Virus record (IMG/VR): IMGVR_UViG_3300047483_000174
Location: 1 to 64,000 of that record
Origin: a virus
DNA: 64,000 nucleotides
Reading direction: 5' to 3' (one strand)
Every line of letters starts with the position of its first letter. Position 1 is the first letter of the stretch. Below the pieces are notes generated by a model that saw only the letters and a list, made by a program, of their open reading frames with translations, had not been told where the DNA came from and ran no database searches. Shown here in pieces: positions 1 through 64,000 of the stretch. The position numbers and the translations under genes are program-made.

Positions 1-299
1 GGTAACAGCCACACCGCAGCAAGGCCACAGTATTCGCTCACGCCGATGTAAGCGAAGTTATTTTCAAGAATGGCACGGTCTTCACGACCAACCCATTCGT
101 CACATTCAGAGAACGAAGACCACTTTTCGGTCGCGTCATTCTTGATGCTTTCAACAAACCAATCCCAGTCGTCACGGCCCTGCCACTCATCGTATTCGTC
201 AGTGACAACACCATCTTCGTCCATCACATACCCGAAGCTGGATACATCGCGGAAGCAAACAGCAGCGGTATTAGAAGGATAAGAAACTGAACGGCCCAT
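1..299 (-). CDS. Conserved phage hypothetical protein (3' end outside window)
   Basis: The frame opens with ATG at 299 and stays open to the window edge, so only the first 99 codons are seen. A purine-rich ribosome site (GAGAGG) lies about 8 bases upstream, and an early promoter sits just beyond it. The protein begins MGRSVSYPS and is acidic and Trp-rich, with WDWFVESIK, ECDEWVGRED and NNFAYIGVSEYCG. I recall similar small proteins from phages and alphaproteobacteria but know no function. No catalytic motif or membrane segment is visible. The antisense plus-strand frame here looks like a shadow. Confidence 0.75.
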   Translation of the reverse strand, partial: MGRSVSYPSNTAAVCFRDVSSFGYVMDEDGVVTDEYDEWQGRDDWDWFVESIKNDATEKWSSFSECDEWVGREDRAILENNFAYIGVSEYCGLAAVWLL

Positions 300-329
300 A
301 GTGATTTCCTCTCTCTTGGCTACATGATA

Positions 330-358
330 TGTATATATCGATTCGCAGAGGAAGTCAA
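330..358 (-). promoter_or_regulatory. Early promoter (CGAATC class)
   Basis: Read on the minus strand: TTGACT (353-358), a 17-base spacer carrying CGAATC at spacer positions 8-13, then TATACA (330-335). It matches seven other copies in the window and drives the partial gene ending at 299. Confidence 0.8.
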
Positions 359-360
359 CA

Positions 361-516
361 CTATTCTATAAGAAAGGCACGATATTTTTCAAAATAAATG
401 TAGTTGGTTTCATCGCCAAACCGTTCTCTTATGTTAGCAATTGCTTCATCGGCGGTGGTTGCCAACACAACATCAAAACTTATACGCCCAAGGCACACCA
501 TCCAATACTTTTTCAT
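361..516 (-). CDS. Small hypothetical protein, 51 aa
   Basis: A short frame starts at ATG 516 after a good ribosome site (GGAG, 5 bases upstream) and stops with TAG at 361. The product begins MKKYWMVCLGRISFDVV and ends YRAFLIE. The middle, TTADEAIANIRERFGDE, looks like a helix. It lies between a terminator (539-565) and the early promoter of the next gene, the usual setting of small phage genes. I do not recognise it. Support comes from the ribosome site, start codon and ordinary composition only. Confidence 0.55.
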   Translation of the reverse strand: MKKYWMVCLGRISFDVVLATTADEAIANIRERFGDETNYIYFEKYRAFLIE

Positions 517-538
517 TTATTCTCCGTAGGTAGAAAAA

Positions 539-565
539 CCGAGAATACTGCGTCCAGTATCTCGG
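539..565 (-). terminator. Rho-independent terminator
   Basis: Inverted repeat CCGAGA-TACTG / CAGTA-CTCGG with a 4-base loop. It is followed by TTTTT on the minus strand and by a T-rich run on the plus strand, so it may act in both directions. Confidence 0.7.
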
Positions 566-829
566 CTTTTCTTATTGTTAGATTACTAAGTTTGCTATAT
601 AAAAGTTCAAATCTATTGAAAATTTAGATTTTTCACTCTGTTATTCGGTATGAAAGTCAGTGACCGAACCAATACTATATAAAGTCTATGTTATAATGAT
701 ATAGAATGAAAAAGCAGGGTCCATATCCGATATAAGTAAGTTTTAGTGTTTTTACAAATAAGGCAACATATTCAGTGTGTTTTATATTGCCTTATTATTT
801 ATTCAATATACCCTATTCTGGGTGATTCG
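566..829. other. Noncoding stretch with three hairpins
   Basis: No credible gene was found on either strand. Three inverted repeats are visible: AAATCTA/TAGATTT near 609-631, TTCGGT/ACCGAA at 644-668, and AATAAGGCAA/TTGCCTTATT at 757-796 with a 20-base loop. The last could end transcription of the gene at 830-1165. A tRNA fold was looked for and not found. A small regulatory RNA is possible but not shown. Confidence 0.4.
757..796 (-). terminator. Probable terminator hairpin
   Basis: A 10-bp perfect stem AATAAGGCAA/TTGCCTTATT with a 20-base loop, followed on the minus strand by a weakly T-rich stretch. It lies just past the stop of the gene at 830-1165. Confidence 0.5.
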
Positions 830-1165
830 TCAAGAGCTTTTTTTGCCTGACGATGCGTTGTTGATGAAGTCGTAGAACTTTTGCGCAGTTTCCAAAACTT
901 TGTCTGCACTTGGGACTTCTGGCATTTTTACAGTTGTGATAATCTGTCCAGTTGAAGTGTCACGCTCAACGGTTTGTTCCCACCCATTGAACTTTACACT
1001 GTATTCAAACTGTTCCATATCTTTTGCGATTTCAAGAACCTTGGTGCGAATCTCGTAGCCATTCTTGTTTGGCTTTACTTTTGGCATAGCTGAAGTCATT
1101 GCCTCAGTCATCTGTGTCATAAACTCTTGCATTTGTTTTGCATAATCGTTCATCATTTTCTCCAT
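830..1165 (-). CDS. Hypothetical protein, about 111 aa
   Basis: The longest open frame would start at a TTG (1237) that is itself the -35 box of a promoter, so the real start must be downstream. ATG 1165 is the first candidate. ATG 1153 is better placed behind GGAG and may be the true start. The N-terminal half is Met/Gln-rich and helical (MNDYAKQMQEFMTQMTEAM). The C-terminal half is beta-like and ends in a Lys/Ser tail. No family is recognised. It forms its own unit between a TATAAATA promoter and the 757-796 hairpin. Confidence 0.65.
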   Translation of the reverse strand: MEKMMNDYAKQMQEFMTQMTEAMTSAMPKVKPNKNGYEIRTKVLEIAKDMEQFEYSVKFNGWEQTVERDTSTGQIITTVKMPEVPSADKVLETAQKFYDFINNASSGKKSS

Positions 1166-1206
1166 TTCTGTGTGTGTATAAAATAGTTGCTCGTCAACTA
1201 TTTCTA

Positions 1207-1237
1207 TATTTATATCAAATAAGTCATTGATTGTCAA
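1207..1237 (-). promoter_or_regulatory. Promoter with -35 box and TATAAATA late element
   Basis: Minus strand: TTGACA (1232-1237), a 17-base spacer, then TATAAA inside a perfect TATAAATA (1207-1214). It combines a sigma70-type promoter with a T4-type late octamer and fixes the start of the downstream gene below 1207. Confidence 0.7.
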
Positions 1238-1242
1238 TAAAA

Positions 1243-1266
1243 AAGTCGCCCGAAGGCGACTTTTTG
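1243..1266 (-). terminator. Bidirectional terminator
   Basis: GTCGCC-CGAA-GGCGAC stem-loop (1245-1260) flanked by A-run and T-run on both strands. It closes the beta-barrel gene (1285-2046). Confidence 0.85.
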
Positions 1267-1284
1267 TTTTAGTTGCTGATTTTA

Positions 1285-2046
1285 TCAGAAACGTAGGGCA
1301 GCACCCAATGCAACAGTGGTATCTTCAGTGTTGAAGTCATAACCCGCTTCTGCATATAGGTCGGCTTTATCGCTTACGGTGTGAGTGTATCCAACGCCAA
1401 GAACATCAGCACCTTCATCATCAAATGTGACAAACGCAGATGCGTTCTTGTATGAACCGTTTAGTTCAACTGCGTAGTCATCAGCATAAGTTAGGACGCC
1501 ACCAACAACAACACCGTTACCAAGTTTGGTGTTTGCAGCAAGACCAAGTGTTACATCTTCGGTTGTTAGGTTGTAGTCAGCACCAACAGTTGCATCAATA
1601 CCGTTGAAGGTTGGAATAGCATAGGTTGCTTGGACATTCTCAACTTCGCTATCATTCAGACCGACTGATGCGGAATATGCAAGACCCGACACAACAAATG
1701 TGCGGTCAGTTGCGGCTGGATCAGCAAGAACATTGCCAGAAATTTTGGTTAGGCCACCAGCGAAGTCAAAAACGCCAGATTGGTCGCCATAAGAAAGAGT
1801 GGTATTACCAACGATTGCACCAACGTAGAACTCGGTTAGGTCAGTCTCGGTAACGTCATATGTTACGCCAGCAATAGCAGTGAAGCCGCCAAGGTCATGC
1901 TTTCCATCAACGGAAAACTCAGCAGAAGAAGTTTCTACGCCCTCAGTAGAAAGAACAGAAACGTCAGTTCCGAATGATAGTTCAAGAGCGGATGCTTGAG
2001 TCGCGATTAGACCGCATACTGCGGCTGCAATAAGTGTAGTTTTCAT
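1285..2046 (-). CDS. Outer-membrane beta-barrel (porin-like) protein with signal peptide
   Basis: Starting at ATG 2046 gives 253 residues with a classical signal peptide, MKTTLIAAAVCGLIATQASA, cleaved before LELSFG. The rest is alternating beta strands rich in Gly, Thr, Asp and Val, and the last residue is Phe (GAALRF), the terminal aromatic used for outer-membrane insertion. The longer frame to 2112 would bury the signal peptide and is rejected. A late octamer lies 88 bases upstream and a strong terminator follows. The protein probably sits in the host outer membrane late in infection. Receptor masking, superinfection exclusion or altered permeability are possible. A virion role is less likely given the signal peptide. 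Confidence 0.8.
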   Translation of the reverse strand: MKTTLIAAAVCGLIATQASALELSFGTDVSVLSTEGVETSSAEFSVDGKHDLGGFTAIAGVTYDVTETDLTEFYVGAIVGNTTLSYGDQSGVFDFAGGLTKISGNVLADPAATDRTFVVSGLAYSASVGLNDSEVENVQATYAIPTFNGIDATVGADYNLTTEDVTLGLAANTKLGNGVVVGGVLTYADDYAVELNGSYKNASAFVTFDDEGADVLGVGYTHTVSDKADLYAEAGYDFNTEDTTVALGAALRF

Positions 2047-2133
2047 GTGTAAGTGATTCCTTTTTTGTATTCCAAATGAACTCTCTGGTTCATTTGTATT
2101 AATATAATCCATATGTCATAAGATTACAAGACT

Positions 2134-2141
2134 TATTTATG
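2134..2141 (-). promoter_or_regulatory. Late promoter octamer (CATAAATA)
   Basis: Minus-strand CATAAATA, one base from the T4 late consensus, upstream of the beta-barrel gene. Confidence 0.6.
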
Positions 2142-2167
2142 CGAAAGTGCAAAGTGTGATATTTTTG

Positions 2168-3280
2168 TCACTGTTCTGGTTGGTCTAAGGCTTCAGAAAC
2201 TTCTTTGACAATCTGTTTTGCGTTTTTTCCACCCCAGTTCACTTGAGACTTGAATATGTCCTGCATAGTATATTTTGTTTTCAAATAATTCCAAGCCTTG
2301 ATATTTTCAATCATTTGTTCAACGCTTATGTTCTCTCCACCAAACTGCTTGTATGAAATGAAACTTATAATATGTGATGGCGGAATACGACCCTTATATC
2401 CAAAAAGTTCACTATGCTTCCACATACGTTCTGGATTCTTTTTGCCCTTTGTTGAATCTGGTTGCCCTTCTTCCTTGTCAGTAAATGGAAGATGTTTGTA
2501 GTCTGGGTTTGCTTGTGCTGCTTTTTTACCATACAAGTTATGTGCCACATCAACATCTGGCTTGATTCTGTTTTCGTCTGGAACTTTGAAATGCACAATT
2601 ATTGGAATGGTTTTCATAGTCCACATTCCACCTGATGAATGCATAGCATATCTGTGAACCAACGATGATTTATCAGCAGCAAAAAATACATAACCAGGAG
2701 TATGAACGTCACCATAGTTTCCAGCTTTTTGTGGAACAATACCTTTTGACAACATAGATGAGACTGCATCAATACTTGTTCCATGCCATCCTTCTCTTGG
2801 AAGTTCGCCTCTAAATGTAGATGGGTCAACCTCTCTTTTATTTCCAGTATCCATTCGCACACCCATAGAAAATGGCTGTGGGTCAATGCCAAATGTTTGC
2901 TTTATGTAAGAAGTAACTTTCTTGAATAAAGGAGAAGTTTGTGGCGACTGTCCATAGGTATGGCGACGATATAGTAATCTTCCTTCATCCATTTTGAACG
3001 CCACTACATCAGAGCGTATGTCACCCAAATCCATCAATGCTTCTAACGACCATCCAGCCTTTAGTTCGCTGTCATCCAGACCCATCTTTTGGCGGATATC
3101 CGCCACGATTTGTTCTTTGTTTTCTTTCCAATCGGTTCTGGTAACTACCCAAATACTGTCTGCATAACCAAACACAACTGAACCTTCTGGAAGTTCACTG
3201 CCTTGCGAAACTCGGTTCAATCGAACTCGCATTTCAAAAAGACCAACTCTGCTTTCGGTGATTATTTCATTTATTTTCAT
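2168..3280 (-). CDS. Putative ADP-ribosyltransferase with capsid-targeting-like leader
   Basis: 370 residues. The N-terminus MKINEIITES resembles T4 capsid-targeting leaders, with a possible gp21-type protease site after ITE. The core has WHGTS at 165-169, then a conserved helix, then a G-x-VFFAAD strand (196-203). The HGT motif and following aromatic strand recall Tpt1/PARP-type ADP-ribosyltransferases. The C-terminal FGYKGRIPPSH is shared with the paralogue at 3530-4573. By analogy with T4 Alt it could be packaged and injected to modify host proteins. The catalytic Glu was not identified, so activity is inference. The gene lies in a three-gene set transcribed from 4595. Confidence 0.65.
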   Translation of the reverse strand: MKINEIITESRVGLFEMRVRLNRVSQGSELPEGSVVFGYADSIWVVTRTDWKENKEQIVADIRQKMGLDDSELKAGWSLEALMDLGDIRSDVVAFKMDEGRLLYRRHTYGQSPQTSPLFKKVTSYIKQTFGIDPQPFSMGVRMDTGNKREVDPSTFRGELPREGWHGTSIDAVSSMLSKGIVPQKAGNYGDVHTPGYVFFAADKSSLVHRYAMHSSGGMWTMKTIPIIVHFKVPDENRIKPDVDVAHNLYGKKAAQANPDYKHLPFTDKEEGQPDSTKGKKNPERMWKHSELFGYKGRIPPSHIISFISYKQFGGENISVEQMIENIKAWNYLKTKYTMQDIFKSQVNWGGKNAKQIVKEVSEALDQPEQ

Positions 3281-3290
3281 TAGAACTTCC

Positions 3291-3533
3291 TTATTGAACC
3301 CTGTAAGTGGTGTGATAGTCTCTTATGTCGGAATGCCAAAACTTTCCTTTTGACATCGCACTTATCCATTCTATGAATAATGGTTTGCCAACATCTGACA
3401 CTACATATCTACGACCACTGTGTAATGTCATAACAACGTCACCAGAGCCATCCTTTGCCAAACTCAAGTCATCTATCCAACTTGAGAATACGGCTTCTTC
3501 ATCCAGCATACGTTCTATTTCATTTATTTTCAT
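3291..3533 (-). CDS. Small KTSC-like protein with capsid-targeting-like leader
   Basis: 80 residues between the two ADP-ribosyltransferase-like genes. It begins MKINEIERMLDEE, nearly the same leader as its neighbour. The rest resembles a KTSC domain: a strand (DVVMTLHSGRRYVV), a helix (FIEWISAMSKG) and the end SDIRDYHTTYRV. It overlaps the upstream gene by 4 bases (ATGA), implying coupled translation. Function is unknown. Position and leader suggest it is co-packaged with the two transferase-like proteins. Confidence 0.65.
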   Translation of the reverse strand: MKINEIERMLDEEAVFSSWIDDLSLAKDGSGDVVMTLHSGRRYVVSDVGKPLFIEWISAMSKGKFWHSDIRDYHTTYRVQ

Positions 3534-4573
3534 AGGTCTTCTTCATCTTCTTCTGGTTCAAAATCAGCGATAATATCATCCGCACTATAATGCAACCAGT
3601 TGTCATCTATATAATCTTGAACATCACCAAAATTGTCAGCAACATAAACATACGCCTTCATGTAATCATTCATTTCTTCTCGGCTGCGCTCCACATATCC
3701 ATCTTCTTCTGGATAATCACTCGGTGCCATAGAAGTGGTATAGAACTCAACAAACATGGATGGTGGTATTCTGCCTTTATATCCAAAGATTCCCATATCT
3801 TTCCATAGATTCTCTGGGCGCTTGTGATGCTTCGTTATGCTATTATCTCTCGCTGGCATCGTTGCTGAATTTTGGTATTCTTTTGGCGCGTGTGGACTCC
3901 AAGACCCATACAACTCAGATGCAACATCATAGTCCGCAAATATTCTTGATTGGTCTGGTATTTTGAACTTTATGATTACAGGAATATCTGTGTCTCTTGT
4001 TGCTGTTCTATTCGCATGAAAACGGGGGACGCTATCGCTTACGGCAAAAAATATCGCACCCTTCGTATGAATATTCCCCCAGTTTCCCATATTCTGTGCC
4101 GCAAGTCCAGTCTTCAAAATACCACGTAGTCTACGAAGGCTGGTTCCATGGTATCCGTATTCTGGAAGTTTTCCTTTTATTTCTTTTGGAGAATAAGATG
4201 AATCAACGTCACCAGATAGCGATGCGTATTCTACATTTTCTATACCAAGCTGTTTTACAACTTTCTGAATTAGTTTTGAAGTGACTGGATGCTGTTTAGT
4301 ATCTGAACCTTCAATGGTAAGTGTATTGTCTATATCATTATATGAGCCAACCACCATGTCTGGTCTTTCATCGGAAATGCTTGACGCATATGTTGGCATG
4401 GGGCCAGCTATCTTTTCTATATTGTCTTGAATGGCATTTTCGTTATGGTCATATTCGTCTTGGTCAAAAATCCATATACTATCCTTGAACGCAACAAGCA
4501 TATCACCACGTTCTGTCTGGTGACGAACAATCATTTCTGACAACATTGTTTCAGTTATTTCACTAAATCTCAT
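3530..4573 (-). CDS. Putative ADP-ribosyltransferase, paralogue of the 2168-3280 product
   Basis: 347 residues, leader MRFSEITET (possible cleavage after ITE). YHGTSLRRLRG lies at 141-151, a GAIFFAVSD strand at 172-180, and FGYKGRIPPS towards the C-terminus, in the same order as the paralogue. Overall similarity is moderate, so the duplication is old. The C-terminal tail is very acidic (EPEEDEEDL). A late octamer lies 22 bases before the start. It is probably a head-packaged effector of the T4 Alt type, but sequence unlike Alt itself. Alternative: an inactive transferase fold used structurally. Confidence 0.65.
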   Translation of the reverse strand: MRFSEITETMLSEMIVRHQTERGDMLVAFKDSIWIFDQDEYDHNENAIQDNIEKIAGPMPTYASSISDERPDMVVGSYNDIDNTLTIEGSDTKQHPVTSKLIQKVVKQLGIENVEYASLSGDVDSSYSPKEIKGKLPEYGYHGTSLRRLRGILKTGLAAQNMGNWGNIHTKGAIFFAVSDSVPRFHANRTATRDTDIPVIIKFKIPDQSRIFADYDVASELYGSWSPHAPKEYQNSATMPARDNSITKHHKRPENLWKDMGIFGYKGRIPPSMFVEFYTTSMAPSDYPEEDGYVERSREEMNDYMKAYVYVADNFGDVQDYIDDNWLHYSADDIIADFEPEEDEEDL

Positions 4574-4594
4574 GAAGTTTCTCCATATTTAGTG

Positions 4595-4602
4595 TATTTA
4601 TC
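4595..4602 (-). promoter_or_regulatory. Late promoter octamer (GATAAATA)
   Basis: Minus-strand GATAAATA 22 bases before ATG 4573. It serves the three-gene transferase-like operon. Confidence 0.75.
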
Positions 4603-4612
4603 AAAAACAAAA

Positions 4613-4630
4613 GGGTGGCCGAAGCCACCC
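4613..4630 (-). terminator. Rho-independent terminator after the oxidase gene
   Basis: GGGTGGC-CGAA-GCCACCC stem with T-tract on the minus strand, 26 bases past the oxidase stop codon. Confidence 0.85.
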
Positions 4631-4655
4631 TTTATTTCAATCTGACGATAAAATC

Positions 4656-5255
4656 TTACTTGGTTATTAGTTCGTCTGCCATTCCGTGGTTCACATCAGC
4701 ATGCCCTTGTTCGTCGGCTCTCACTGCAACTATAACGTCTCGCAACGTTGCAGTGGATTTCAGCTTATAGTAGTCTATCGCTATTTTCGGTGCTGGTATA
4801 TTCTCTGTTCTGCCAGAGTCAATTTCTTCTAAGTATTGTGTGTAACTCACTACTGCTTGGTTTTCAAAGTAACCAATCATTCGGTGTGCAGTTTTCGGAA
4901 AGAAAACATATAGAACGAAGTAGAAGTGCCAAAACACAAATTGAGCAAACAGCACAAGTAATCGTTCAAACCAGTTTGGTTTTGCAATCTCAATGAAAAT
5001 CATGAGATGCATACGCTCGTTTTCTGCTTCGTCCAATAAGGTTTTGATCCATCCACGTTCATCTGGTTTCATCTTGCGAAGACTTCGCAAGTGTTGCCAC
5101 ATTCCCGCCACCATTCCAGGAACTCCCGCGACAGTTTCTAACACTACGGCTCTATGTCCATATCGTTTTGCAAAAAATGTATCTGCAAACCAACGGAAAC
5201 TCATAGTCAAACCGTAAGCTATTTTATCCGAAAATCCAGTAGGAGTTGGTTCCAT
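4656..5255 (-). CDS. Alternative oxidase (di-iron ubiquinol oxidase)
   Basis: 199 residues with every hallmark of the AOX/PTOX family: LETVAG (metal ligand E40), NERMHL (E80, H83), ENQAVVSYTQ (E131) and RADEQGH (E182, H185). A hydrophobic hairpin near 97-120 is the likely interfacial membrane anchor. Family members pass electrons from ubiquinol to oxygen without pumping protons. Cyanophages are known to carry the plastoquinol version; here other evidence points to a respiring alphaproteobacterial host. Transcription is probably late (octamer at 5317) and ends at 4613. It may keep NADH oxidation going when host respiration falters. Function assignment is firm; the physiological role is inferred. 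Confidence 0.93.
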   Translation of the reverse strand: MEPTPTGFSDKIAYGLTMSFRWFADTFFAKRYGHRAVVLETVAGVPGMVAGMWQHLRSLRKMKPDERGWIKTLLDEAENERMHLMIFIEIAKPNWFERLLVLFAQFVFWHFYFVLYVFFPKTAHRMIGYFENQAVVSYTQYLEEIDSGRTENIPAPKIAIDYYKLKSTATLRDVIVAVRADEQGHADVNHGMADELITK

Positions 5256-5316
5256 TTATTGGCATAAATCCTCATATTTTGATTGATGCACTCTGTGCAT
5301 ACTTCTATCACCTGAA

Positions 5317-5324
5317 TATTTATC
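5317..5324 (-). promoter_or_regulatory. Late promoter octamer (GATAAATA)
   Basis: Minus-strand GATAAATA about 62 bases before the oxidase start. A small hairpin (TGCAC/GTGCA) lies in the leader. Confidence 0.65.
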
Positions 5325-5384
5325 CAACGAAAGTAGTTTGAGTATATACTTCATCTAATTCTTTCTAAGTTGTGGTGTGAGTGT

Positions 5385-5692
5385 CACCGTTTCTGTTTCG
5401 AGGTAGGTGACCCACCCAAGTAGATTAGGCAGCTAGTGCGTAAGCTACAGGAGCAAAGTTTTCGTTTGCATTTAGTTTTTTGGCTGAATAACGTAGGCCA
5501 ACACGGTAATCTCCACTTGCTTTCAACACCTGTCGATCCTATTTCGAGCCCATCAAAGATACACTCAGTTCCTCTTGCACGGTGTGGAACCAACCCAGAA
5601 TTGATCAGATTCCTGTAGGAATGTATCTGTGGTGGACCCGCTGGGTACTGCCCCCAGGTCCAGAATGTCTATCGTCTGCTTCAACGATTACA
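5385..5692 (-). ncRNA. ssrA: Circularly permuted two-piece tmRNA (alphaproteobacterial type)
   Basis: On the minus strand the acceptor piece comes first. The T-arm CTGGG-GGCAGTA-CCCAG (5641-5657) is followed directly by the acceptor 3' strand CGGGTCC (5634-5640) and ACCA ending at 5630. After a 78-base intervening segment, the 5' acceptor strand GGGCTCG (5545-5551) can form all seven pairs with CGGGTCC, two of them G-U. A D-domain like GGATCGACAGG follows. The tag frame runs from resume codon GCA (5469) to TAA (5425) and encodes ANENFAPVAYALAA, ending in the degradation-type LAA. GC-rich pseudoknot-like repeats follow to about 5385. The exact 3' end is uncertain. The RNA would rescue stalled ribosomes and tag truncated proteins. 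Confidence 0.93.
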
Positions 5693-5696
5693 ATAC

Positions 5697-5727
5697 TATT
5701 TATACACGATTCGTCTTGGAATGTCAA
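5697..5727 (-). promoter_or_regulatory. tmRNA promoter: CGAATC-class early promoter plus late octamer
   Basis: TTGACA (5722-5727), 17-base spacer with CGAATC, TATAAA (5699-5704) within TATAAATA (5697-5704). It could serve both early and late transcription. Expected start is near 5692. Confidence 0.8.
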
Positions 5728-5736
5728 TAGGCAAAG

Positions 5737-5744
5737 CATAAATA
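5737..5744 (+). promoter_or_regulatory. Late promoter octamer (CATAAATA)
   Basis: Plus-strand CATAAATA, 24 bases before the ATG at 5768. It starts the three-gene plus-strand operon and lies back to back with the tmRNA promoter. Confidence 0.65.
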
Positions 5745-5767
5745 GTTGTATAAACAACGAGGATAAA

Positions 5768-6355
5768 ATGTCACATTATACTCAACTCACTAACCTACCT
5801 ATATACACAAACTTACTTGAAGAGCTAAACAAACTTTTGGCATCAAACACCATAAGTTGGGCAGACTCGAATCAAATATGTTTGAACAGCATTATCGGGC
5901 ATGAAACAAACTACAAAAAGGGAACGGGAAGTCTCAGCTTAGATTGGGACAATGCCATTGAAACCATAGATGAATATGGACACGAAAAAATAATAGTTCC
6001 TCCGTATGACGTTCCATTGAAAGAAGGCGATTTCAACGTGTTGTGTAAGCAATTTGAAAGCACCGTATTTGAAGATGTATACAAAGAACTAACCAAACAT
6101 TACCACGTTGGAAGAGTTCGTATCATGAAAAGCAAATCAAAAACTTGCTTGACTTGGCACGTTGACTCGACCCCCCGTATTCACTTTCCAATCAAAACTC
6201 AAGAGGGTTGTTTTATGATTATTGAGGACGAAGTAAAACACTTGCCTCAACAAACTTGGTGGCATACAAATACTATTCTTCATCATACAGCCTTCAATGG
6301 CAGTAAGGAAGACCGCATACATTTGGTAGCAGTGATTTTGGATGATAATACATAA
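5768..6355 (+). CDS. Putative aspartyl/asparaginyl beta-hydroxylase-like Fe(II)/2-oxoglutarate oxygenase
   Basis: 195 residues from ATG 5768, which has GAGG 6 bases upstream. A longer frame to 5582 would run through the tmRNA and its promoter and is rejected. The motif pattern fits the Asp/Asn hydroxylase family: LTWHVDSTPRIHFP (HxD iron ligands, then R and H), a conserved G and W, and a distal HHTAFNGSKEDRIH (third His, then the Arg that binds 2-oxoglutarate). The target is unknown: a peptide side chain or a small metabolite. It overlaps the next gene by 14 bases, so the three plus-strand genes are probably co-translated. Confidence 0.75.
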   Translation: MSHYTQLTNLPIYTNLLEELNKLLASNTISWADSNQICLNSIIGHETNYKKGTGSLSLDWDNAIETIDEYGHEKIIVPPYDVPLKEGDFNVLCKQFESTVFEDVYKELTKHYHVGRVRIMKSKSKTCLTWHVDSTPRIHFPIKTQEGCFMIIEDEVKHLPQQTWWHTNTILHHTAFNGSKEDRIHLVAVILDDNT

Positions 6356-6878
6356 ACTATCTTTAGAAGACAAGTCAGTAGTGGAAGGCTTCTGTAAAGA
6401 ATGCGAGGCACTGGGTTGGGTAAATAATAGCTCTTTGAAGGCAATGAAATTTGAACGGACTATAAATGAAGGTGGCGGATTTTTTGGAATCACTGTCAAC
6501 GACAAACTGGTGTCGGTTGCTGGATATCAATATCTTCCACAGATTTCAGAAAACGCTTGGAGAATATTTTTTCGCAGTGCCACCCTTCCAAAGTCAGGAA
6601 CAAACAAAGGTCTGCATCGTGGGACTGGTGCAAGAGGAAAGCTATATATAAATTCCTTCATCACTGAACTTCCAACCAAAGACTTATATGTGACAACAAA
6701 TGTAGAAAATCCAGTTTATGGAGAAATCACACGGTATGATAGGTCACTCAAAATAGAATCTAAAATAAATGATTCCTACATAGAATATATAAAAGAAGTT
6801 ATATTATACGATACCCCACAGACATTGTGGAAATTGAATGTAGAAAAGTTTTTAGAAAGCACAAAAAATGATAACTGA
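6342..6878 (+). CDS. GNAT-like acyltransferase (tentative)
   Basis: 178 residues, overlapping both neighbours (14 and 11 bases). The GNAT impression comes from a central pair of strands around GGGFFGITVNDKLVSVAGYQ, then a helix and basic loop with HRGTGARGK (possible acyl-CoA pyrophosphate contact), then YVTTNVENP and a late YD..L. The classical R/Q-x-x-G-x-G/A is only approximate. It may acylate the product of the flanking oxygenases, but this is inference. Alternative: a distinct conserved phage protein of unknown fold. Confidence 0.45.
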   Translation: MIIHKLSLEDKSVVEGFCKECEALGWVNNSSLKAMKFERTINEGGGFFGITVNDKLVSVAGYQYLPQISENAWRIFFRSATLPKSGTNKGLHRGTGARGKLYINSFITELPTKDLYVTTNVENPVYGEITRYDRSLKIESKINDSYIEYIKEVILYDTPQTLWKLNVEKFLESTKNDN

Positions 6879-7500
6879 AGCACACATCAAAGAACTAAAA
6901 CATATAACTTATGACCGTGAAGAACTTGAACGATTTTATCACAGCATAAAACACAAGGCTGTGAACTATATAGAACGTCACACGGATTATATTGAAGATG
7001 ATGCGGAAGATAGCCCATACTTTAGATGTATATGCCCAAAATGCCTTCCATCTGGAAAGCATCAACATTCTGGGGACCAACACAAGTTCATTCGTCATCT
7101 GGAAAGATATGACAATCCAGAAGTAAACAGACTCACAAAAGAATTGGAATATATTACAAAAACAACTGGACCAAACTTTCCAGTTCTTTGGATATACGGA
7201 CCAAACTTTGAACTTCCACCACACAAAGATTTCGCAAGAACATGCAGCATTATGGTCCCAATACTTCCAGCGGAAGGCGGCGCAACTGTTCACTTATATA
7301 AAGATGATTTGCCAGTAGTGAATAAGGGCAACTTTACAACTGTAGAACACAATGAAGATTATTTGTTGGGAACTCACTCTTATAGCACTCAGCACCCAAC
7401 CGTGCTAAACGCCAACAAGGTAATTCATGGTGTTCGAAACGCAAACACCACAAGAGTGTTTATAAACTTTAGTGGATATTGTAATTGGGGTGATATTTAA
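6868..7500 (+). CDS. Putative Fe(II)/2-oxoglutarate-dependent oxygenase
   Basis: 210 residues. The C-terminal half shows the oxygenase signature: PPHKDFARTC (HxD ligands), then a beta core (IMVPILPAEGG, VHLYKDD), then NKVIHGVRNANTTRVFINF with the third His and the 2-oxoglutarate Arg. An N-terminal Cys-x-Cys-x2-Cys cluster (CICPKC) and nearby His residues could bind a metal. Its stop abuts the stop of the convergent CoA-ligase gene with no gap. With the 5768 gene it makes a two-oxygenase operon. Substrate unknown; late expression suggests modification of virion or cell-surface material. Confidence 0.75.
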   Translation: MITEAHIKELKHITYDREELERFYHSIKHKAVNYIERHTDYIEDDAEDSPYFRCICPKCLPSGKHQHSGDQHKFIRHLERYDNPEVNRLTKELEYITKTTGPNFPVLWIYGPNFELPPHKDFARTCSIMVPILPAEGGATVHLYKDDLPVVNKGNFTTVEHNEDYLLGTHSYSTQHPTVLNANKVIHGVRNANTTRVFINFSGYCNWGDI

Positions 7501-8928
7501 TCACCCCTCACTCACTTCTTCATTTGGTGGAGAAAATGCATCTGCCACTCGGAGTTGAAATCGTTTTATTTTTCCAGTCGCAGTTTTTGGTAGACTCGAA
7601 ACAAGTTCTATCCAATTCGGATAGTGATTTGGTGGCAACTCATCAATGCATAGTTTTTTTAGTTCATTGCGAAACTTTATTGGGTCATCGCATGGCGACT
7701 TGGTGACAACATACGCTTTTGGTTTTATCAGTCCATTGGCGTCTGAACTTTGAACCACCCCGACTTCAAGAACATTTGAATGTTCCATGATTTTACTTTC
7801 AATTTTTGTTGGAGACACCCAAAGTCCACCAATTTTGAGCATGTCATTTGCTCGTCCCTGATAGTAATACTTTGGACCATTCTTTATAAACATATCGCCA
7901 GTGCTATTCCACTCATTGTCGCCGCTGATGCTTTCTCCTTTTATGTAAAGATATCCAACTTCACCATCTGGAACCTCATTTCCTTGAACATCAAGTATTC
8001 GTGCCTGATACCCAGGAACCAATCTTCCACTGCATCCAGCTTCGTTGTCTTCAACACGATTAGAAATGAAGATGTGTAGAGCCTCAGTCGTCCCGATGCC
8101 ATCAAGTATTTTCGCACCAGTCGTTTTGTTCCAATCATTGAATATTTTGGCAGATAATGGTTCCCCTGCACTAATACACAAACGGACTGAACTAAGGTCA
8201 CGAGAAGACGTTGATAGAGATTTCAACATATGTGCATATAAAGTTGGAACTCCGAAATATAGCGATGGCTTATACTTCTCAATTGTTTCCAGTGCGGTTT
8301 TCGCAGTAGATGACTCTGATACCAGAACTGTTGATGCACCCACAAACAATGGAAATGTCATGCTGTTGCCAAATCCATAAGCAAAGAATAGTTTTGCAGA
8401 ACTGTAGCAAACATCATATGCGGTCATATTCAATGTTTTTTTGGCATAATTGATTGCTGTTCGTGCCATGTCCCGATGCTTATGCGGAATGGCAGTTATA
8501 TAACCAGTTGTCCCACTTGAAAACAAGTAGAAACACAGGTCTGTATCTTCTGCATGAGCCATATCACACTCGTCGGTTGATGTTGCAGCGGCATCAAACT
8601 CTGCAATGTTTTCATCAGTGAAAACATGTTTGTATTTTTTTTCGCTCTTGATTTTTTGGTATTCATCGTCTGTTAGCATAGTGCTTAGAAGTGAAGGGAT
8701 AATACCAACCTTGACTGCCCCCCAAAACAAATAGAAATATTCTGGGCGGTCATTCATAATAACAAGGATTTCGTCTCCCTTATTATATTTTGATGAAAGC
8801 AGATTCGCATAACGATTCACGTTGTCATACAGAGAATCATATGTAATCTTTTCATCTTCGTAATAAATTGCAATAGTCGGCGCTTTGCGTATGAAATACT
8901 GTGTTGCGTTCTTGTTCATCTTATTCAC
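7501..8928 (-). CDS. Acyl/aryl-CoA ligase (ANL family, benzoate-CoA-ligase-like)
   Basis: 475 residues with the ANL motifs in order: YLFSSGTTGYITAIPHKHRD (A3, phosphate loop), SSAKLFFAYGFGN, ISAGEPL, DGIGTTEALHIFISNR (A5), NSTGDMF (A7), YQGRANDMLKIGG (A8) and PKTATGKIKR with the A10 lysine. SAKLFFAYG and TTEALHIFISNR recall benzoate-CoA ligases, so an aromatic or short carboxylic acid is the likely substrate, converted to its CoA thioester with ATP. It is the last gene of the coupled operon and overlaps the sulfotransferase by 8 bases. It would supply the activated acyl group for the thiolase-like enzyme. Family firm, substrate inferred. Confidence 0.9.
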   Translation of the reverse strand: MNKMNKNATQYFIRKAPTIAIYYEDEKITYDSLYDNVNRYANLLSSKYNKGDEILVIMNDRPEYFYLFWGAVKVGIIPSLLSTMLTDDEYQKIKSEKKYKHVFTDENIAEFDAAATSTDECDMAHAEDTDLCFYLFSSGTTGYITAIPHKHRDMARTAINYAKKTLNMTAYDVCYSSAKLFFAYGFGNSMTFPLFVGASTVLVSESSTAKTALETIEKYKPSLYFGVPTLYAHMLKSLSTSSRDLSSVRLCISAGEPLSAKIFNDWNKTTGAKILDGIGTTEALHIFISNRVEDNEAGCSGRLVPGYQARILDVQGNEVPDGEVGYLYIKGESISGDNEWNSTGDMFIKNGPKYYYQGRANDMLKIGGLWVSPTKIESKIMEHSNVLEVGVVQSSDANGLIKPKAYVVTKSPCDDPIKFRNELKKLCIDELPPNHYPNWIELVSSLPKTATGKIKRFQLRVADAFSPPNEEVSEG

Positions 8929-9811
8929 TTCCCTCTAACCATTTTTTGCATTCTTTTGTAAGTTCATTGTTTGATACTATTTCGTATTCCGAAAGCTGTT
9001 TCTCAGATAAAACTGACTTCCATTGATTTGATGTTCCGCTATTAAAAAAAGAATGATTTCCATCTTTATAGGTTTTAGAACTATTTGGCAATAGGATATC
9101 CGAATTTGATTTCATGTATGAAAAACTTACTAATTCAGAGATACGTTTAGCAGCTTCCATGTCTATGTATATATTCAAAAACTGGGATATTTTTTTAATT
9201 TCATCTATTGGCGTTACCAACAAATCGTTATAGTGGACTAACAATATATTTGGATGTGTTGATATATCCCACCAAGTTTGAACATTTCTAAGATTTGACC
9301 AGTGCGGATATCCTTCATTCTCCCAAGGAAACCATCCTCTGTTTATCCACATATCCCAAAAATCAGAAACATGTGTTGGGCATACTGGTAATTCATTTCC
9401 TACACGACCTGGCGTATTGTTTACTAACTCATAAAACTCAGGAGTGTAGTTTTTATATTGGTTCCATAGAGACACAAACACATCCCTTGGATCACGCCCA
9501 ACAATAATGTATTTGCTGTTACCTCGTATTTTCAAGCCATCTGCTGGTAAGTGCGTCTTGAAGCATCTGCGGTGTTGCTGTGACTCCACAATCTCTTTGA
9601 GTTCATTTATAGGTTTGATTCTGTTTTCTATCCAAGGAGAAAAAGTGTTGATGTTTCTTGACTGAAAGTCTAAGAATATAAGATGCAAGACAATATTTTG
9701 CATCCACGTGGTTCCACTCTTATAAGGAGTTGAAACAATTACATCCCCATCGCGTTCTGCAATGTGGTTCCAACGTGTGCTATCAAGAATAAAGTTCTGA
9801 TATACCTTCAT
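8921..9811 (-). CDS. PAPS-dependent sulfotransferase
   Basis: 296 residues. The PAPS 5'-phosphosulfate loop is STPYKSGTTWMQN (27-39). The catalytic-base region is FKTHLPAD. The 3'-phosphate motif is YIIVGRDPRDVFVSLWN, and a late KDGNHSFFNSG resembles the C-terminal PAPS-binding stretch (RKG in the family; GNHSFF here). This is the cytosolic SULT-like group that sulfates hydroxyls of small molecules or sugars. It overlaps the aminotransferase gene by 29 bases. The C-terminal RKG being altered could mean changed cofactor contacts. Phage-borne sulfotransferases are unusual. The acceptor is unknown, presumably the product of this operon. Confidence 0.88.
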   Translation of the reverse strand: MKVYQNFILDSTRWNHIAERDGDVIVSTPYKSGTTWMQNIVLHLIFLDFQSRNINTFSPWIENRIKPINELKEIVESQQHRRCFKTHLPADGLKIRGNSKYIIVGRDPRDVFVSLWNQYKNYTPEFYELVNNTPGRVGNELPVCPTHVSDFWDMWINRGWFPWENEGYPHWSNLRNVQTWWDISTHPNILLVHYNDLLVTPIDEIKKISQFLNIYIDMEAAKRISELVSFSYMKSNSDILLPNSSKTYKDGNHSFFNSGTSNQWKSVLSEKQLSEYEIVSNNELTKECKKWLEGSE

Positions 9812-10559
9812 GCTCTTTCATAAACTCAGTAATACACAGCCGATTGGTGTTTCCACGTTTGAAGCTATCATAGATATTATCATCTGATGTAGCAAGCCAA
9901 ACACTATCACTCGGAATGAGGTTCATTTTATCACATACATCCAACTGTATTTTTCTCATTCTATCATAAACATAGTCAATTGTAAAGTGCTCAATCACAA
10001 GTTCTGCTATTTGATGAGAGAAATAGTTATAGTAGTTTGACTTGATATGAAGATTGTAAAGTTTCACATCTGGACGCCGTGTGAAATACCAACCAGTTCT
10101 TAGATTTTTAAGACCAAACGGTTTACTAAGACTATAGAATACAGTTTCAATGCTTTCAGCCATAGGTATGAATTGTGGCTTCGTGGTTCCAACATATGCT
10201 ATATCTAATGCGATAGGTCCGTCATAGTCGAGTTCTTTGAAATTTCCGTCAACTGAACTTGGCACAGATACATATCTTATTTCACCATTTCTACAAAATG
10301 TGGAATCTACCCATTCGTAATCGCCATCAATTTTTGTAATATTCCTCTGTTCTTTTCCAGACCAGTAATTCAATCCTTCTGTAATTCCATTGATAGGATA
10401 TACATAAAATTCACTTAGGTCAATGACAGGACTTAGCCATTCTTTTATATTTGTCTTATATCTACAGTCATCATTGATTGGCATGATACCAGATTTTTTA
10501 ATGAGACTATTTACTTCTGGTAAGACTATTGGTCTTACTTGTTTCGTAAATTTACTCAT
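9783..10559 (-). CDS. Short PLP-dependent aminotransferase-like protein
   Basis: 258 residues, against 350-400 for fold-type I aminotransferases. YPINGITEGLNYW fits the cofactor-phosphate loop (normally with a GxT/S). LDIAYVGTT gives the Asp (D119) that pairs with the pyridine nitrogen. SLSKPFGLKNLRTGW gives the Schiff-base Lys (K146) and the SK-x-x-G...R-x-G-W signature. The large-domain core is kept and the C-terminal small domain is reduced. It could aminate a keto intermediate or act as a dehydratase-like PLP enzyme. It overlaps genes on both sides. Whether this trimmed form is active is uncertain. Confidence 0.75.
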   Translation of the reverse strand: MSKFTKQVRPIVLPEVNSLIKKSGIMPINDDCRYKTNIKEWLSPVIDLSEFYVYPINGITEGLNYWSGKEQRNITKIDGDYEWVDSTFCRNGEIRYVSVPSSVDGNFKELDYDGPIALDIAYVGTTKPQFIPMAESIETVFYSLSKPFGLKNLRTGWYFTRRPDVKLYNLHIKSNYYNYFSHQIAELVIEHFTIDYVYDRMRKIQLDVCDKMNLIPSDSVWLATSDDNIYDSFKRGNTNRLCITEFMKEHEGISELYS

Positions 10560-11151
10560 AGTAAATCTCTAACTGCGCTCTGTGTCCACACCATACTGGC
10601 AAATCAAACTCGTGATACTTATGAGGATATGACATATAATAATCAAGCGGCATCGCTTTCAACTTGTTTGTTTCTGCGACATATGTCTGTTCCTGCAAAA
10701 TTTCTTGAATTATTACTATGCGTGGTCGGTATAGTTGACAAAGTTTTTCAAACCCATCTATATGGTTCTCATTGTAACTTAGTGTTCCTATGAACATTAA
10801 CGCATCCACCTTGAAACTCACAGACACGTCATCATTCCAACCGCAATGCCTAAACTCATGGTTCTGTTTTTCTCGGTATCTTCGTCGTGCTCTAAGAAGA
10901 AGTCGTTTTTCTAAATCAAAACCCATGTAATGAGAAAAATCATATCTTTCCACTATTCTTGCTTCGCCACATCCAACATCCACGACATTCTTGCAATCAT
11001 TATTTTTTAGTATAGAAACAATATTTTGATGCAATGGTGCTGCCTCTGGACAATCCAAATAGTCGATAAGAGAAGGACCAGACAAGTCAATCTCACCTAA
11101 ATACTTTTGCCCTTTCCAGTTTGGCCAAGGTATGTTTTCAAACTTATCCAA
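10552..11151 (-). CDS. SAM-dependent methyltransferase (class I)
   Basis: 199 residues. Motif I is NVVDVGCGEARIVERY, followed by the acidic end of strand beta-2 (MGFDLEKR). Motif IV is near DALMFIGTLSYNEN. No DNA-MTase NPPY is present, so a small molecule or sugar is the likely target. The region LPLDYYMSYPHKYHEF-type (MPLDYYMSYPHKYHEF) may form the substrate lid. It overlaps its neighbours by 8 bases each, part of the continuous coupled operon. The methyl acceptor (O, N or C) cannot be told from sequence. Confidence 0.82.
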   Translation of the reverse strand: MDKFENIPWPNWKGQKYLGEIDLSGPSLIDYLDCPEAAPLHQNIVSILKNNDCKNVVDVGCGEARIVERYDFSHYMGFDLEKRLLLRARRRYREKQNHEFRHCGWNDDVSVSFKVDALMFIGTLSYNENHIDGFEKLCQLYRPRIVIIQEILQEQTYVAETNKLKAMPLDYYMSYPHKYHEFDLPVWCGHRAQLEIYYE

Positions 11152-12271
11152 CTTTCAATACCACTGCTGCACCAGTATCCCCGCCAGCCGCGCCCGCTAC
11201 AAGAACATAGCCGCCGCCAACAGATACCGCTTCCTCAATTCCTTCTATTATCAATCTCGATAGAACTGGGCTTTGAGGGTGTCCGTAAACCAACGGACTT
11301 CCATAGTTGTTCATTACATACGGGTCGATTCCAAATTCATTTGCGAAAGCAATATCGTTTACAGCAAAAGCATTGTGTTGATTGACTACCTTCATATCTG
11401 TAATGGATGCATCTGCATTTTTGAGTGCCATCTTTGCTGCATCCACTGACGCAATAGGCATCATAGATTTTTCACATCTTGAGTATCCATATGACAATAG
11501 TTGTATTGGTATCAACTCACTCGACATTTCTTTTGCGGTATATGGGTCGGTTACAAATATTCCACAATGCCCATCGGCAGGATAGGTCAGATTTCCAATA
11601 CTATGAACTCCATGCGACTGAACGGGAGATAAACGAGCCAATCTTGCATGGTCAATCTTTTTAACACCCTCGTCTGCTTTCAATCCTAGTGTTTCAAAAA
11701 TATATGGTCTTTCGGATAAAGAATAATACTGTTCATATCGTCTTACTGTAATGTCATCAACTTGCGATTTGCTTATACCCTTAGAGTTTGCAACTCTATC
11801 GGCAGTTTCCAGCATGGAAGTCTTGCCCCATGGGTCTAGAAGAAAGTTATCCTCAATCCAATTTTCTGTTTTGTCATACTCTGCCCACTGAACGATTGGG
11901 CCATTTGATGTTCTATCTGCTACCAATGTATATGTAGTGTTGCAAAGACCAAGTTCAACATTCGATGCTGCTTGATATATCGCAGTTGCACCAGTTGTGC
12001 AAGCCTGACTTATCATCGTCCCTGTTGTATGGACTGCTCCGATAAGTGCAGCACTCCAAGGTCCAGCCCAAAATCCATGATGCTGATGAACTGAATTACC
12101 GTATATAACAAAATCCACAATGGACGGATCAAATGATTTTGATTCCATCCATTTTTTAGTGGTGGCAGAACTTAGTTCAATAGCGTTTTCATTTTTGAAT
12201 GTTTTTCCGTAACGAGAATACGGAGAAGAATAATAAGCACGGTATGGAATGTATGCAGTTGAAAACATCAT
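11144..12271 (-). CDS. Thiolase-like condensing enzyme with altered active site
   Basis: 375 residues of thiolase-superfamily sequence. The nucleophile loop is SQACTTGATAIYQA with C91. The NxH region is VNQHNAFAVNDIAFANEFG, and YGSPLVYGHPQSP gives the conserved GHP histidine. The usual C-terminal C-x-GGG-x-G is replaced by AGAAGGDTGAA, so the second Cys is missing. This suggests an SCP2-thiolase-like or ketosynthase-like role that condenses or transfers acyl-CoA without the normal acid/base Cys. It starts ATGATG overlapping the membrane-protein stop by 4 bases. With the CoA ligase it forms the likely carbon-carbon bond-forming step. Confidence 0.85.
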   Translation of the reverse strand: MMFSTAYIPYRAYYSSPYSRYGKTFKNENAIELSSATTKKWMESKSFDPSIVDFVIYGNSVHQHHGFWAGPWSAALIGAVHTTGTMISQACTTGATAIYQAASNVELGLCNTTYTLVADRTSNGPIVQWAEYDKTENWIEDNFLLDPWGKTSMLETADRVANSKGISKSQVDDITVRRYEQYYSLSERPYIFETLGLKADEGVKKIDHARLARLSPVQSHGVHSIGNLTYPADGHCGIFVTDPYTAKEMSSELIPIQLLSYGYSRCEKSMMPIASVDAAKMALKNADASITDMKVVNQHNAFAVNDIAFANEFGIDPYVMNNYGSPLVYGHPQSPVLSRLIIEGIEEAVSVGGGYVLVAGAAGGDTGAAVVLKVG

Positions 12272-12501
12272 TCAGGTAATCTTTCCGCCTGTCCTGTTTC
12301 ATATCTACGCTTTCGAAAATTTCTCAAATACGAAATCATAACACGGTCTGGAAGATTTGCAAAAAGAAACGGAAATATTCCATGTGCTACCGCAAGAAAG
12401 ATCATAACGACAAAAACACCAGTGGAATATAGGCACCATCTTAGATGCTGCCAATATGTTTCTCCAACTGTGTTCAAATGCGAAAAGTCGAATATTTTCA
12501 T
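12268..12501 (-). CDS. Small membrane protein, DUF6356-like
   Basis: 77 residues. The N-terminal VGETYWQHLRW, one hydrophobic stretch (VFVVMIFLAVAHGIFPFLF) and a basic tail (YLRNFRKRRYE) match my memory of DUF6356 proteins, small inner-membrane proteins of alphaproteobacteria found near lipid and polysaccharide genes. It lies inside the biosynthetic operon, one base from the radical SAM gene and overlapping the thiolase start by 4. It may anchor the pathway or its product at the membrane. This is inference; the family has no known activity that I can state. Confidence 0.7.
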   Translation of the reverse strand: MKIFDFSHLNTVGETYWQHLRWCLYSTGVFVVMIFLAVAHGIFPFLFANLPDRVMISYLRNFRKRRYETGQAERLPE

Positions 12502-12502
12502 A

Positions 12503-13723
12503 CTACTCCTGCCAGTTTGGATTAGTCAATGGGTTGCGTCCCTTTTTGACCACATCTGTATACATACGCTTTTTTAGTTGGTGTGCCGAAAGTTGTTTCA
12601 TACCTTCTGGAACGTAAGTATTTACATATCGACTCAATTCGTCAATATAATGGTGGGCTGGCTGAATGGTCTGCGTTGAAGTTACAAATTGTCCACGTCT
12701 CCAACATAGAGCAGAGTTGTGTGAGCCAAACTCAACAGTGGCAACCCATAGTTTTGGCTGAATGTAATACATCAAGCAACACTGATTGCACTTTAGGTTT
12801 GGGTTGTTGATATGATTGCCAGCACCGTCACTTGGGTTCACACCGTCACGAATCCATTTCAACGGAGCGTTTGCTTCGGGAATGATTGTTTTGATATATT
12901 CGTTGAGTTCAACACCGCTATACGATGTGTGTTCTTCTTCACTCTCATAAAGGTCTTCAACATATCGTCCCTGCTTTGCAGCGGTTCTAAAACGGATATT
13001 GGTTACCACCCCCGGTGGTAAGCTAGTTGCTTTGTCGTAGAACTCTTTCACAACACCTTCGTTTAGGTTTTTGACAATAATTGCATTGATACATAGTCTG
13101 CGGAATCCAGCCTCAACAACGTTATGGAAACCTTGAACTTTCTTTGCACGATGACTGATATCATGGTCAATGGTCTCATACCAATCATCGCGTTCAAATC
13201 CACCATTCAGCGAAATAGATAGATTTACAAGTTTTGGGTCAGCGCAATTATCAATTGCACGTTTCAAATCTTTCACATAATTTTTGTTTGATAGACGGAT
13301 GCCGTTAGTGACAATGGCAAGCTGATGGCCATACTTTGTTCCTACTTCAATAGCCTTGAACAAGTCTTTATACAACGTAGGTTCTGCACCAAGAAGTCGC
13401 ATACTGACTGGACGAGGAAGCCTACGGCACATATCTTCAAACACTTCAATAGGCATATCTTTGTAGTGCCGAACAGGCGTATCGCAGAAACCACATTCCA
13501 TGTTACACTTGTATGTCATATCAATATACAAGAACGAAAATGGATTTTTTTCAATGGTATAGTTCGGAACGTTGTGAAAAATTGGTGGACGATCTGGAAG
13601 AATCGTAATATTATCTTTGTCTGGATCGCCAGTCATAGGCAAGTTCATCGGGTCATTAATCTTTGATTTCACCCGTGAGATTGGATCAAGGTTGTGATTG
13701 AATTTATCTTTATTATCGGACAT
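12503..13723 (-). CDS. Radical SAM enzyme
   Basis: 406 residues. The 4Fe-4S site is YKCNMECGFC (C73, C77, C80) after a typical LYIDMTYKC strand. RLLGAEPTLYKD is the SAM-binding GGEP equivalent (G-A-E-P). A C-terminal cysteine group (KCNQCC, then ALCWRRG) suggests a second cluster of SPASM or twitch type. Family members make radical changes to peptides, sugars or lipids. It is the first gene after the promoter at 13754-13784, so it can be read separately from the epimerase. The substrate is unknown. A peptide-maturase role is possible, but no precursor peptide was seen next to it. Confidence 0.88.
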   Translation of the reverse strand: MSDNKDKFNHNLDPISRVKSKINDPMNLPMTGDPDKDNITILPDRPPIFHNVPNYTIEKNPFSFLYIDMTYKCNMECGFCDTPVRHYKDMPIEVFEDMCRRLPRPVSMRLLGAEPTLYKDLFKAIEVGTKYGHQLAIVTNGIRLSNKNYVKDLKRAIDNCADPKLVNLSISLNGGFERDDWYETIDHDISHRAKKVQGFHNVVEAGFRRLCINAIIVKNLNEGVVKEFYDKATSLPPGVVTNIRFRTAAKQGRYVEDLYESEEEHTSYSGVELNEYIKTIIPEANAPLKWIRDGVNPSDGAGNHINNPNLKCNQCCLMYYIQPKLWVATVEFGSHNSALCWRRGQFVTSTQTIQPAHHYIDELSRYVNTYVPEGMKQLSAHQLKKRMYTDVVKKGRNPLTNPNWQE

Positions 13724-13753
13724 TACTCATCTTTCTGAATAGAATACATGCTA

Positions 13754-13784
13754 TATTTATATCATACATATTGCCTAAAGTCAA
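13754..13784 (-). promoter_or_regulatory. Operon promoter: TTGACT-17-TATAAATA
   Basis: TTGACT (13779-13784), a 17-base spacer and TATAAATA (13754-13761). The -35 box overlaps the epimerase stop. It would give the radical SAM-to-CoA ligase genes their own start. Confidence 0.65.
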
Positions 13785-14704
13785 TGTATTTTCTGACTAA
13801 ACAAGTCATAATAAAATAGAGAAATCCCATCGGCGGGCATGATAGTTGGCTTCCACCCCGTCAGCTTTCGTATCTTTGATATGTCAGCCAATGTTGTGGT
13901 AGCATATCCTTTTGGATTGGACACCTGATTTATATTTAGGTCAGTTACATAAGATTTCAATATGTCAACCACTTCGTTGACAGAAATGTTTTCTCCTGTT
14001 CCTACGTTGAACACTTCGTTTTTCACCTTGCTTTTCATCGCAACATAAAACGCATTGGCAACATCATACACATGGATGAAATCCCGTCTTGCCGAACCAT
14101 CCCCATGAACTGTGAGTGGGGTTCCTTCTACTGCCATCCGAGCAAACTTTGAAATCATAAGACCGTTTGAATCATCATTCGGTTGGCCATCACCATATAC
14201 AGTAAACAGTCTCAGTATGGTATATTCCAACCCATAAAGATTACGAAACTGCTTACACAAATGTTCACCGAACAACTTAGTCATAGCATAATAGTTCAGA
14301 GGATTTGGTTTATGGTATGGCTTGTTTGGTGTTGGATGGTTTCCGTATACACTCGAACTGCTTGCGTATATCACCTTTTTTACTTTTTTAGCTGCCGCCG
14401 CCGCCAGTAAGTTCTGTGTGCCAACTACGTTATTCAAAAAGTATGCACTTGGATTTGTGAAACTTTCTGGTATTCTTGCCTTGGCGGCAATATGTATAAC
14501 ATAATCTTGATCTTCACAAGCAGTCAAACAAGATGATATATCTACAATGTCACCCTGAATGTATGTAACAAATTGTAAGTCATCTGGTTGCGGTTTCAGG
14601 TCTATTACAGTTACGTTATATCCTTCTAACTGTAACTTCCTTACCACGTGCTTGCCGACGAACCCTGCGCCGCCAGTAACCAATACGTTCCCATTGAATT
14701 TCAT
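13781..14704 (-). CDS. NAD-dependent sugar-nucleotide epimerase/dehydratase
   Basis: 307 residues of the extended SDR family. The Rossmann motif GGAGFVG lies at 11-17 after VLVT. The catalytic Ser region is YASSSSVYG, and the Y-x3-K pair is Y139/K143 in YYAMTK. RRDFIHVYDVANAF is the typical late SDR motif. UDP-glucose 4-epimerase-like enzymes act on UDP- or dTDP-hexoses. A late octamer lies just upstream. It is the first gene of the biosynthetic block, which suggests that the final product includes a sugar or that the operon joins sugar and acyl chemistry. Exact substrate unknown. Confidence 0.9.
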   Translation of the reverse strand: MKFNGNVLVTGGAGFVGKHVVRKLQLEGYNVTVIDLKPQPDDLQFVTYIQGDIVDISSCLTACEDQDYVIHIAAKARIPESFTNPSAYFLNNVVGTQNLLAAAAAKKVKKVIYASSSSVYGNHPTPNKPYHKPNPLNYYAMTKLFGEHLCKQFRNLYGLEYTILRLFTVYGDGQPNDDSNGLMISKFARMAVEGTPLTVHGDGSARRDFIHVYDVANAFYVAMKSKVKNEVFNVGTGENISVNEVVDILKSYVTDLNINQVSNPKGYATTTLADISKIRKLTGWKPTIMPADGISLFYYDLFSQKIH

Positions 14705-14726
14705 AGATACCTCATTTGTTCAAATT

Positions 14727-14734
14727 TATTTATC
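14727..14734 (-). promoter_or_regulatory. Late promoter octamer (GATAAATA)
   Basis: Minus-strand GATAAATA 23 bases before the epimerase start. It places the whole biosynthetic operon in the late class. Confidence 0.7.
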
Positions 14735-14813
14735 TGCCCCTAGCTATGCGGTTAGCGCAAACCGAGTCTTCCAAAATGTGGGTTGAAATAGGTCAATTTT
14801 ACTGATATATTCA

Positions 14814-14821
14814 TATAAATA
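14814..14821 (+). promoter_or_regulatory. Late promoter octamer (TATAAATA)
   Basis: Perfect plus-strand TATAAATA 55 bases upstream of the first mini-gene. A short hairpin (TGC-ATTG-GCA-like) follows in the leader. Confidence 0.7.
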
Positions 14822-14875
14822 CTAATGCTGCATTGCGGCATTTTATTTACACATCACACATATACGGAGACTAAA

Positions 14876-15049
14876 ATGACTAACCTATTTTTTGCACCAT
14901 TTGTAAAAATGTTCTCAAACAAATCCAAGTCGCATCGTTCAGATTTGATGACCTTGGCAAAAATTGAATATGGCAATGACTGGCAGTGGGCATACGAATA
15001 TCTTCTGAACTCTAACGGAAGACTTCCAACAGTTGGAGTGAAGATATGA
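14876..15049 (+). CDS. Small hypothetical protein, 57 aa
   Basis: ATG 14876 has CGGAGA 5 bases upstream. A longer frame to 14825 lacks such a site. The peptide starts MTNLFFAPFVKMF and then has LMTLAKIEYGNDWQWAYEYLL, an amphipathic helix rich in aromatic residues. First gene of a five-gene plus-strand operon; it overlaps the next start by 4 bases (ATGA). No family is recognised. The arrangement of helix-rich mini-proteins beside a DUF1127-like one suggests regulatory or RNA-binding roles, unproven. Confidence 0.65.
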   Translation: MTNLFFAPFVKMFSNKSKSHRSDLMTLAKIEYGNDWQWAYEYLLNSNGRLPTVGVKI

Positions 15050-15210
15050 TTTCTGCGTTCATTACTTGGTGGAATAGAAGAGCGATTTATCGCCAGACAT
15101 TCAACGAACTGTCAAGCATGTCAGACAGAGAACTATACGACCTAGGATTCACTAGAGGTGATATTCATGGTATCGCACATGAAGCAACATATGGAGCAAC
15201 AAACAAATGA
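15046..15210 (+). CDS. DUF1127-like (YjiS-type) mini-protein, 54 aa
   Basis: The sequence begins MISAFITWWNRR and has the DUF1127 signature ELSSMSDRELYDLGFTRGDI, followed by HGIAHEATYG. DUF1127 proteins are short Arg-rich proteins common in alphaproteobacteria. Some act in RNA turnover or stress and phosphate metabolism. The gene overlaps both neighbours by 4 bases. Its presence supports an alphaproteobacterial host and suggests the phage adjusts host mRNA or stress responses late in infection. The motif match is strong by eye; role is inference. Confidence 0.8.
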   Translation: MISAFITWWNRRAIYRQTFNELSSMSDRELYDLGFTRGDIHGIAHEATYGATNK

Positions 15211-15380
15211 TGAATTTTATCAGAACTCTTTTTGTCCGCAAGGATGAGAAAACCATTATTGAAGAATATCTGGCAGACAGTCTAAGCCTATCAGATTTAG
15301 AACGCCGTCAACGCCTGATTGCACGTGGGGAAGCACCATGGCAACTTAGAGCAAAACAAAATTTGAAAGGATGGATATAA
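15207..15380 (+). CDS. DUF3563-like mini-protein, 57 aa
   Basis: Starts MMNFIRTLFVRKDEK and continues IEEYLADSLSLSDLERRQRLIARGEAPW. The YLADS-x-SLSDLERR pattern resembles DUF3563/DUF1127-type peptides of proteobacteria, so it may be a diverged relative of the previous gene product. It is translationally coupled on both sides (ATGA and TAATG). Function unknown. It probably works with its neighbour. Confidence 0.6.
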   Translation: MMNFIRTLFVRKDEKTIIEEYLADSLSLSDLERRQRLIARGEAPWQLRAKQNLKGWI

Positions 15381-15442
15381 TGATAGACCCAGACCATACA
15401 TACTTTCGCGGCCAGCCTGAAAAGAAAAAAGGAGGAAAGTAA
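15380..15442 (+). CDS. Micropeptide, 20 aa
   Basis: Start ATG 15380 overlaps the previous stop by one base. The 20-residue product MIDPDHTYFRGQPEKKKGGK ends in a basic tail. Its 3' end supplies a strong ribosome site (AAGGAGG) for the next micro-gene, so it could also be a leader whose translation controls the next. Support: position, coupling and the similar basic end of the neighbour. Confidence 0.45.
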   Translation: MIDPDHTYFRGQPEKKKGGK

Positions 15443-15516
15443 TGTCACATATTCCATACTATGGCGAAGACGAAGAACTGCCACGTCCAGTAAAGAAGAA
15501 AAAAGCGGGGAAATAA
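15442..15516 (+). CDS. Micropeptide, 24 aa
   Basis: ATG 15442 lies 6-7 bases after AAGGAGG, one of the strongest ribosome sites in the window, and overlaps the previous stop (TAATG). The 24 residues start MSHIPYYGEDEELPRP and end VKKKKAGK, similar to the tail of the preceding micropeptide. The stop lies within the terminator stem. The very strong site on so short a gene argues that it is truly made. Confidence 0.5.
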   Translation: MSHIPYYGEDEELPRPVKKKKAGK

Positions 15517-15530
15517 ACCCCGCTTTTTTT
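15505..15530. terminator. Convergent terminator
   Basis: GCGGGG/CCCCGC stem with a 7-base A/T loop and T7 on the plus strand. It separates the plus-strand mini-genes from the convergent glycosyltransferase gene. Confidence 0.85.
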
Positions 15531-16365
15531 ATATTCTACGAAACATTTTGCTTACGTTTCCGTTGAAGTTGAAACTTCCCATGTGGTCTAGTTTCACTAA
15601 TGGGTCAAGCCACACCTCGCCACCTAGATTTTGCCAGCGGCGACAGAACGCATAATCTTCTGACAAATAACGTTTTGATTCTGGGTCATGCATACAGTCA
15701 AAAAACAGATATGTCCATTTGGCAACATCTTCTGGAAGGTTTAGGTCATTTTTGAAGTATAGTTCTGGATACGCTTCGATCATCTTTTCAAATACGCTGC
15801 GTTTGATTAGCATAAACCCAGTAGCGCCATCTTTCAACTTGACCAAACCATTCTCAATTTGAAGTGTTCGTTTCTGTGTGCCATCTTCTTGGTCTTCATA
15901 CTTCCATTCATAATTGATTGCATATGATGCACCTGTATCACGGAGTTGGTTGCCAGCAATGCCGCTTTCAATCGCAGACTTCACGCTGTTCCAATCAACT
16001 TCTTTCTTTGGATATGCGCCAACGATTACATCTTTGTCGTGTTGTATCATATTCAGAATATCAACAGGGTCAAATGTGATGTCGGCATCAATAAACATCA
16101 TGTGCGTTGCTTTTGGGTTTGCAAGAAAGTATGCAACCATGTGACAGCGAGCACGTGGTATCAGTGATTCATTTGCGCTTGTCGTTACCGAATATGGTAT
16201 TCCGTATTTTGTGAAAAGAATATTTCCTTTGCTCCAAGAACGAAAAAATCCTTCGGTCAACATTCCACCATAACAAGGTGTGAAATAGTGGACATGCGTT
16301 TGCTTGAGTTTTTCCAAATCAAGCGGCTTTCTAAACTGTTGTAGTTGCTTTATTATATCACTCAT
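15529..16365 (-). CDS. Glycosyltransferase, GT-A fold
   Basis: 278 residues. HYFTPCYGGMLTEGFFRS begins the nucleotide-sugar domain. MMFIDADITFDP carries the D-x-D metal site, followed by the typical VGAYPKK and DGATGFMLIKRSVFEKM acceptor region and a late DYAFCRRW. Similar glycosyltransferases are widespread in T4-like marine phages. Target unknown: phage structural protein, DNA base or host surface sugar. Convergent with the mini-gene operon and downstream of the kinase-like gene, so probably late. Confidence 0.85.
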   Translation of the reverse strand: MSDIIKQLQQFRKPLDLEKLKQTHVHYFTPCYGGMLTEGFFRSWSKGNILFTKYGIPYSVTTSANESLIPRARCHMVAYFLANPKATHMMFIDADITFDPVDILNMIQHDKDVIVGAYPKKEVDWNSVKSAIESGIAGNQLRDTGASYAINYEWKYEDQEDGTQKRTLQIENGLVKLKDGATGFMLIKRSVFEKMIEAYPELYFKNDLNLPEDVAKWTYLFFDCMHDPESKRYLSEDYAFCRRWQNLGGEVWLDPLVKLDHMGSFNFNGNVSKMFRRI

Positions 16366-16392
16366 TTAATAGCCTTTATACCATACTGACAA

Positions 16393-17115
16393 TCAAATGT
16401 CAAGTGTCTGGTCGTTTGATTTGATTTCTTTTGCTGCACGAATCCATTTCTTGGCCTGTGGCTTTCGTGGTGGCGTGGCTAGGAATTTGTCAATATTTAA
16501 TTCAACTTTTGCAAACTCATCAGCACGGTCAGTATCTTCTAGGCCACCAGAGTTGTCAACAACGTGAAAGTCTTTTGCACCAAATAGCTGTTGGAATTTC
16601 ATAATATTATCTTGAACCGATTTCCACATTTTTGAAACTTCTTTCGCACCAACCGAACGTTCACGAGACGCATCACGTGCAATAGCAATATCTTCACTTG
16701 TGTTGATGAATAGCATCATCGTGTCATACCCAAGTTCTTCCAACTTTTCTTTTTGGACACGAACTTTGTCTACGTCCTTACCAGTTCCATCAATGATTAG
16801 CCCAAGACGCCCATCAGTATAAATTTGTTCGCGGCTCTTGGTGAGTTCTTTTGCACGTTGGCGTAACTCCTGTCCTTTTGGACTAAAGATATTGTCAGGA
16901 GACATTTCCATGCCTTCCTTGCCCATTAGATACTCATACATGTCATCCGAGTTTACAACCTTCAATCCAGTTCTGACGTGCTTTTGTCCTGTCATTTTAC
17001 CAGAGACATAACTTTTTCCAGAACCGGGGCCACCAGCCAAAAATAGTGCTTTGAAAATATGAGGATCGTCAACCCCCTCTTCAAGACGACGATTTAATAC
17101 TTCATCAATACGCAT
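16393..17115 (-). CDS. Zeta-toxin-like P-loop kinase with capsid-targeting-like leader
   Basis: 240 residues. The leader MRIDEVLNRRLEEG resembles those on the ADP-ribosyltransferase-like proteins. The Walker A is ALFLAGGPGSGKS (about 24-36). VVNSDDMYEYLM and GLIIDGTGKDVDKV fit zeta-toxin or polynucleotide-kinase-type folds, in which a second-strand Asp takes part in catalysis. RERSVGAKEVSKMWKSVQ may be the lid with basic residues. Late octamer 23 bases upstream. Substrate could be a sugar nucleotide, nucleotide or nucleic-acid end. The leader suggests the kinase is packaged. Confident of the P-loop fold, not of the target. Confidence 0.7.
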   Translation of the reverse strand: MRIDEVLNRRLEEGVDDPHIFKALFLAGGPGSGKSYVSGKMTGQKHVRTGLKVVNSDDMYEYLMGKEGMEMSPDNIFSPKGQELRQRAKELTKSREQIYTDGRLGLIIDGTGKDVDKVRVQKEKLEELGYDTMMLFINTSEDIAIARDASRERSVGAKEVSKMWKSVQDNIMKFQQLFGAKDFHVVDNSGGLEDTDRADEFAKVELNIDKFLATPPRKPQAKKWIRAAKEIKSNDQTLDI

Positions 17116-17137
17116 TTATATTGCTCCTTATTTCTCA

Positions 17138-17145
17138 TATTTATC
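17138..17145 (-). promoter_or_regulatory. Late promoter octamer (GATAAATA)
   Basis: Minus-strand GATAAATA 23 bases before ATG 17115. It overlaps the stop codon of the upstream gene. Confidence 0.7.
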
Positions 17146-18862
17146 CAATTTTTACCGAGTTCCACCAAGTAAGCGATGTATCGTATACACGTTTTGTGTT
17201 TGTAAGTATTCCAGTCACTGACGGAGATATAACCGTGTCATATTCATTTTTGGCAAAAGTTTCAATATCTTCGTTTCTTTTGCCATCAGGCGTGGAATAG
17301 ACAAGAACGGCGGTATGTCCATCCATTGTAGTAGTTATTGAACGCTCTGCCAATGCAAGGGATTCAATGATTGACTTGGCTTGTCCTTTTACCGAGGTTG
17401 AATAGCCAACATCATTTCTACTTATACCTTGGGTTATTTCATTTCTAAGAGTTTTCAAATCTGTTTTTCTTCTCAGAATTTGGTTCATGTAAGTTGCTGA
17501 GTATGTAGAAAATGCTTTGCTTTTGACCATTTTTACTGTGGAAGTTGGCTGCACATAATCAACAGTTGATATGCCACTAGCCGAACCAAAAGATTGAAAG
17601 TTTGTAAGCGCGTTTTTAACCATGCTTATCTGACCAGTAACAGTCTGTATCGCAGAAAATGCTTCACTTATAGGAGCTATCAATTTACTCAATGGAGAAG
17701 TTAGATATGCACTCATTGGCTGATATAGCATCGCAGATGGTATCATTGGAGATTGCGGAACACCAGGAGCAGTAAGAGTTGACTGTCTTGCTGCTGTTAC
17801 CGCGTTCTGAACACTCAGTGGATTGGCACGTGGGTCAATAGAAGTGGATATGGCAGACGGTATGCTTGGAAGTGGTGTCGAATATTGTTGCAACGCAGAG
17901 GTTAATGTAGGACTTCCTGTTCTCAACAACACTGCCAGTTGGCATACGTCAAATGACGCTGCTGCGATTGCAAGTGCTTGCGCCATTTGAACCAAGCTGG
18001 ACACCATGTTGAGAAGTCCAGATACTTCACTTGCAATCTGACTTGTGATGGAACTTATAAATCCAGTTGCCTTTGATACTAATTCGGAAACAGAGTTCAT
18101 AGCACTTGTGAATACACTCATAATTGGACTCAACACACCAGATATTGCATTTATTATTCCAGCCGCACCACCCTGAATTATGCCTATAATACTGCTTATT
18201 GGACCCATAAACGGGCGAATGAAATCCATTATAGGTTTCGTTACTCCTTCTAAGAAGCTGAATATCCCATCAAACGAGCCAGACAGTAATCCCATAAGTG
18301 CATTGAATTGGTTACAAGAATTATCTTGTTCTCCGAATTGTTTTGACATACTCACAAGACTATTTACATCTTGTATAGTTTGAACTAAATTCGATACTTG
18401 AGAATCCGTATGCGTTTGAACTTGGTCATACATGGGATATGCTTGACTTGGCAATCCAGAAGTTGATAGAAAACCAAGGCCAATGCCAGATGCTATAAAA
18501 TAGTCAAGTATATCTTGGCGATAAAGGCTGGCGTTTATTGCAGAATTAAGTGCGTCAAGAAGCAAAACACCTTCGTCAGTTTCCATCGTATTGAATGAAT
18601 TTCGTCCAGATTGAACTATATTGGTCAATGGGTTTGTGAACCCACCATTCAAAAGTTCATCGTTGATAGCATTCAGTGCGGCTTGACGATTGTATTGCTC
18701 TTGTGCGGCATCTAATCTTGCACGTTCTTCGGCACTGAGTTCACTGAGTGAAGTAATATCATAATATTCCGCAGGGGTTTGGGAAATGCCATCAAAGGTA
18801 TACGTCCCGCCGCCTTTTCTTACAAACTCTTGATATAAACGTTCATATTCTGATTCGCTCAT
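17141..18862 (-). CDS. Large hydrophobic-core protein beside the PAAR spike
   Basis: ATG 18862 (MSESEYERLYQEF) is chosen because it lies 2 bases after the PAAR stop; the longer frame is an N-terminal extension. 573 residues. The centre (about 200-330) is an unusually long run of Gly/Ala/Ser/Ile helices, such as IIGIIQGGAAGIINAISG and VSELVSKATGFISSI, that could span membranes or pack as a helical bundle. The C-terminal third is Thr/Ser-rich. Placement next to a PAAR protein suggests a tail-tip, tape-measure-like or pore-forming protein delivered with the spike. No family is recognised. Confidence 0.7.
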   Translation of the reverse strand: MSESEYERLYQEFVRKGGGTYTFDGISQTPAEYYDITSLSELSAEERARLDAAQEQYNRQAALNAINDELLNGGFTNPLTNIVQSGRNSFNTMETDEGVLLLDALNSAINASLYRQDILDYFIASGIGLGFLSTSGLPSQAYPMYDQVQTHTDSQVSNLVQTIQDVNSLVSMSKQFGEQDNSCNQFNALMGLLSGSFDGIFSFLEGVTKPIMDFIRPFMGPISSIIGIIQGGAAGIINAISGVLSPIMSVFTSAMNSVSELVSKATGFISSITSQIASEVSGLLNMVSSLVQMAQALAIAAASFDVCQLAVLLRTGSPTLTSALQQYSTPLPSIPSAISTSIDPRANPLSVQNAVTAARQSTLTAPGVPQSPMIPSAMLYQPMSAYLTSPLSKLIAPISEAFSAIQTVTGQISMVKNALTNFQSFGSASGISTVDYVQPTSTVKMVKSKAFSTYSATYMNQILRRKTDLKTLRNEITQGISRNDVGYSTSVKGQAKSIIESLALAERSITTTMDGHTAVLVYSTPDGKRNEDIETFAKNEYDTVISPSVTGILTNTKRVYDTSLTWWNSVKIG

Positions 18863-18864
18863 TT

Positions 18865-19158
18865 TTACCCCAACATTACCTTTGACGATCCAGATGTAAT
18901 AATAACTCCACAAGCATGTGCGTCACCGACTCTTCCGACCTGTTTCCCCTCAACGAATACCTTTGATGAGCCATTCGTTAGAACGGTAACGTGAGGTATG
19001 CAAAATGGCGGGACACCATGTGGAAATGTGCTATGCCCCACACAATACACCATTTTGTTCTCAACAAGAACCTTTGACGACCCAACACCACACTGGCCTG
19101 GGCCACAGGGAGAGTGCGGAGATATGGGGTCAGTGGTTCTTGCGATCTGTTTTGCCAT
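18865..19158 (-). CDS. PAAR-domain spike-tip protein
   Basis: 97 residues with PAAR layout: a Pro/Gly-rich start (ISPHSPCGPGQCGVGSSKV), repeated SSKV-x-V-E strands, and conserved Cys/His (CVGHSTFPHG, GDAHACGVI) that would bind the metal at the cone tip. PAAR proteins cap the tail spike of contractile phages and type VI systems. It overlaps the upstream gene by 1 base (TAATG) and is followed 2 bases later by the 573-residue protein. Identification is strong. Confidence 0.92.
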   Translation of the reverse strand: MAKQIARTTDPISPHSPCGPGQCGVGSSKVLVENKMVYCVGHSTFPHGVPPFCIPHVTVLTNGSSKVFVEGKQVGRVGDAHACGVIITSGSSKVMLG

Positions 19159-19475
19159 TAGATTATAAGTCCTGATGTTTCTGGGACAACTAGACCAGAT
19201 GTCGCCGCACCGTATGCGGTTGAAATCTCACTACGAGCAGACAAGATTGACACAATAGCACCTAGTCGGATACTGACTTCACCATCGCTGTTACCAGTCA
19301 TAGTGAAAGGTTGAAACGCTGCACCCTGTGGACCAATTGCAAGTGTCAATGGCTTTTTGATAGTGACGTTATACATATCCTCTTTGATATACCGCCCAAT
19401 TAGTTCTTGTCCATTGATAAGAGAAACCGTTACGGTATCGTTTGGTTTATGTGTTTTTTCTGTAAGCATTTTCAT
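19158..19475 (-). CDS. Sm-like small beta protein (tentative)
   Basis: 105 residues. DTVTVSLINGQELIGRYIKED followed by YNVTIKKPLTLAI and VSIRLGAIVSIL has the look of an LSm/Hfq-like five-strand barrel: a strand, G-x-x-L/I-x-G-x-Y, strands, then a final hydrophobic strand. Such proteins recur among T4-like marine phages in the baseplate region. The start ATGAAAATG overlaps the preceding stop (ATGA). It may be a structural adaptor rather than an RNA chaperone. Confidence 0.6.
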   Translation of the reverse strand: MKMLTEKTHKPNDTVTVSLINGQELIGRYIKEDMYNVTIKKPLTLAIGPQGAAFQPFTMTGNSDGEVSIRLGAIVSILSARSEISTAYGAATSGLVVPETSGLII

Positions 19476-19918
19476 CCCTGATTGTTATGTTTAATTGCAT
19501 TAATAATATCATATTTATTATGCACTTCTAGTATACTCAAATCGTTTTTTACGTCTTCGTATAGTTCTACTTCGCCACTTGCTCTATTTAGTATGTATCC
19601 ATCTACGTATGCAACCAAATAAATGTTTGAATGGTATAAATCATGGACTAGCCACAATTCCACATCTTTGTCTTCGTCGGCATAAAATATGGTGAAAAAT
19701 ATACCTAATCCGTTGCCGCTCTTTGTGTAATAACCATCGTTAATATATTGCCACACATCGGTCCACGTTGACATATCGTCAAAGTTGAAACCATTAATGT
19801 GATATTTTGTGGATTCCCACCAATTCAAAACCTTTTGCAAATTTTCTTTATTGAAATTCTTTTGTAGTTCTAGTCTTACTTCACGCCATTTAAATAGCAT
19901 GTCTGCTTTGTCTGTCAT
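19472..19918 (-). CDS. Hypothetical protein, 148 aa
   Basis: An acidic, Trp- and Tyr-rich protein: LNWWESTKYHINGF, STWTDVWQYINDGYY, DVELWLVHDLYHSNIYLVAYVDG. Coupled to both neighbours (stop overlaps the next start; start directly abuts the fibre-like gene). Position between a fibre-like gene and the PAAR gene suggests a baseplate or tail component. No family recognised. Confidence 0.65.
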   Translation of the reverse strand: MTDKADMLFKWREVRLELQKNFNKENLQKVLNWWESTKYHINGFNFDDMSTWTDVWQYINDGYYTKSGNGLGIFFTIFYADEDKDVELWLVHDLYHSNIYLVAYVDGYILNRASGEVELYEDVKNDLSILEVHNKYDIINAIKHNNQG

Positions 19919-20701
19919 TTACATTGACCATCTCTTCACTGTATATGTTATGCTTGTTATGAAATCTGGCAATTGAGTATATGCAACTTGCATATAAGCA
20001 TCGGTGTATTGAACATCAAACGATATGTTTGAAAATTCTTCAACTTGAGGGAAAGAATCTCCATCATCTTGCCAAATTTCAGTATTTTCGTCTGTTAGTT
20101 TTCCTTGTGTTATTCCTTGTGGAATACCATTGATGACACGTATAGTTCCAACTCTTACATATGTGATAGTTCCATTGGTTTGCTTCAATGAATAATCGAT
20201 AAAAAATGAAGTGCATACATTCATATCATATGACAGGAACACGCCACTTTCTCCAGTAAGAACCTTTGAATACAAACTGGAACGAAGGCCAGTTGATTGG
20301 TCCAAACTTGATAGGTGCTGATCCGCAAACAGTTGGTTGAAACTGTTTTCAGTGATGATTTCTACGTTGCGTCTTGCACGAGCATAAAGACCAACATTGA
20401 ATGATGCAGATACTTGCATCGCAGATAGTAGTGCGTTCACATCGTCTACGTTGCGTATAACTAAATCTTCATCAATAACCAATCCTGGTTGTGGACATTC
20501 TGAACTACTCAACCAAGATTGAATGGTAGCATGTGCGTTTGCGAATGGATCAAAAACAATTTCATTCAACGCATCATCAGTTCCGATGAACAATTGGTTG
20601 GTGTCGGTAGTAAAACCTTGTTCCGCAGTTTGTAGAGTGTCACCTGTGATTTCTGAACGAAGACCACGGCGTATAATTATTATATCATAATCAGCCATCA
20701 T
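19919..20701 (-). CDS. Tail-fibre-like virion protein
   Basis: 260 residues. The N-terminal IIIIRRGLRSEITGD...EQGFTTDTNQLFIGTDD matches the short 'RRG...E.G...DT..L.IG' module at the front of many phage tail-fibre and tropism-determinant proteins. The remainder is beta-rich (SGVFLSYDMNV, TITYVRVGTIRVING, SNISFDVQYTDAYMQ). Start at 20701 or the next ATG at 20698. Late octamer 20 bases upstream. Likely a baseplate or short-fibre component. Confidence 0.72.
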   Translation of the reverse strand: MMADYDIIIIRRGLRSEITGDTLQTAEQGFTTDTNQLFIGTDDALNEIVFDPFANAHATIQSWLSSSECPQPGLVIDEDLVIRNVDDVNALLSAMQVSASFNVGLYARARRNVEIITENSFNQLFADQHLSSLDQSTGLRSSLYSKVLTGESGVFLSYDMNVCTSFFIDYSLKQTNGTITYVRVGTIRVINGIPQGITQGKLTDENTEIWQDDGDSFPQVEEFSNISFDVQYTDAYMQVAYTQLPDFITSITYTVKRWSM

Positions 20702-20713
20702 ATAACTCCTAAG

Positions 20714-21403
20714 TTATATGTATTTATCATAGTATGCTTGAACTTTCAAAGCCCATTGCTCTGAATAGTGTTCAAACTCGTCGCCCTCAATAACAAACTC
20801 TTGGTAGTTTCCGTAGTTACCTTCGTCCCAACCAATCATCATAATCACAATGTTTTTAATATTACTACCGTAAACAAAATTGTGAGCGGCTGCGTAGGCT
20901 GCACCCTGAAGGAAGTAGTCAGTAATCCATTCTTTCTTCTTTGCCTTGCGACTTGTCTTGAAGTCAATAATAGATTCTTTGCCTTTCCACAGTCCAACGC
21001 AGTCTGTAGTCCCTGCATATAGTTGCGGATAGTATAGAGGAACTTCCGTCCCCCATACTTCGTTTACGTTTGACAATCCCTTTTCAATTACAATGTCTGA
21101 AAGGGCTTTTGCTTTTAAGTAGATTAGGTTTGAACCTTCGGGACGAGATTCAGAAAGAATATGCTGTTCAATATGCTTGTGAACAATAGTTCCAATATTG
21201 GCAGATTCTTTAGTGATTTGTGCGGCTGCTTCTTCACCAACAGATGCCCGCCACTCTTTAAGGAAAGTTTTATCTTTCAATGCGTCAAGAATAGTGGTGA
21301 CGCTTGGAACAGGTTCGTCGGCAGACCCTTCAAGGACATACCGACGAAACCCATTTTTTTCTATACGCGATAGTTTTTGATATGTGAATTTTTCATTTAG
21401 CAT
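20714..21403 (-). CDS. PD-(D/E)XK exonuclease (Cas4/MGME1-like)
   Basis: 229 residues. VPSVTTILDAL is followed by GTIVHKHIEQH (catalytic-site His region), then YAGTTDCVGLWKGKESIIDFKTSRKAKK with the D...D-x-K core, then YFLQGAAYAAAH with the downstream Q-x-x-x-Y. This is the RecB/Cas4/MGME1-type nuclease often annotated as an exonuclease in T4-like cyanophages. It probably processes DNA ends during recombination or packaging. Its 3' end overlaps the late promoter of the next gene, so the two are differently regulated. Confidence 0.88.
   Translation of the reverse strand: MLNEKFTYQKLSRIEKNGFRRYVLEGSADEPVPSVTTILDALKDKTFLKEWRASVGEEAAAQITKESANIGTIVHKHIEQHILSESRPEGSNLIYLKAKALSDIVIEKGLSNVNEVWGTEVPLYYPQLYAGTTDCVGLWKGKESIIDFKTSRKAKKKEWITDYFLQGAAYAAAHNFVYGSNIKNIVIMMIGWDEGNYGNYQEFVIEGDEFEHYSEQWALKVQAYYDKYI
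20721..20728 (-). promoter_or_regulatory. Late promoter octamer (GATAAATA)
   Basis: Minus-strand GATAAATA 20 bases before the fibre-like gene, inside the 3' end of the nuclease gene. Confidence 0.75.
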
Positions 21404-21432
21404 ACGGTCAGTATACTACACTCTTTCAACAA

Positions 21433-21681
21433 TCACAAGTGTTTTTTCAACTCTTCGATCATTTTGGCTTTAGTTTTGCGCATGTCAACACTGACGCCCA
21501 GCTTTGACAATGCCCATTCTTCAATCGCAGCTTTTGTCATTTTTTCAAAAGCTGGTAGTTCAGCCTTAATTTCTTCTTTGACCTGATTTGCGGTGACAAC
21601 AATCGGGGTGGTTTTGATTGCACCAGCTATAATACTTTGAATCATCTTTTTTAACTTTACCGCGCTCTCGTATATTTTCAT
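21433..21681 (-). CDS. Small helical protein, 82 aa
   Basis: Starts MKIYESAVKLKKMIQ, close to the shared capsid-targeting-like leaders, and ends in Lys-rich helices with MRKTKAKMIEELKKHL. One base from the next gene, in the operon started at 23350. Probably a head-core or packaged protein; no family known. Confidence 0.6.
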   Translation of the reverse strand: MKIYESAVKLKKMIQSIIAGAIKTTPIVVTANQVKEEIKAELPAFEKMTKAAIEEWALSKLGVSVDMRKTKAKMIEELKKHL

Positions 21682-21682
21682 A

Positions 21683-22006
21683 TTAAATACCCTTTCTAGA
21701 TGCTGATATTGCCATATTATGAACTTTCATCTTGGCCTCATCCGCTGATAGATCGTTAGAGGTCGGAGCACCTTTCAGATCAATACTATCTATTGTAGCA
21801 TTTTGAATATACTTATTATCCGCAAGCATGTCCACCAAAGCCTCTGGGGTTACGCTATGTCCCAAACGGTCTAATTCGTTTGACAACATATCAGTGGCAA
21901 TGGTGTATATGCCATTCGCTTTCAAGCGAGTCAAATACATATTCAAGTCATTGTTAAGTTGAACTGCGTAGTTTTCGCCCTCGCTCAAAAGTGTAGATAT
22001 TTTCAT
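21683..22006 (-). CDS. Small protein with capsid-targeting-like leader, 107 aa
   Basis: MKISTLLSEGEN has the leader pattern with a possible cleavage after LLSE. The body is helical (LNMYLTRLKANGIYTIATDML, PEALVDMLADN). It sits directly after the 437-residue head-region gene with a 1-base gap. Likely packaged in the head. Function unknown. Confidence 0.65.
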   Translation of the reverse strand: MKISTLLSEGENYAVQLNNDLNMYLTRLKANGIYTIATDMLSNELDRLGHSVTPEALVDMLADNKYIQNATIDSIDLKGAPTSNDLSADEAKMKVHNMAISASRKGI

Positions 22007-22007
22007 A

Positions 22008-23321
22008 TTAGCGTCTCGCTCTGCCTAGTGGTTCTTCCTTTGGGCCAGACATAGCTTCATCGCCACCAACTACGTCAGTGTCAATATCTGCTTCAATATC
22101 ATCTTCAAAATCATCTGCCATGTCGCCGCCAATGTCTTCGCTTGATGGTGCCATAGTGTCGGTTGCTGGTTGCTCACCAGATAGAACCAATACTGCGTTA
22201 TTTACTGCGTCTTTTGCAGAACGTGCATTATCTAGTAGACCGCTGATTGCCTCGTCAACGCTTGATTTGAAGGTTGTTGATTGGTCTGCGCCATGTGAAT
22301 ATGCCATTTGGTCAGCTAGTGGTCCAAGTTGATCGTTCTGAATCTTACCTAGCTTTTCAATAATGTCCTGTAGTTCATCAACAATACCACGTGCTGCCAT
22401 TGTGATTTCTGCTGATGCTGCATCACCTTCTAGTAGTGAGTTTAGTTGTGAAAGTAGAACACGCTGTAGAGTTACAGATTCGTTGACTTTTTTGACTTTG
22501 TATTCGTCTTTTTTATTCGCGGCTCTCATCGCATCACCATGATTATCGTGTGATGAAACTACTTTGCCATTGCCGTTTACAACGTTGTATTTGCCTTTTT
22601 TTGAACCAGCTTCATCTTTTTTGTCTTGAACTGATTTTGCTTGACCCATATCAACTTCGTTGACTTTCTTTTTCTTGTCATAATTAGCCTTCCACTTGTC
22701 ATATTCTTTAGTGCCTGGCTGTGGTGCGGGTTTGTTTGACTTGCTACTAACACCGCCATACTTATTGGTCTTTGTAGTGCCATATGCAGTCTTGATACCG
22801 GCTTCGTCAACTTTCTTTTTCTTGTCATCGAGTGCTTTTTTCATTGGCTCTTTTTTGTTGCCATCTTTATCAACGTCAAGGAAGTCTGGCTTTGCTGCTT
22901 CACCAATACGCTGATTAGCTCGCTTGATGCCGTTGTGACGCTTAGTGTTACGCTTTTGCAAGCGGTTGATTTCACTTGCTGCGTTTGCAGATTGGTCATC
23001 CGTTCCATAACGATGCATTCTGACATTACGGTCAATGTCATCATCGTTGAACTCCATATCCATCTTAGCACGTTTCTTATAACGCTTTGCTAGGTCTGCT
23101 GAAACTTCATCCATACGGACATGCAGTAGTGCCTTGATTGCTTCTAGCATCATGGTGGTTTCTACATAGTTCTTGCCAGACTCTTGCATTACTTCTAGTT
23201 TTGCTTTTGCCTTTTGCAGTTCCTTGATGTCGCCTTCAACAGTATAGCCAAAGTTTTCTTTTAGGTAATCATTCAAGCGTGATGACACGCGAATGGATGT
23301 TGGTGTAAAAAATTTATTCAT
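22008..23321 (-). CDS. Putative head-associated structural protein, 437 aa
   Basis: Three zones are visible: a helical N-terminus (about 1-150), a Lys/Gly/Asp-rich flexible middle with repeated DKKKKVDEAG / DKKKKVNEVD-type segments, and a helical C-terminus ending in a very acidic stretch (DDFEDDIEADIDTD) and the tail EEPLGRARR. The mix of basic linkers and acidic tail suggests a prohead-core or scaffold-like role. A late octamer lies 29 bases upstream. I recall similar conserved but unnamed proteins in marine T4-like phages. Confidence 0.65.
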   Translation of the reverse strand: MNKFFTPTSIRVSSRLNDYLKENFGYTVEGDIKELQKAKAKLEVMQESGKNYVETTMMLEAIKALLHVRMDEVSADLAKRYKKRAKMDMEFNDDDIDRNVRMHRYGTDDQSANAASEINRLQKRNTKRHNGIKRANQRIGEAAKPDFLDVDKDGNKKEPMKKALDDKKKKVDEAGIKTAYGTTKTNKYGGVSSKSNKPAPQPGTKEYDKWKANYDKKKKVNEVDMGQAKSVQDKKDEAGSKKGKYNVVNGNGKVVSSHDNHGDAMRAANKKDEYKVKKVNESVTLQRVLLSQLNSLLEGDAASAEITMAARGIVDELQDIIEKLGKIQNDQLGPLADQMAYSHGADQSTTFKSSVDEAISGLLDNARSAKDAVNNAVLVLSGEQPATDTMAPSSEDIGGDMADDFEDDIEADIDTDVVGGDEAMSGPKEEPLGRARR

Positions 23322-23349
23322 GTTGTAACCCCTATATTACTTGATATAG

Positions 23350-23357
23350 TATTTATC
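23350..23357 (-). promoter_or_regulatory. Late promoter octamer (GATAAATA)
   Basis: Minus-strand GATAAATA 29 bases before ATG 23321. Confidence 0.75.
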
Positions 23358-23967
23358 TTTTATTTTCGTAGAGTGCTTTGATTTGCATACGCGCTGCTTG
23401 TGCTTCCGATTTAGCACGGTCAAATCTTGCTTCGGCTATATCCATCTTGGTTGTGTCGCCTCGTTTTTTTGCGGTATTGTATGAACGCTTATGAGAAATA
23501 GCATCATAATAATATGTTTCAAATACAGCATTTGATGAAATAATTTTTGTTATTTCGGCGGAATTGATTTTCTTTCCTTCGTTCAAGTAGTTTGCCAAAA
23601 GATAAGCAGTCTCGTATAGTCTTAGACCTTCAAACAATGTATCCTGTGAACGCATGTCTCTAATATCGTATAACTCTTTGTCATTTTTTTCAATACTAAA
23701 AACACCAACGGCAACTCCATTGTCAATTTTTGTTGACTCATTGATTGTGCTTACTACTTTTTTAGCAACATTTTGGCTTGCTCCATAAAAGTTTTTTAGT
23801 ATGCCTTCCATCGCTTTTACATCATCAGATGACACCCCTGGCTTCAAGTCAATTGGACTGCCAGACGAAACTGATGATGGTTGTGATTTCAAGCCTGATG
23901 TGTCACCATTCAACGCTTTTAGTATGTTTGTCATTGCATTTACATCTTGCCTACTTGGTGCTGTCAT
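23353..23967 (-). CDS. Hypothetical protein with internal duplication, 204 aa
   Basis: The first third contains a repeated unit, QDVNAMTNILKALNG (8-22) and DDVKAMEGILKNFYG (49-63), joined by a Ser/Pro linker. The rest is helical with paired basic segments near the C-terminus. It lies in the head-region gene block, and its stop overlaps the next late promoter. No family known. Virion or assembly role inferred from place. Confidence 0.6.
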   Translation of the reverse strand: MTAPSRQDVNAMTNILKALNGDTSGLKSQPSSVSSGSPIDLKPGVSSDDVKAMEGILKNFYGASQNVAKKVVSTINESTKIDNGVAVGVFSIEKNDKELYDIRDMRSQDTLFEGLRLYETAYLLANYLNEGKKINSAEITKIISSNAVFETYYYDAISHKRSYNTAKKRGDTTKMDIAEARFDRAKSEAQAARMQIKALYENKR

Positions 23968-23979
23968 ATTATCCTCCGA

Positions 23980-24174
23980 TTATACCATTTTGAAACCTCG
24001 TAAAGTTGGGTTCAGCACTCCCTTCTTTACAAGTCCTTCTGCAAGCACGACTTGACGATCTGACAATTGAGCCTCGCTCACATAGTCAGTCTCATTGAAA
24101 AATTCTTCAATCAAATCGTATTCTTCTTCGGAAATCATAACATACAGACCTCCTAAAACTTCGGTTAGACGCAT
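23980..24174 (-). CDS. Small protein with capsid-targeting-like leader, 64 aa
   Basis: Begins MRLTEVLGGLYVMISEEEYD, again the M-R/K-hydrophobic-x-E/D opening. Contains LIEEFFNETDYVSEAQLSDRQ. It abuts the upstream stop with no gap. Candidate packaged protein. Not otherwise recognised. Confidence 0.55.
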   Translation of the reverse strand: MRLTEVLGGLYVMISEEEYDLIEEFFNETDYVSEAQLSDRQVVLAEGLVKKGVLNPTLRGFKMV

Positions 24175-24735
24175 TTATGCCCCCTTGTTCAATCTATTTA
24201 GCAGTTGTCTGAACTGCGCTGCGGTTCTTGGGTCTTGAGCAAGTGCATCCACTGCTGCGGCTTGTGTAGCCAAAGACTTTCTCTGCACTGGGTTCAACGG
24301 TTTTGCATTTGATGCTGCGTCAATTGCACTCGCTGCTTGTTGTGCGGATGCTCCACCAAGATTTTTCTTTCCTAGCTTTTGCATTGCCATAACACGTTGT
24401 TGCTGTGATTGCATTGGAGTCTGTGTTGGTTCAACATCTGTTACGCCTTGACTGTCGCCCTGTCCAACAGGCTGTCCTTTTTGTGCTCTCATCTGTGCAG
24501 GAGAAACAGTGCCACCCATGTTGTATTCTAGGGTAACGCCAAGTATCTCTTTCAAAGTGTCAGCATCTTGATTTTTCAATGCTTTCATAACATCAATATA
24601 ATCAGTGAATTTCATGGTTTTCATTTTCTGTCTTACGTCTTCAATCTTCACACCAGAAAGTTGAGAAATTTCTTCGTAATTTCTCTCAATGCCTTCAGAC
24701 ATCATTGACATTTTAATTCTATTTCCCAATTCCAT
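24175..24735 (-). CDS. Gln/Ala-rich hypothetical protein, 186 aa
   Basis: An N-terminal helical domain (EEISQLSGVKIEDVRQKMKT) leads to a low-complexity Gln/Pro/Thr middle (TQTPMQSQQQ) and an Ala-rich C-terminal helical part (AQQAASAIDAASNA, TAAQFRQLLNRL). Located between two small head-region genes. A scaffold or core component is plausible; nothing specific is recognised. Confidence 0.6.
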   Translation of the reverse strand: MELGNRIKMSMMSEGIERNYEEISQLSGVKIEDVRQKMKTMKFTDYIDVMKALKNQDADTLKEILGVTLEYNMGGTVSPAQMRAQKGQPVGQGDSQGVTDVEPTQTPMQSQQQRVMAMQKLGKKNLGGASAQQAASAIDAASNAKPLNPVQRKSLATQAAAVDALAQDPRTAAQFRQLLNRLNKGA

Positions 24736-24743
24736 GTTTTATC

Positions 24744-25022
24744 TCACTTATTTAATGTCTTCAGCATACGGCTGGCAGGATTTAATTTTTTTGTAGCTTT
24801 TGATTTTTTAGCGATTCTCGCACCCATTTTTGCCTTTGTTCTGGCAAGAACGAAACGCTTCTTTATATCAACTGGCTTAAAACATGCCGATGGGTTAGAC
24901 ACAGTTTTTCCAGCCAATCTACCAGAACTACAACGATACTTACGAACAACCTGTTTGCCTTTGCGGGCATATACAAGTTTGGCTTCTTCCAATGTTTCTT
25001 CAAACAATTCTTCCAATATCAT
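24744..25022 (-). CDS. Basic conserved small protein, 92 aa
   Basis: Start ATG 25022 shares one base with the preceding stop (TAATG); the longer frame is rejected. The leader MILEELFEETLEEAK is acidic. After it the chain turns very basic (RKGKQVVRKYRCSSGRLAGK, then RTKAKMGARIAKKSKATKK). I recall near-identical layouts in other marine T4-like phages, without known function. The switch suggests a cleavable head leader plus a DNA-binding internal protein. Confidence 0.68.
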   Translation of the reverse strand: MILEELFEETLEEAKLVYARKGKQVVRKYRCSSGRLAGKTVSNPSACFKPVDIKKRFVLARTKAKMGARIAKKSKATKKLNPASRMLKTLNK

Positions 25023-25291
25023 TACAACACCTTGAATACTGTTGATAGTAACGCGATCAGCATCGTGCCGAAAAGAGTAGATGCAGTCCATACGATTATT
25101 TTTTTAATCTCACTGAACTCATCTTTTGTATCAGACGCAAGTTTTTCCACAGACTTCTCAATACGAGCAAGCCCTTGCTCTAAATTCTGATAACGCATAT
25201 GTGAGGCTGCTACATGAACCTCTAAATTTTTCATTTCTATTTCTGCTAACTTTGGATCAATCGGTTCCATATCAAACTCCCATCTTGGCAT
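25022..25291 (-). CDS. XhlA/holin-like membrane protein, 89 aa
   Basis: A coiled-coil region (LEQGLARIEKSVEKLASDTKDEFSEIKK) followed by a single C-terminal membrane span (WTASTLFGTMLIALLSTVF) is the layout of haemolysin XhlA-type proteins that cooperate with holins. Alternative start at the internal Met (25270). Late octamer 15 bases upstream of the first start. A lysis-related role is possible; a generic membrane-anchored coiled coil is the cautious reading. Confidence 0.6.
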   Translation of the reverse strand: MPRWEFDMEPIDPKLAEIEMKNLEVHVAASHMRYQNLEQGLARIEKSVEKLASDTKDEFSEIKKIIVWTASTLFGTMLIALLSTVFKVL

Positions 25292-25305
25292 GTCTGCCTA
25301 TACAG

Positions 25306-25313
25306 TATTTATC
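25306..25313 (-). promoter_or_regulatory. Late promoter octamer (GATAAATA)
   Basis: Minus-strand GATAAATA just upstream of the XhlA-like gene. Confidence 0.7.
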
Positions 25314-25346
25314 ATTTGATACTACCAATAATATTCCAATAAAAAG

Positions 25347-25368
25347 CCCAGAGGCCGAAACCTCTGGG
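25347..25368 (-). terminator. Rho-independent terminator
   Basis: CCCAGAGG/CCTCTGGG stem, then TTTTT on the minus strand. It ends the small structural-protein gene at 25433. Confidence 0.85.
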
Positions 25369-25432
25369 GTGCATTATTGACTTAGTTTACCATATTATTA
25401 GAGGGTTATTCAACAATAACGCGGGGACGCCA

Positions 25433-25828
25433 TTATAGAAGATCAGACATTAGAAATTCAATGTTTGACCCGACTTCAAGCAATACTCCATCAATCGTAA
25501 CGCCATCAAACAGTTCTGCAAGAATTGCAACATTGTCTCCGTTACGAGCAAAAACGTGTCCATGCTCAACGGCAAACTTGAAAATGTATCCATTTCCAGA
25601 TAGTGTTGGTGCATAATCATCCAACACTACTGAAATTGGATTGTTCATTAGAACTGGTTGTGCTACTAAGTTAATTAGATTTACTACATCGTCAAAGTTT
25701 TGCTGTGATTGATCAAGTATGTTTCCCGATGCAGTAATGTCAACTGCATCAGTGATATACAAAGTGTAAAAGTTTAAATTGCCAGTTAGGTGCTCACTTG
25801 CACTTGCGGCTCCATGTATTCTTGACAT
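25433..25828 (-). CDS. Small structural-type protein, 131 aa
   Basis: Own late promoter and own terminator, the arrangement of a highly expressed virion gene. The start MSRIHGAASASEHLTGNLNFYTL resembles the next gene's product (LTGNLNHFT), so the two are probably paralogues. Beta-rich with ending FMSDLL. A capsid decoration or tail surface role is plausible. Confidence 0.65.
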   Translation of the reverse strand: MSRIHGAASASEHLTGNLNFYTLYITDAVDITASGNILDQSQQNFDDVVNLINLVAQPVLMNNPISVVLDDYAPTLSGNGYIFKFAVEHGHVFARNGDNVAILAELFDGVTIDGVLLEVGSNIEFLMSDLL

Positions 25829-25849
25829 TTGCCATCTCCTTATATATCA

Positions 25850-25857
25850 TATTTATC
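25850..25857 (-). promoter_or_regulatory. Late promoter octamer (GATAAATA)
   Basis: Minus-strand GATAAATA 22 bases before ATG 25828. Confidence 0.75.
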
Positions 25858-25875
25858 TTATATAATCAATAAAAA

Positions 25876-25899
25876 AAGACCTAGCCGAAGCTAGGTCTT
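25876..25899 (-). terminator. Rho-independent terminator
   Basis: AAGACCTAGC-CGAA-GCTAGGTCTT, then T-run on the minus strand. It ends the 25923 gene. Confidence 0.88.
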
Positions 25900-25922
25900 C
25901 ATCTTGTAATACTAATGTGGTA

Positions 25923-26183
25923 TTAGTATGTGAAAGCTGCAACTGCGTAGTCGCCGCCTAGTGCTGCTGCTAGTGTGTCTGCATCCCATGCGCCGTTGTT
26001 TTCAACACCGATGCGAACTGATGTATCGCCTGCACCTAGTAGAACTACGGTTGCACGTGTACCAGTTGTTTCAACTAGGTGCTTTAGGTCAACATCTGCA
26101 CCATCATTGGTGACGGTGAAGTGGTTTAGGTTGCCTGTTAGAAACTGGCCTGGGTTAAATGCTTCATGAACTTTAGTTACCAT
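25923..26183 (-). CDS. Small structural-type protein, 86 aa
   Basis: Starts MVTKVHEAFNPGQFLTGNLNHFTV and continues with short beta stretches (TRATVVLLGAGDTSVRIGV) and a GGDYAVAAFTY end. Shares the LTGNLN core with the neighbouring 131-residue protein. Own late promoter and terminator imply strong late expression. Base composition is higher in G+C than its surroundings, consistent with codon optimisation of an abundant protein. Confidence 0.68.
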   Translation of the reverse strand: MVTKVHEAFNPGQFLTGNLNHFTVTNDGADVDLKHLVETTGTRATVVLLGAGDTSVRIGVENNGAWDADTLAAALGGDYAVAAFTY

Positions 26184-26229
26184 TTTATTTCTCCTGTAAA
26201 TCTATGAAGGATAATACCTTCTATACTTT

Positions 26230-26237
26230 TATTTATC
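26230..26237 (-). promoter_or_regulatory. Late promoter octamer (GATAAATA)
   Basis: Minus-strand GATAAATA 47 bases before ATG 26183. Confidence 0.72.
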
Positions 26238-26250
26238 TTTTTTGAACTGT

Positions 26251-27015
26251 TTATTTGCTTTTTGAAGGGAATCTGCTTGGGATTTCTGAGCCAGCCGAAT
26301 CCAATCCCGTCTTTCCTAAATGCTGGCCCAGTTTTTTAGCGCCGTATACCATTGCAACTCCCTTTGCAATAGTCGCAATAGGACTATCCCATACACTCTT
26401 TTTAGTATCTCTACTGTCGTCCACTTTGTATCCTTTGTGGTTCTGAAACGCCAACAATGGCGAATATGCATCACTACGAATTGCTCTTAACTTAATATAC
26501 TGCGTAAGTCTAGTTACCACCAATGCACGTTGTGATTTGCTAATATTATCCCAATCTGCAACCAATCTTCTCATTGAACGCAGCATACTGTCTTGAATAT
26601 TCAAATCACGCTGGAACTTCATTAGCATTGCATTTTCATATGTTGCATTACTGTTATTATTTGCAATATGAGCCAAATATCGTTTTACATCCAATGGCTT
26701 CAAGTTTATTCGCTTCATTGCGATCTGGTCTTTTTCATCACTATACGTCTGGTCAGTTCCAATCAGACGGTTCAGAGAAATATATAAATCCGTTGCACTT
26801 GGTCTAAATGTATTGAAGTTTGAAAACATAGTTGTTCGTTCTGCATACTCTTTCGCAAGAGGCGCAAAGTCATAATCCTTGTTCCACACATTCAAAATCA
26901 TAAAATACACAAATGCAAGTTCAGCGGCATCATCTACATTCAGGCTTTCAACTACCTGTTTTGTTCTGAATAGCTTGCTTTCGCATAAGGTGTTGACAAA
27001 CTGCAACTCATCCAT
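26251..27015 (-). CDS. Conserved hypothetical protein, 254 aa
   Basis: ATG 27015 (MDELQFVNTLCESK) is preferred: GGAGAG lies 8 bases upstream, while ATG 27030 has no site. Largely helical, with WNKDYDFAPLAKEYAERTTMF, KRINLKPLDVKRYLAH and a Gly/Ala-rich part (ATIAKGVAMVYGAKKLG) near the C-terminus that may touch membranes. Part of an operon from 28443. T4-like marine phages carry similar unnamed proteins as far as I recall. Confidence 0.65.
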   Translation of the reverse strand: MDELQFVNTLCESKLFRTKQVVESLNVDDAAELAFVYFMILNVWNKDYDFAPLAKEYAERTTMFSNFNTFRPSATDLYISLNRLIGTDQTYSDEKDQIAMKRINLKPLDVKRYLAHIANNNSNATYENAMLMKFQRDLNIQDSMLRSMRRLVADWDNISKSQRALVVTRLTQYIKLRAIRSDAYSPLLAFQNHKGYKVDDSRDTKKSVWDSPIATIAKGVAMVYGAKKLGQHLGKTGLDSAGSEIPSRFPSKSK

Positions 27016-27016
27016 A

Positions 27017-27958
27017 TTATCTCTCCGCATATTTTTCTATTTCGGACGGAACTCCTAGCTCTTTTGTCAAGTCTGCATTTGCAAAGTCAGTAAAGATTTT
27101 CGTAGCAGTTGCGCCATCATAGTTCTTCTTGACTGCGTTATACAACGTCTCAAAGCTGTCTAAGTCTTTTCCAGTTCCAAGGTTGAGAACGTCAGCAATC
27201 TCGTCAGTCTTTTTCCAAGGTCCACCGATAATTTCATTATTATTTTGTTTGGTATAGCCGCCGCCAGTCTTTTTTGGAACTGGTGTTCTTTTTACACGAA
27301 TGAGTCCGTCTCTTGGACTAAACATGAAACGTTGGCTTTCTAATGGTCTGCCATCGTCAGTGGTTTCTGATGAATTTTTCTGATTGGCAATTGCAGCAAT
27401 AGTCGCCAAGAATGTAGTTCTCATCACGCCTTTGTATCTTGAATCGTTCTCGTGTGGCGCATGATAAAACACCTTCATCCACTCTGGATCGCCAGGCATG
27501 AAATCAAGCTGAACATAACCAGTGCGTTCCTTGTCTGTTTGAATGGATGGGTCATACTTGCCAATTTTGAGTTTGGTCATGATGACACTACTCTGTGCAA
27601 TGTCCAGTATTTGAGGCAAGGACTTCAACTTTTCCATAAATGCAGGAATCTCTTCTCGTGAAAGGTTTAGCGCAACGTCAATATCCCCAGAAAATTGCTT
27701 CTTACCGACTGAACCCAATACATTGTTCATCAGGTCAATGCCAAGTGCCTTTTCAAGTGGACGCAATGTTGGTTCAATTTCGGAAATGTGAATCGCACCA
27801 ACACCTGGCATTGAACCACTTTCACTGATTACTTTGCCACTTGAATTGGCAACCTCACCAGTTCTGCTATGGAACTCTATATGCTTGTCCCAAGGTGGAC
27901 GTGGGCCACGTCTCTTACGGTCTCTACCTTTGTCTAATATGATTTCACTTATTTTCAT
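27017..27958 (-). CDS. Putative nucleotidyltransferase with capsid-targeting-like leader
   Basis: 313 residues. MKISEIILDKGRDRKRR is the familiar leader followed by a basic segment. The core GSVGKKQFSGDIDVAL matches the nucleotidyltransferase motif (G-S, then D-x-D), and GYVQLDFMPGD can give the third Asp. This is the MNT/pol-beta-like layout. A basic, Lys/Gly-rich C-terminal part follows. Its 3' end lies 2 bases from the next gene. It could transfer a nucleotide to a protein, RNA or drug-like target. The leader suggests delivery with the DNA. Confidence 0.65.
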   Translation of the reverse strand: MKISEIILDKGRDRKRRGPRPPWDKHIEFHSRTGEVANSSGKVISESGSMPGVGAIHISEIEPTLRPLEKALGIDLMNNVLGSVGKKQFSGDIDVALNLSREEIPAFMEKLKSLPQILDIAQSSVIMTKLKIGKYDPSIQTDKERTGYVQLDFMPGDPEWMKVFYHAPHENDSRYKGVMRTTFLATIAAIANQKNSSETTDDGRPLESQRFMFSPRDGLIRVKRTPVPKKTGGGYTKQNNNEIIGGPWKKTDEIADVLNLGTGKDLDSFETLYNAVKKNYDGATATKIFTDFANADLTKELGVPSEIEKYAER

Positions 27959-28179
27959 TTTGATTTCCCGAATGGATTTTCACCAGTAAGATATGGACGT
28001 GCAAACCACAACTTAAACCACTCATCTGTTCCCGGCTGGATGTTATGCTTTTTCATATACCGAGATTTTTCGGTTCCAGTATGAGAAATGTTCTCTTGCT
28101 GAACTGGGAAATTTGGATCATACACCTTGTATATGCCCGCCAGTCTTTTAAGTTCGTTGATTTGCTTTTCTATGCTCAT
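27955..28179 (-). CDS. Small hypothetical protein, 74 aa
   Basis: Overlaps both neighbours (4 bases and 1 base). Starts MSIEKQINELKRLAGIY, then PGTDEWFKLWFARPYLTG. The EWFKLWF(A)RPYLTGE stretch recalls small proteins in marine T4-like phages. Function unknown. Confidence 0.6.
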   Translation of the reverse strand: MSIEKQINELKRLAGIYKVYDPNFPVQQENISHTGTEKSRYMKKHNIQPGTDEWFKLWFARPYLTGENPFGKSK

Positions 28180-28424
28180 TACGACTTCTTCATTGTTTCA
28201 ATGCCTCTCTTGAACTTGCGAGGGTCTTGAGTGCGAATGCTGTTTACCAAACGTTTTGTCAAATCGCTTGCTGTATCCTCATCGTAATGAGAATTGATGT
28301 ATTCCATCAAATTTATAGCACTGGCAATAATATTCTCTGCCTTCTGTTCGACAATTCTATCCTTGTCTTTTGATACAGCAATACTACTGAGTTCTTCAAA
28401 CAAACTTTTACGAATTTTGGTCAT
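28179..28424 (-). CDS. Small hypothetical protein, 81 aa
   Basis: Helical and charged: MTKIRKSLFEELSSIAVSK, then NIIASAINLMEYINSHYDED and a basic end. First gene of an operon under the octamer at 28443. The first residues loosely fit the capsid-targeting-like leader (LFEE). Not recognised. Confidence 0.6.
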   Translation of the reverse strand: MTKIRKSLFEELSSIAVSKDKDRIVEQKAENIIASAINLMEYINSHYDEDTASDLTKRLVNSIRTQDPRKFKRGIETMKKS

Positions 28425-28442
28425 AGCATTTCTCCCGTAATG

Positions 28443-28450
28443 TATTTATC
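28443..28450 (-). promoter_or_regulatory. Late promoter octamer (GATAAATA)
   Basis: Minus-strand GATAAATA 19 bases before ATG 28424, overlapping the helicase stop. Confidence 0.75.
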
Positions 28451-29870
28451 ACACTTCATCAAATGCAGAACGGGTTTTTGTCTTTAGCATAGCACGTAGG
28501 CTTGCAGTGGCATTGTTTTTCCCGTTATCCATAACTGGGGTGTCTTCATCGTCAGATGCTTTTTTGTTGACTACTGTTTTCTTTCGAAGGGTATCTACCA
28601 TACTTGCAGTTGATGTGTCGGCAGTATCAAATGCTGTTCCAGTGGTATCATCAGAAATCTTCAAACTATCAATATCAAACACCAGATTGACCTTACTGCC
28701 AACCCCATTACTTGAACGTGTTTTTAACAACTGTAGCTGATATTGTCCGCGCTCTCTCATCGCATTGGAAGTAAAAATACCAATCACGTTGTCGGCGGTC
28801 TGAATCTTAGAAATACCACCAGCGATGTGTGAGTGGTCAAACTCAACTTCTTCAACAGCGGAACGGTTAAGCTGTGATGCCGTTACAACTACCATGTTTG
28901 TTTCCATAGAGAAGTTACGAAGTTCTTCGGTGACATACTTGTCTTTGATGAATAGATCACTTGCTGGAACTTTCTTAGTTGCTGGCATAAGAAGGTCAAG
29001 GTAGTCTACGCAAATACAGTCAACTTTGACGCCAGTTTGAATCTGAAGTTCTTTCAGGTATGAACGCAAGTCATTCACAGTTGAGCCTGATGGTAGGTAT
29101 TTTACTCGTAGCATACCAGATTTCTTTGCCTTCATCTTGACATGAAGTTCAACATCATCCAACTCTTTAAAAATCTTCTTTGTGCCACGGTCAGTTTCCA
29201 TTGCATACATACGCATACAGGATAGACCTTCACTCAATTCTAAGGTGAAGTAAACACAGTTTAGTCCCATCTCTGCCCAATTCAACGACATGTTTTGCAT
29301 GAATAGAGACTTACCAGCACCAGAACCACCAGCAAAAATAGTAATTTCGCCACGGTTGATGCCACCATACAACTTGTCATCTAACGATTTCCAGCCAGTA
29401 GTGATTTGTCCGTTTTTGCTTTTTAGTGCCTCAAGAATCCCTCTTGGATCAGCAAAGAAGTCTGTGCCTAATGAACGTGCAAGACCAATCTGAACTGCTT
29501 CTTTGATACGCAGTTCAACTTCGCCATACTTTCCAGCTTCCAACAAATCTGTGCTATCAATGATAGCCTTCTCAATAGCCTTATGACGACAGAAAATTTC
29601 AAACTCATCAACAAACCATTCGGAGTGTTGTGCAATATTGTCCAGTTTTTCTACTGTTTGCCCCGTCTCTGCTTTAATCATCTGAGGACTTGGCATTGAC
29701 GAATATTTTTCACTATATGAAATGATTTCGGATACAACTGGACGAATACTACGATCAAAATATTCAGGCTTGATGATGCCCCGAACCCGTGTGTATAGTT
29801 CAGGATCAGTCAACATAAACTGAACAAATAGTTTTTGTAAATCTGGGGTGTAATTTTTAATATCTGACAC
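28449..29870 (-). CDS. Replicative DNA helicase, DnaB/gp41 family
   Basis: About 473 residues from GTG 29870, chosen because AAGGAGAG lies 3-8 bases upstream; an ATG at 29897 has no such site. Walker A is IFAGGSGAGKSLFMQN after GGINRGE. Walker B is CICVDYLDLLMP. The DnaB-type VVVTASQLNRSA and DHSHIAGGISKIQTADNVIG follow. It unwinds the fork 5'-3' and works with the adjacent primase gene product. T4 gp41 is of similar length. The C-terminal tail is rich in Asp and Lys and may bind partners. Confidence 0.92.
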   Translation of the reverse strand: MSDIKNYTPDLQKLFVQFMLTDPELYTRVRGIIKPEYFDRSIRPVVSEIISYSEKYSSMPSPQMIKAETGQTVEKLDNIAQHSEWFVDEFEIFCRHKAIEKAIIDSTDLLEAGKYGEVELRIKEAVQIGLARSLGTDFFADPRGILEALKSKNGQITTGWKSLDDKLYGGINRGEITIFAGGSGAGKSLFMQNMSLNWAEMGLNCVYFTLELSEGLSCMRMYAMETDRGTKKIFKELDDVELHVKMKAKKSGMLRVKYLPSGSTVNDLRSYLKELQIQTGVKVDCICVDYLDLLMPATKKVPASDLFIKDKYVTEELRNFSMETNMVVVTASQLNRSAVEEVEFDHSHIAGGISKIQTADNVIGIFTSNAMRERGQYQLQLLKTRSSNGVGSKVNLVFDIDSLKISDDTTGTAFDTADTSTASMVDTLRKKTVVNKKASDDEDTPVMDNGKNNATASLRAMLKTKTRSAFDEV

Positions 29871-29893
29871 TATCTCTCCTTCGTGAATCAGAA

Positions 29894-30895
29894 TCACTTT
29901 ATTTTTAGTTTAACATTTATTTTGGTAGTGTTTGAAATTCTACCATCAATTATACTCTTTAGGGTATAAAACTTTCCGTATCTATTTACAGCATCAGCCG
30001 CATCTTTAATGTTTGGTTCCCATTCTGGAAAGGAAACGCTCCATCCATTCTCAATCGCTTGCTTTGCAAGTTTCTTCCCTGCATTGTCTCTATCTGGACA
30101 AACGATTATCTCGCCTTTATATTGGTTTAGATAGTCAATCTGTGCCTGTCCAGCTTCATTTGACAATACCCCGACACAATCTAAAGCGGCAGCATCAATT
30201 ACTCCCTCAACCACAATAAGAAACTTTGTAGGTTCCGCAATTTTATGAATATTATACAAATATCCATTAGGTGCTTGGGCAAGATATTTAGTTTCAGACC
30301 TTCCAGTGATGTCTCTTGCCGCATATCCGACAATTGTATTACCTTGAAAATACGGAAATATCACTCGCTTGCGAAACTTCATGTCATTGCACCAATAGGC
30401 ATCTACATGGTCATAAACACCTCTGTCTACAAGATACTTAGCAGCATATATGCTATTTTCAGGTGGTTCATCTGCCATCATAAGCCATTCACTTAATGGA
30501 AATGTGCCTTTTGGCAATTCTACTTCTGGAAAGGTAGGCAGTGAAATGGTATTATGAGTTGGCATGAAGAAACTGGGACCACTTGATAGCTCCTTTTCTC
30601 GGATGCTATCAAGTTGCAATCTCTTTATATCACTATCTGGTATTCCCAACAGCTTCATAAATCGCAAGAACTTCTTGTTGATGGTTCTTCCCTTACGATG
30701 TGAGGCAGTAAAACCACAGTTGAAACAATGATATGAAATCAAATCAGGTTCAAACCGAATACCACCTCTCATACGGGTGTCGGGTCGTGGTTCTCCATTA
30801 TCAACACAGCAAGGACAGTTGAATGACCTCCAACCGCCCGAACTGTTCCTGCTGTTACTTGGAATATATGATAATACTACTTCTTGAAGATTCAT
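29894..30895 (-). CDS. DNA primase, DnaG/gp61 type
   Basis: ATG 30895 (MNLQEVVLSYIPSN) is used; the upstream extension begins at TTG. The N-terminal zinc ribbon is NCPCC...HCFNCGF (about residues 25-60). The toprim core is FLIVVEGVIDAAALD, then ...NEAGQAQ and ICPDRDNAGKKLAKQA with the D-x-D. It makes RNA primers for the lagging strand and pairs with the DnaB-type helicase next door. About 333 residues, close to T4 gp61. Confidence 0.92.
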   Translation of the reverse strand: MNLQEVVLSYIPSNSRNSSGGWRSFNCPCCVDNGEPRPDTRMRGGIRFEPDLISYHCFNCGFTASHRKGRTINKKFLRFMKLLGIPDSDIKRLQLDSIREKELSSGPSFFMPTHNTISLPTFPEVELPKGTFPLSEWLMMADEPPENSIYAAKYLVDRGVYDHVDAYWCNDMKFRKRVIFPYFQGNTIVGYAARDITGRSETKYLAQAPNGYLYNIHKIAEPTKFLIVVEGVIDAAALDCVGVLSNEAGQAQIDYLNQYKGEIIVCPDRDNAGKKLAKQAIENGWSVSFPEWEPNIKDAADAVNRYGKFYTLKSIIDGRISNTTKINVKLKIK

Positions 30896-30932
30896 ACTCA
30901 CCAATATATATCATTGGAGCCGAAAAGTCAAG

Positions 30933-31733
30933 TTAGTTTCGAAGAAGAATCTTGGATATTGAGCCAGTGGTGTTTGTATACACAACTCTCAACCAGTTCA
31001 CGTTTGCCTGAACTACATACGCTTGAACACCAGTCTCGTTATTGATTGTGATGGAAGAATCATACAGCAAACGAGGTGTCAAGTCAAACCAATCAGAATC
31101 ACTTGAACTTGGTTGAACACTCAAATCACCCTGAATAGTCACGGTCCCTGTAAACCCTTCGTAGTATATGGCTATAGTATGAAGTGATTTTGACTTCACG
31201 GTATTTCCTGCACCATCAAAAACGGTTGATATGTGCTTGATGCCATCATAAAAGAAGATAGAAGTTTCTTGTGAATCTTCAAACTCTGGATACACATCGT
31301 CAATAACTTCAATAACACCCTTGGCATTGTCGTATGTGTCAGTGTATATGATTTGCTCAACCCCATCTTGAACGGTATACATCGCAAATGTATAAAATCC
31401 TTCTGGAAGCATTATAGTATCAGCGGTGGGAATCACAAGAGACGCCAACCCTTTTGTTGCATTTTCAACAGTTGGATACATGAAAAGGACATTTTCTCTG
31501 GACTGACGGTCATACATTTTGAATATCAAGGTTTTGTTTGTAAGGTCAACAGGCTTACGGTCTGTATCTCTTATACGAAATCTCAGAGTATTATCTATAC
31601 CCTTGTGTAGTTTGTGATGTCCATCATACATCGGCATGTTCCCCAAATATGCTGTGGCACTAGCTGTGTTGGTTGAATCCAGACACACCAGTTCTATTTC
31701 TCTGTTATATTGAAATACATTTACATTTATCAT
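30933..31733 (-). CDS. Virion protein with Ig-like N-terminal module
   Basis: 266 residues, beta-rich throughout. LRFRIRDTDRKPVDLTNKTLIFKMYD and VIPTADTIMLPEGFYTFAMYTV fit the fold at the N-terminus of baseplate upper or receptor-binding assembly proteins. The C-terminal part (TVTIQGDLSVQPSSSDSDWFDLTP, ...WLRVVYTNTTG) resembles a BNR/fibre-associated domain. A late octamer lies just 6 bases before the start codon, so the message would have almost no leader. Confidence 0.68.
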   Translation of the reverse strand: MINVNVFQYNREIELVCLDSTNTASATAYLGNMPMYDGHHKLHKGIDNTLRFRIRDTDRKPVDLTNKTLIFKMYDRQSRENVLFMYPTVENATKGLASLVIPTADTIMLPEGFYTFAMYTVQDGVEQIIYTDTYDNAKGVIEVIDDVYPEFEDSQETSIFFYDGIKHISTVFDGAGNTVKSKSLHTIAIYYEGFTGTVTIQGDLSVQPSSSDSDWFDLTPRLLYDSSITINNETGVQAYVVQANVNWLRVVYTNTTGSISKILLRN

Positions 31734-31738
31734 AGATA

Positions 31739-31746
31739 TATTTATG
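31739..31746 (-). promoter_or_regulatory. Late promoter octamer (CATAAATA) giving a near-leaderless message
   Basis: Minus-strand CATAAATA 6 bases from ATG 31733. A start site at the usual distance would fall at or inside the start codon. A downstream start codon is possible. Confidence 0.5.
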
Positions 31747-32148
31747 CTAAATATAATTATGTTTGATAATGAAAAAAAAGAATGGATACAAGAGAATTAC
31801 CCGTATTTCTCCTATATTCAATATGGCAAAAAAGATTACACATACTACCTCGGTATTTTAATTAATACCGACCCCACTATAACATCTTTATACAACTTTG
31901 AAAAGATTTCATCGCCAGACGAAAGAAAAAGTTTTGTAGAACTTGGTGAGCAATGGTGGTGGGAATCAAATAGACTTATTCCCATCAATATATTTTTAGG
32001 GGCGCAAATCTCCCCTTTCAAGTATTCAATAGTAAATATGAATACAAAAGATGTTGAGATATTGTGGGGTCCAGAAACAAGTCTTACAAATATTATACAG
32101 AAGCGTGTGAAGAGGCGTTCAATACAGCTTGTTCGCAAATTAGATTAA
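31744..32148 (+). CDS. Conserved hypothetical protein, 134 aa (plus strand)
   Basis: One of the few plus-strand genes. Aromatic and charged (QENYPYFSYIQYGKKDYTYYLG), then WWWESNRLIPINIFLGAQISPFKYS and KDVEILWGPETSLTN, a pattern I recall from other marine T4-like phages. The alternative start is ATG 31759 (MFDNEKKEW). No ribosome site is seen. It runs 56 bases into the convergent 32093-32704 gene. Function unknown. Confidence 0.65.
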   Translation: MLNIIMFDNEKKEWIQENYPYFSYIQYGKKDYTYYLGILINTDPTITSLYNFEKISSPDERKSFVELGEQWWWESNRLIPINIFLGAQISPFKYSIVNMNTKDVEILWGPETSLTNIIQKRVKRRSIQLVRKLD

Positions 32149-32704
32149 GTTGAACTACCACGGCAGTTGCATAAGAAATAGCATGTGATTTCTTGAAGTA
32201 GTAGCCTGTATCGTCATCTGGTTTTACCCAAACTTCTTGCATAATTGCTTGCCATCCCTGGCGAATAAGATGTTTCTTGGCTGGTCTTATAACTGCCAAA
32301 ACCGCAGCCAATTGTTCAATTGACTTCGGCTTCAATAAACTTACCGTATCATAATGATTATGAATATGAGCAAGTTGCGATACTATATCTTTCTCTTCTA
32401 ATAGTTCCCAAAACGGCTCGGTTGAAATCAAGCGGTCAAGATGTGCTTCATCCTTGATACCAGAATACAGACTGTTATTTAGAAAGTCTATCTTAAAATA
32501 TCCACGCTCTTCTGCTTGCCTAAAATCAATCGCAGCAAATCCAGTGAGAGGGTCATGTGGAATAGGATTGAAATACACACCACTATTATGTTTTTTCAAT
32601 ACGTTCTCTTGACGAGTAGTCGCTGGAATATGCTTTATGAACCGAAGAATATCGTCTCGGTTCACAAAGTCAATGTCAATGTCGGTTGAAATCTTCATTG
32701 CCAA
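32093..32704 (-). CDS. Miniature DnaE-like (C-family polymerase) protein
   Basis: 203 residues with three stretches that echo bacterial Pol III alpha in the same order: TDIDIDFVNRDDIL (7-20; palm PD-x-D-x-DF), RGYFKIDFLNNSLYSG (67-82; LVK-x-DFLGL), and YFKKSHAISYATAVV (169-183; FNKSHAAAYA). The PHP domain, fingers insertions and C-terminal domains of the ~1100-residue enzyme are absent. It may be a remnant, a non-catalytic palm or a family of its own. Overlaps the next gene by 10 bases, beside the small gene and PRTase. Similarity is by eye; activity is unproven. Confidence 0.6.
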   Translation of the reverse strand: MAMKISTDIDIDFVNRDDILRFIKHIPATTRQENVLKKHNSGVYFNPIPHDPLTGFAAIDFRQAEERGYFKIDFLNNSLYSGIKDEAHLDRLISTEPFWELLEEKDIVSQLAHIHNHYDTVSLLKPKSIEQLAAVLAVIRPAKKHLIRQGWQAIMQEVWVKPDDDTGYYFKKSHAISYATAVVVQLNLICEQAVLNASSHASV

Positions 32705-32982
32705 ACTACCAAAAAGTATGCGGCATCATCTGAACTCTTGAAATAGATGCGCCGTCTATAAAATACAAACTCATCCTGACAATTATCTTCACACCATATC
32801 ACATTACTGTTAACTGAATTTGGAATAAGTGTTTTTTGTGGCGGAAGTTTACCAAGATCAACTAACGTCCAAGATTCGTATTCATTGTGGCTGAACTCAC
32901 TCACATACCTACGTTGATTCTTCGATCTCTTTACGAGAGATCGAAGACGTTCAAGTGTAGATTGTGTGCGGGAGGAAGCCAT
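32695..32982 (-). CDS. Small hypothetical protein, 95 aa
   Basis: ATG 32982 overlaps the PRTase stop (TGATG), so the longer frame is rejected. Basic N-terminus (RTQSTLERLRSLVKRSKNQRR), then beta-rich WTLVDLGKLPPQKTL and FVFYRRRIYFKSSDDAAYFLVVW. Coupled to the DnaE-like gene downstream. Not recognised. Confidence 0.6.
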   Translation of the reverse strand: MASSRTQSTLERLRSLVKRSKNQRRYVSEFSHNEYESWTLVDLGKLPPQKTLIPNSVNSNVIWCEDNCQDEFVFYRRRIYFKSSDDAAYFLVVWQ

Positions 32983-33524
32983 CAACGTTCCCAAGGAAAC
33001 GATACCCATGTATCGTTGTCAACATCGTTAAACTCTTCGCACTGATAGTCCATTGAAACTTTTGAGTTTGCATTGTCAATCAATGCCGCGAAGCGAACAT
33101 TAGTATGCCATACTTCTTCCCATGCATCTGAGTTTGGCAAGCAAGATGAACTCCAATCCTTCATAATCCATTCCATAGCATCGCCGCCACGGTTGATGTC
33201 ATCAATGATTAGAATTTGCTTTCGTGCTTCAACGCTGGATTGGCCACCAGTGATTTGCCCTTCTGGCAATACAAACCCAAACGCATCTTCGCTCATCCAG
33301 CAATTAGTTTCAGTGTTTTCTTCCAGACCTTCTGTGGCAAGTTGAACACATAACGTGTGCATTGGTATACCAGATATATGCGACAACATAACGGCTGGAA
33401 CTAATCCACCTCGTGTAATCCCAACAATATAGTCTGGTCGCCAATTGTCTTTATACATTTGCATCGCAATATCGCGAACTGCACGTTCAACATCATCCCA
33501 TGTGTAATTTACTACTTTGGTCAT
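32982..33524 (-). CDS. Phosphoribosyltransferase
   Basis: 180 residues. DYIVGITRGGLVPAVMLSH is the first nucleotide-binding strand. QILIIDDINRGGDAMEWIM is the 13-residue PRPP signature (I-I-D-D-x-x-x-x-G). The hood resembles xanthine/hypoxanthine-type PRTases. It likely salvages purine bases into nucleotides for phage DNA synthesis. Overlaps the upstream gene by 4 bases, in the replication-side operon. Confidence 0.85.
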   Translation of the reverse strand: MTKVVNYTWDDVERAVRDIAMQMYKDNWRPDYIVGITRGGLVPAVMLSHISGIPMHTLCVQLATEGLEENTETNCWMSEDAFGFVLPEGQITGGQSSVEARKQILIIDDINRGGDAMEWIMKDWSSSCLPNSDAWEEVWHTNVRFAALIDNANSKVSMDYQCEEFNDVDNDTWVSFPWER

Positions 33525-33940
33525 TTTTCATCCTCAATTTCAGGTCCAAATAATAGAGATTCGGCAGCTTTGTATTGTGCATATAAATCTTGTAAAACTT
33601 GGTATTGTTCTAATAGTTTAGCATCAGGCACAAGAATTGTCAAGCGTTTCTCAATGGTTTCCAAACGTTCATGCAATTCAAAAAGATTGAAAGACTTATT
33701 GTAATTTTCGTTGACGCTAATATCCGTAGCGACAAAAGAAGACCCAGTATAAACTAACAGATTTCCAACATCTAATGCGCTTACGTCAAGAGTGTAGTTT
33801 GTATCAGAAGAGATATAATCTTCATCCGAAAACTCAGGTGTTCCATAGTATTCTTCTTTATTCAAACTTCCGAACTCCCTACGGGTCACAGTCTTGCCAC
33901 CATCGGGCGATTCATATATATACTTTACTTCTTCACTCAT
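33521..33940 (-). CDS. Coiled-coil protein, paralogue 1
   Basis: ATG 33940 (MSEEVKYIYES) is preferred; it overlaps the preceding stop by 8 bases, and longer frames begin at TTG. The C-terminal LFELHERLETIEKRLTIL, then LEQYQVLQDLYAQYKAAESLLFG is a coiled coil nearly shared with the upstream gene product. N-terminal half differs. The pair looks like an old tandem duplication. Confidence 0.65.
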   Translation of the reverse strand: MSEEVKYIYESPDGGKTVTRREFGSLNKEEYYGTPEFSDEDYISSDTNYTLDVSALDVGNLLVYTGSSFVATDISVNENYNKSFNLFELHERLETIEKRLTILVPDAKLLEQYQVLQDLYAQYKAAESLLFGPEIEDEK

Positions 33941-34355
33941 CGGCGTCATGTCCAAACAATAGTGCTTCCGCAGCTTTATACTGATTGTAGATTTCTTGAA
34001 GGATTTCCCACTTTTGTAGCATTTCTGGGTTTGGGTTCAAAACACAAAGACGTTCTTCCAGCATCTTTTCTAGACGATCAATCCGATTGACCAATGCCAT
34101 ATGTCTGATTTCCTCAACCGAAGTAGTCGACGTGGTGCCTCCTGTGTAAGTATAACGGTCATCCCACTGCTTACCATAATAATCACTTGGGTAGTAAACC
34201 GATTTTACGTGGTCACTTATGTTAGGAGTGGTATAAGTCCACGATGGTCCACCAGATGTGGATGCCGCACTGTTTAGCTTGTTGCTATTTGATTGAACCA
34301 TTTGTTGCATGTTTGCAATAAGTTCTTGAAGGCTGTAATCATTATCCATTGTCAT
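33933..34355 (-). CDS. Coiled-coil protein, paralogue 2
   Basis: 140 residues. The N-terminal half has SWTYTTPNISDHVKSVYYP and a Thr/Gly stretch. The C-terminal MALVNRIDRLEKMLEERLCVLNPNPEMLQKWEILQEIYNQYKAAEALLFG-type coiled coil (positions about 82-134) matches paralogue 1. Similar proteins occur in marine T4-like phages. A virion or assembly role is possible; none is proven. Overlaps the AbrB-like gene by 14 bases. Confidence 0.65.
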   Translation of the reverse strand: MTMDNDYSLQELIANMQQMVQSNSNKLNSAASTSGGPSWTYTTPNISDHVKSVYYPSDYYGKQWDDRYTYTGGTTSTTSVEEIRHMALVNRIDRLEKMLEERLCVLNPNPEMLQKWEILQEIYNQYKAAEALLFGHDADE

Positions 34356-34536
34356 TTTCCTTTTTTCTTAGAGTGAAAGTTCCATCGGAATTATCAAACC
34401 ATTCAATAACATCCCCAGGTGCCCATCCAACCTGATTGAGCATTTCTTCACTAAACTCGATAATCAAATCTTCTTCTTTACCATTTTTCATGACAGTCGC
34501 CAACCAGCGATTGTCTCCTATTTTTTCTACGTTCAT
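34342..34536 (-). CDS. AbrB/MazE-like small protein, 64 aa
   Basis: Sequence NVEKIGDNRWLATV, then SEEMLNQVGWAPGDVIEWFDNSDGTFTLRKK, has the swapped-hairpin pattern (L-x-x-x-G-x-x-x-GD...F-x-L) of SpoVT/AbrB DNA-binding proteins. It could be an antitoxin or a phage regulator. No toxin gene is obvious beside it. Overlaps neighbours by 14 and 4 bases. Confidence 0.65.
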   Translation of the reverse strand: MNVEKIGDNRWLATVMKNGKEEDLIIEFSEEMLNQVGWAPGDVIEWFDNSDGTFTLRKKENDNG

Positions 34537-35207
34537 AATCCCGCTTTCTCTAATACATTCCGAACAAAGTTCACATCATCTTTGCGAACTTGAAACTTTC
34601 TGGTCCAGAACTCTGGGTCCATATAGTCGTTTACCAATTTTAATTCTTGGTCGGAAAACTCACTTAGGAGTTCCACACCAGAATCGCAGTTAAAAATAAT
34701 CCAAGGGCTAATACGTCCAGACCGTATCCAGTAGATAATACGCGACCGACTATTCTCCCGAAAGAATACATTAAACGGTTTATCATTCTCATTCCCCCAT
34801 TCTTGCATCAATATGATACCACGTTCCAATGCCCTCTCCGCAGTTTCCTTTTTATTCAATTCATGAATATATGTTTCATACACTGCTTCGTTGCACCATT
34901 TGTCCACTGGGACACTTGAACGAATAACAAAGTCAATAAAGTTCTCAGGGTCAACCGCATTGATATGCAACATGTGCCTTCCAAACTTAGTGAAGGCGGT
35001 ATAATACTGAGAACTGGCAAACTGTTCGTATGTCTTTTCTTTCTTTTCTCCCATAGAGATTTCGTAGAACCTACGAAATGCCAAGAAGCCAAGAACAACA
35101 TACTTTTCATCCTTGTTCAGCCACCTACGCTTTTGTTCACATAGATGTGCCGACAAGGTTCGTTCTCGCTGGAACGTCTTAGAGCAAAACTGACAAGTGA
35201 AACTCAT
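34533..35207 (-). CDS. C2H2 zinc-finger protein, 224 aa
   Basis: FTCQFCSKTFQRERTLSAHLC at the N-terminus is a C2H2-type finger (C-x2-C...H-x-C). The remaining 190 residues are helical with many aromatics (EFWTRKF, YWIRSGRISPWIIFN). Such proteins recur near replication genes in marine T4-like phages. Likely DNA- or protein-binding. Overlaps both neighbours by 4 bases. Confidence 0.7.
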   Translation of the reverse strand: MSFTCQFCSKTFQRERTLSAHLCEQKRRWLNKDEKYVVLGFLAFRRFYEISMGEKKEKTYEQFASSQYYTAFTKFGRHMLHINAVDPENFIDFVIRSSVPVDKWCNEAVYETYIHELNKKETAERALERGIILMQEWGNENDKPFNVFFRENSRSRIIYWIRSGRISPWIIFNCDSGVELLSEFSDQELKLVNDYMDPEFWTRKFQVRKDDVNFVRNVLEKAGL

Positions 35208-35689
35208 TTCGCCTTGCCTTTCTTTGATGTTTTGCCAAATATATCATTAATTTCGCCATCTGTCAATCCCATACTGACTGCCAGAGACATTAGCTCCTTA
35301 GTGGAGTTCATCTTGCAAAACAACTCTACCTCGTCAGACTTGAAATGGGGATACACCGACATAACAAACTGCGACACTTTGTCTTTTGTCTTGTTGCTGT
35401 GTGGCGGTTTGATCCATTCATGATACTGCCCCTTGCCTGTTCCAGTGAGGCACATTAGACGCCACATCAAATCATCATCTTTGTAAAGGTCAAGATAATG
35501 CTTATTGACAAACTCGTTTGTGTTCAGCAACGCATCGTCTTGGCCTTTACCTTTGACGCTACTTGCATAACGCAACGTGAGCCAGCTTGACCAAGATTTT
35601 CTTTCCTCATCGGTCAGGTTCTTATACCAGTCAAAGTCCTGCCGATCTAACGCAGCAAGCATATCATTGAGAGGAATCTGTTTAGCCAA
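35204..35689 (-). CDS. Conserved hypothetical protein, 161 aa
   Basis: Helical protein with DRQDFDWYKNLTDEERKSWSSW and LMWRLMCLTGTGKGQYHEWI, motifs I recall from conserved but uncharacterised T4-like genes. The Lys-rich end (KTSKKGKAK) suggests nucleic-acid contact. It lies in the same coupled run as the zinc-finger and small genes. A helper role in replication is a guess. Confidence 0.6.
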   Translation of the reverse strand: MAKQIPLNDMLAALDRQDFDWYKNLTDEERKSWSSWLTLRYASSVKGKGQDDALLNTNEFVNKHYLDLYKDDDLMWRLMCLTGTGKGQYHEWIKPPHSNKTKDKVSQFVMSVYPHFKSDEVELFCKMNSTKELMSLAVSMGLTDGEINDIFGKTSKKGKAK

Positions 35690-35918
35690 AGTTCATTACT
35701 CCTTGCATCTTTTCTATTGTTACATCAAACATAAGTGAAATGTATGAGCAGTCTTGTAACGTCATCTTCTCAAATACATATATGCACCCGTTGTTGGATT
35801 CTATTATCTTTGAGTATGGTCGCATACGGTTTTTATATATGAAGGCTTCAAATGAAGCGGATGCAGTGAACGACACATACAAACTTACATCATACAAAGT
35901 GTCGCTGTCCGCTAACAT
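35682..35918 (-). CDS. Small hypothetical protein, 78 aa
   Basis: Overlaps its neighbours by 8 and 29 bases. Beta-type sequence (DVSLYVSFTASASFEAFIYK, CIYVFEKMTLQDCSYISLMF). A shorter start would reduce the 29-base overlap. Not recognised; support is position and composition only. Confidence 0.45.
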   Translation of the reverse strand: MLADSDTLYDVSLYVSFTASASFEAFIYKNRMRPYSKIIESNNGCIYVFEKMTLQDCSYISLMFDVTIEKMQGVMNFG

Positions 35919-36150
35919 AGTTTATCCTTCCTCCAAACATCATACAAAACGTAGCCGCATCCAACTCATGTTCAAATGCAAAATAACAAGCAATATCCAT
36001 CTTGTCCTGCACAGAACCAGGCAGATATCCTATATCTCTCTGGTCATATATATCGTCCTTGTATGAAGTGGCATACGAAATACCAGCGTTGTCACACCAG
36101 TTTCTTGCCTCTTTCATAGATTCGCGATTAGCTTTGTATATGATTTTATA
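35890..36150 (-). CDS. Small hypothetical protein, 86 aa
   Basis: ATG 36150 (MYKIIYKANRESMKEARNW) lies 2 bases after the preceding stop and is preferred to the longer frame. It contains WCDNAGISYATSY, YLPGSVQDKMDIACYFAFEHE and TFCMMFG. No family known. Coupled in the operon between UvsW and the zinc-finger gene. Confidence 0.55.
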   Translation of the reverse strand, partial: YKIIYKANRESMKEARNWCDNAGISYATSYKDDIYDQRDIGYLPGSVQDKMDIACYFAFEHELDAATFCMMFGGRINYVSGQRHFV

Positions 36151-36152
36151 CA

Positions 36153-36617
36153 TTAGAAGAAGTCGTAGCTGTTCAATACATCTGGTATACGGTTCATATC
36201 CTTCACGAAATATGCACAACGAGGGCTGGATTTATGTTCGAGTGGTATTGCCAGTATATGCCCATATTTGAGTTTTGGCAAGAACCATTTTACATCAGCA
36301 AAAATATTATTCACACGGATTGGTGCCCATTCTTGGGAAAATCCATTCAGCGGGTTCGTAATAATCGTCTGAAAGTCTCGTTCATTAATACTTGTGAGTG
36401 GAACAAATTCCAATTGCCCCAAGTCACGGTCACCAATCAAAATGTTCCAATCAAGTGGCATTTCAATGACATGATTGCCAATTGACAAACTGATGCTTGG
36501 CGTATTAAAGGTCTCAATAAAGACCAATGGGATAAAAAAGAAGTCTGGTTCTGATTTGTCCGACACATCCATGACACAATAACGAATATCTTCTATTTCA
36601 TCAGGAAGGTCATTCAT
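36153..36617 (-). CDS. Conserved hypothetical protein, 154 aa
   Basis: Beta-rich: YCVMDVSDKSEP, SISLSIGNHVIEMPLDWNILIGD, EFVPLTSINERDF, then WAPIRVNNIFADVKWFLPKLKYGHILAIPLE. I recall this pattern, with LPK-x-KYG-H-x-LA-x-PL, as a conserved gene of marine T4-like phages next to uvsW. Function unknown. Confidence 0.65.
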   Translation of the reverse strand: MNDLPDEIEDIRYCVMDVSDKSEPDFFFIPLVFIETFNTPSISLSIGNHVIEMPLDWNILIGDRDLGQLEFVPLTSINERDFQTIITNPLNGFSQEWAPIRVNNIFADVKWFLPKLKYGHILAIPLEHKSSPRCAYFVKDMNRIPDVLNSYDFF

Positions 36618-36664
36618 TTCAAAACAAGTATTTTCGGGGGTTAGTATTTTAATTTTTCTTCTCC

Positions 36665-38116
36665 TTAGTAAGTAACTTTGTTGACACGATAGGGATACTC
36701 TGCATCGGCATAATATTTCTTTCGTTCCGTCAAATGACGCTTACTGAACTTACACCGACTTGTGAAGTCCCATATCTGAACAAAGTCTTTGTCTTTCGCT
36801 GTCCGAACACCACGCCCAATAGACTGAATTACCCGAACAAACGATTTTCCTGGTTCAATCATAACCAGATTGAATATTCGTGGAATGTTGAGGCCCACCG
36901 CAGCAACCCCATATGTGGCAACCGTAATGCTGTTAATAGACTGATTGATTTCATCATATTCATTTTGGCGGTCATCAGTTTTCATCTTGCCACTGACAAA
37001 TACCGTTCCTAGTGGAAGCCGTTCTATCAACGCATTACCAGCCGCCAAACGGTCTACAAGAACAAGCGTGTTGCCTGTATTTGAGATTTCCATAATCTTC
37101 TGTGCCATGTAATCGGCACGTTTCGCATCTTCCAGCAGAAACTTGAGTTCTGATTGATAGTTATTATACTCAGCCGTTTCTTGCGTTTGTATAATCTCTA
37201 CGTGACATTTAGACAATACGCCTTCGTCTTGCAGAGTCTTTGCACTCAACTGGTGAATAACCTTACCAAGACTTGCGTTGATTGACGCTACATCCCACTC
37301 GCCTTTCGGAATGGTTCCAGTAAGTCCCCAACGCAATGGGACATTCGCAAATACACCAGTCAGAAGTTCCTTCAGAACGTCTGCTTTTGCCTGATGGACT
37401 TCATCTACGATAACACATACCACGCCATCAATGAAGTCTTGTATATCAGCTTTGCCTTCCTTGGTTTGCTTCAATAGCGAGTTCAATGATTGCCAAGTGC
37501 AAACAGTATGAGTCTTTCCTATGTCTTTCTTGTCACCAAAATAAACACCATAATCCAACCCGCAGTTTTCATAATCCTTAGCGGTTTGTTTCACAAGGTC
37601 TTTGTTTGGAACGATTACGATTGACCTACCATGCTTTTCTACCATACTCGCCATGGTGGCAGTCATAATGGTCTTACCAGCGCCAGTGGCGACTTCCTGT
37701 AATGCCTGTGGGTTCTCAATGAACTTGTTGATGATTTCTACTTGGTAGTCACGCAGACGAATAAGTTCGCCCTCATGCTTATGTCCTTTTGGCCATGTCT
37801 TGTCGCCCCAATAGTCTTCTGCAATCTGGTCAAATTCCAGAGTGCCATGGTTCATACGATTGTCTTCAATCTCAAACTCATAGCCAGCATCTACAATAAT
37901 AGGAACAATATCATCCAAAAGGTTCAGATATGTTCTACCGCCCACGTCACAGAACCGAACTGTTCCATCCCATCTGCCAAGTTTATAGGCAGGGGTGTGG
38001 AAAGCATGGGGAAGAAAGAACTTCAATTTGTCTGAGCACTTACGTCTGGTTGATGGGTCAAGCCCATCCAACTTTATGTTTACCTCATCTTTGATTACTA
38101 TTTTACATTTTTTCAT
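36665..38116 (-). CDS. uvsW: UvsW-type DNA/RNA helicase (SF2)
   Basis: 483 residues from ATG 38116, which has GAGG 8 bases upstream; the upstream extension has no site. The N-terminal domain (MKKCKIVIKDEVNIKLDG, ...AYKLGRWDGTVRF) matches UvsW's accessory domain. Motif I is EVATGAGKTIMTA, motif II IVDEVHQAK, motif III GLTGTIP, motif VI QSIGRGVRT. In T4 UvsW drives branch migration, unwinds R-loops and shifts replication from origin to recombination mode. A sigma70-like promoter precedes it. Confidence 0.9.
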   Translation of the reverse strand: MKKCKIVIKDEVNIKLDGLDPSTRRKCSDKLKFFLPHAFHTPAYKLGRWDGTVRFCDVGGRTYLNLLDDIVPIIVDAGYEFEIEDNRMNHGTLEFDQIAEDYWGDKTWPKGHKHEGELIRLRDYQVEIINKFIENPQALQEVATGAGKTIMTATMASMVEKHGRSIVIVPNKDLVKQTAKDYENCGLDYGVYFGDKKDIGKTHTVCTWQSLNSLLKQTKEGKADIQDFIDGVVCVIVDEVHQAKADVLKELLTGVFANVPLRWGLTGTIPKGEWDVASINASLGKVIHQLSAKTLQDEGVLSKCHVEIIQTQETAEYNNYQSELKFLLEDAKRADYMAQKIMEISNTGNTLVLVDRLAAGNALIERLPLGTVFVSGKMKTDDRQNEYDEINQSINSITVATYGVAAVGLNIPRIFNLVMIEPGKSFVRVIQSIGRGVRTAKDKDFVQIWDFTSRCKFSKRHLTERKKYYADAEYPYRVNKVTY

Positions 38117-38138
38117 GTATACCCTCAACGTTTCATAT

Positions 38139-38167
38139 AATATACCATAATAAGTCTTTGATTTCAA
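38139..38167 (-). promoter_or_regulatory. Sigma70-like promoter for uvsW
   Basis: TTGAAA (38162-38167), 17-base spacer, TATATT (38139-38144). No CGAATC element, so it may be a middle or host-type promoter. Confidence 0.5.
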
Positions 38168-38170
38168 TAG

Positions 38171-38198
38171 AAAAACGATCCCCGAAGGGATCGTTTTT
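38171..38198 (-). terminator. Rho-independent terminator
   Basis: AAAAACGATCCC-CGAA-GGGATCGTTTTT perfect stem-loop. It closes the early AAA gene. Confidence 0.9.
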
Positions 38199-38219
38199 GA
38201 AGTTTATTTCAACTCAGAG

Positions 38220-39206
38220 TTACTTGCAGCAAGTCAGGTTGGCAGTCCGTTCCCAAGATTGCGGCATCGCTTTGCGAAGGTCAGCAATCTTGGTGATCAT
38301 ACGGAGAGAGATTTCACGCAGACGAGATTGGTTGACTTCCATATAGGACATAATCTCATGTTGTTCTTGGTCCGAGAAACCGTAGGAATTCAGCATACCT
38401 TGACGGACAATCTGTTTGCACCGCAGGAGTTTGTCACGAGTCGTGCTGATGGTCAAATCCAGATAGTGGCAACGCGACATGATTGCTTCAAGGTGGTCCT
38501 TGATTTTGGAGGATTTCACCTTGTCAAACTTCAAGTTGGTGATGAAGATGACCGAACCTTTGAACTCAAATTGGTCAGGAACCCCCTCGCGGCGCAAAAA
38601 GTGAGAGTCCGAGTGCCAAGAGATTTTACGCTTCTTGCCACTGTCCAGAGCAGCTTTGAGAATATTCAAAGCATCTTCGTTGAACAGGATGGAGTCGCAG
38701 TCATCAAGCACCACGATATTCTTTTCATCGCTGTATTTGTAAAGCGTGGAATACAGACCGATGGGCGACATGGTTCCCTTCACAAACGTGTGGCGCAGGG
38801 GACGGTCAGCCATAATGTCAAACAACGAGTCTTGCTCAAGAACCTGTTCCACACCATAGGTTTTACCAACGCCGGGAGGTCCAGAAACGACCATGCCACG
38901 CACGACACCATCAATGGTAGCGCCCGTCATATCATCAAGAATTTTGAAACGTTCAGCAATACGTTCAATCGCTTCTTCGTCACTTTCAGTCACACAGGCA
39001 GTTTCGCCCGCTTCACCATCAATCGAAACGTCATCTTCCGATTCAACACGAATACGAATCTTGGGCTTCTTGACTGCACTGTCAGAAGCATCAACCGTAA
39101 TGAAAAACCCGCCCTTGGCAGAAGGTTTCAAACCCTGCACCAAAGGAAACGAACCAGAAATCGGTTGGTTGTTATACGAACCGTTTTCAATGTGGGCAAT
39201 CTGCAT
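38220..39206 (-). CDS. AAA+ ATPase under an early promoter
   Basis: 328 residues. Walker A VSGPPGVGKTYGVEQ (about 110-124), Walker B NIVVLDDCDSILF, sensor region GSVIFITNLKF with the usual N, and an arginine-finger candidate in AIMSRCHYLDL. The first 100 residues are acidic and beta-rich (VRVESEDDVSIDGEAGET). Not the gp44 clamp-loader pattern. It is transcribed alone from an early promoter and terminated cleanly. G+C is higher than in the late genes. A remodelling ATPase acting on host machinery or phage DNA is possible. Confidence 0.8.
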   Translation of the reverse strand: MQIAHIENGSYNNQPISGSFPLVQGLKPSAKGGFFITVDASDSAVKKPKIRIRVESEDDVSIDGEAGETACVTESDEEAIERIAERFKILDDMTGATIDGVVRGMVVSGPPGVGKTYGVEQVLEQDSLFDIMADRPLRHTFVKGTMSPIGLYSTLYKYSDEKNIVVLDDCDSILFNEDALNILKAALDSGKKRKISWHSDSHFLRREGVPDQFEFKGSVIFITNLKFDKVKSSKIKDHLEAIMSRCHYLDLTISTTRDKLLRCKQIVRQGMLNSYGFSDQEQHEIMSYMEVNQSRLREISLRMITKIADLRKAMPQSWERTANLTCCK

Positions 39207-39236
39207 TGTGTTCCTCTTTCTCTTGCTTACAGGATA

Positions 39237-39265
39237 TGTATACAGTGATTCGTCAGGAATGTCAA
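39237..39265 (-). promoter_or_regulatory. Early promoter (CGAATC class)
   Basis: TTGACA (39260-39265), 17-base spacer with CGAATC at positions 8-13, TATACA (39237-39242). Confidence 0.85.
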
Positions 39266-39268
39266 GCG

Positions 39269-39424
39269 TTATTCGTCATCGCACATGCCCGTAACCGCTG
39301 CAATCGCAGCGTTCTTTCCAAGAAAGAAAGTGCTCCACCCACACTTGCTAATGGTGTAATATTGCACCGAAAGTCCGATAAGCAAGAAAAAAGCAATCAT
39401 TACTGCGGCGGCAAAACGAGTCAT
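39269..39424 (-). CDS. Small membrane protein, 51 aa
   Basis: ATG 39424 with AAGGAA upstream gives MTRFAAAVMIAFFLLIGLSV, a signal-anchor or signal peptide, followed by a short Cys-containing tail (KCGWST, GMCDDE). The upstream extension is rejected. Encoded in an early transcript from 39764. Not recognised; may be a membrane-active early peptide. Confidence 0.6.
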   Translation of the reverse strand: MTRFAAAVMIAFFLLIGLSVQYYTISKCGWSTFFLGKNAAIAAVTGMCDDE

Positions 39425-39452
39425 TATGGTTTCCTTATTGATTGTGTTGATT

Positions 39453-39737
39453 TTAACCGACTTGACCGTCGATAATGCCAACGAGGTCTTCGGCATACAC
39501 GCCGTTTACCTCTTTGTCAACCTTCCAGTCAAGGTTTCGGATACGGGCGAACTGAACGTTGTAAAGGTCCATACCTTCGTCATACTTGATGTAGACGTAG
39601 CCTTTCCATTTGACCAGACCAGAAGTTTTGAACTTCAATCCATCGCCCATACCAACAAAATCTTTTGCACCCCATGCCATAAAGGCGCGGCGGTCAAGAG
39701 CACGAATTTGGTCACGAATGATGGTGGCTACGTTCAT
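39453..39737 (-). CDS. Conserved small early protein, 94 aa
   Basis: DQIRALDRRAFMAWGAKDFVG, LKFKTSGLVKWKGYVYIKYDEGMDLYNVQF and YAEDLVGIIDGQVG form a pattern I recall from many T4-like phages as a conserved gene of unknown function. Directly under an early promoter at 39764. The KGYVYIKY strand suggests a small beta barrel. Confidence 0.7.
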   Translation of the reverse strand: MNVATIIRDQIRALDRRAFMAWGAKDFVGMGDGLKFKTSGLVKWKGYVYIKYDEGMDLYNVQFARIRNLDWKVDKEVNGVYAEDLVGIIDGQVG

Positions 39738-39763
39738 CGGTTTTCCCTCTTGGTTACAGATTA

Positions 39764-39792
39764 TGTATATCTCGATTCGTTGGGAATGTCAA
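39764..39792 (-). promoter_or_regulatory. Early promoter (CGAATC class)
   Basis: TTGACA (39787-39792), 17-base spacer with CGAATC, TATACA (39764-39769). It starts immediately after the terminator at 39795. Confidence 0.85.
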
Positions 39793-39794
39793 TG

Positions 39795-39820
39795 AATAAT
39801 CGCCCAAAAGGGCGATTATT
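39795..39820 (-). terminator. Rho-independent terminator
   Basis: AATAATCGCCC-AAAA-GGGCGATTATT stem-loop directly after the stop at 39821. Confidence 0.88.
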
Positions 39821-41044
39821 TTAGACCATTTTTATTTCACCGTCTGCCTCAATCCCAAGTCCAGTAACCCAGTCGGCTGGCGTTGCCTCAAACAGTTCAG
39901 TGATGTCAGATATAATCTTGTTGAACTTTTTTGCCAACTTACTCATTACCGACCTAACGATAGAAACAAGTTGGTCCCAGATTTGCCGAATGTCAAACGC
40001 CTCATCTATCGGTAGGTTGCGAGAAGTCGCATCACTAATATCTACCTTCAAGTTCATTGCCATTGACCCAATACCAGCAAAAATTCCAGCAACGTCAACT
40101 GTGCCTTTTTCGTAAGCAGATGTTTGCTGTTTTGCGTATGTCTTAGAACCACTTCTCATTCCACCCGTAGGTAGCCCACGAATACTGAATTTAGATTCTT
40201 TGGCACATGCTTTCACATATGGAGTATCAGGCTTGGAAATATCAGAAACACCTTTTGGTGATAATACGTATGGGGCATACGGAAACTTACCATCATATTT
40301 CAATGTGGAACTTAACGCTTCCCATGTGACATATTCTTTTAGTTCTTGGTTGTCATCCAACGAGGTTTTCAACTTAACCAACACTTCTTCTTTTAGTTTC
40401 TGAATCGCGTCCTTGTATGTATCTTCAATCTTATCTTGCATATCTTCCATATACTGGCGCAAATCTTCATATAAATCCGTGGTATCAGAAAACTTTTTGA
40501 CTACCGATAGTTGGCGTCTTTTGCTTTTCACCTGTTGAAAAACTTCACCAATGTAGGTATCACGAATTTCTATGAATGTTTCTTGAAGTTGCTTGATAGA
40601 TGAATCAACTTCTAACTCAATTCCTTTATCTTCCATATACTTGTTGATTGCATATTGGAATACACCACCAAATTCTGACTTGCTTTGCGCACTCAAAATA
40701 ACAAAAGAACCACTCATCTTAACTGAGAATGGAATGTCGTTCAGAACTATGTCTGACTTGGCAGTAGCCTGTCCATAGTTTGGAGTTATGTCGGACTGAT
40801 GCTTGTTAGAATTGTAGCCATCAGTCCATTGCTCTCCTGGAAACTTCTTGTTAAGTGCGGCAACCGCAGCAATAGTTTGTGACTTAGTGGATGGACTCAA
40901 AAACTTGTCAGAGTTCTTGGCATACAATTTGTCCAAGTCTTCGCCCAAATTTTCACCACATAGCAACGCAAGAGTAACAATGTCATCTTCAAACTTTTTA
41001 CCTTGGTTTACGTCACCAGATTCTATCAAATCTCTAAATTTCAT
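39821..41044 (-). CDS. Candidate packaged nuclease-like protein with capsid-targeting-like leader
   Basis: 407 residues starting MKFRDLIESGD. QATAKSDIVLNDIPFSVKMSGSF resembles the D...(V/I)K core of PD-(D/E)XK enzymes (K-S/T-D-I-x-x...FSVKM). A central coiled-coil-like stretch (YEDLRQYMEDMQDKIEDTYKD) and an amphipathic C-terminal region (QLVSIVRSVMSKLAKKFNKI) follow. Single-gene late unit: octamer 28 bases upstream, terminator at the stop. It could be packaged and injected to cut host DNA. The nuclease call is tentative. Confidence 0.55.
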   Translation of the reverse strand: MKFRDLIESGDVNQGKKFEDDIVTLALLCGENLGEDLDKLYAKNSDKFLSPSTKSQTIAAVAALNKKFPGEQWTDGYNSNKHQSDITPNYGQATAKSDIVLNDIPFSVKMSGSFVILSAQSKSEFGGVFQYAINKYMEDKGIELEVDSSIKQLQETFIEIRDTYIGEVFQQVKSKRRQLSVVKKFSDTTDLYEDLRQYMEDMQDKIEDTYKDAIQKLKEEVLVKLKTSLDDNQELKEYVTWEALSSTLKYDGKFPYAPYVLSPKGVSDISKPDTPYVKACAKESKFSIRGLPTGGMRSGSKTYAKQQTSAYEKGTVDVAGIFAGIGSMAMNLKVDISDATSRNLPIDEAFDIRQIWDQLVSIVRSVMSKLAKKFNKIISDITELFEATPADWVTGLGIEADGEIKMV

Positions 41045-41071
41045 AGGTTACTCCGATTTATATCTTATAAC

Positions 41072-41079
41072 CTATTTAT
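41072..41079 (-). promoter_or_regulatory. Late promoter octamer (GATAAATA)
   Basis: Minus-strand GATAAATA 28 bases before ATG 41044. Confidence 0.75.
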
Positions 41080-41091
41080 CCATTTGATTGA

Positions 41092-41913
41092 CTAGAAATC
41101 AAACAAAGCGTTGTCGTTATTATTCCAAACCGCAATGATTTCTTTTGCTTTCTTTCTGGAATCACCAGACGCAGAAATACTTCTTGCTACTGAAATCGGA
41201 TGAAACATTGCACCGTCATACAGCTTACGAGCAACAGGAACATCGTGATTTGACACGATGACCTTGACGCCATCCTTGGCTAACTTCTTGCAAATGTCTG
41301 CCAAATGTTCTTGCTGTTCTAAACTGAAGCCTTCTTTGGTATAATCAGTGAAGTTCGCAGTTTCAGACGCGGGGAAATATGGAGGGTCAAAATAAACAAC
41401 ATCGCCTTCTCCCAATCCCTCATAGTAAGAAGGGTCTTCAAATGTGGTGTTTTTGAATGGGATGTTGGTGAACTTGTTCTTGAAGTTTTTTATTTCTTCT
41501 TCTGGAAAGTGAACCTTATCATAATCACCAAACGGAACATTGAATTTTCCGTCTTTGTTGTAACGAGTCAATCCGTTGAAGCAATGGCGGTTCAGATACA
41601 AAAACAAATAGGGAGAACGTGTTTTGTTGAACTCGTCTCTCAGTTTGTTGTATTTGTCTCTATCAATGCCATTTACATAATACTGTTGTGCAGTCTGTAT
41701 AAAATTGGAATCATCTATGACCGCATTGTAAAGGCTAATGATGTCGGAGTTGATGTCCCCAATCCTATACTCTTGGGCAGTAGTATTCAGAGATACCACA
41801 AATGAACCGCCGAATGGTTCAACAAAGATATTAGGGGTTCCGATATACCCCTGTAACGTATTCATGATACGTATTTTGTTGCCAGCCCACTTCAAGATTG
41901 ATTTGTTATACAT
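41092..41913 (-). CDS. dam: DNA adenine methyltransferase (Dam/D12 class)
   Basis: 273 residues. LKWAGNKIRIMNTL is motif X, VEPFGGSFVVSLN motif I, and GDVVYFDPPYFPAS motif IV (DPPY) for N6-adenine. This is the Dam/T4-Dam class. GATC is the usual target but cannot be proven here. Likely protects phage DNA from host or phage-encoded restriction. Follows the split methyltransferase with an 8-base gap. Confidence 0.9.
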   Translation of the reverse strand: MYNKSILKWAGNKIRIMNTLQGYIGTPNIFVEPFGGSFVVSLNTTAQEYRIGDINSDIISLYNAVIDDSNFIQTAQQYYVNGIDRDKYNKLRDEFNKTRSPYLFLYLNRHCFNGLTRYNKDGKFNVPFGDYDKVHFPEEEIKNFKNKFTNIPFKNTTFEDPSYYEGLGEGDVVYFDPPYFPASETANFTDYTKEGFSLEQQEHLADICKKLAKDGVKVIVSNHDVPVARKLYDGAMFHPISVARSISASGDSRKKAKEIIAVWNNNDNALFDF

Positions 41914-41921
41914 GATATCCT

Positions 41922-42693
41922 TTACTCAAAGTCAAAAAACTTTGTCTCTTCCTTTACCTCGTCAATACGAGTTTTAGCAATCTCAAAATACTTAGCTTCT
42001 TGTTCCATACCAATAAAGTTACGTCCCAACTTGACCGCAGCAACACCAGTTGTTCCAGAACCCATTGTGTTATCAAGAATAGTCTCACCCTTATTAGAGT
42101 AAGTTTTGATGAAGTATTCCATCATTTCCACTGGCTTCTGTGTTGGATGAAAGCCCTTCTCTTGCTTGAACTTTTGAACAGTTCTTGGATATCGTGACCC
42201 ATCTGGATTGTCGCGATGCTGTGATTTGGCAGAACCATATACTTCGCCAATCTTTGATGTGTCACTCTTGAAGCCACCATATGGAGTGCTATACCACATT
42301 TGTGGGTTATAGGTTGGTTTCTCACGATAGAACACTAACACATTTTCATGTGACTTTAGCGGCATAACCTTTGCGTTCATTGGATTGGTTCCTTGCGGTT
42401 TTTCCCAAATCCATTCATAACGAAAGTCTTTCAAGTTAGATGAAATTAGAGTAGTTGTAAATGGTTGTGATGCAGTGAACACCATAGCGGCGTTCTTCTT
42501 GCATACCCGATAGTAATGTTCCCATAGTTTATCCATGGGAATGATGAAATCCCAAGCACATGCTGTGGTGCTAACCATAGGGCAAGTCACAAAGAATCAT
42601 ATCCACCGACTTATCGGGGACACGACTCAATGCGACCAAGCAGTCTTCGTTATAAAGCGAAAACTGTTGCCCTACATTGCTCTCCTTATCCAT
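41922..42693 (-). pseudogene. Frame-disrupted DNA N4/N6-methyltransferase
   Basis: The gene starts at ATG 42693 (MDKESNVGQQFSLYNED) and reads to motif IV, ILCDLPYG, then hits TAG at 42571-42573. The rest (TTACAWDFIIPMDKLWEHY, later GFHPTQKPVEMMEYF and DNTMGSGTTGVAAVKLG, motif I) continues in another frame to 41922. Intact relatives read DLPYGTTAC, so the DNA looks like it carries 4 extra bases (TAGC). A +1 frameshift at GGT-TAG could also restore the frame with one extra Ser. Pseudogene, sequencing error or recoding are all possible. The start overlaps the HNH gene stop (TAATG). Confidence 0.75.
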
Positions 42694-43343
42694 TATTGTT
42701 TCCTTATAAAGTAATCTGATTCGGTGTTAGTTGTGTCCTTGAATAACTTCCATTCTTCTTCGGACATGTCAGCTTTCGCTCGGTTTTCAAACCAAGTCAA
42801 AAACTGTAGATTTTCCAAGTCAAATGATCCGCCCACACTTTTTGGGGTTTTATGGTCCAACGAAGGACGCAGCCATTTGTTTTCTTTATCTTGTATCCAG
42901 ACATTGTATATCATTAGGAACTGCTCGTCAACATAAAACTTATCCAGAAACGATTTTCTTTTTTCGTCAGAATCAAAATATGTCTTGTGTTTCGCCAAGT
43001 ATCTGGTCAGAAATAGCAGTCTATCGTAATCTTCATATACCGACAAGTCTATTCCAGTTTTCATCTTAGCTTTCATATTCAAACGCCGTTGATCTTCTGA
43101 TGCTTGTTTCCCTTTGTTGTGTGCGATATAAGACCCGTTGCGTTTTCTGGTTTCTACACCCTTCTTCGTAGCAGAAGGATCACGAACAGACGGAACTTTT
43201 CGTTGACTATCATACACCCCGCCATCAGTCAATATACGTTTCACTCGATGATGATCAATCTCATACGCACGGGAAACATCCCGCAAACTCACCAAATGTT
43301 CAAGATAGTATTGGCATATTTCAGCTTCATTTACTTGTTTCAT
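42693..43343 (-). CDS. HNH endonuclease (homing type)
   Basis: 216 residues. WLRPSLDHKTPKSVGGSFDLENLQFLTWFEN holds the HNH core (D-H, N, and the late N-x-x-x-K). A helix-turn-helix-like N-terminus (LRDVSRAYEIDHHRVKRILTDG) would bind DNA. Late octamer 27 bases upstream. It sits directly before the broken methyltransferase and may have arrived as a mobile gene next to it. Likely self-propagating; effect on the neighbour is unknown. Confidence 0.82.
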   Translation of the reverse strand: MKQVNEAEICQYYLEHLVSLRDVSRAYEIDHHRVKRILTDGGVYDSQRKVPSVRDPSATKKGVETRKRNGSYIAHNKGKQASEDQRRLNMKAKMKTGIDLSVYEDYDRLLFLTRYLAKHKTYFDSDEKRKSFLDKFYVDEQFLMIYNVWIQDKENKWLRPSLDHKTPKSVGGSFDLENLQFLTWFENRAKADMSEEEWKLFKDTTNTESDYFIRKQ

Positions 43344-43369
43344 ATTATTATCCCATTTACTTGTATTAT

Positions 43370-43377
43370 TATTTATC
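43370..43377 (-). promoter_or_regulatory. Late promoter octamer (GATAAATA)
   Basis: Minus-strand GATAAATA 27 bases before ATG 43343. Confidence 0.7.
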
Positions 43378-43404
43378 TAATACCGCGTGTAAATGGGATT
43401 TTTA

Positions 43405-44010
43405 TTACAAAATCGGTTGAGTTTCAACATCAATCTGGTAAAATTCTTCAAAAAGGTCAGAAGAAATATCGGTCCAGATTTGGTCAGACATTGACTTGGT
43501 AATCTTCGCACGAAACTTGCCAGCATCGCATTTATATCCATTTGGAGCGTCGCCGCCCTTTTGTGGATATGTAGGAATCCATTCCTGATTATGATAGTCC
43601 AGTTTCTTAGCATCAACCACCACAAAATAGTATCGTTTCAGGTCTTGCTGCCATTCTTTATTGTTGGTTGCCAGACAAAAAACAAACTGTTCTGGTTTAG
43701 ATTTCAAAAACTCAAGTTTCTCTTGAATGGTTTTATGTTGTGTAAGACGCGAACCACTGATGGTCATAAGCGTATTATTCGCGTTCATCTTGCCACCCTT
43801 GTTGCTAATGGCAACCCCATCATTGGTATATTGGTCTACACCCACCGCATGGTTGAAGTCTGGTTTCCAATCACTTCCAAACCCTGCTTGACGTAATGCC
43901 CATGCAGACTTTTCTTCCCATAGTTCAGCTTTGCACTGCCCAGAATATAGTTGGTGGTGTAGTTCTAGTCTACGTTGAATTAACGGAACAAGTTTTTGAT
44001 ATGTGCTCAT
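43405..44010 (-). CDS. Putative type II restriction endonuclease
   Basis: 201 residues, start overlapping the methyltransferase stop by one base. Motif-like segments: KAELWEEKSAWALRQAG (possible first acidic residue), VGVDQYTNDGVAISNKGGKM (D, then S-x-K core), and TISGSRLTQHKTIQEKLEF, typical of type II enzymes that recognise DNA after a PD-(D/E)XK core. Position behind an SPPYN-type methyltransferase supports an R-M pair. Recognition site unknown. It could shred host DNA while phage DNA is methylated. Family is by analogy. Confidence 0.6.
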   Translation of the reverse strand: MSTYQKLVPLIQRRLELHHQLYSGQCKAELWEEKSAWALRQAGFGSDWKPDFNHAVGVDQYTNDGVAISNKGGKMNANNTLMTISGSRLTQHKTIQEKLEFLKSKPEQFVFCLATNNKEWQQDLKRYYFVVVDAKKLDYHNQEWIPTYPQKGGDAPNGYKCDAGKFRAKITKSMSDQIWTDISSDLFEEFYQIDVETQPIL

Positions 44011-44813
44011 TATAGAATCTCAATCAGTGATGACGGTTTAGACATGTTATACTCCATGATTCTATCATTTGCAAACAAAAAATAATCGGAATCAATCTCG
44101 TATCCAATATATTCTATGTGACATTTCATAGCAGCAATTGCAGATGTCCCAGAACCCATAAACGGGTCAAGCAACGTTCCAGATTTCACACCAGAAAACT
44201 TTATGCACATTTCAACCAACTCAACTGGAAACGTAGCTGGATGGTTGCCACGATGCTTCTTTCTGTTGGCAATGGTATCGTATGGAACAAACCATGTGTT
44301 TCCCCTGCATCGCAAGTCTCCCGCTTGGTCAAAGCGTTCAATATTTGATTTCCATTCGTATGGAACGCCAACCGCCAACTTATCTACTTCTACATCACCT
44401 TTCTTGGTGAAATGAAATAAGTGTTCCCAAGTTGGATTGGAAAATCTTTTGCTGTTGATTGGCTTGAAGTGGCCAGATGTTTTGCCATCTACATATATAC
44501 TCTTTACCCATGTGATGTTATTTTGCAAAACATAATGCGACCTTGCCACATTTGCAACATCCATTCCGACCCAAGGGTCAATATTAGAATATCCCATGTT
44601 GAGAAAGAAATGACCGTTTGGTTTGAGAACTCGCTTGACTTCTACAAATACGTCATTCAACCATGAAAGGTAATTCTCTCTTGGTTGGTTGTCTTTGTAT
44701 TGTCCATATTGAATGTTTAGATTATATGGAGGGGAAGTGACGCAGATATCAATAGATTCTGCGTCCAGCTTCTTCATTCCCAAGATACAATCCTCTTGGA
44801 TTATATCACTCAT
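44010..44813 (-). CDS. DNA N4-cytosine/N6-adenine methyltransferase (beta type)
   Basis: 267 residues. VTSPPYNLNIQYGQYKD is motif IV (SPPY), then VKRVLKPNGHFFLNMGY (motif V/VI), and LLDPFMGSGTSAIAAMK (motif I) at the C-terminal side, the beta order. The TRD lies between. It protects DNA at the site cut by the partner endonuclease. The M-before-R order ensures methylation first. Overlaps the acidic protein gene by 8 bases. Confidence 0.9.
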   Translation of the reverse strand: MSDIIQEDCILGMKKLDAESIDICVTSPPYNLNIQYGQYKDNQPRENYLSWLNDVFVEVKRVLKPNGHFFLNMGYSNIDPWVGMDVANVARSHYVLQNNITWVKSIYVDGKTSGHFKPINSKRFSNPTWEHLFHFTKKGDVEVDKLAVGVPYEWKSNIERFDQAGDLRCRGNTWFVPYDTIANRKKHRGNHPATFPVELVEMCIKFSGVKSGTLLDPFMGSGTSAIAAMKCHIEYIGYEIDSDYFLFANDRIMEYNMSKPSSLIEIL

Positions 44814-45213
44814 ATGGATAAGGTTCTACCTCAATTGAGGGAATGCTGACACTGTAATCCGTGAACTCCCAACCGTTTAGTTCAAGATACTCTCGGAAAT
44901 CGTAGTAATCATCACTTTCTGGATCATATTGTGCTTCAAGTTCCTCACGAAGTTTTTGTTCTTCTTCGTCAGATAGTCCAAAAATATCCCAACCTTCAAG
45001 GCTTTCATCGCCCGTTTCTTCGATTTGATATTGGTCGCTATCAAATTCATCGGTGCTGAACGATTCTCCGAACTCATATCCTTCTGGAACGTCAACAATA
45101 ATTGAACCATACTTGCAACAAATCTCCAACTCGATGACCACATCATTGGCGTTCTTTACTGCATAAGTTTCCCAGAACGACCAACGTTCTGCGGCGGATA
45201 CACGATATTTCAT
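44806..45213 (-). CDS. Acidic small protein, 135 aa
   Basis: ATG 45213 with AAGGAA upstream gives MKYRVSAAERWSFWETYAVKNANDVVIELE. Strongly acidic later (YQIEETGDESLEGWDIFGL, YDPESDDYYDFREYLE). Such acidic proteins can mimic DNA and inhibit DNA-binding defences; here it is co-transcribed with the R-M pair. That role is a guess; similar conserved phage proteins lack a known function. Confidence 0.6.
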   Translation of the reverse strand: MKYRVSAAERWSFWETYAVKNANDVVIELEICCKYGSIIVDVPEGYEFGESFSTDEFDSDQYQIEETGDESLEGWDIFGLSDEEEQKLREELEAQYDPESDDYYDFREYLELNGWEFTDYSVSIPSIEVEPYPYE

Positions 45214-45224
45214 TTTGTTTTCCT

Positions 45225-45770
45225 TTATTTTACACTGAACCACTCTGGAACAGGGCGATTGGTCCAAACCATCTTGAAACGATCTTGTTTGGTCTGGTAG
45301 AACATACGATAAGACTTTACTGGGTCATCGGGGAACTGACATTCTGGATTTGCACCCATTGCCAGTTTGAATGGAGTTTCGCCAATATCAGGAATATTTT
45401 TTGGAGTAAACGCAAGAGCAGTATGCAACTTTTCGTAAGTAGCATGGGTCTTGTTGTATCGGTATTCATATTCCTGACACAGCCCAATGAAATGAGCATA
45501 ATGCCATTCATAGTTAGCTTTGCTTTCACGAGTCCATACCGTAGAAGGGTGATTGTGATGGACTGCACGATATAGCACATCGTCTTGTGGGTGCATCCAA
45601 TAGCTGGTCTTACGACCATTCGCAGATTGACGAGTAGTAAGATTTCCATCCAACATACGATGCACAGTGGAAAGCATCTGTGCGCTTTCCACAATCATCT
45701 TCACCACATGCTTGTCGCATTGGAGTTGAGCAGCTACTACTGGGTCATTATCAAGACGGAAGATGTTCAT
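45225..45770 (-). CDS. Conserved phage protein, 181 aa
   Basis: ATG 45770 (MNIFRLDNDPVVAAQLQCDKHVVKMIVESAQMLSTVHR). The CDKHVVKM, HPSTVWTRES, and FKLAMGANPE motifs are typical of a widely conserved phage protein of unknown function. A possible promoter (TTGTTC...TATACC) overlaps the terminator region upstream. Codon use and composition resemble the early region. Confidence 0.7.
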   Translation of the reverse strand: MNIFRLDNDPVVAAQLQCDKHVVKMIVESAQMLSTVHRMLDGNLTTRQSANGRKTSYWMHPQDDVLYRAVHHNHPSTVWTRESKANYEWHYAHFIGLCQEYEYRYNKTHATYEKLHTALAFTPKNIPDIGETPFKLAMGANPECQFPDDPVKSYRMFYQTKQDRFKMVWTNRPVPEWFSVK

Positions 45771-45826
45771 ATTATTCCTTAGAGAATCAAAGATTACGGT
45801 ATACAATACCATATAGTTCGAACAAA

Positions 45827-45848
45827 GTAAAGCCCCGAAGGGCTTTAC
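45827..45848 (-). terminator. Rho-independent terminator
   Basis: GTAAAGCCC-CGAA-GGGCTTTAC stem-loop right after the stop at 45851. Confidence 0.82.
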
Positions 45849-45850
45849 TA

Positions 45851-46111
45851 TTACAGTCGCCTAGAAATTTCTTCCAGTTGTTCCAGATGCCTTTCGTGCC
45901 GTTCAAGAACAAACAAATACCTATCCCACTTGGCATAATTGTATGACAGCGGACCCTCTTTGTTGTTTCGTGCTTGTGCAGCTTCACGGGCAAAGGTTTC
46001 ACCAAATGGCCAGTAACCGACAATCTCTTTATCAGATTCTCGATAAGCAACATATACTGGCCATTTTCTTGCAAGGCAATCTTCGATAGATGGTGCAGAA
46101 GTTTTGATCAT
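45851..46111 (-). CDS. Small early protein, 86 aa
   Basis: MIKTSAPSIEDCLARKWPVYVAYRESDKEIVGYWPFGETFARE, then a helical end (LFVLERHERHLEQLEEI). Second gene of a two-gene early unit and last before the terminator; its start shares one base with the upstream stop. Not recognised. Confidence 0.62.
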   Translation of the reverse strand: MIKTSAPSIEDCLARKWPVYVAYRESDKEIVGYWPFGETFAREAAQARNNKEGPLSYNYAKWDRYLFVLERHERHLEQLEEISRRL

Positions 46112-46320
46112 TATGCAATCCCCCGCATACTACGGCGAAGATTACATTCCGCCTGATATGTTTTCCACCGACGAAGCACATACTTCGCGGCTTCCAGACG
46201 TTCAACTTCTTCTGGTGTGTTCAGCACAGAAAACAGTTCAAGTGCTTTCACCATAGGGCGAAGATCATTGTCGCGAGTTCTGTTGATGCCAAGAATGGCG
46301 ATTGCAGTTTCCATGTCCAT
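46111..46320 (-). CDS. Small early protein, 69 aa
   Basis: Start ATG 46320 has AAGGAG 8 bases upstream. Helical, mixed charge (MVKALELFSVLNTPEEVERLEAAKYVLRRW). First gene after the early promoter at 46343. Function unknown. Confidence 0.62.
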   Translation of the reverse strand: MDMETAIAILGINRTRDNDLRPMVKALELFSVLNTPEEVERLEAAKYVLRRWKTYQAECNLRRSMRGIA

Positions 46321-46342
46321 CTTTTTTTCTCCTTATGTTCTT

Positions 46343-46371
46343 GATATAACAGTGATTCTTTGAAATGTCAA
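46343..46371 (-). promoter_or_regulatory. Early promoter (variant of the CGAATC class)
   Basis: TTGACA (46366-46371), 17-base spacer with AGAATC in place of CGAATC, then TATATC (46343-46348). Confidence 0.7.
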
Positions 46372-46377
46372 GAACAT

Positions 46378-46794
46378 TTATGAGTCTTTTTTGATGGCTT
46401 CATCCAGAGGAATCGGACCTTTCGTCCCTTCATAGCAAACCCATTCACCATCAAGCGTGTAAACATAAGAATATTCTTCCCAAGACTCTCCGATTTTAGA
46501 AACAAAATCAAGAAGGTCAGCGTCAACACGTGCTTCGATATCGGTTTCACCACGGTCACGACCGTAAGCGTTTACCACACCTTTTGGTGCATTGTCAAAA
46601 TCATGCTTCTCTCCAATCTCGGCATCAAGAGAACTGATATCACCCAATGCCAAAAGAGCATCAATCTTGTCAGGGTCTTGGTAGTTGTCAAACAGAAGAA
46701 CGCCGTTATTGGACGGATACCCATCCCAATGGCAATAGATAGACTTTACAGTTCCATCTTCGTTTACTTTTGCGATACGGCTACGAGTTCCCAT
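46378..46794 (-). CDS. Conserved phage protein, 138 aa
   Basis: MGTRSRIAKVNEDGTVKSIYCHWDGYP, then VLLFDNYQDPDKIDALLALGDISSL is a pattern shared by many phage-encoded proteins of unknown role. Acidic throughout. It is in an early operon upstream of the 46343 promoter. Confidence 0.75.
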   Translation of the reverse strand: MGTRSRIAKVNEDGTVKSIYCHWDGYPSNNGVLLFDNYQDPDKIDALLALGDISSLDAEIGEKHDFDNAPKGVVNAYGRDRGETDIEARVDADLLDFVSKIGESWEEYSYVYTLDGEWVCYEGTKGPIPLDEAIKKDS

Positions 46795-46798
46795 AATA

Positions 46799-46981
46799 TT
46801 ATCCTTTTGCTTCGTTGATACAATCTTGAACTTGTTGAAGTTCTGATTTTAGCTTTTGCAATTGTTCCACTGATGGCCAGCGTCCCAATGGCGATTTGGT
46901 ATGCGAAAGATTTCTGATAGCAATATCAATCGCATGAATGCGGTTTTCCAGCGCCCCATATTTCCAAGTGTTTGGAATCAT
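46799..46981 (-). CDS. Small hypothetical protein, 60 aa
   Basis: ATG 46981 overlaps the lipoprotein stop (ATGA), preferred to ATG 46987. WKYGALENRIHAIDIAIRNLSH, then a helix QLQKLKSELQQVQDCI. Not recognised. Confidence 0.58.
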   Translation of the reverse strand: MIPNTWKYGALENRIHAIDIAIRNLSHTKSPLGRWPSVEQLQKLKSELQQVQDCINEAKG

Positions 46982-47157
46982 TCGCATTCCATTTCATAAT
47001 ATTCACAGTCAGCGAGGTATTCGGGGTCATACAACGATTGCAAGTATCGTTCATGATTGAGACGATCTTGCTCGTTTCGAATTTCAATCTGTTCAGGCGT
47101 TATCATTGCAGAACAGGCAGAAAGAGCAAGAACAGACAGAAGAATAGCATATTTCAT
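46978..47157 (-). CDS. Small lipoprotein, 59 aa
   Basis: A frame missed by a 60-residue cutoff. ATG 47157 with AAGGAA upstream gives MKYAILLSVLALSACSAM, a lipoprotein signal with lipobox LSAC, cleavage before Cys15. The mature part is acidic (LYDPEYLADCEYYEMECE). It overlaps the next start by 4 bases. An early lipoprotein in the host envelope could act in superinfection exclusion. A spanin is less likely because expression is early and Pro is scarce. Confidence 0.72.
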   Translation of the reverse strand: MKYAILLSVLALSACSAMITPEQIEIRNEQDRLNHERYLQSLYDPEYLADCEYYEMECE

Positions 47158-47166
47158 TTTGTTTCC

Positions 47167-47394
47167 TTATTCAAGCCATTGTGAGTAAAGGTCAGCAAGA
47201 CCACGTTCATGAAAGTATCTGCCAAGTGCTTTAGCAGTATAAAGGGTGTTTACTGGCCCATATGTCCAGTTCATATGATACATACCATCCCGTTCAACGA
47301 TGACAAGATAGTTGTCTGCGATACAAGGCGATGGAGCAGCAATCGTTTTTCCATCGCCAGATTCGGACCATTGAAGTCGTTTAGGTTGCATCAT
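47167..47394 (-). CDS. Small hypothetical protein, 75 aa
   Basis: ATG 47394 (MMQPKRLQWSES) overlaps the previous stop by 4 bases (ATGA), so it is used. Contains IADNYLVIVERDGMYHMNWTYGPVNTLYTAKALGRYF. No family recognised. Second gene of the 47849 early transcript. Confidence 0.6.
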   Translation of the reverse strand: MMQPKRLQWSESGDGKTIAAPSPCIADNYLVIVERDGMYHMNWTYGPVNTLYTAKALGRYFHERGLADLYSQWLE

Positions 47395-47816
47395 TTTACC
47401 AGAACGTAGGGCTTGTCCCATTTACCAACATTGATGTTGACATACCACCCAACGTCAAAGTAGTCGGTCATAATATCGGAGTTGTCGTGATTGGCAACTT
47501 TAGAACCCTTGCCATTCATAGCGGCGACCAGTTCTTTGAAGAAAGAACCAATCTTCTTGTTTCCGCTTTCATGCGCGTAGTAAGGATTCGCTTGATAGTT
47601 GCCTTTGACTTCGTAGAACCGCTCACCGCGCCGTTCAGCAACTTCCTTGTTGTCGGTATTGGCTTGACCGATGAAGTCAAGGACACCTTCTTTGAGGGTC
47701 ACAACCAGAGACGAGTGATGGTCAACCGAAATGCTGCCTTTCACGCCATACTTTTTCAGCACAGCTTTGATAGCGGGAGCGAGTTCTTTTTTCATTTCTT
47801 GAGACATATAGGCCAT
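47391..47816 (-). CDS. LPD29-like protein, 141 aa
   Basis: MAYMSQEMKKELAPAIKAVLKKYGVKGSISVDHHSSLVVTL, then NHDNSDIMTDYFDVGWYVNINVGKWDKPY match what I recall as LPD29, a small domain often carried in large polyvalent proteins of mobile elements. GAGAGG lies before the start. The early promoter at 47849 drives it. Function unknown; such domains are linked to establishment in a new cell. Confidence 0.75.
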   Translation of the reverse strand: MAYMSQEMKKELAPAIKAVLKKYGVKGSISVDHHSSLVVTLKEGVLDFIGQANTDNKEVAERRGERFYEVKGNYQANPYYAHESGNKKIGSFFKELVAAMNGKGSKVANHDNSDIMTDYFDVGWYVNINVGKWDKPYVLVK

Positions 47817-47848
47817 TTGATTTCCTCTCTCTTTCTGACTACTGTTTA

Positions 47849-47877
47849 TGTATATAGTGATTCGAGATGTTTGTCAA
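47849..47877 (-). promoter_or_regulatory. Early promoter (CGAATC class)
   Basis: TTGACA (47872-47877), 17-base spacer with CGAATC, TATACA (47849-47854). The -35 box directly follows the stop of the upstream gene. Confidence 0.85.
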
Positions 47878-48174
47878 CTACAAAATCATCATAACATAGT
47901 TCAACATGTCTTCGTCACGCAAATAAATGCGATATGCAGTAGACTTTTTGTTGGGAAACTGTGCATCCCATCCAGCCTGTCTTTTTATATTTCCAGACCA
48001 AGAAGACGTTCCTGGCCAAGAGTTACCGTATGTGGATTTCAAATAGCTTTCAATCGTGTCTACTACTTTTTTTTCGTAGTGTTCAAAATGAAGATAATAT
48101 CGAAAATGATACTTATAGAAGTGAGTAAAACGCCCGTCAAGGCGTTTTACTTCAAATGGGAGATTGGTTGTCAT
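47878..48174 (-). CDS. Small early protein, 98 aa
   Basis: FTHFYKYHFRYYLHFEHYEKK is aromatic and basic; GNSWPGTSSWSGNIKRQAGWDAQFPNKKSTAYRIYLRDEDML follows. Start overlaps the previous stop by one base. Second in the transcript from 48531. Not recognised. Confidence 0.6.
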   Translation of the reverse strand: MTTNLPFEVKRLDGRFTHFYKYHFRYYLHFEHYEKKVVDTIESYLKSTYGNSWPGTSSWSGNIKRQAGWDAQFPNKKSTAYRIYLRDEDMLNYVMMIL

Positions 48175-48503
48175 TAGCTACCGCAAATCAGTTCAAACGA
48201 ACCGTCCTCTTGCATAACAAAGTTTTCAACAAAGATATGAAAGTCGCCGCTGGTCACTACAAGTTCGTTTGCGGCCCGCCACATATCAAGCCAAGTTTCA
48301 CCTTTGATGGTGGTTTCAACCTTTTTATCGTTGAAGTTTTTATCCCAATAGTTGAAAACAACCTTGCGACCGACTTGGTTTTTCAACGGAACCTTGTCTT
48401 CAATGTCAGTAACTTCGTGAATGCTCCAAACAGTGGAGAAACCTTCACGATCTTGAACCGCACGGAAGGCATCAATCTTGGCGAAAAGTTCAGTGTCGGT
48501 CAT
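48174..48503 (-). CDS. Small early protein, 109 aa
   Basis: MTDTELFAKIDAFRAVQDREGFSTVWSIHEV, then NQVGRKVVFNYWDKNF and ANELVVTSGDFHIFVENF. Mixed alpha/beta. First gene after the early promoter 48531-48559. Not recognised. Confidence 0.62.
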   Translation of the reverse strand: MTDTELFAKIDAFRAVQDREGFSTVWSIHEVTDIEDKVPLKNQVGRKVVFNYWDKNFNDKKVETTIKGETWLDMWRAANELVVTSGDFHIFVENFVMQEDGSFELICGS

Positions 48504-48530
48504 GTCTCTCTCCTTGCTGACTACAGACTA

Positions 48531-48559
48531 TGTATATAGTGATTCGGTTGGAATGTCAA
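48531..48559 (-). promoter_or_regulatory. Early promoter (CGAATC class)
   Basis: TTGACA (48554-48559), 17-base spacer with CGAATC, TATACA (48531-48536). The -35 box overlaps the stop of the upstream gene. Confidence 0.87.
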
Positions 48560-48849
48560 TAGGATATTTTTTTGTATGCAGCATATCTATTTCCAAGGGG
48601 ACTGTCAAAATCAGTCAAAAATAGATATTGCTCAAACTGATGCTGTTCGCACATAAATGTGGTTTTTTCACCCACGATGCGAATACGGAGTGACTTCTTC
48701 CAAAACTGACGATTTCCAGTAATCGGACACCTATGAAATGGATTCAGACAAAAGACTTCTTTTGTTGTGTATTTTTTATGCTTGATCTTGGCGTAAAAGA
48801 AGTCTTGGATGAACTCCACATAACTTGGAACTGCTGGCGAATATCCCAT
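48556..48849 (-). CDS. Small early protein, 97 aa
   Basis: MGYSPAVPSYVEFIQDFFYAKIKHKKYTTKEVFCLNPFHRCPITGN, a basic protein with several Cys (CLNPFHRC) and a late FMCEQHQFEQ that could bind zinc. Last gene in the early transcript from 49629. Not recognised. Confidence 0.6.
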   Translation of the reverse strand: MGYSPAVPSYVEFIQDFFYAKIKHKKYTTKEVFCLNPFHRCPITGNRQFWKKSLRIRIVGEKTTFMCEQHQFEQYLFLTDFDSPLGNRYAAYKKISY

Positions 48850-48850
48850 A

Positions 48851-49246
48851 TTAGACTACCTCGTATCCAGTTCCAATCAATCCGTTGATGAGGCTTCGCT
48901 TCTTTTCGTATCCAACAACTTCAACCAATGCAATCTGCGACAGGTCGGCGGCATCGGTCACGTCCTTTGCTTGCTTCAGGCCATAGCCACTTGCTGCGCG
49001 AATCTCTTTGATTGCGTTGATTTTCTGATACTGCCCCGTGAAGTTTGGATTTTTCCGAACATACACGTTCACTGGAAGATTGTCATCCTCAATGAAAAGT
49101 GTCATCAAAATGTCATCGCGAAGTTCTGGATCGAATGCGTCCAGCATCGCAAAAACTTTGTCTTGTCCCAAACTTCCCAATTCGGACTCAATGGACCGAA
49201 TGAAGTTGATGGCGGTGTGAATCACATTTTCAGAGAACTTCGGCAT
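48851..49246 (-). CDS. Protein with a ribosomal L7/L12 C-terminal-like domain, 131 aa
   Basis: The last third, KINAIKEIRAASGYGLKQAKDVTDAA...RSLINGLIGTGYEV, follows the L7/L12 C-terminal domain pattern (K-x-x-V-I-K-x-V-R-x-x-T-x-L-G-L-K-E-A-K). The N-terminal half is helical and unlike L7/L12 (IRSIESELGSLGQDKVFAML). Phage bL12-like proteins have been reported in the literature. It could recruit translation factors or imitate the ribosome stalk early in infection. Domain call by eye. Confidence 0.65.
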   Translation of the reverse strand: MPKFSENVIHTAINFIRSIESELGSLGQDKVFAMLDAFDPELRDDILMTLFIEDDNLPVNVYVRKNPNFTGQYQKINAIKEIRAASGYGLKQAKDVTDAADLSQIALVEVVGYEKKRSLINGLIGTGYEVV

Positions 49247-49601
49247 TTACAATCAATCCTTCTTCTACAATACGTTTTGCTTCTTTGATTTGTTTCAGAG
49301 CTTCAACAATAGGGTAGTAATACATCGGAAACTCTTTTTTGCGAGACTCATAATGAGCCATCATTTTTTCTCGTTCAGCGATAATCGTGTCAAAATCTTC
49401 ACTCCAAGCAGAAACCATAGTTTCATAAAAACCATCTTTCACACCGAGTCCAAGACTTTCGGCTTGTTCTTTGATGCAACGCTGAATGTATAGCGGGTGG
49501 GTGTGAGGATGAACTTCAACCTTGGTGACGAAGTAAGTAATGTCTTTGCCGCTATTGACTGCGCCACGTTCAGCTTTCAGGAGATAGGTCCAAGTCGTCA
49601 T
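49230..49601 (-). CDS. Small early protein, 123 aa
   Basis: ATG 49601 is preferred because AGAGG lies 9-10 bases upstream; the two earlier ATGs are too close. MTTWTYLLKAERGAVNSGKDITYFVTKVEVH, then helices. Overlaps the L12-like gene by 17 bases. Not recognised. Confidence 0.6.
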   Translation of the reverse strand: MTTWTYLLKAERGAVNSGKDITYFVTKVEVHPHTHPLYIQRCIKEQAESLGLGVKDGFYETMVSAWSEDFDTIIAEREKMMAHYESRKKEFPMYYYPIVEALKQIKEAKRIVEEGLIVNAEVL

Positions 49602-49628
49602 GTTCATCATCCTCTTGATTACAGAATG

Positions 49629-49657
49629 ACTATATAACGATTCGTTTCTCTTGTCAA
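49629..49657 (-). promoter_or_regulatory. Early promoter (CGAATC class)
   Basis: TTGACA (49652-49657), 17-base spacer with CGAATC, TATAGT (49629-49634). Confidence 0.8.
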
Positions 49658-49660
49658 CAA

Positions 49661-49682
49661 AAAAGACCCCGAAGGGTCTTTT
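49661..49682 (-). terminator. Rho-independent terminator (copy 1 of a duplicated element)
   Basis: AAAAGACCC-CGAA-GGGTCTTTT; nearly identical to the one at 50797-50818. It closes the GIY-YIG gene. Confidence 0.9.
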
Positions 49683-50737
49683 TATGTTTTATACCTACAG
49701 TTATCATTATGCCATCGCGCAATACTCGACTTATTACTAACATGGCCACATACGGTGCAAGTATGCTTTTCGGATTGCCGTGCACGATACTCTGGGTCTT
49801 CCCATAGCTTCTTAAATTGATTTTTTGACCTTTCGGATTGCAGTGCTCGGTATTCTGGGTCTTCCCATCGCTTCTTGGCTTTCTGTCTAGACTTTTCGGA
49901 TTGCTTTGCACGATACTCTGGGTCTTTCCATTGCTGTCTACACTTTTCGGATTGTTGTGCTCGGTATTCTGGGTCTTTCCACTGATTTTTTGACCTTTCG
50001 GATTGCTGTGCTCGGTATTGTGGGTCTTCCCATAGCTTCTTAAATTGATTTTTTGACCTTTCGGATTGCTGTGCTCGGTATTGTGGGTCTTCCCATTTCT
50101 TTTTGACTTGCTGTCTAAACTTTTCGGATTGCTGTGCTCGGTATTGTGGGTTTTCCCATTGCTTCTTTGTTAAATCGGATTTCATTTCACGATACTCTGG
50201 GTCTTTCCATAACTTCTTTACCGATACCGATTGCTTTGCACGAAAATCCGGGTCGCTCCATTGCTTCTTTGACTTTTCGGATTGCCGTGCACGATACTCT
50301 GGGTCTTCCCATAACTTCTTCAATTGCTGTTTCGACCTTTCAGATTTCTGTGCTCGGTATTCTGGGTCTTCCCATCGCTTCTTCATTTGTTCAGACATCT
50401 GCTCAGATTGCATTAAACGATATTCTGGATCGTCCCACATATATGGGTATTCGTTAGCGTTCATATTATAATACTGTTGCCATCGTTTTTCTTTACGATT
50501 TTTTAGAAGTTTTGTTTCCAACGCAATCATATCGTCATTTGACCCAGTGGCAATTATTCTTCTGGTCACTCCCCTCGGAATGGCGTTTTTTGTAAAAGAT
50601 TCAAACACCGTAGAGGAATGCGTATAGTCATCATCTGGATGACCTTTGTGATAGCCAAGGTAATACATGTAAGGTTTTGTTCTGGCGTCTTGCCAAAGGT
50701 ACACGAATGCGGGGTGTTCCATATTATTTTTTCCCAT
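49682..50737 (-). CDS. GIY-YIG homing endonuclease with 11 tandem helical repeats and a zinc finger
   Basis: Residues 1-105 form a GIY-YIG nuclease (FVYLWQDARTKPYMYYLGYHKG...). Residues 106-316 are eleven repeats of a YRA-x-QSE-x...W-x-DP unit, in two lengths of 21 or 17 residues that differ by a 4-residue insert, like NUMOD3-type DNA-binding repeats but far more of them. The last 35 residues carry CTVC...H...C, a zinc finger. GGAG lies before the start. It probably spreads by cutting related phage DNA. Nearly identical terminators flank it. Confidence 0.85.
   Translation of the reverse strand: MGKNNMEHPAFVYLWQDARTKPYMYYLGYHKGHPDDDYTHSSTVFESFTKNAIPRGVTRRIIATGSNDDMIALETKLLKNRKEKRWQQYYNMNANEYPYMWDDPEYRLMQSEQMSEQMKKRWEDPEYRAQKSERSKQQLKKLWEDPEYRARQSEKSKKQWSDPDFRAKQSVSVKKLWKDPEYREMKSDLTKKQWENPQYRAQQSEKFRQQVKKKWEDPQYRAQQSERSKNQFKKLWEDPQYRAQQSERSKNQWKDPEYRAQQSEKCRQQWKDPEYRAKQSEKSRQKAKKRWEDPEYRALQSERSKNQFKKLWEDPEYRARQSEKHTCTVCGHVSNKSSIARWHNDNCRYKT
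49790..50422 (-). repeat. Coding tandem repeat array (51- and 63-bp units)
   Basis: Eleven units, each YRA-x-QSE...W-x-DP(E/Q/D). Order of lengths from the N-terminus: 63, 63, 51, 51, 51, 63, 63, 51, 51, 63, 63. Near-identical DNA repeats such as TGCTCGGTATTGTGGGTCTT recur, so recombination within the array is likely. Confidence 0.9.
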
Positions 50738-50763
50738 GCTATCTCCTATTTACAATACAAACA

Positions 50764-50792
50764 AAAATACAACATTTTTCTTATCGTGTCAA
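50764..50792 (-). promoter_or_regulatory. Possible promoter for the GIY-YIG gene
   Basis: TTGACA (50787-50792), 17-base spacer without CGAATC, TATTTT (50764-50769). Weaker than the early class. Confidence 0.45.
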
Positions 50793-50796
50793 TAAA

Positions 50797-50818
50797 AAAA
50801 GACCCCGAAGGGTCTTTT
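50797..50818 (-). terminator. Rho-independent terminator (copy 2 of a duplicated element)
   Basis: AAAAGACCC-CGAA-GGGTCTTTT immediately after the methyltransferase stop. Confidence 0.9.
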
Positions 50819-51348
50819 TATGTTCTGCCATAAAATGCAGTTTCTCCAATATGGTTAGCATCAAACAGATACCATGCCGCATTATCCTTACCGACTGATG
50901 TCGATCCTTCTATCCACTTGACGCGACCAACAGAAACAATCTTTTCGCACCAGGGCATATATGGAATGCTCTGCATCGTATGCATCCAGTCAGCATCAAA
51001 CAATAGCCAAGTTGGTTTTATCATCGCAAATCGTTCAATTAGTGGATGAAGCAACTTTCTATCCCAAGGTGGATTTGTTATGATATAATCAACGGTTTCT
51101 GGTATGACTGCCTCTAATGCATCGCCAACCATAATCCAATCTTCCTGCGGATCAACGTCACACATAAAAGTAGCAACGCCGCCATTGTTTGTTAGTTTTG
51201 CAATATGTTGAATTAGCCTTCCATCTCCAGCACAAGGTTCCGCAAAGGTGAATGTGTCTGGTAAATGCGTAACCAAAGGTTCTATCGCTTTCAATGGAGT
51301 TTGATAATAATCCCTTTCGTTTCTTACAAAATCTGATCGTTTTCCCAT
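50818..51348 (-). CDS. DNA adenine N6-methyltransferase-like protein
   Basis: ATG 51348 (MGKRSDFVRNERDYYQTP) has GGAG upstream. 176 residues. FAEPCAGDGRLIQHIAK is motif I and DYIITNPPWDRKLLHP motif IV (NPPW). The short length and LLFDADWMHT region resemble phage Dam-like enzymes. Possibly modifies phage DNA against restriction. Overlaps the HNH gene by 25 bases. Target unknown. Confidence 0.82.
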   Translation of the reverse strand: MGKRSDFVRNERDYYQTPLKAIEPLVTHLPDTFTFAEPCAGDGRLIQHIAKLTNNGGVATFMCDVDPQEDWIMVGDALEAVIPETVDYIITNPPWDRKLLHPLIERFAMIKPTWLLFDADWMHTMQSIPYMPWCEKIVSVGRVKWIEGSTSVGKDNAAWYLFDANHIGETAFYGRT

Positions 51349-51926
51349 AATACACTCCATCCGTTCGCAGTCTTTTGCGTTTTGTTTATTATTGTCCAAA
51401 TACGTTTATGATTTAATCCGTATTTGAGGCATAGTTCATTTCTCGAACATATTTCTATTCCATATTTATCATGAACAAACGTATAAATCTTAGTATCGTG
51501 ATTTCGTTTTGCAGATTTATTCCAATTTTTACTCATCTTTGATCTTACATCAGTAGTATGATTTTTTCCATAGTATGGATTATTCGCTCCAAGATTTATT
51601 TCTTTCTTATGGGTTGCCATTTGTATTCTTGATATTTCGTATGTTCTTGAAAACATTGGGCGTTTACCATCGTGTCCTACATGCATAAGGAAAAAAGCAG
51701 ACCACATTTTTCCTTTATCATTTTTGTTTTCTACCATTTTGGTCAATAGATGATGAGCAACAAAGTGCTCTTTGGCGGTAAGCAACACTATATTTTCATA
51801 ATCAGTTCCGCCAAGGCTCTTTGGAATTATGTGGTGTTTTTCCATATATATTTCTACATTATTTCTGTTCTTGGCATTCTCAATTAATTTAAAATACCAC
51901 TTAGTATATTTATTATCAATAAACAT
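51324..51926 (-). CDS. HNH homing endonuclease with C-terminal NUMOD-like domain
   Basis: 200 residues. YMEKHHIIPKSLGGTDYENIVLLTAKEHFVAHHLL is an HNH core (HH, N, H). The C-terminal YGIEICSRNELCLKYGLNHKRIWTIINKT resembles intron-endonuclease DNA-binding (NUMOD1/IENR-like) repeats. It lies in front of nrdB, where homing genes are common in T4-like phages. Base composition is more A+T-rich than its neighbours, hinting at transfer. Confidence 0.85.
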   Translation of the reverse strand: MFIDNKYTKWYFKLIENAKNRNNVEIYMEKHHIIPKSLGGTDYENIVLLTAKEHFVAHHLLTKMVENKNDKGKMWSAFFLMHVGHDGKRPMFSRTYEISRIQMATHKKEINLGANNPYYGKNHTTDVRSKMSKNWNKSAKRNHDTKIYTFVHDKYGIEICSRNELCLKYGLNHKRIWTIINKTQKTANGWSVLWENDQIL

Positions 51927-52037
51927 ATAAATCTCCTTACATGTCTATTTAGTATAAATCTCGGACAATCGGGTAATAATCACGGAAATCACTTCTTTTT
52001 CCCATTAGAAATCCTTCTAAGTTATACTAAGTGATTT

Positions 52038-52045
52038 TATTTATG
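52038..52045 (-). promoter_or_regulatory. Late-type octamer (CATAAATA)
   Basis: Minus-strand CATAAATA about 112 bases before the HNH start. The intergenic space 51927-52103 also has a repeated CTAAGTTATACTAAG-like segment and otherwise only the nrdB terminator. Confidence 0.5.
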
Positions 52046-52049
52046 AAAA

Positions 52050-52077
52050 AATCTGGACCACTTTCGCAGTCCAGATT
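52050..52077 (-). terminator. Rho-independent terminator after nrdB
   Basis: AATCTGGAC/GTCCAGATT stem, 10-base loop, T-run on the minus strand. Confidence 0.85.
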
Positions 52078-52103
52078 CCAATCTACCTTCAGTTTTTACA
52101 TAA

Positions 52104-53234
52104 TTACAAGGAGAAACCGCTGAAGGTATTTTTATCTACGTCTTGCTTTACTGCACCGATAGTGTAAGAACTTAGTTCAACTTCTTGTGGTGCAACCTGA
52201 ACTTCTGCCCCCGCAATCCACTTTTGTGTCCAAGGTAGTGGGTTTGACTGAGAAACAGTGTATGGGCATTTTAGGTTTACCGCTTGCATACGCTTACATG
52301 CGATCCACTCAATGTAGTCGTTCAATAGCTTGACGTTTAGACCGATCATTGAACCATCTTTAAATAGGTATTCTGCCCACTTCTTTTCTTGTTCAACCGC
52401 ATCGACAAACATATGAATGCATTCTTCTTCAACTTCTTGTGCGATCTTGATGTAATCTGGATCGTCCTTTGGTAGAAGTTTTAGTAGAGTCTGAGTTGAT
52501 GCAAGGTGTAGGTTTTCATCACGAGCAATTAGCTTGATGATCTTTGCATTGCCTTCCATCTTCTTGAGTTCTGCAAATGCCCAAGAACAAGCGAATGAAA
52601 CATAGAAGCGAACACCTTCCAAAATGTTTACACTCATAAGTGTTTTGTAAAGAGATTTTTTAATCTCATATGGATCAATCACAATTTCTTTGCCGTTTAC
52701 GGTATGTGTTCCAGCACCCAATAGATTGAAATATGCAGATTGTTCAATCAACTCATCATAGTTACGAGAAATATCATCTGCGCAATCCATGATTTCCTGA
52801 ATGTCCATCATTTCATCAAACACCTTTGATGGGTCTGCATAGATATTACGAATGATATGAGTATATGAACGTGAGTGAATAGTTTCGGAGAAGGTCCAAG
52901 TTTGAATCCATGCTTCCAATTCTGGAATGGAAACAAGTGGACCAAATGCTTCAACTGGAGCACGTCCCTGAACAGAGTCAAGCAAAATCTGACGCTTTAG
53001 GTTGGACGTAAAGATGTGCTTCTCGTGGTCGGTGAGTTGCTTGAAATCGTTTGCATCTTTGATTACGTCAATTTCTTCTGGACGCCAGAAGAAACCAAGC
53101 TGCTTATCAGTGAGTTTGTCAAACTGTTTGTATTTCAGCATATCGTAACGCTGAATAGTAACCCCACCACTTGGGTCCATAAACGCAAGTGTTTTGGTGT
53201 GGTCGGCTTTGTTTTTCGAGTCAAATACTGACAT
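52104..53234 (-). CDS. nrdB: Ribonucleotide reductase class Ia, small subunit
   Basis: 376 residues. Di-iron ligands are visible in TFSETIHSRSYTHIIRN (E, then E-x-x-H), RDENLHLASTQTLL (E-x-x-H) and VEEECIHMFVDAVEQE. The radical Tyr candidate lies in the first of these. Partner of NrdA upstream (gap 22 bases). Supplies the tyrosyl radical for making dNTPs. Strong identification. Confidence 0.95.
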   Translation of the reverse strand: MSVFDSKNKADHTKTLAFMDPSGGVTIQRYDMLKYKQFDKLTDKQLGFFWRPEEIDVIKDANDFKQLTDHEKHIFTSNLKRQILLDSVQGRAPVEAFGPLVSIPELEAWIQTWTFSETIHSRSYTHIIRNIYADPSKVFDEMMDIQEIMDCADDISRNYDELIEQSAYFNLLGAGTHTVNGKEIVIDPYEIKKSLYKTLMSVNILEGVRFYVSFACSWAFAELKKMEGNAKIIKLIARDENLHLASTQTLLKLLPKDDPDYIKIAQEVEEECIHMFVDAVEQEKKWAEYLFKDGSMIGLNVKLLNDYIEWIACKRMQAVNLKCPYTVSQSNPLPWTQKWIAGAEVQVAPQEVELSSYTIGAVKQDVDKNTFSGFSL

Positions 53235-53256
53235 TTTTTCTCTCTCTCTTTTTATT

Positions 53257-55551
53257 TTAAATTACACAACTATCGCAATCTTCTGCCTCTATATCAGACA
53301 ATTGCTCTTCTTGCATTAGTTTTCCTACGTCAACTTCGCCTTGGCCATCGTAAGTATTGAAGTAGTATAGCTGCTTTCCGCCATACTTATAGAACATGAG
53401 TAGATGCTGTAGCATCACCGACATTGGTATTTTTTCATCTTCAAAGTAAACGGGGTTGTATGATGTGTTTACGGAAATACCTTGGTCAATATATTTCTGC
53501 AAAACTGCACAAATCTTCAAATAACCTTCTGGTGATTTCTGATCCCATAGAAGTTCATACTTATTCTTTAGTTTATGAATACCTGGAACAACTTGCTTCA
53601 ATACCCCATGCTTTGACTGCTTTACAGAAACAAGTGAACGTGGCGGCTCAATTCCATTCGTTGAGTTTGAAATTTGTGCCGATGTTTCTGCTGGCATAAG
53701 TGCCATAAGGGTTGAATTGCGAATACCGTAAGTTTTCAAATCTTCGCGGAGTGATACCCAATCCATACGCTCTTGATATGGAACAAGTTCGTCAACCTCT
53801 ATCTTGCGGGTATCCATTGGAACGATACCAAGACCGTAGCGAGTTTCGTTGGTGCCTTCACATGGTCCTTGTTCTTTTGCCAGTTCAACAGACGCCTTGA
53901 TTAGATAGTATGACCATGCTTCTGCCCACTCGTCAACCATTTCCAAGTTTGGGTTGCTGTAAGTCATATCATTCTTCGCCATCCAATATGCAAAGTTGAT
54001 AATACCAACACCAATTGGGCGGCGCTTCATAGTAGAAAGCTGTGCCGCAAGGACTGGATAATTCTGGTAAGATAGCAATGCGTCAATGCCGCGAACCGCC
54101 AAACGACAAATACGTTCAAAATCGGAAAGAGTTTTGATTACGCCCCAATTTACCGCAGACAATGTGCAAAGTGAAATTTCACCATTTGGATCATTGAAGT
54201 CCGTCAATGGCTTTGTTGGTAGGTCAATCTCTTGGCAAAGGTTACTTTGACGAATTGGTGCAACTTCTGGCAAGAATGAACCATGAGAGTTTACATGGTC
54301 TACGTTTTGTAGATAGATGCGACCAGTATTTTTACGTTCGTTCATAAACGAAGAAAACAGTTCAATTGCTGGAACTACTTTCTTACGTATCTTGTTTGAA
54401 CGCTCTGCCTTTTCATATAGTTCTTTGAACTTATCTTGGTCAGCAAAGAACGCTTCATACAACCCAGGAACATCACTCGGAGAGAATAAAGTAATATTTC
54501 CTCCAGTCAATAGGCGCTCATACATCAACTTGTTGAACTGAACACTGTAGTCAAGGTGACGAACTCGGTTTTCTTCGGTTCCTTTGTTGTTCTTGAGAAC
54601 TAATAGGTCTTCAACTTCCAAATGCCAAATTGGATAGTGTAGTGTTGCAGCACCGCCTCTTACCCCACCTTGTGAGCAAGATTTGACCGCAGCTTGAAAT
54701 AGTTTATAGAATGGAATGACACCAGTATGTGATGCATCGCCATTGCGAATTGGAGAGTTGATTGCACGAATACTACCAGCGCCAATACCAATGCCAGCCT
54801 TTTGTGAAACATACTTCACCACTGCACTGGATGTGGCATTGATTGAATCCAAAGAGTCATCCGTTTCAATAACAACACAAGAACTGAATTGACGCTGTGG
54901 AGTTCTGACCCCCGCCATGATTGGGGTTGGAAGAGAAATTTCAAATAGACTGATTGAGTCGTAGTAATCTTTTACCCACTTTAGACGCTCACTCTGTTCA
55001 TATTCGCTGAACAGAGTTGCAGCGATAAGAATGTATGCGACCTGTGGGGTTTCAAATAGTTGTTTGGTGACTCGGTTTTGGACTAGATATTTGCCACGAA
55101 ACTGTTCCATTCCGACATATGAAATGGTAAAGTCACGGTCATGCTTGATGAAGCCGTTGATTTTTTCCCATTCTTCTTCTGTGTAGGAAGTAAGCAATGC
55201 TGGATCATAGAAGCCTTTTTCTACGTTTCGTTTTACAATGTCTAGGATATGCCAAGGAGTAAAATCGCCATACACTTCTTTGCGAATGTGATAGTTGATT
55301 AGGTTTCCTGCCACCCATTGATAATTTGGGGTGTCTTCTGTAATCAAGTCTGCGGCAGACTTGATTAGTGTTTCTTGAATTTCAGAACTTGAAATTCCAT
55401 TAAAGAATTGAATGTGTGATTTGATTTCTACTTCACTTGGTGATACGCCATTGATGCCTTCGCAAGCGGCGAATACAACTCGGTGCATCTTTTCAAGATC
55501 AATAGGTTCTTTACGTCCGTCTCTTTTTGTTATTAATATATTGCTCATCAT
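53257..55551 (-). CDS. nrdA: Ribonucleotide reductase class Ia, large subunit
   Basis: 764 residues. An ATP-cone-like N-terminus (ILITKRDGRKEPIDLEKMHRVVFAA) is followed by the catalytic barrel: FSSCVVIETDDSLDSI (active-site Cys), SNLCQEIDLPTKPL (Cys and catalytic Glu) and the C-terminal CDSCVI, the redox-shuttle pair. Reduces NDPs to dNDPs for phage DNA. The start may be ATG 55551 or 55548. Operon with nrdB. Confidence 0.96.
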   Translation of the reverse strand: MMSNILITKRDGRKEPIDLEKMHRVVFAACEGINGVSPSEVEIKSHIQFFNGISSSEIQETLIKSAADLITEDTPNYQWVAGNLINYHIRKEVYGDFTPWHILDIVKRNVEKGFYDPALLTSYTEEEWEKINGFIKHDRDFTISYVGMEQFRGKYLVQNRVTKQLFETPQVAYILIAATLFSEYEQSERLKWVKDYYDSISLFEISLPTPIMAGVRTPQRQFSSCVVIETDDSLDSINATSSAVVKYVSQKAGIGIGAGSIRAINSPIRNGDASHTGVIPFYKLFQAAVKSCSQGGVRGGAATLHYPIWHLEVEDLLVLKNNKGTEENRVRHLDYSVQFNKLMYERLLTGGNITLFSPSDVPGLYEAFFADQDKFKELYEKAERSNKIRKKVVPAIELFSSFMNERKNTGRIYLQNVDHVNSHGSFLPEVAPIRQSNLCQEIDLPTKPLTDFNDPNGEISLCTLSAVNWGVIKTLSDFERICRLAVRGIDALLSYQNYPVLAAQLSTMKRRPIGVGIINFAYWMAKNDMTYSNPNLEMVDEWAEAWSYYLIKASVELAKEQGPCEGTNETRYGLGIVPMDTRKIEVDELVPYQERMDWVSLREDLKTYGIRNSTLMALMPAETSAQISNSTNGIEPPRSLVSVKQSKHGVLKQVVPGIHKLKNKYELLWDQKSPEGYLKICAVLQKYIDQGISVNTSYNPVYFEDEKIPMSVMLQHLLMFYKYGGKQLYYFNTYDGQGEVDVGKLMQEEQLSDIEAEDCDSCVI

Positions 55552-55602
55552 GTTCCTTTACTCCGAAAAAACAGTAAGATATTTAGACTCAATTTTGAGA
55601 TT

Positions 55603-56070
55603 TTAATATCTGTTGTTTATTTCGGCATCTTCCATACCAGCGACTCGCAATTTGACGATGTTGGTAAGTTGATAATGTTTAATTTCGAAAGATTTGGTTA
55701 TACCTAGATATTGATTTCTAACGTATGCAATTTGGTTTGCAACTTCGCTGATGGCGACTACCTCGTCTTCGCCATCAGCATACTTTTCTGCATCCCTACT
55801 ACTCAAAACTTTATTGTAGTTTTCTAGATATTTTCTAAAATACTCACTACGTTTCTTTCGTAGTTGTATGTTGATATGTTCCAAAATGGCTTCAATCTCT
55901 TGTAGCTGTGCGAACCTAATTTCAACATATGCTGGTAGTTGCGTTGCGTTTTTTTCTACGTTACCGAAGATTTTGACTTCTTTTCGGGCTTCAATAAGTT
56001 CCTTCTCAAAGTGTTCTAAGCAATCTGGTATTTTAGACCAGTCCTTTGCCACTTCACTGAACCAATTCAT
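55603..56070 (-). CDS. uvsY: UvsY-like recombination mediator (candidate)
   Basis: ATG 56070 overlaps the preceding stop (ATGA); the upstream extension starts at TTG. 155 residues, helical and basic: KKRSEYFRKYLENYNKVLSSRDAEKYADGEDE, later YVRNQYLGITKSFEIKHYQLTNIV, which resembles the UvsY arrangement of a KR-rich segment then a conserved KSFE-x-x-x-Y/W-Q-x-x-NI. Near uvsX. UvsY loads UvsX on gp32-coated DNA. Similarity is moderate. Confidence 0.7.
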   Translation of the reverse strand: MNWFSEVAKDWSKIPDCLEHFEKELIEARKEVKIFGNVEKNATQLPAYVEIRFAQLQEIEAILEHINIQLRKKRSEYFRKYLENYNKVLSSRDAEKYADGEDEVVAISEVANQIAYVRNQYLGITKSFEIKHYQLTNIVKLRVAGMEDAEINNRY

Positions 56071-56297
56071 TCGTCCCAATCTTCTTCCTCATCTTCTGCT
56101 TCTGCGAAATGCCGTGTATGGGCAGTTTCCAAAACTTTATTATCATCAATCATATCATAGAACTCTTCCTCTGTAAAGCCTAATTCATCACAAAGACGAA
56201 CTAATGCTTCCGCAGCGGTAAGACGTTCTTTCGCTGGAATGTATGATGAAAGTGTTGCCCAGATATCTGCAACATCAATTGGACCAATAGATGCCAT
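56067..56297 (-). CDS. Acidic small protein, 76 aa
   Basis: IDVADIWATLSSYIPAKERLTAAEALVRLCDELGFTEEEFYDMIDD and acidic end (AEDEEEDWDE). Conserved in position between uvsX and uvsY in marine T4-like phages, as I recall. May regulate or mimic DNA. Function unknown. Confidence 0.65.
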   Translation of the reverse strand: MASIGPIDVADIWATLSSYIPAKERLTAAEALVRLCDELGFTEEEFYDMIDDNKVLETAHTRHFAEAEDEEEDWDE

Positions 56298-56309
56298 TTT
56301 ATTTACTCC

Positions 56310-57392
56310 TTAGTCTTGTTGTGGGTCTTCGGTTGGAGGCTCAAGTTCATTTTCTTCTGCGTCAATGTTCTTGTTATTCCATTCTTTCATGATTATGTCA
56401 AGTTTTTCGTCAGTCCAGTTCTTACGGAACTCTGAAATTACTTCGCCCGTTGAATTTGAAGTATATGCTAGTTTGTTACCAACTTTCTTTAGAAGACCTT
56501 TTGCTTCAAAGAAATCCAACAGTCCAGAGTATGGAGACATACCAGTGTCATATGGAATCTTTACTTGCACACCTTCAAATGGTTTAGCATATCGGGTTTT
56601 CATGACCTTACATGATGAACGAATGCCACGAACCTCGGAAATCTTGTTGCCATCTTCGTCTTCTTTTAGCTTTAGCTTGCGCATGGCGATAACGATAGAA
56701 GATGCATAGATGAACCCTTGACCGCCAGAGATTTTGTCGTCTGGATCGAACATATCTTGTGATGCATAGGTATGGTTTGTTGCAATCATACCAATGTTAT
56801 ATTCACCAAACATGTTCACTGAGTTTCGGACCAATGCTGCCAACGCCTTTGGCTTACGACCCATGTCGCCCTTCATATCCCCCTTGTTGAACTGGTCAAC
56901 GTCAGTTGGAGTTAGAAGCATACCAAGAGAGTCAATAACAAACAATACCTTTGGGCGTTCTTCGTCTGGTTTGTCTGCGTATTCAGCTTTGTAATCTTTC
57001 ATAAAGTCAGAAATGATTTTAGCCACATCGTCAATCATTGCTACGTTTAGTTTTAGTAGTTTTTCTGGTTCGGTGCTTACACCCAACGCATGTAGCCAAG
57101 ATTCGTCAAGTGCGTTTTCGCTGTCAATAAGAACTACGAAAATACCTTGGTCTTGAGCATTTTTTACAATGTTGCCCGATGCGATATATGACTTGCCAGC
57201 GCCAGATTCGCCAGCAAGCACGGTGACTTTTCCAAGAGGAATACCCTTGTAAAAATCACCAGAAATTAGTTTGTTCAGACAGTAGTTTCCTGTAGAAATC
57301 CATGTATCTGGGTCACGAAAACCAACGCTCATTCCTGGGACTGATTTTGTGATGCTTTTTCTAAATTTAGATACGTCAAATGCTTTTACCAT
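56310..57392 (-). CDS. uvsX: UvsX recombinase (RecA/Rad51 family)
   Basis: ATG 57392 with AAGGA upstream gives 360 residues; the longer frame lacks a site. Walker A VTVLAGESGAGKSYIAS (about 62-78), Walker B VLFVIDSLGMLLTP, loop L1 about 195-210 (GDMGRKPKALAALVRNS), then NHTYASQDMFDP and GGQGFIYASSIVIAM. The acidic C-terminus (ENELEPPTEDPQQD) fits UvsX. Drives strand exchange and recombination-dependent replication. Confidence 0.94.
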   Translation of the reverse strand: MVKAFDVSKFRKSITKSVPGMSVGFRDPDTWISTGNYCLNKLISGDFYKGIPLGKVTVLAGESGAGKSYIASGNIVKNAQDQGIFVVLIDSENALDESWLHALGVSTEPEKLLKLNVAMIDDVAKIISDFMKDYKAEYADKPDEERPKVLFVIDSLGMLLTPTDVDQFNKGDMKGDMGRKPKALAALVRNSVNMFGEYNIGMIATNHTYASQDMFDPDDKISGGQGFIYASSIVIAMRKLKLKEDEDGNKISEVRGIRSSCKVMKTRYAKPFEGVQVKIPYDTGMSPYSGLLDFFEAKGLLKKVGNKLAYTSNSTGEVISEFRKNWTDEKLDIIMKEWNNKNIDAEENELEPPTEDPQQD

Positions 57393-57415
57393 GATGGTCC
57401 TTTCAAATAAAGAAA

Positions 57416-57454
57416 GGAGCGGCAATATGTGCCGTAGTGTTGGCTTGCCGCTCC
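57416..57454 (-). terminator. Hairpin between gene 32 and uvsX
   Basis: 10-bp stem GGAGCGGCAA/TTGCCGCTCC, 19-base loop, then a T-rich stretch on the minus strand. Probably a (partial) terminator that sets gene 32 above uvsX expression. Confidence 0.65.
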
Positions 57455-57473
57455 AAGTTCAGATACAGTTGTC

Positions 57474-58496
57474 TTAGTCTGCCTTGCGCTGACGGATCAT
57501 TGCAAGGATATCAGATGCATCCTGTTTTGGCTTCGCTGGTGAAGAAACGGAAGCAGCTTTTTGTTTTACCTCGGCTTCTTCATTTGAATCAAAAGGGATG
57601 TCGTCATCCACTGGTGCTGGTGCTGATGCCTTCTTAGAAGGTGCAGCCGCCTGACCATTAGAGCCAGCACTATTGCTGGTAGATTTTGGATTGAACTCAC
57701 CAAGATCAATGCCGTATGGACGATAGAAGTTCGCCCAACGTTCTGGATCATAAAGTTCACCATCAACTGATGCTTCAAACATTTCCACCATGGCGGAAAG
57801 TTCTTCTGCATTTGGCTTCTTTGGCATGAAGTCATTTAGATCGCTTAGACCGTATTGCTCAATTGCTGCACGTTCTAGTTCGTTCAGTGAACGTTCCTTA
57901 CGCGCCCAGTTTGAGGTTCCATAGTCCGCATACTGACCATTTTGGGTTTTGATCAGACGGAAGTCAGTGCCAGCATCGTAATCAGTTGGGACTGTTTCCA
58001 TATCTGGGTCCATCAGTGCGCCCTTCAGAATTTTGAAAATCTGTGGGGAAATGATGAAACGGCGGATTGGGTTTTCTGGTGCATCCTTTTCATCAATAGG
58101 ATTGGTGACAACAAAGCCTTGGAAAATGTATGAACGCTTCTTCCAATACTGACTTGCCAGTTTTTCCATTGATGGGTCTTTATACCAAGGACGAATTTCC
58201 GCGTGAATAGGGCATTGGTCGCCCCACATTTCAACACAAGGAACTTGAATCGTGATTGGCTTGCTTTCAGCAATGCCTTTGATTCCAGAAAATGGTAGCT
58301 TGATGATTTGACGCTCACGCCAGAAAAAGTCGTTGGTCGCGTCTGCATCGGGGAGGAAACGCACAACCGCAGTGCTGTCAACTTCCATATTCCAAAATGG
58401 ATATAGAGCGTTTGAACCTTGTGATTGGTTTGCGTTATTTTCTGCTTTTTTGTCTTGTGCCAAAAGTTTCGCACGGATTTCTGCTAGTGTAGCCAT
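57474..58496 (-). CDS. Single-stranded DNA-binding protein, gp32-like
   Basis: 340 residues. The N-terminal LAEIRAKLLAQDKKAENN resembles the gp32 self-assembly domain. The core has VPCVEMWGDQCPIH, a Cys/His zinc site (C, C, H) with WNMEVDSTAVVRFLPDAD before it. The C-terminal part is Ala/Ser/Lys-rich with DDDIPFDSNEEAEV, the acidic interaction tail, then SDILAMIRQRKAD. Coats ssDNA and organises replication and recombination with UvsX. Upstream repeats may be its operator. Confidence 0.92.
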   Translation of the reverse strand: MATLAEIRAKLLAQDKKAENNANQSQGSNALYPFWNMEVDSTAVVRFLPDADATNDFFWRERQIIKLPFSGIKGIAESKPITIQVPCVEMWGDQCPIHAEIRPWYKDPSMEKLASQYWKKRSYIFQGFVVTNPIDEKDAPENPIRRFIISPQIFKILKGALMDPDMETVPTDYDAGTDFRLIKTQNGQYADYGTSNWARKERSLNELERAAIEQYGLSDLNDFMPKKPNAEELSAMVEMFEASVDGELYDPERWANFYRPYGIDLGEFNPKSTSNSAGSNGQAAAPSKKASAPAPVDDDIPFDSNEEAEVKQKAASVSSPAKPKQDASDILAMIRQRKAD

Positions 58497-58510
58497 AATA
58501 TATTTCTCCT

Positions 58511-58560
58511 GTTAGTTAGATATTAGCTAGATATTAGATTTTATGTTAGTTAGATATTAG
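58511..58560 (-). promoter_or_regulatory. Direct repeats in the gene 32 leader (possible autoregulatory operator)
   Basis: A perfect 16-base repeat, GTTAGTTAGATATTAG on the plus strand, occurs at 58511-58526 and 58545-58560; AGATATTAG occurs a third time at 58529-58537. The message would carry unstructured A/U-rich CUAAUAUCUAACUAA repeats directly before the ribosome site. T4 gp32 represses its own mRNA through such unstructured repeats, so this is a good candidate. Confidence 0.6.
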
Positions 58561-58650
58561 GTTTTCTCAACACATCTCATAACAACATGTGTCCATATTA
58601 CTTATCTTTTGAACAAAAGTCAAGCCCTAAATGCTTGATTTTGAACAAAA

Positions 58651-58678
58651 AAATGAGGCGACCGAAGCCACCTCATTT
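58651..58678 (-). terminator. Rho-independent terminator
   Basis: AAATGAGG...CCTCATTT stem with inner GC pairs and a TTCG loop on the minus strand. Closes the 774-residue gene. Confidence 0.82.
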
Positions 58679-58699
58679 TCATTCGTCCAAGAGGGCCAT

Positions 58700-61024
58700 T
58701 TACTCCATTGAATGAACGGCGTCTGCTAGTGATAGGAACAATTCATCTGGTTCGCCAGATAGTGTTGCTCCGTTGCGATACAACCCATATTCACCAGTTT
58801 GTGTTTCAATGACCTCAAACTCTTTGCCATCTGGGGTTTCTACCTCAAAACGAAGGCCACCTTCGCCACCAGCAATTTTTGAAACATAGATTGAGTATCC
58901 TTCTTTACGAAGGTCACTTACATATGATTGATAGTCTGTGTGTTCGCCAAGAGGATGTTTGTCACCCTGTTCGGCGTCAACAATATGACCATCCTTTAGG
59001 GTTACTTCCATCCAACCATTTGGCGAAATGTATTTCAATGGTTTCCAAGTAGAACGTCTTCCTTTTACAGTGCCATCTTCTACTCTGCCAATCAACTTAT
59101 CTGTGATAGGTAGAGCACTTCTTGGTGGCAGAACACGCTTTCCATTGTGAAGTTTCTTACTCAACAAGTCTTTCAATATTTCGTCGGCATGTTGAAGAAC
59201 AACCTGTTTTGCTTCTTCCGCAGAAGTTGCCAATACTGGATATGGACGTGGAGACCAATCCGCATACTTATTACGGTAATAGTTGTTCCAAATAGTGACT
59301 TCCCATACTTGTAGGTCGGAAGATGTGTCATCACCTTCTGCTTCGTTGGTTGCTTTTTTCTTTGAAGTTTTCATTGAATCTTTGGTAGATTTCATGATAG
59401 CCTTGCGAGAATCCATCTTTTCCTTGCGCTTGTTAGCAACATCCATCCATAACGAATGACTATGGAAGTTTCTACGTGAAGCGTTCTTGATTCTATTTGC
59501 GTCTGTCACACCAGCCTGACGTTTTTTTACGTCATCCTTTGCGGCATCTAAATAACGATTCTTCATATCGTCCGAAATCTCATCGATCTGTTCTGCTTCA
59601 TCAATACCAAATTCTTCAAAGACCGAATACTTTGACAATGACTCTTTTAGCATCTTGTCAAACTTCTTGTCAAGTGATTCTGCTACTTCGGCTGGCTTGT
59701 CAATCTTGGATAGTTTCAAGAAATAGGTAGCAAGTTGCATTTCTGGTTTGGTGATTGATTTTGGGTTTGTTTCTAACTTTTCTGACATATCATTCAAGAA
59801 TAGAGAAATAACCGCAGCACGGTCGTGTCCTTTGTTCTTACGGCGATGGTCTTCCGTTGTATCAACATCGACACGTGATGCCAAATCTTGGAAGGTAGAA
59901 GCCATCTTTGCGTATTGAGATTGTGGAGTGTCTTTATACTGCTGTTTGATTTTGTCAAAGTCGTATGACCCACCCGCAGAGAATGAAATTTTGTTTAGCT
60001 TCTCACCATTCTCATCTTTAGCAGAAATGATCTGCATGATGTTCTGCACCTGACCATCACGGTTGGAGCGATATTCTTCTTCGTTCACACGATGAACAAG
60101 TGGCAGAATGTCTTTCAAAGATTCTTCAAATGTTGATTTGGTGAACTTTGAAATGTATGAGTTGATTACGTCTTCTGTTATTTCTTCTTGCTGTTCGGTT
60201 TCATTCAACGCCAGAGATTCAACAAACGAAGTGTATCCACGGGAGGTTGACAGTTTAGAAATGGTTTCTTTGATTTGACCAATCTTTTTCTTTACGTTGA
60301 AAACCACATCACGGTTTGCTTCGTTGATTAGACCTTGCTTAGAAACAATGCCCATAAACTCTTTTAGTTTGTATAGGTTTTCACTCATTTCAACAATAGC
60401 TGAACCAGTGGTATCCATAGGGTTTCCGCCAGATGAAACGTGGCGAGCCATAGCGCGAGCACCAGACAAATGCTTGAATGGATATTTGAAACGTTCACCC
60501 GCATTGTTTTCGATGAAGATTGCAGAAATATTACGTGAACGAGACCCACGCTGTTCTTCATTGACTGGCGCACGGTGTCTTACGATTATTTTTGCATTTT
60601 CTAATGTCTGTCTACTTGTTCGGCTGGAACCCTCTAATGGGCTAATACTTTCAAATACATCGTCCACATTCTGCTCCTTATTTTGTTCTATTTTATAGCC
60701 ATAATGACGAGGTTCAATACGCTTTCCAAAAGTTCTAATATCAAAGTCAAGAATGTTTCGTCTTGCCAACAATTTCATGTTTTTTGATATTTTGGATACG
60801 GTTGGGTCTTCAAGTGATACGTTTTCACCCATATGAAACTTTATTTCGCCAGTGCTGTCATCAAGAAAAACCATAATGTTTGGGTCTTCAACATAGAAAT
60901 AACGTGCAGTAGTTGGGTCCGCGACACTCTTTCCGTTTTTATCATCAAACATTTGAACTTGAAGTCCATTCCCACGAATAAACTTCATTATCTTCTCTGC
61001 GATTACATTCATATTTACAGCCAT
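58700..61024 (-). CDS. Large conserved hypothetical protein, 774 aa
   Basis: Multi-part: N-terminal (VIAEKIMKFIRGNGLQVQMFDD, ARYFYVEDPNIMVFLDDSTGE), an Arg-rich part (RHRAPVNEEQRGSRSRNISAIFIENNAGERFKYPFKHLSGARAMARH), a long helical middle, a Lys-rich stretch (KKRQAGVTDANRIKNASRRNFH), then a beta-rich C-terminus (DLQVWEVTIWNNYYRNKYADW...). Conserved beside the terminase in marine T4-like phages, as I recall. Late octamer 27 bases upstream. A virion role is likely; function unknown. Confidence 0.65.
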   Translation of the reverse strand: MAVNMNVIAEKIMKFIRGNGLQVQMFDDKNGKSVADPTTARYFYVEDPNIMVFLDDSTGEIKFHMGENVSLEDPTVSKISKNMKLLARRNILDFDIRTFGKRIEPRHYGYKIEQNKEQNVDDVFESISPLEGSSRTSRQTLENAKIIVRHRAPVNEEQRGSRSRNISAIFIENNAGERFKYPFKHLSGARAMARHVSSGGNPMDTTGSAIVEMSENLYKLKEFMGIVSKQGLINEANRDVVFNVKKKIGQIKETISKLSTSRGYTSFVESLALNETEQQEEITEDVINSYISKFTKSTFEESLKDILPLVHRVNEEEYRSNRDGQVQNIMQIISAKDENGEKLNKISFSAGGSYDFDKIKQQYKDTPQSQYAKMASTFQDLASRVDVDTTEDHRRKNKGHDRAAVISLFLNDMSEKLETNPKSITKPEMQLATYFLKLSKIDKPAEVAESLDKKFDKMLKESLSKYSVFEEFGIDEAEQIDEISDDMKNRYLDAAKDDVKKRQAGVTDANRIKNASRRNFHSHSLWMDVANKRKEKMDSRKAIMKSTKDSMKTSKKKATNEAEGDDTSSDLQVWEVTIWNNYYRNKYADWSPRPYPVLATSAEEAKQVVLQHADEILKDLLSKKLHNGKRVLPPRSALPITDKLIGRVEDGTVKGRRSTWKPLKYISPNGWMEVTLKDGHIVDAEQGDKHPLGEHTDYQSYVSDLRKEGYSIYVSKIAGGEGGLRFEVETPDGKEFEVIETQTGEYGLYRNGATLSGEPDELFLSLADAVHSME

Positions 61025-61050
61025 AGTATGTGTTCCTTATTGTATGATAG

Positions 61051-61058
61051 TATTTATC
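61051..61058 (-). promoter_or_regulatory. Late promoter octamer (GATAAATA)
   Basis: Minus-strand GATAAATA 27 bases before ATG 61024, ending 2 bases before the terminase stop codon. Confidence 0.75.
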
Positions 61059-61059
61059 T

Positions 61060-62619
61060 TTAGAATACTACTGGCAGCGGGTCAAGTTCATAGCTGTCAT
61101 CGTCAAGTGTTTCGCCTAATAAGTTTTCATACTTTTCATCAAAACGAGATATGACCTGAACTTGTCTTACGCACAGCATGGTCGCACTTACCAAGTCATC
61201 GTTTTCGCCAAGTTTGGCTTCATAGCTTTTGCCACTTGCGATAAACGTTTTGAACTCTCGTATCAAGTTTTTACTCTTTGGATGCATCTTATCCGATTCA
61301 ACCCATGCCTTCAACTTCATACATGATGTAATCTTTGAGCGATGAGTTGTGGTAAATCCTTTTCTTACTGCCCGTTTTGCGCCAGCCTTCTTTGGTTCAT
61401 GTAAAAACTCACCAGGAAATAGTTCTTCGCCCATTTCTTCTATAACGATAATGGCAGCTTCACCAAGACTATTATTCTCAACGCTCCAATAAATCTCTGG
61501 TTGTTTAGCACCAAGTTCTTTTTGAGTAGAATAAATCTCTTTTAGAATTTCATGAAGTATTCGGACTTGACCTCTTACATCAGTTTTGTTATGTTGCCAT
61601 TCGGCAACTTGACGCATCTCTGGCAGACTCCAAACTTCAATCGCAGCAAAGTCTCCCCCAGTTCCCATACTTGGGTCTAGTCCGACCACATATGATACAT
61701 CCTTCTTGATACTATCGTACCAACGAATTTGGCCTGTTTTTCTAAGTGGTTCAGCACCTTGTAATGTAGCCAATTTCAAACTTGAAATGAGGGTTTCTTC
61801 TGCGGAAATAAATTCGCATCGGTGTTCGCGTCTAAAACGCTCTTCACCGACACGACCTTGTTCTTCTTTCGCCCATTGTTCGTCTCTGTCGGGATGCTTA
61901 TCCCATGTTGATAGATATGGTCGGAATCCATTCACGCCAATTTCGGTTTCGTTTCCATACTCGTCGACTCTTTTGTTTGCCCCTTGCCATATATGTGCAA
62001 ATTGGTCATCGTCTAAGTTTGGAGTAGAGGTGATGATAGCTTTACCGCCAGTGGCAAGAGTAGGAGAGATAGAAGTCCAGAACTCTGTTGCAATAGATGG
62101 TCTAACGAATGCAAATTCGTCGCAATATAGTAGAGAAATAGCCAAACCACGGCCAGTGTTTTCTGTGGTAGCTTGTGCAATGATACGAGAACCATTGTCA
62201 AATTCAATAGAACCCTTGTTGTATGACACAACTCCTGGGCGAATGAAATCTGGACATAATTCGTAAGCATAACGAATACGGTGCATGATTTCTAACGCAC
62301 CAGAACCTTTGTGTGCAGCAATGAGAATGGTTTGGTCAGGCTTGAACATTGCATACCACAACAAATATCCAGCGGCAGTGGTTGACTTGCCCATCTGTCT
62401 GCCCAACATTGATATAGAATAACGATAGTTGTGGTATGAATTTACGAGTTCAACCTGATAATCATATGCAGAATATATCAAACTTCCTTTTGTTGGATGC
62501 TGAATATAAAAATAGTTGTTCAAAAAGTAATGCGGGTCATCCATACATTTACTGAACTCCAACAACTCATTATTTGTAAATTCAGTTTTTTCGTATGCTT
62601 TTTTCGTAAGGTCGGCCAT
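61060..62619 (-). CDS. Terminase large subunit, gp17-like
   Basis: 519 residues. Walker A variant SMLGRQMGKSTTAAGYLLWY, Walker B SLLYCDEFAFV, motif III TSTPNLD. The C-terminal nuclease domain has VVGLDPSMGTGGDFAAIEVW (first Asp), WSVENNSLGEAAI and NDDLVSATMLCV (last Asp). Packages DNA into the prohead, cuts concatemers. Adjoins the upstream gene with a 1-base gap. Confidence 0.95.
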   Translation of the reverse strand: MADLTKKAYEKTEFTNNELLEFSKCMDDPHYFLNNYFYIQHPTKGSLIYSAYDYQVELVNSYHNYRYSISMLGRQMGKSTTAAGYLLWYAMFKPDQTILIAAHKGSGALEIMHRIRYAYELCPDFIRPGVVSYNKGSIEFDNGSRIIAQATTENTGRGLAISLLYCDEFAFVRPSIATEFWTSISPTLATGGKAIITSTPNLDDDQFAHIWQGANKRVDEYGNETEIGVNGFRPYLSTWDKHPDRDEQWAKEEQGRVGEERFRREHRCEFISAEETLISSLKLATLQGAEPLRKTGQIRWYDSIKKDVSYVVGLDPSMGTGGDFAAIEVWSLPEMRQVAEWQHNKTDVRGQVRILHEILKEIYSTQKELGAKQPEIYWSVENNSLGEAAIIVIEEMGEELFPGEFLHEPKKAGAKRAVRKGFTTTHRSKITSCMKLKAWVESDKMHPKSKNLIREFKTFIASGKSYEAKLGENDDLVSATMLCVRQVQVISRFDEKYENLLGETLDDDSYELDPLPVVF

Positions 62620-62620
62620 A

Positions 62621-64000
62621 TTATCCCTTGATTATACTTGACAATTTGAGAATTTGCTGCAATGATTCATTGTAAATCATCTGTCGTGTGAATATGTTTG
62701 CCGCAGTTTTTTCGTCAAACGATGTTTCGCTATCTGGTTTATAGTCATCTTCCAACAGAGGTGACATACGATCCCATACTTCTTTTTCTTCATCGCTCAA
62801 ATTATACTTTAGATATTCGTCAACGTTGTATGTGTCAAAATCACTGAACCATCCACCGTATGACCCTTTAGCTTTCTCAAAGAAGTATTTGTCATCGTTA
62901 TAGTCATCTCCATCTTCGTCCATAACAGAAACGATACCATCAATGAAATCACGAAGTCTCATTTTAGCAAGAACTTCTCCATTGTCATCTTCGGCAAACC
63001 ATAGATTTGCAGATGGAAACCCACCATACAATGCGCTGAATAGAATATCTTTCATAGCCTTCATATCTTCGTCTGAAGGTGCAGTGGCCAACACGCTTGC
63101 TTCAATCATGGCTTTACGCATATCCTCATCATATTTACTTTTTGGCATATCTTCTGCCATTGCTTTGAGTGTTCTATATTCGTTTACATCACCGTCAATC
63201 CCTAAGTCTCTTGCGATTTTTTGCAAATCTTTTTCAGTCAAGTATCTTAGAACTTCTTCGTAATCGTCAATAGATGGCTTGAAGTTTTCAGCGGCGGCTT
63301 CCTTGTCAACAAAACGATCAGAAAAGTCACCGTCCTTTATGCTTTCTTGAATATCCGCAAACTTTTCTAACATATCAAAACCAACATCTCTGGCAAAGCG
63401 AGACATGTCTCTCCATGTTTCAAGAACAACTTCCTTTTCTTCGGTTCTAACTTCATATATACTTGGAAAGTCAAGATCAGAAATAATATTACCCAACTGT
63501 TTTGGGTTCTTTTTCAGATAATCAACCAGACCTTCTGCGCCATTTCCATCCCCAGACATAACTTTACGGCGACTACTGTCTACATATAGGTCACGATGAA
63601 GTTCAACGATAGCAATACCTTCAAGACCTTGGTATTTTGTGTTTACCATCTTGACCCAATTGTTTACCGCATCCACAAACCCAGGGACGTTTGTTCCATA
63701 TACTCGGTCTTCAATGCCAAAGTATACTTTTTCGTCTGAACTATATGTGTCATAAAACGGTTTGAGTAGGACACGCCCAGTGGGGTTGTTCAGATTTTTA
63801 TCGTCGGAAGTAGTGACATAAGCAACCAACGAACCATGTTTTACATCAAGTGGAACATAATGACGATTGATACCATTCTTTAGGTTCATACAACTTGTCC
63901 ATCCACGGTCGGTTGACATACCAGCAATATCATAAGGGTGACGAGAAATTACAACAATGTATTGGCTTTTGGTTCCTTCACGGCGGCTGTCGTTGTTGAA
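62621..64000 (-). CDS. Conserved hypothetical protein (5' end outside window)
   Basis: The frame is open to the window edge: before the internal ATG at 63919 it continues upstream for 27 more codons (ISRHPYDIAGMSTDRGW is read across it), so 459 residues are seen and the start is missing. DRGWTSCMNLKNGINRHYVPLDVKHGSLVAYVT, then ...NNPTGRVLLKPF, recalls a conserved marine T4-like protein. Later the chain is acidic and helical. Same transcript as the terminase. Function unknown. Confidence 0.7.
   Translation of the reverse strand, partial: FNNDSRREGTKSQYIVVISRHPYDIAGMSTDRGWTSCMNLKNGINRHYVPLDVKHGSLVAYVTTSDDKNLNNPTGRVLLKPFYDTYSSDEKVYFGIEDRVYGTNVPGFVDAVNNWVKMVNTKYQGLEGIAIVELHRDLYVDSSRRKVMSGDGNGAEGLVDYLKKNPKQLGNIISDLDFPSIYEVRTEEKEVVLETWRDMSRFARDVGFDMLEKFADIQESIKDGDFSDRFVDKEAAAENFKPSIDDYEEVLRYLTEKDLQKIARDLGIDGDVNEYRTLKAMAEDMPKSKYDEDMRKAMIEASVLATAPSDEDMKAMKDILFSALYGGFPSANLWFAEDDNGEVLAKMRLRDFIDGIVSVMDEDGDDYNDDKYFFEKAKGSYGGWFSDFDTYNVDEYLKYNLSDEEKEVWDRMSPLLEDDYKPDSETSFDEKTAANIFTRQMIYNESLQQILKLSSIIKG

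Follow-up and report, generated by a model that had tools for sequence, protein, structure and literature searches.

What would a T4-like phage do with a compact set of biosynthetic enzymes lodged beside its tail genes? Phages are known to borrow single metabolic genes, or pathways for sugar coats. The locus considered here lies in a window of 64,000 nucleotides (IMG/VR record IMGVR_UViG_3300047483_000174, positions 1 to 64,000), part of a 137-kb phage record where a gp17-type terminase, UvsX, gp32-like proteins and NATAAATA late promoters are all found, as in T4-like phages. On its minus strand, from 13723 to 7501, seven genes follow one another, coding for a radical SAM enzyme, a DUF6356 protein, a thiolase-like enzyme, a methyltransferase, a PLP aminotransferase-like protein, a sulfotransferase and an aryl-CoA ligase. 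A previous, sequence-only reading of this DNA had listed these open reading frames in that order and described their junctions, from the radical SAM gene to the ligase, as overlaps of 4-29 bases or a 1-base gap. Our ORF check reproduced both: a single base separates the radical SAM and DUF6356 genes, and the successive overlaps from there down to the ligase are 4, 8, 8, 29 and 8 bases.

That reading had proposed an operon of eight genes, seven of which stand. The eighth, a nucleotide-sugar epimerase (13781..14704, minus strand; PF01370, 1e-63; phrog_540), lies 57 bases ahead of the radical SAM gene. It is missing in all four other phages known to carry the module and has a separate late promoter at 14727-14734, so that we consider it a neighbour rather than a member. 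Still further upstream, a terminator-like hairpin of 12 pairs (15499..15529, minus strand) ends the upstream transcript. What had been overlooked is a convergent arm on the plus strand (5768-7500), made of two oxygenase-type enzymes and a GNAT-fold protein, present in all five phages and preceded by a late promoter of its own.

Expression of the module appears to be late. The motif NATAAATA occurs 23 times on the minus strand and twice on the plus strand; 16 copies lie no more than 70 bases ahead of a minus-strand gene (1.5 expected), and the motif precedes 13 of 62 starts by 20-45 bases (0.6 expected). Both arms begin about 30-38 bases past this motif: TATAAATA (13754..13761, minus strand) stands 38 bases before the radical SAM gene, and CATAAATA (5737..5744, plus strand) 30 bases before the ATG at 5768. 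Because NATAAATA is so strongly enriched before the genes of this phage, late expression of both arms is supported, as judged from these motifs, and with it the earlier idea of a late-transcribed biosynthetic operon within a T4-like phage. The composite promoter that went with this idea fares less well. TTGACT-17-TATAAATA is indeed located ahead of the radical SAM gene and the late motif is enriched, but the exact octamer TATAAATA is present at chance frequency (4 copies for 3.2 expected) and the sigma-70-like -35 box adds no signal, with 43 promoter-like sites against 36.8 in shuffled sequences.

Might the module be bacterial DNA, misassembled into the phage contig or passively carried by it? 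Its enzymes are of bacterial type, and the ligase and thiolase families are common across bacteria. Yet four other divergent, uncultured phage contigs (L003, L004, L010 and L020) contain the same core in the same order, which argues against contamination and against a chance grouping. This core comprises seven genes found in five phages out of five (radical SAM enzyme, thiolase, aminotransferase, ligase, the oxygenase at 6868, GNAT and the hydroxylase at 5768), their local order being similar throughout. Third codon positions have changed about 2-8 times as often as second positions, a pattern indicating that the module is under selection against amino-acid change. The late promoters are those of the phage, GC and GC3 are close to those of its core genes, and a pattern scan of 84,980 genomes yielded no close bacterial relative of the thiolase or of the radical SAM enzyme. 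We therefore reject contamination, a concern that the sequence-only reading had itself raised, as very improbable indeed. Neither a bacterial cluster in the same order (two pattern scans, plus plasmids) nor a phage cluster with these genes described in the open-access literature was found, in line with the earlier remark that no phage with this set was known to its author.

The clearest indication of chemistry comes from the ligase (7501..8928, minus strand, with a possible alternative start at the ATG at 8919). It belongs to the benzoate-CoA ligase family (TIGR02262, 408 bits for a cut-off of 375; PF00501, 6e-62), its best PDB match being benzoate-CoA ligase 2v7b, with anthranilate-CoA ligase 4wv3 also matched. 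The benzoate-CoA ligase motifs AKLFFAYGxGN..TFP and DGIGxTExLHIFxSN, shared with 2v7b, make an aryl acid its putative substrate.

Another core gene codes for a thiolase-like condensing enzyme of 375 residues (11144..12271, minus strand; PF02803/PF00108), placed in the thiolase superfamily by Thiolase N and C domains (2e-10 and 1e-11, both over Pfam cut-offs) and 55-67% identical to its counterparts in the other four contigs. C91, H299 and H331 are invariant in alignments, while Ala361 replaces the second thiolase cysteine in all five phages. The Cys-His-Cys catalytic set of biosynthetic and degradative thiolases is thus incomplete, C91 and H331 (the histidine of GHP) being kept and the second cysteine lost, and for this reason condensation is not assured. 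The nearest non-phage thiolase that we found is on Pseudonocardia plasmid pLS2-2 (36% identity, E 6e-46; the next plasmid match is at 27%). It sits in a cluster with KS/KS/ACP, an FAD oxidoreductase, a P450, a methyltransferase and an aromatic amino acid ammonia-lyase, an actinobacterial cluster that we take to be enterocin-like. The layout matches that of an enterocin-type benzoyl-primed synthase (PMC12664062). No type II KS pair or ACP is found among the module genes, and no PP-binding domain anywhere in the whole record, so that chemistry on CoA is preferred over chemistry on ACP. A related contig, L012, has an AcpS-like enzyme.

The aminotransferase-like enzyme (9783..10559, minus strand) is a short, putatively fold-type-I PLP protein of 258 residues, with a PF00155 match below cut-off (E 0.004). 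Its AlphaFold model (pLDDT 73) finds L-tryptophan aminotransferase as best Foldseek match (5e-9), and also HisC, at a TM of about 0.6; the lysine of its SLSKPFG motif is invariant. The gene occurs in many related phage contigs, including phages without ligase and thiolase, where it is beside a fatty acid desaturase; this neighbourhood fits lipid chemistry equally well and counts against an aromatic reading. The PAPS-dependent sulfotransferase (8921..9811, minus strand; PF00685, 8.7e-40) aligns with SULT1B1 and has the domain and PAPS-binding motifs of cytosolic SULTs, its nearest solved relatives in a PDB search being SULT1 phenol/estrogen sulfotransferases. In L004, L010 and L020 its slot is occupied by an unrelated protein that has no supported Pfam family even at E 1. 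A final step open to exchange would show just such a pattern.

The radical SAM enzyme (406 residues; 12503..13723, minus strand) combines a PF04055 match (1.4e-14) with a CxxxCxxC motif (C73, C77, C80), as is proper to the superfamily. It is 75-82% identical to its counterparts in the four other phages, and its cysteines are invariant, including C312, C315, C316 and C340, which possibly hold a second Fe-S cluster. An antiviral role of the viperin type was considered and rejected: the prokaryotic viperin profile NF038283 gives 34 bits for a cut-off of 180, and the PADLOC pVip match spans the common radical SAM core only. Two accessory genes follow. The small DUF6356 protein, with a hydrophobic stretch (12268..12501, minus strand; PF19883, 1.6e-10), is also present in L010 and L020; L003 and L004 have a SET-domain protein instead (the domain being identified in L003). 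The class I SAM methyltransferase (10552..11151, minus strand), recognised through weak profile matches below cut-offs, is found again in L020.

On the convergent strand, the aspartyl/asparaginyl hydroxylase-like 2OG oxygenase (5768..6355; PF05118, 1.1e-8) has relatives in all five phages; its reading frame opens at 5582, and homologue lengths and promoter position favour the ATG at 5768. The next gene (6342..6878) gave no match in a Pfam search, but its AlphaFold model (pLDDT 85) retrieves GNAT acyltransferases with Foldseek (E 2e-6), the aryl-HSL synthase RpaI (6wn0) coming at rank 31 (E 6e-5). Also without a Pfam match, the last protein (6868..7500) is conserved at 57-78% in the five phages and would be of the 2OG-Fe(II) type by its HxD...H...R motif alone.

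How might these activities be ordered? We would tentatively favour, at somewhat short of even chances, a late, self-contained phage pathway building a capped, tailored aromatic small molecule or substituent, probably for surface decoration. The ligase would convert an aromatic carboxylic acid of the host into aroyl-CoA. The thiolase-like enzyme would load the aroyl group on Cys91 and extend it by two carbons to a 3-oxo-3-arylpropionyl thioester, unless it acts on such a thioester ready-made. The aminotransferase would introduce, or supply, an amino group, the GNAT would acylate, the two oxygenases would hydroxylate, and the radical SAM enzyme might alter the carbon skeleton or a C-H bond in some unspecified way. 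Capping would then fall to an exchangeable final enzyme, which in two phages would add sulfate and in the other three is a different protein. The family score and motifs of the ligase, the aromatic cluster of the thiolase's relative and the likeness to SULTs support the aromatic reading. Expression together with the virion genes, the nearness of tail genes and the exchange of the final step point to a product that would decorate virions or the surface of infected cells. Of the chemistry first imagined, the enzyme families agree with CoA activation, carbon–carbon bond formation, amination, methylation and sulfation; combination with a nucleotide sugar finds no support, the epimerase being absent from the four relatives.

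The same enzymes can be read as makers of an aminolipid or N-acyl amino acid altering the host membrane during infection. The ligase would activate an acyl chain, the thiolase lengthen it, the aminotransferase form the amino acid, the GNAT N-acylate it; hydroxylation would fall to the oxygenases and capping of the head group to the last enzyme. In other phages, indeed, the aminotransferase usually has as neighbours a fatty acid desaturase, an oxygenase of the Asp/Arg-hydroxylase type and a GNAT-like protein; given the usual family assignment of the Ols proteins, the enzyme types recall those that make and hydroxylate ornithine lipids (OlsB, OlsC/D, OlsE), and the hydrophobic stretch of DUF6356 would fit. 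Against this, the five-phage module has no desaturase, membership of the ligase in the aryl-CoA family is clear and the closest non-phage relative found for the thiolase belongs to an aromatic cluster, which makes such a pathway unlikely.

We would give a similarly low chance to a diffusible aryl-derived compound, a signal or antagonist made late, released at lysis and directed at other cells or phages nearby. An aryl-CoA ligase with a condensing enzyme, as here, is how PQS-type signals are built, RpaI is a Foldseek match of the GNAT, and late timing suits release by lysis; but RpaI is one among many GNAT matches, at a TM of about 0.5, and no receptor, regulator or exporter is visible in the module. 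Less probable still is the modification of side chains of virion or host proteins by the radical SAM enzyme, the hydroxylases, the GNAT and the sulfotransferase. A member of the Asp/Arg-hydroxylase family, the SET-domain protein of L003/L004 and the nearby tail genes speak for it, whereas the CoA ligase, the thiolase and the aminotransferase are of kinds that act on small molecules, and no precursor peptide is seen at the locus.

To come back to an aromatic product, it is possible, though we would be more hesitant here, that lytic T4-like phages of at least five lineages own a natural-product-type cluster making, late in infection, a novel aromatic compound with an exchangeable cap, for surface decoration or signalling. 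If so, viruses maintain natural-product-like chemistry of their own. What deserves attention is that an aryl-CoA ligase and a condensing enzyme are conserved together, with an exchangeable cap and under phage late promoters, the scanned collections giving no close counterpart in bacteria. Seven core genes are few enough for expression in E. coli followed by mass spectrometry, so that the purpose of metabolic islands beside phage tail genes becomes directly testable.

Among known systems, the closest in setting is the host recognition cluster of pelagimyophages and related Kyanoviridae, a variable island among the structural genes of T4-like phages, with radical SAM cassettes, oxygenases, an aminotransferase, a methyltransferase and an epimerase (PMC7029224). 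In one of them, Pelagibacter phage Mosig EXVC030M, the aminotransferase is 44% identical to that of the module and the methyltransferase, a distant relative, 30%; by contrast, Mosig lacks the thiolase and the module's radical SAM enzyme, and its annotation shows no cluster of aryl-CoA ligase, thiolase and sulfotransferase. The enterocin-type cluster of pLS2-2 has the closest thiolase found, with an adjoining methyltransferase (not similar to that of the phage) and an aromatic ammonia-lyase nearby, whereas the phage module is devoid of KS, ACP, P450 and ammonia-lyase and its thiolase of the second cysteine. Ornithine lipid synthesis and hydroxylation, where OlsB, OlsC/D and OlsE act (PMC3972451), is comparable by enzyme type, with its GNAT and Asp/Arg hydroxylase, and with the fatty acid desaturase of related phages; an aryl-CoA ligase and a thiolase, however, play no role there. 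With SULT1 phenol/estrogen sulfotransferases the phage protein shares PAPS-binding and KTHLP-type motifs. Finally, the benzoate- and anthranilate-CoA ligases (2v7b, 4wv3) resemble the phage ligase in family score, over the cut-off, and in motifs; the latter has a shorter N-terminal part and stands, not in a degradation pathway, but beside a sulfotransferase and a condensing enzyme.

On the minus strand of this T4-like phage, in order of transcription, an epimerase gene (14704-13781) comes first, followed by those of a radical SAM enzyme (13723-12503), a DUF6356 protein (12501-12268), a thiolase (12271-11144), a methyltransferase (11151-10552), an aminotransferase-like enzyme (10559-9783), a sulfotransferase (9811-8921) and, last, a ligase (8928-7501). 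From radical SAM gene to ligase, the junctions are a 1-base gap, then overlaps of 4, 8, 8, 29 and 8 bases. The ligase starts with GTG; an alternative ATG at 8919 is possible, with which its overlap with the sulfotransferase gene would vanish. ORF positions, families and junction lengths therefore confirm the tightly joined, one-direction gene set described in the sequence-only reading.

The window covers the initial 64 kb of a virus record of 137,295 bases. The window encodes a gp17-type terminase (matching more than 2,500 phage records, T4-like ones being numerous), a UvsX recombinase, a gp32-like protein, ribonucleotide reductase and helicases. Relatives of the terminase, aminotransferase and methyltransferase point to a proteobacterium as the likely host. 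Scanning IMG/VR with the thiolase, aminotransferase, ligase and radical SAM enzyme yielded four further uncultured phage contigs with the same core: L003 (117 kb), L004 (18 kb), L010 (49 kb) and L020 (64 kb; L021 is almost identical to it). A 113-kb IMG/VR contig was left out as an independent phage because it is 100% identical to the window in every stretch compared. In a common homologue table, the radical SAM enzyme, thiolase, aminotransferase, ligase, GNAT protein and two oxygenase-type genes occur in all five phages, the proteins mostly sharing 44-83% identity (less in the case of the hydroxylase at 5768). Their local order is similar, with the exception of L010, where the GNAT gene and one oxygenase gene precede the radical SAM gene rather than being convergent. 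Between phages, the radical SAM gene, for instance, differs by 18, 7 and 55% at codon positions 1, 2 and 3, and the thiolase gene by 28, 16 and 56%, as is typical of selection acting on protein sequence. In GC and GC3, too, the module resembles the phage's core genes. Contamination and chance are both rejected.

The module extends beyond the operon first noticed. Three plus-strand genes point at the ligase, ending on the base next to its end, and are kept in all five phages: an aspartyl/asparaginyl-hydroxylase-type 2OG oxygenase (5768-6355; PF05118, 1.1e-8), a GNAT-fold protein (6342-6878; no Pfam match, AlphaFold model pLDDT 85, Foldseek E 2e-6) and a putative 2OG oxygenase (6868-7500; no Pfam match, HxD...H...R pattern seen by eye). 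The epimerase, by contrast, had been counted in the operon, but none of the four other phages encodes it, and a separate late promoter lies 30 bases upstream of its gene; it adjoins the module without belonging to it. In the window and L003 the capping slot, between aminotransferase and ligase, is occupied by the sulfotransferase; L004, L010 and L020 have an unrelated protein there, for which a Pfam search gave no match. In the slot between radical SAM enzyme and thiolase, the window, L010 and L020 carry DUF6356, L003 and L004 a SET-domain protein; among the five, the methyltransferase is limited to the window and L020. With its core in 5/5 phages and differing occupants elsewhere, the module therefore combines a constant core with accessory slots whose content can be exchanged.

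Its surroundings deserve mention. In the window, an alternative oxidase (terminal oxidase) gene (4656-5255, minus strand; PF01786, 1.5e-80) adjoins the module, with a late-promoter-like site about 69 bases upstream, and two proteins of one family, phrog_11974 (2168-3280 and 3530-4573, minus strand), are a likely duplication. The module of L010 includes a RuBisCO-like protein (13758-14759; PF00016, 1.4e-19), possibly another tailoring enzyme, alongside a cupin and an ORF resembling nucleotidyltransferases. That contig is unusually rich in metabolic genes, ORFs recognized by eye being PEP-carboxykinase-like (7129-8322), IscA-like (3817-4182), cupredoxin-like (3377-3820) and BMP-lipoprotein-like (381-1400). 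In L020, two QueC-like PP-loop proteins (17424-18059 and 19207-19923) adjoin the module, together with a second radical SAM enzyme that is also present in L003 (18367-19482).

The proposal of late expression survives in a modified form. The exact octamer TATAAATA is at chance (4 seen, 3.2 expected), and the TTGACT -35 element is uninformative. The looser NATAAATA, however, is found 23 times on the minus strand, which is rich in genes, and twice on the plus strand; it occurs 16 times in the 70 bases preceding minus-strand genes (1.5 expected), and 13 of 62 starts have it 20-45 bases ahead (mean 0.6 in shifted controls). One site lies 38 bases upstream of the radical SAM gene, and one of the two plus-strand sites 30 bases upstream of ATG 5768, where the convergent arm starts; accordingly, each arm appears to be transcribed late. 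Not every one of the other phages has the motif ahead of its radical SAM gene. A terminator-like hairpin of 12 pairs (15529-15499) marks the end of the upstream unit. Nearly restricted to the minus strand, about 25-45 bases before starts, NATAAATA is usable for mapping late operons of this phage.

What, then, does the module make? The ligase scores 408 bits against a TIGR02262 cut-off of 375, among solved structures it is closest to benzoate-CoA ligase 2v7b and anthranilate-CoA ligase 4wv3, and two motifs, AKLFFAYGxGN and DGIGxTExLHIFxSN, are retained. The sulfotransferase has its closest relatives among the SULT1 phenol and estrogen sulfotransferases. The radical SAM enzyme, above cut-off for none of the named NCBIfam families, has seven invariant cysteines in presumed clusters. 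The aminotransferase is short (258 aa), with an invariant SLSKPFG lysine; a structural model of it (pLDDT 73) hits L-tryptophan aminotransferase (E 5e-9) and HisC (E 3e-8), with TM about 0.6. Most likely, the module encodes the phage's own route to a capped aromatic compound that is produced late in infection. Observed are the genes present and their conservation, the late promoter motifs, the families of ligase and sulfotransferase, and the swap in the capping slot; we infer the substrates, order of steps, product and destination.

The best alternative is an aminolipid pathway, suggested by the wider context of the aminotransferase: in L037, L045, L047 and Pelagibacter phage Mosig, a fatty acid desaturase, a GNAT-like protein or an oxygenase of Asp/Arg-hydroxylase type is encoded next to it, near tail-fibre or structural genes. 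Production of a secreted signal and modification of protein are the other rivals to the capped aromatic compound. The corresponding pelagimyophage region has been named host recognition cluster, with mention of radical SAM cassettes (PMC7029224). Further phage contigs (L012-L016, L023) carry the radical SAM-aminotransferase pair, with neither thiolase nor ligase nearby; L012 also has sugar-nucleotide genes and an AcpS-type phosphopantetheinyl transferase (4089-4397; PF01648, 1e-10). The aminotransferase is therefore part of a broader chemistry found in aquatic T4-like phages, of which ligase, thiolase and capping enzyme are a special extension.

Scans sensitive to close relatives only were negative: pattern scans of 84,980 species genomes turned up neither thiolase nor radical SAM relatives, plasmids yielded none for the radical SAM enzyme, and the named phage collection none for radical SAM enzyme, sulfotransferase or oxygenase. 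The thiolase has both Pfam domains and invariant Cys91, His299 and His331, while the second thiolase cysteine is alanine in all five phages. Because a Cys-His-His set is known from decarboxylating ketosynthases, a decarboxylating or otherwise altered condensation is possible. Its best non-phage match among plasmids (E 6e-46, the next 2e-12) belongs to a Pseudonocardia cluster that also encodes two ketosynthases, an ACP, an FAD oxidoreductase, a P450, a methyltransferase and an aromatic amino acid ammonia-lyase. In enterocin synthesis, phenylalanine is converted to a benzoyl primer, a route begun by EncP (PMC12664062). The Pseudonocardia relative retains the cysteine, whereas the thiolases of the five phages have lost that residue.
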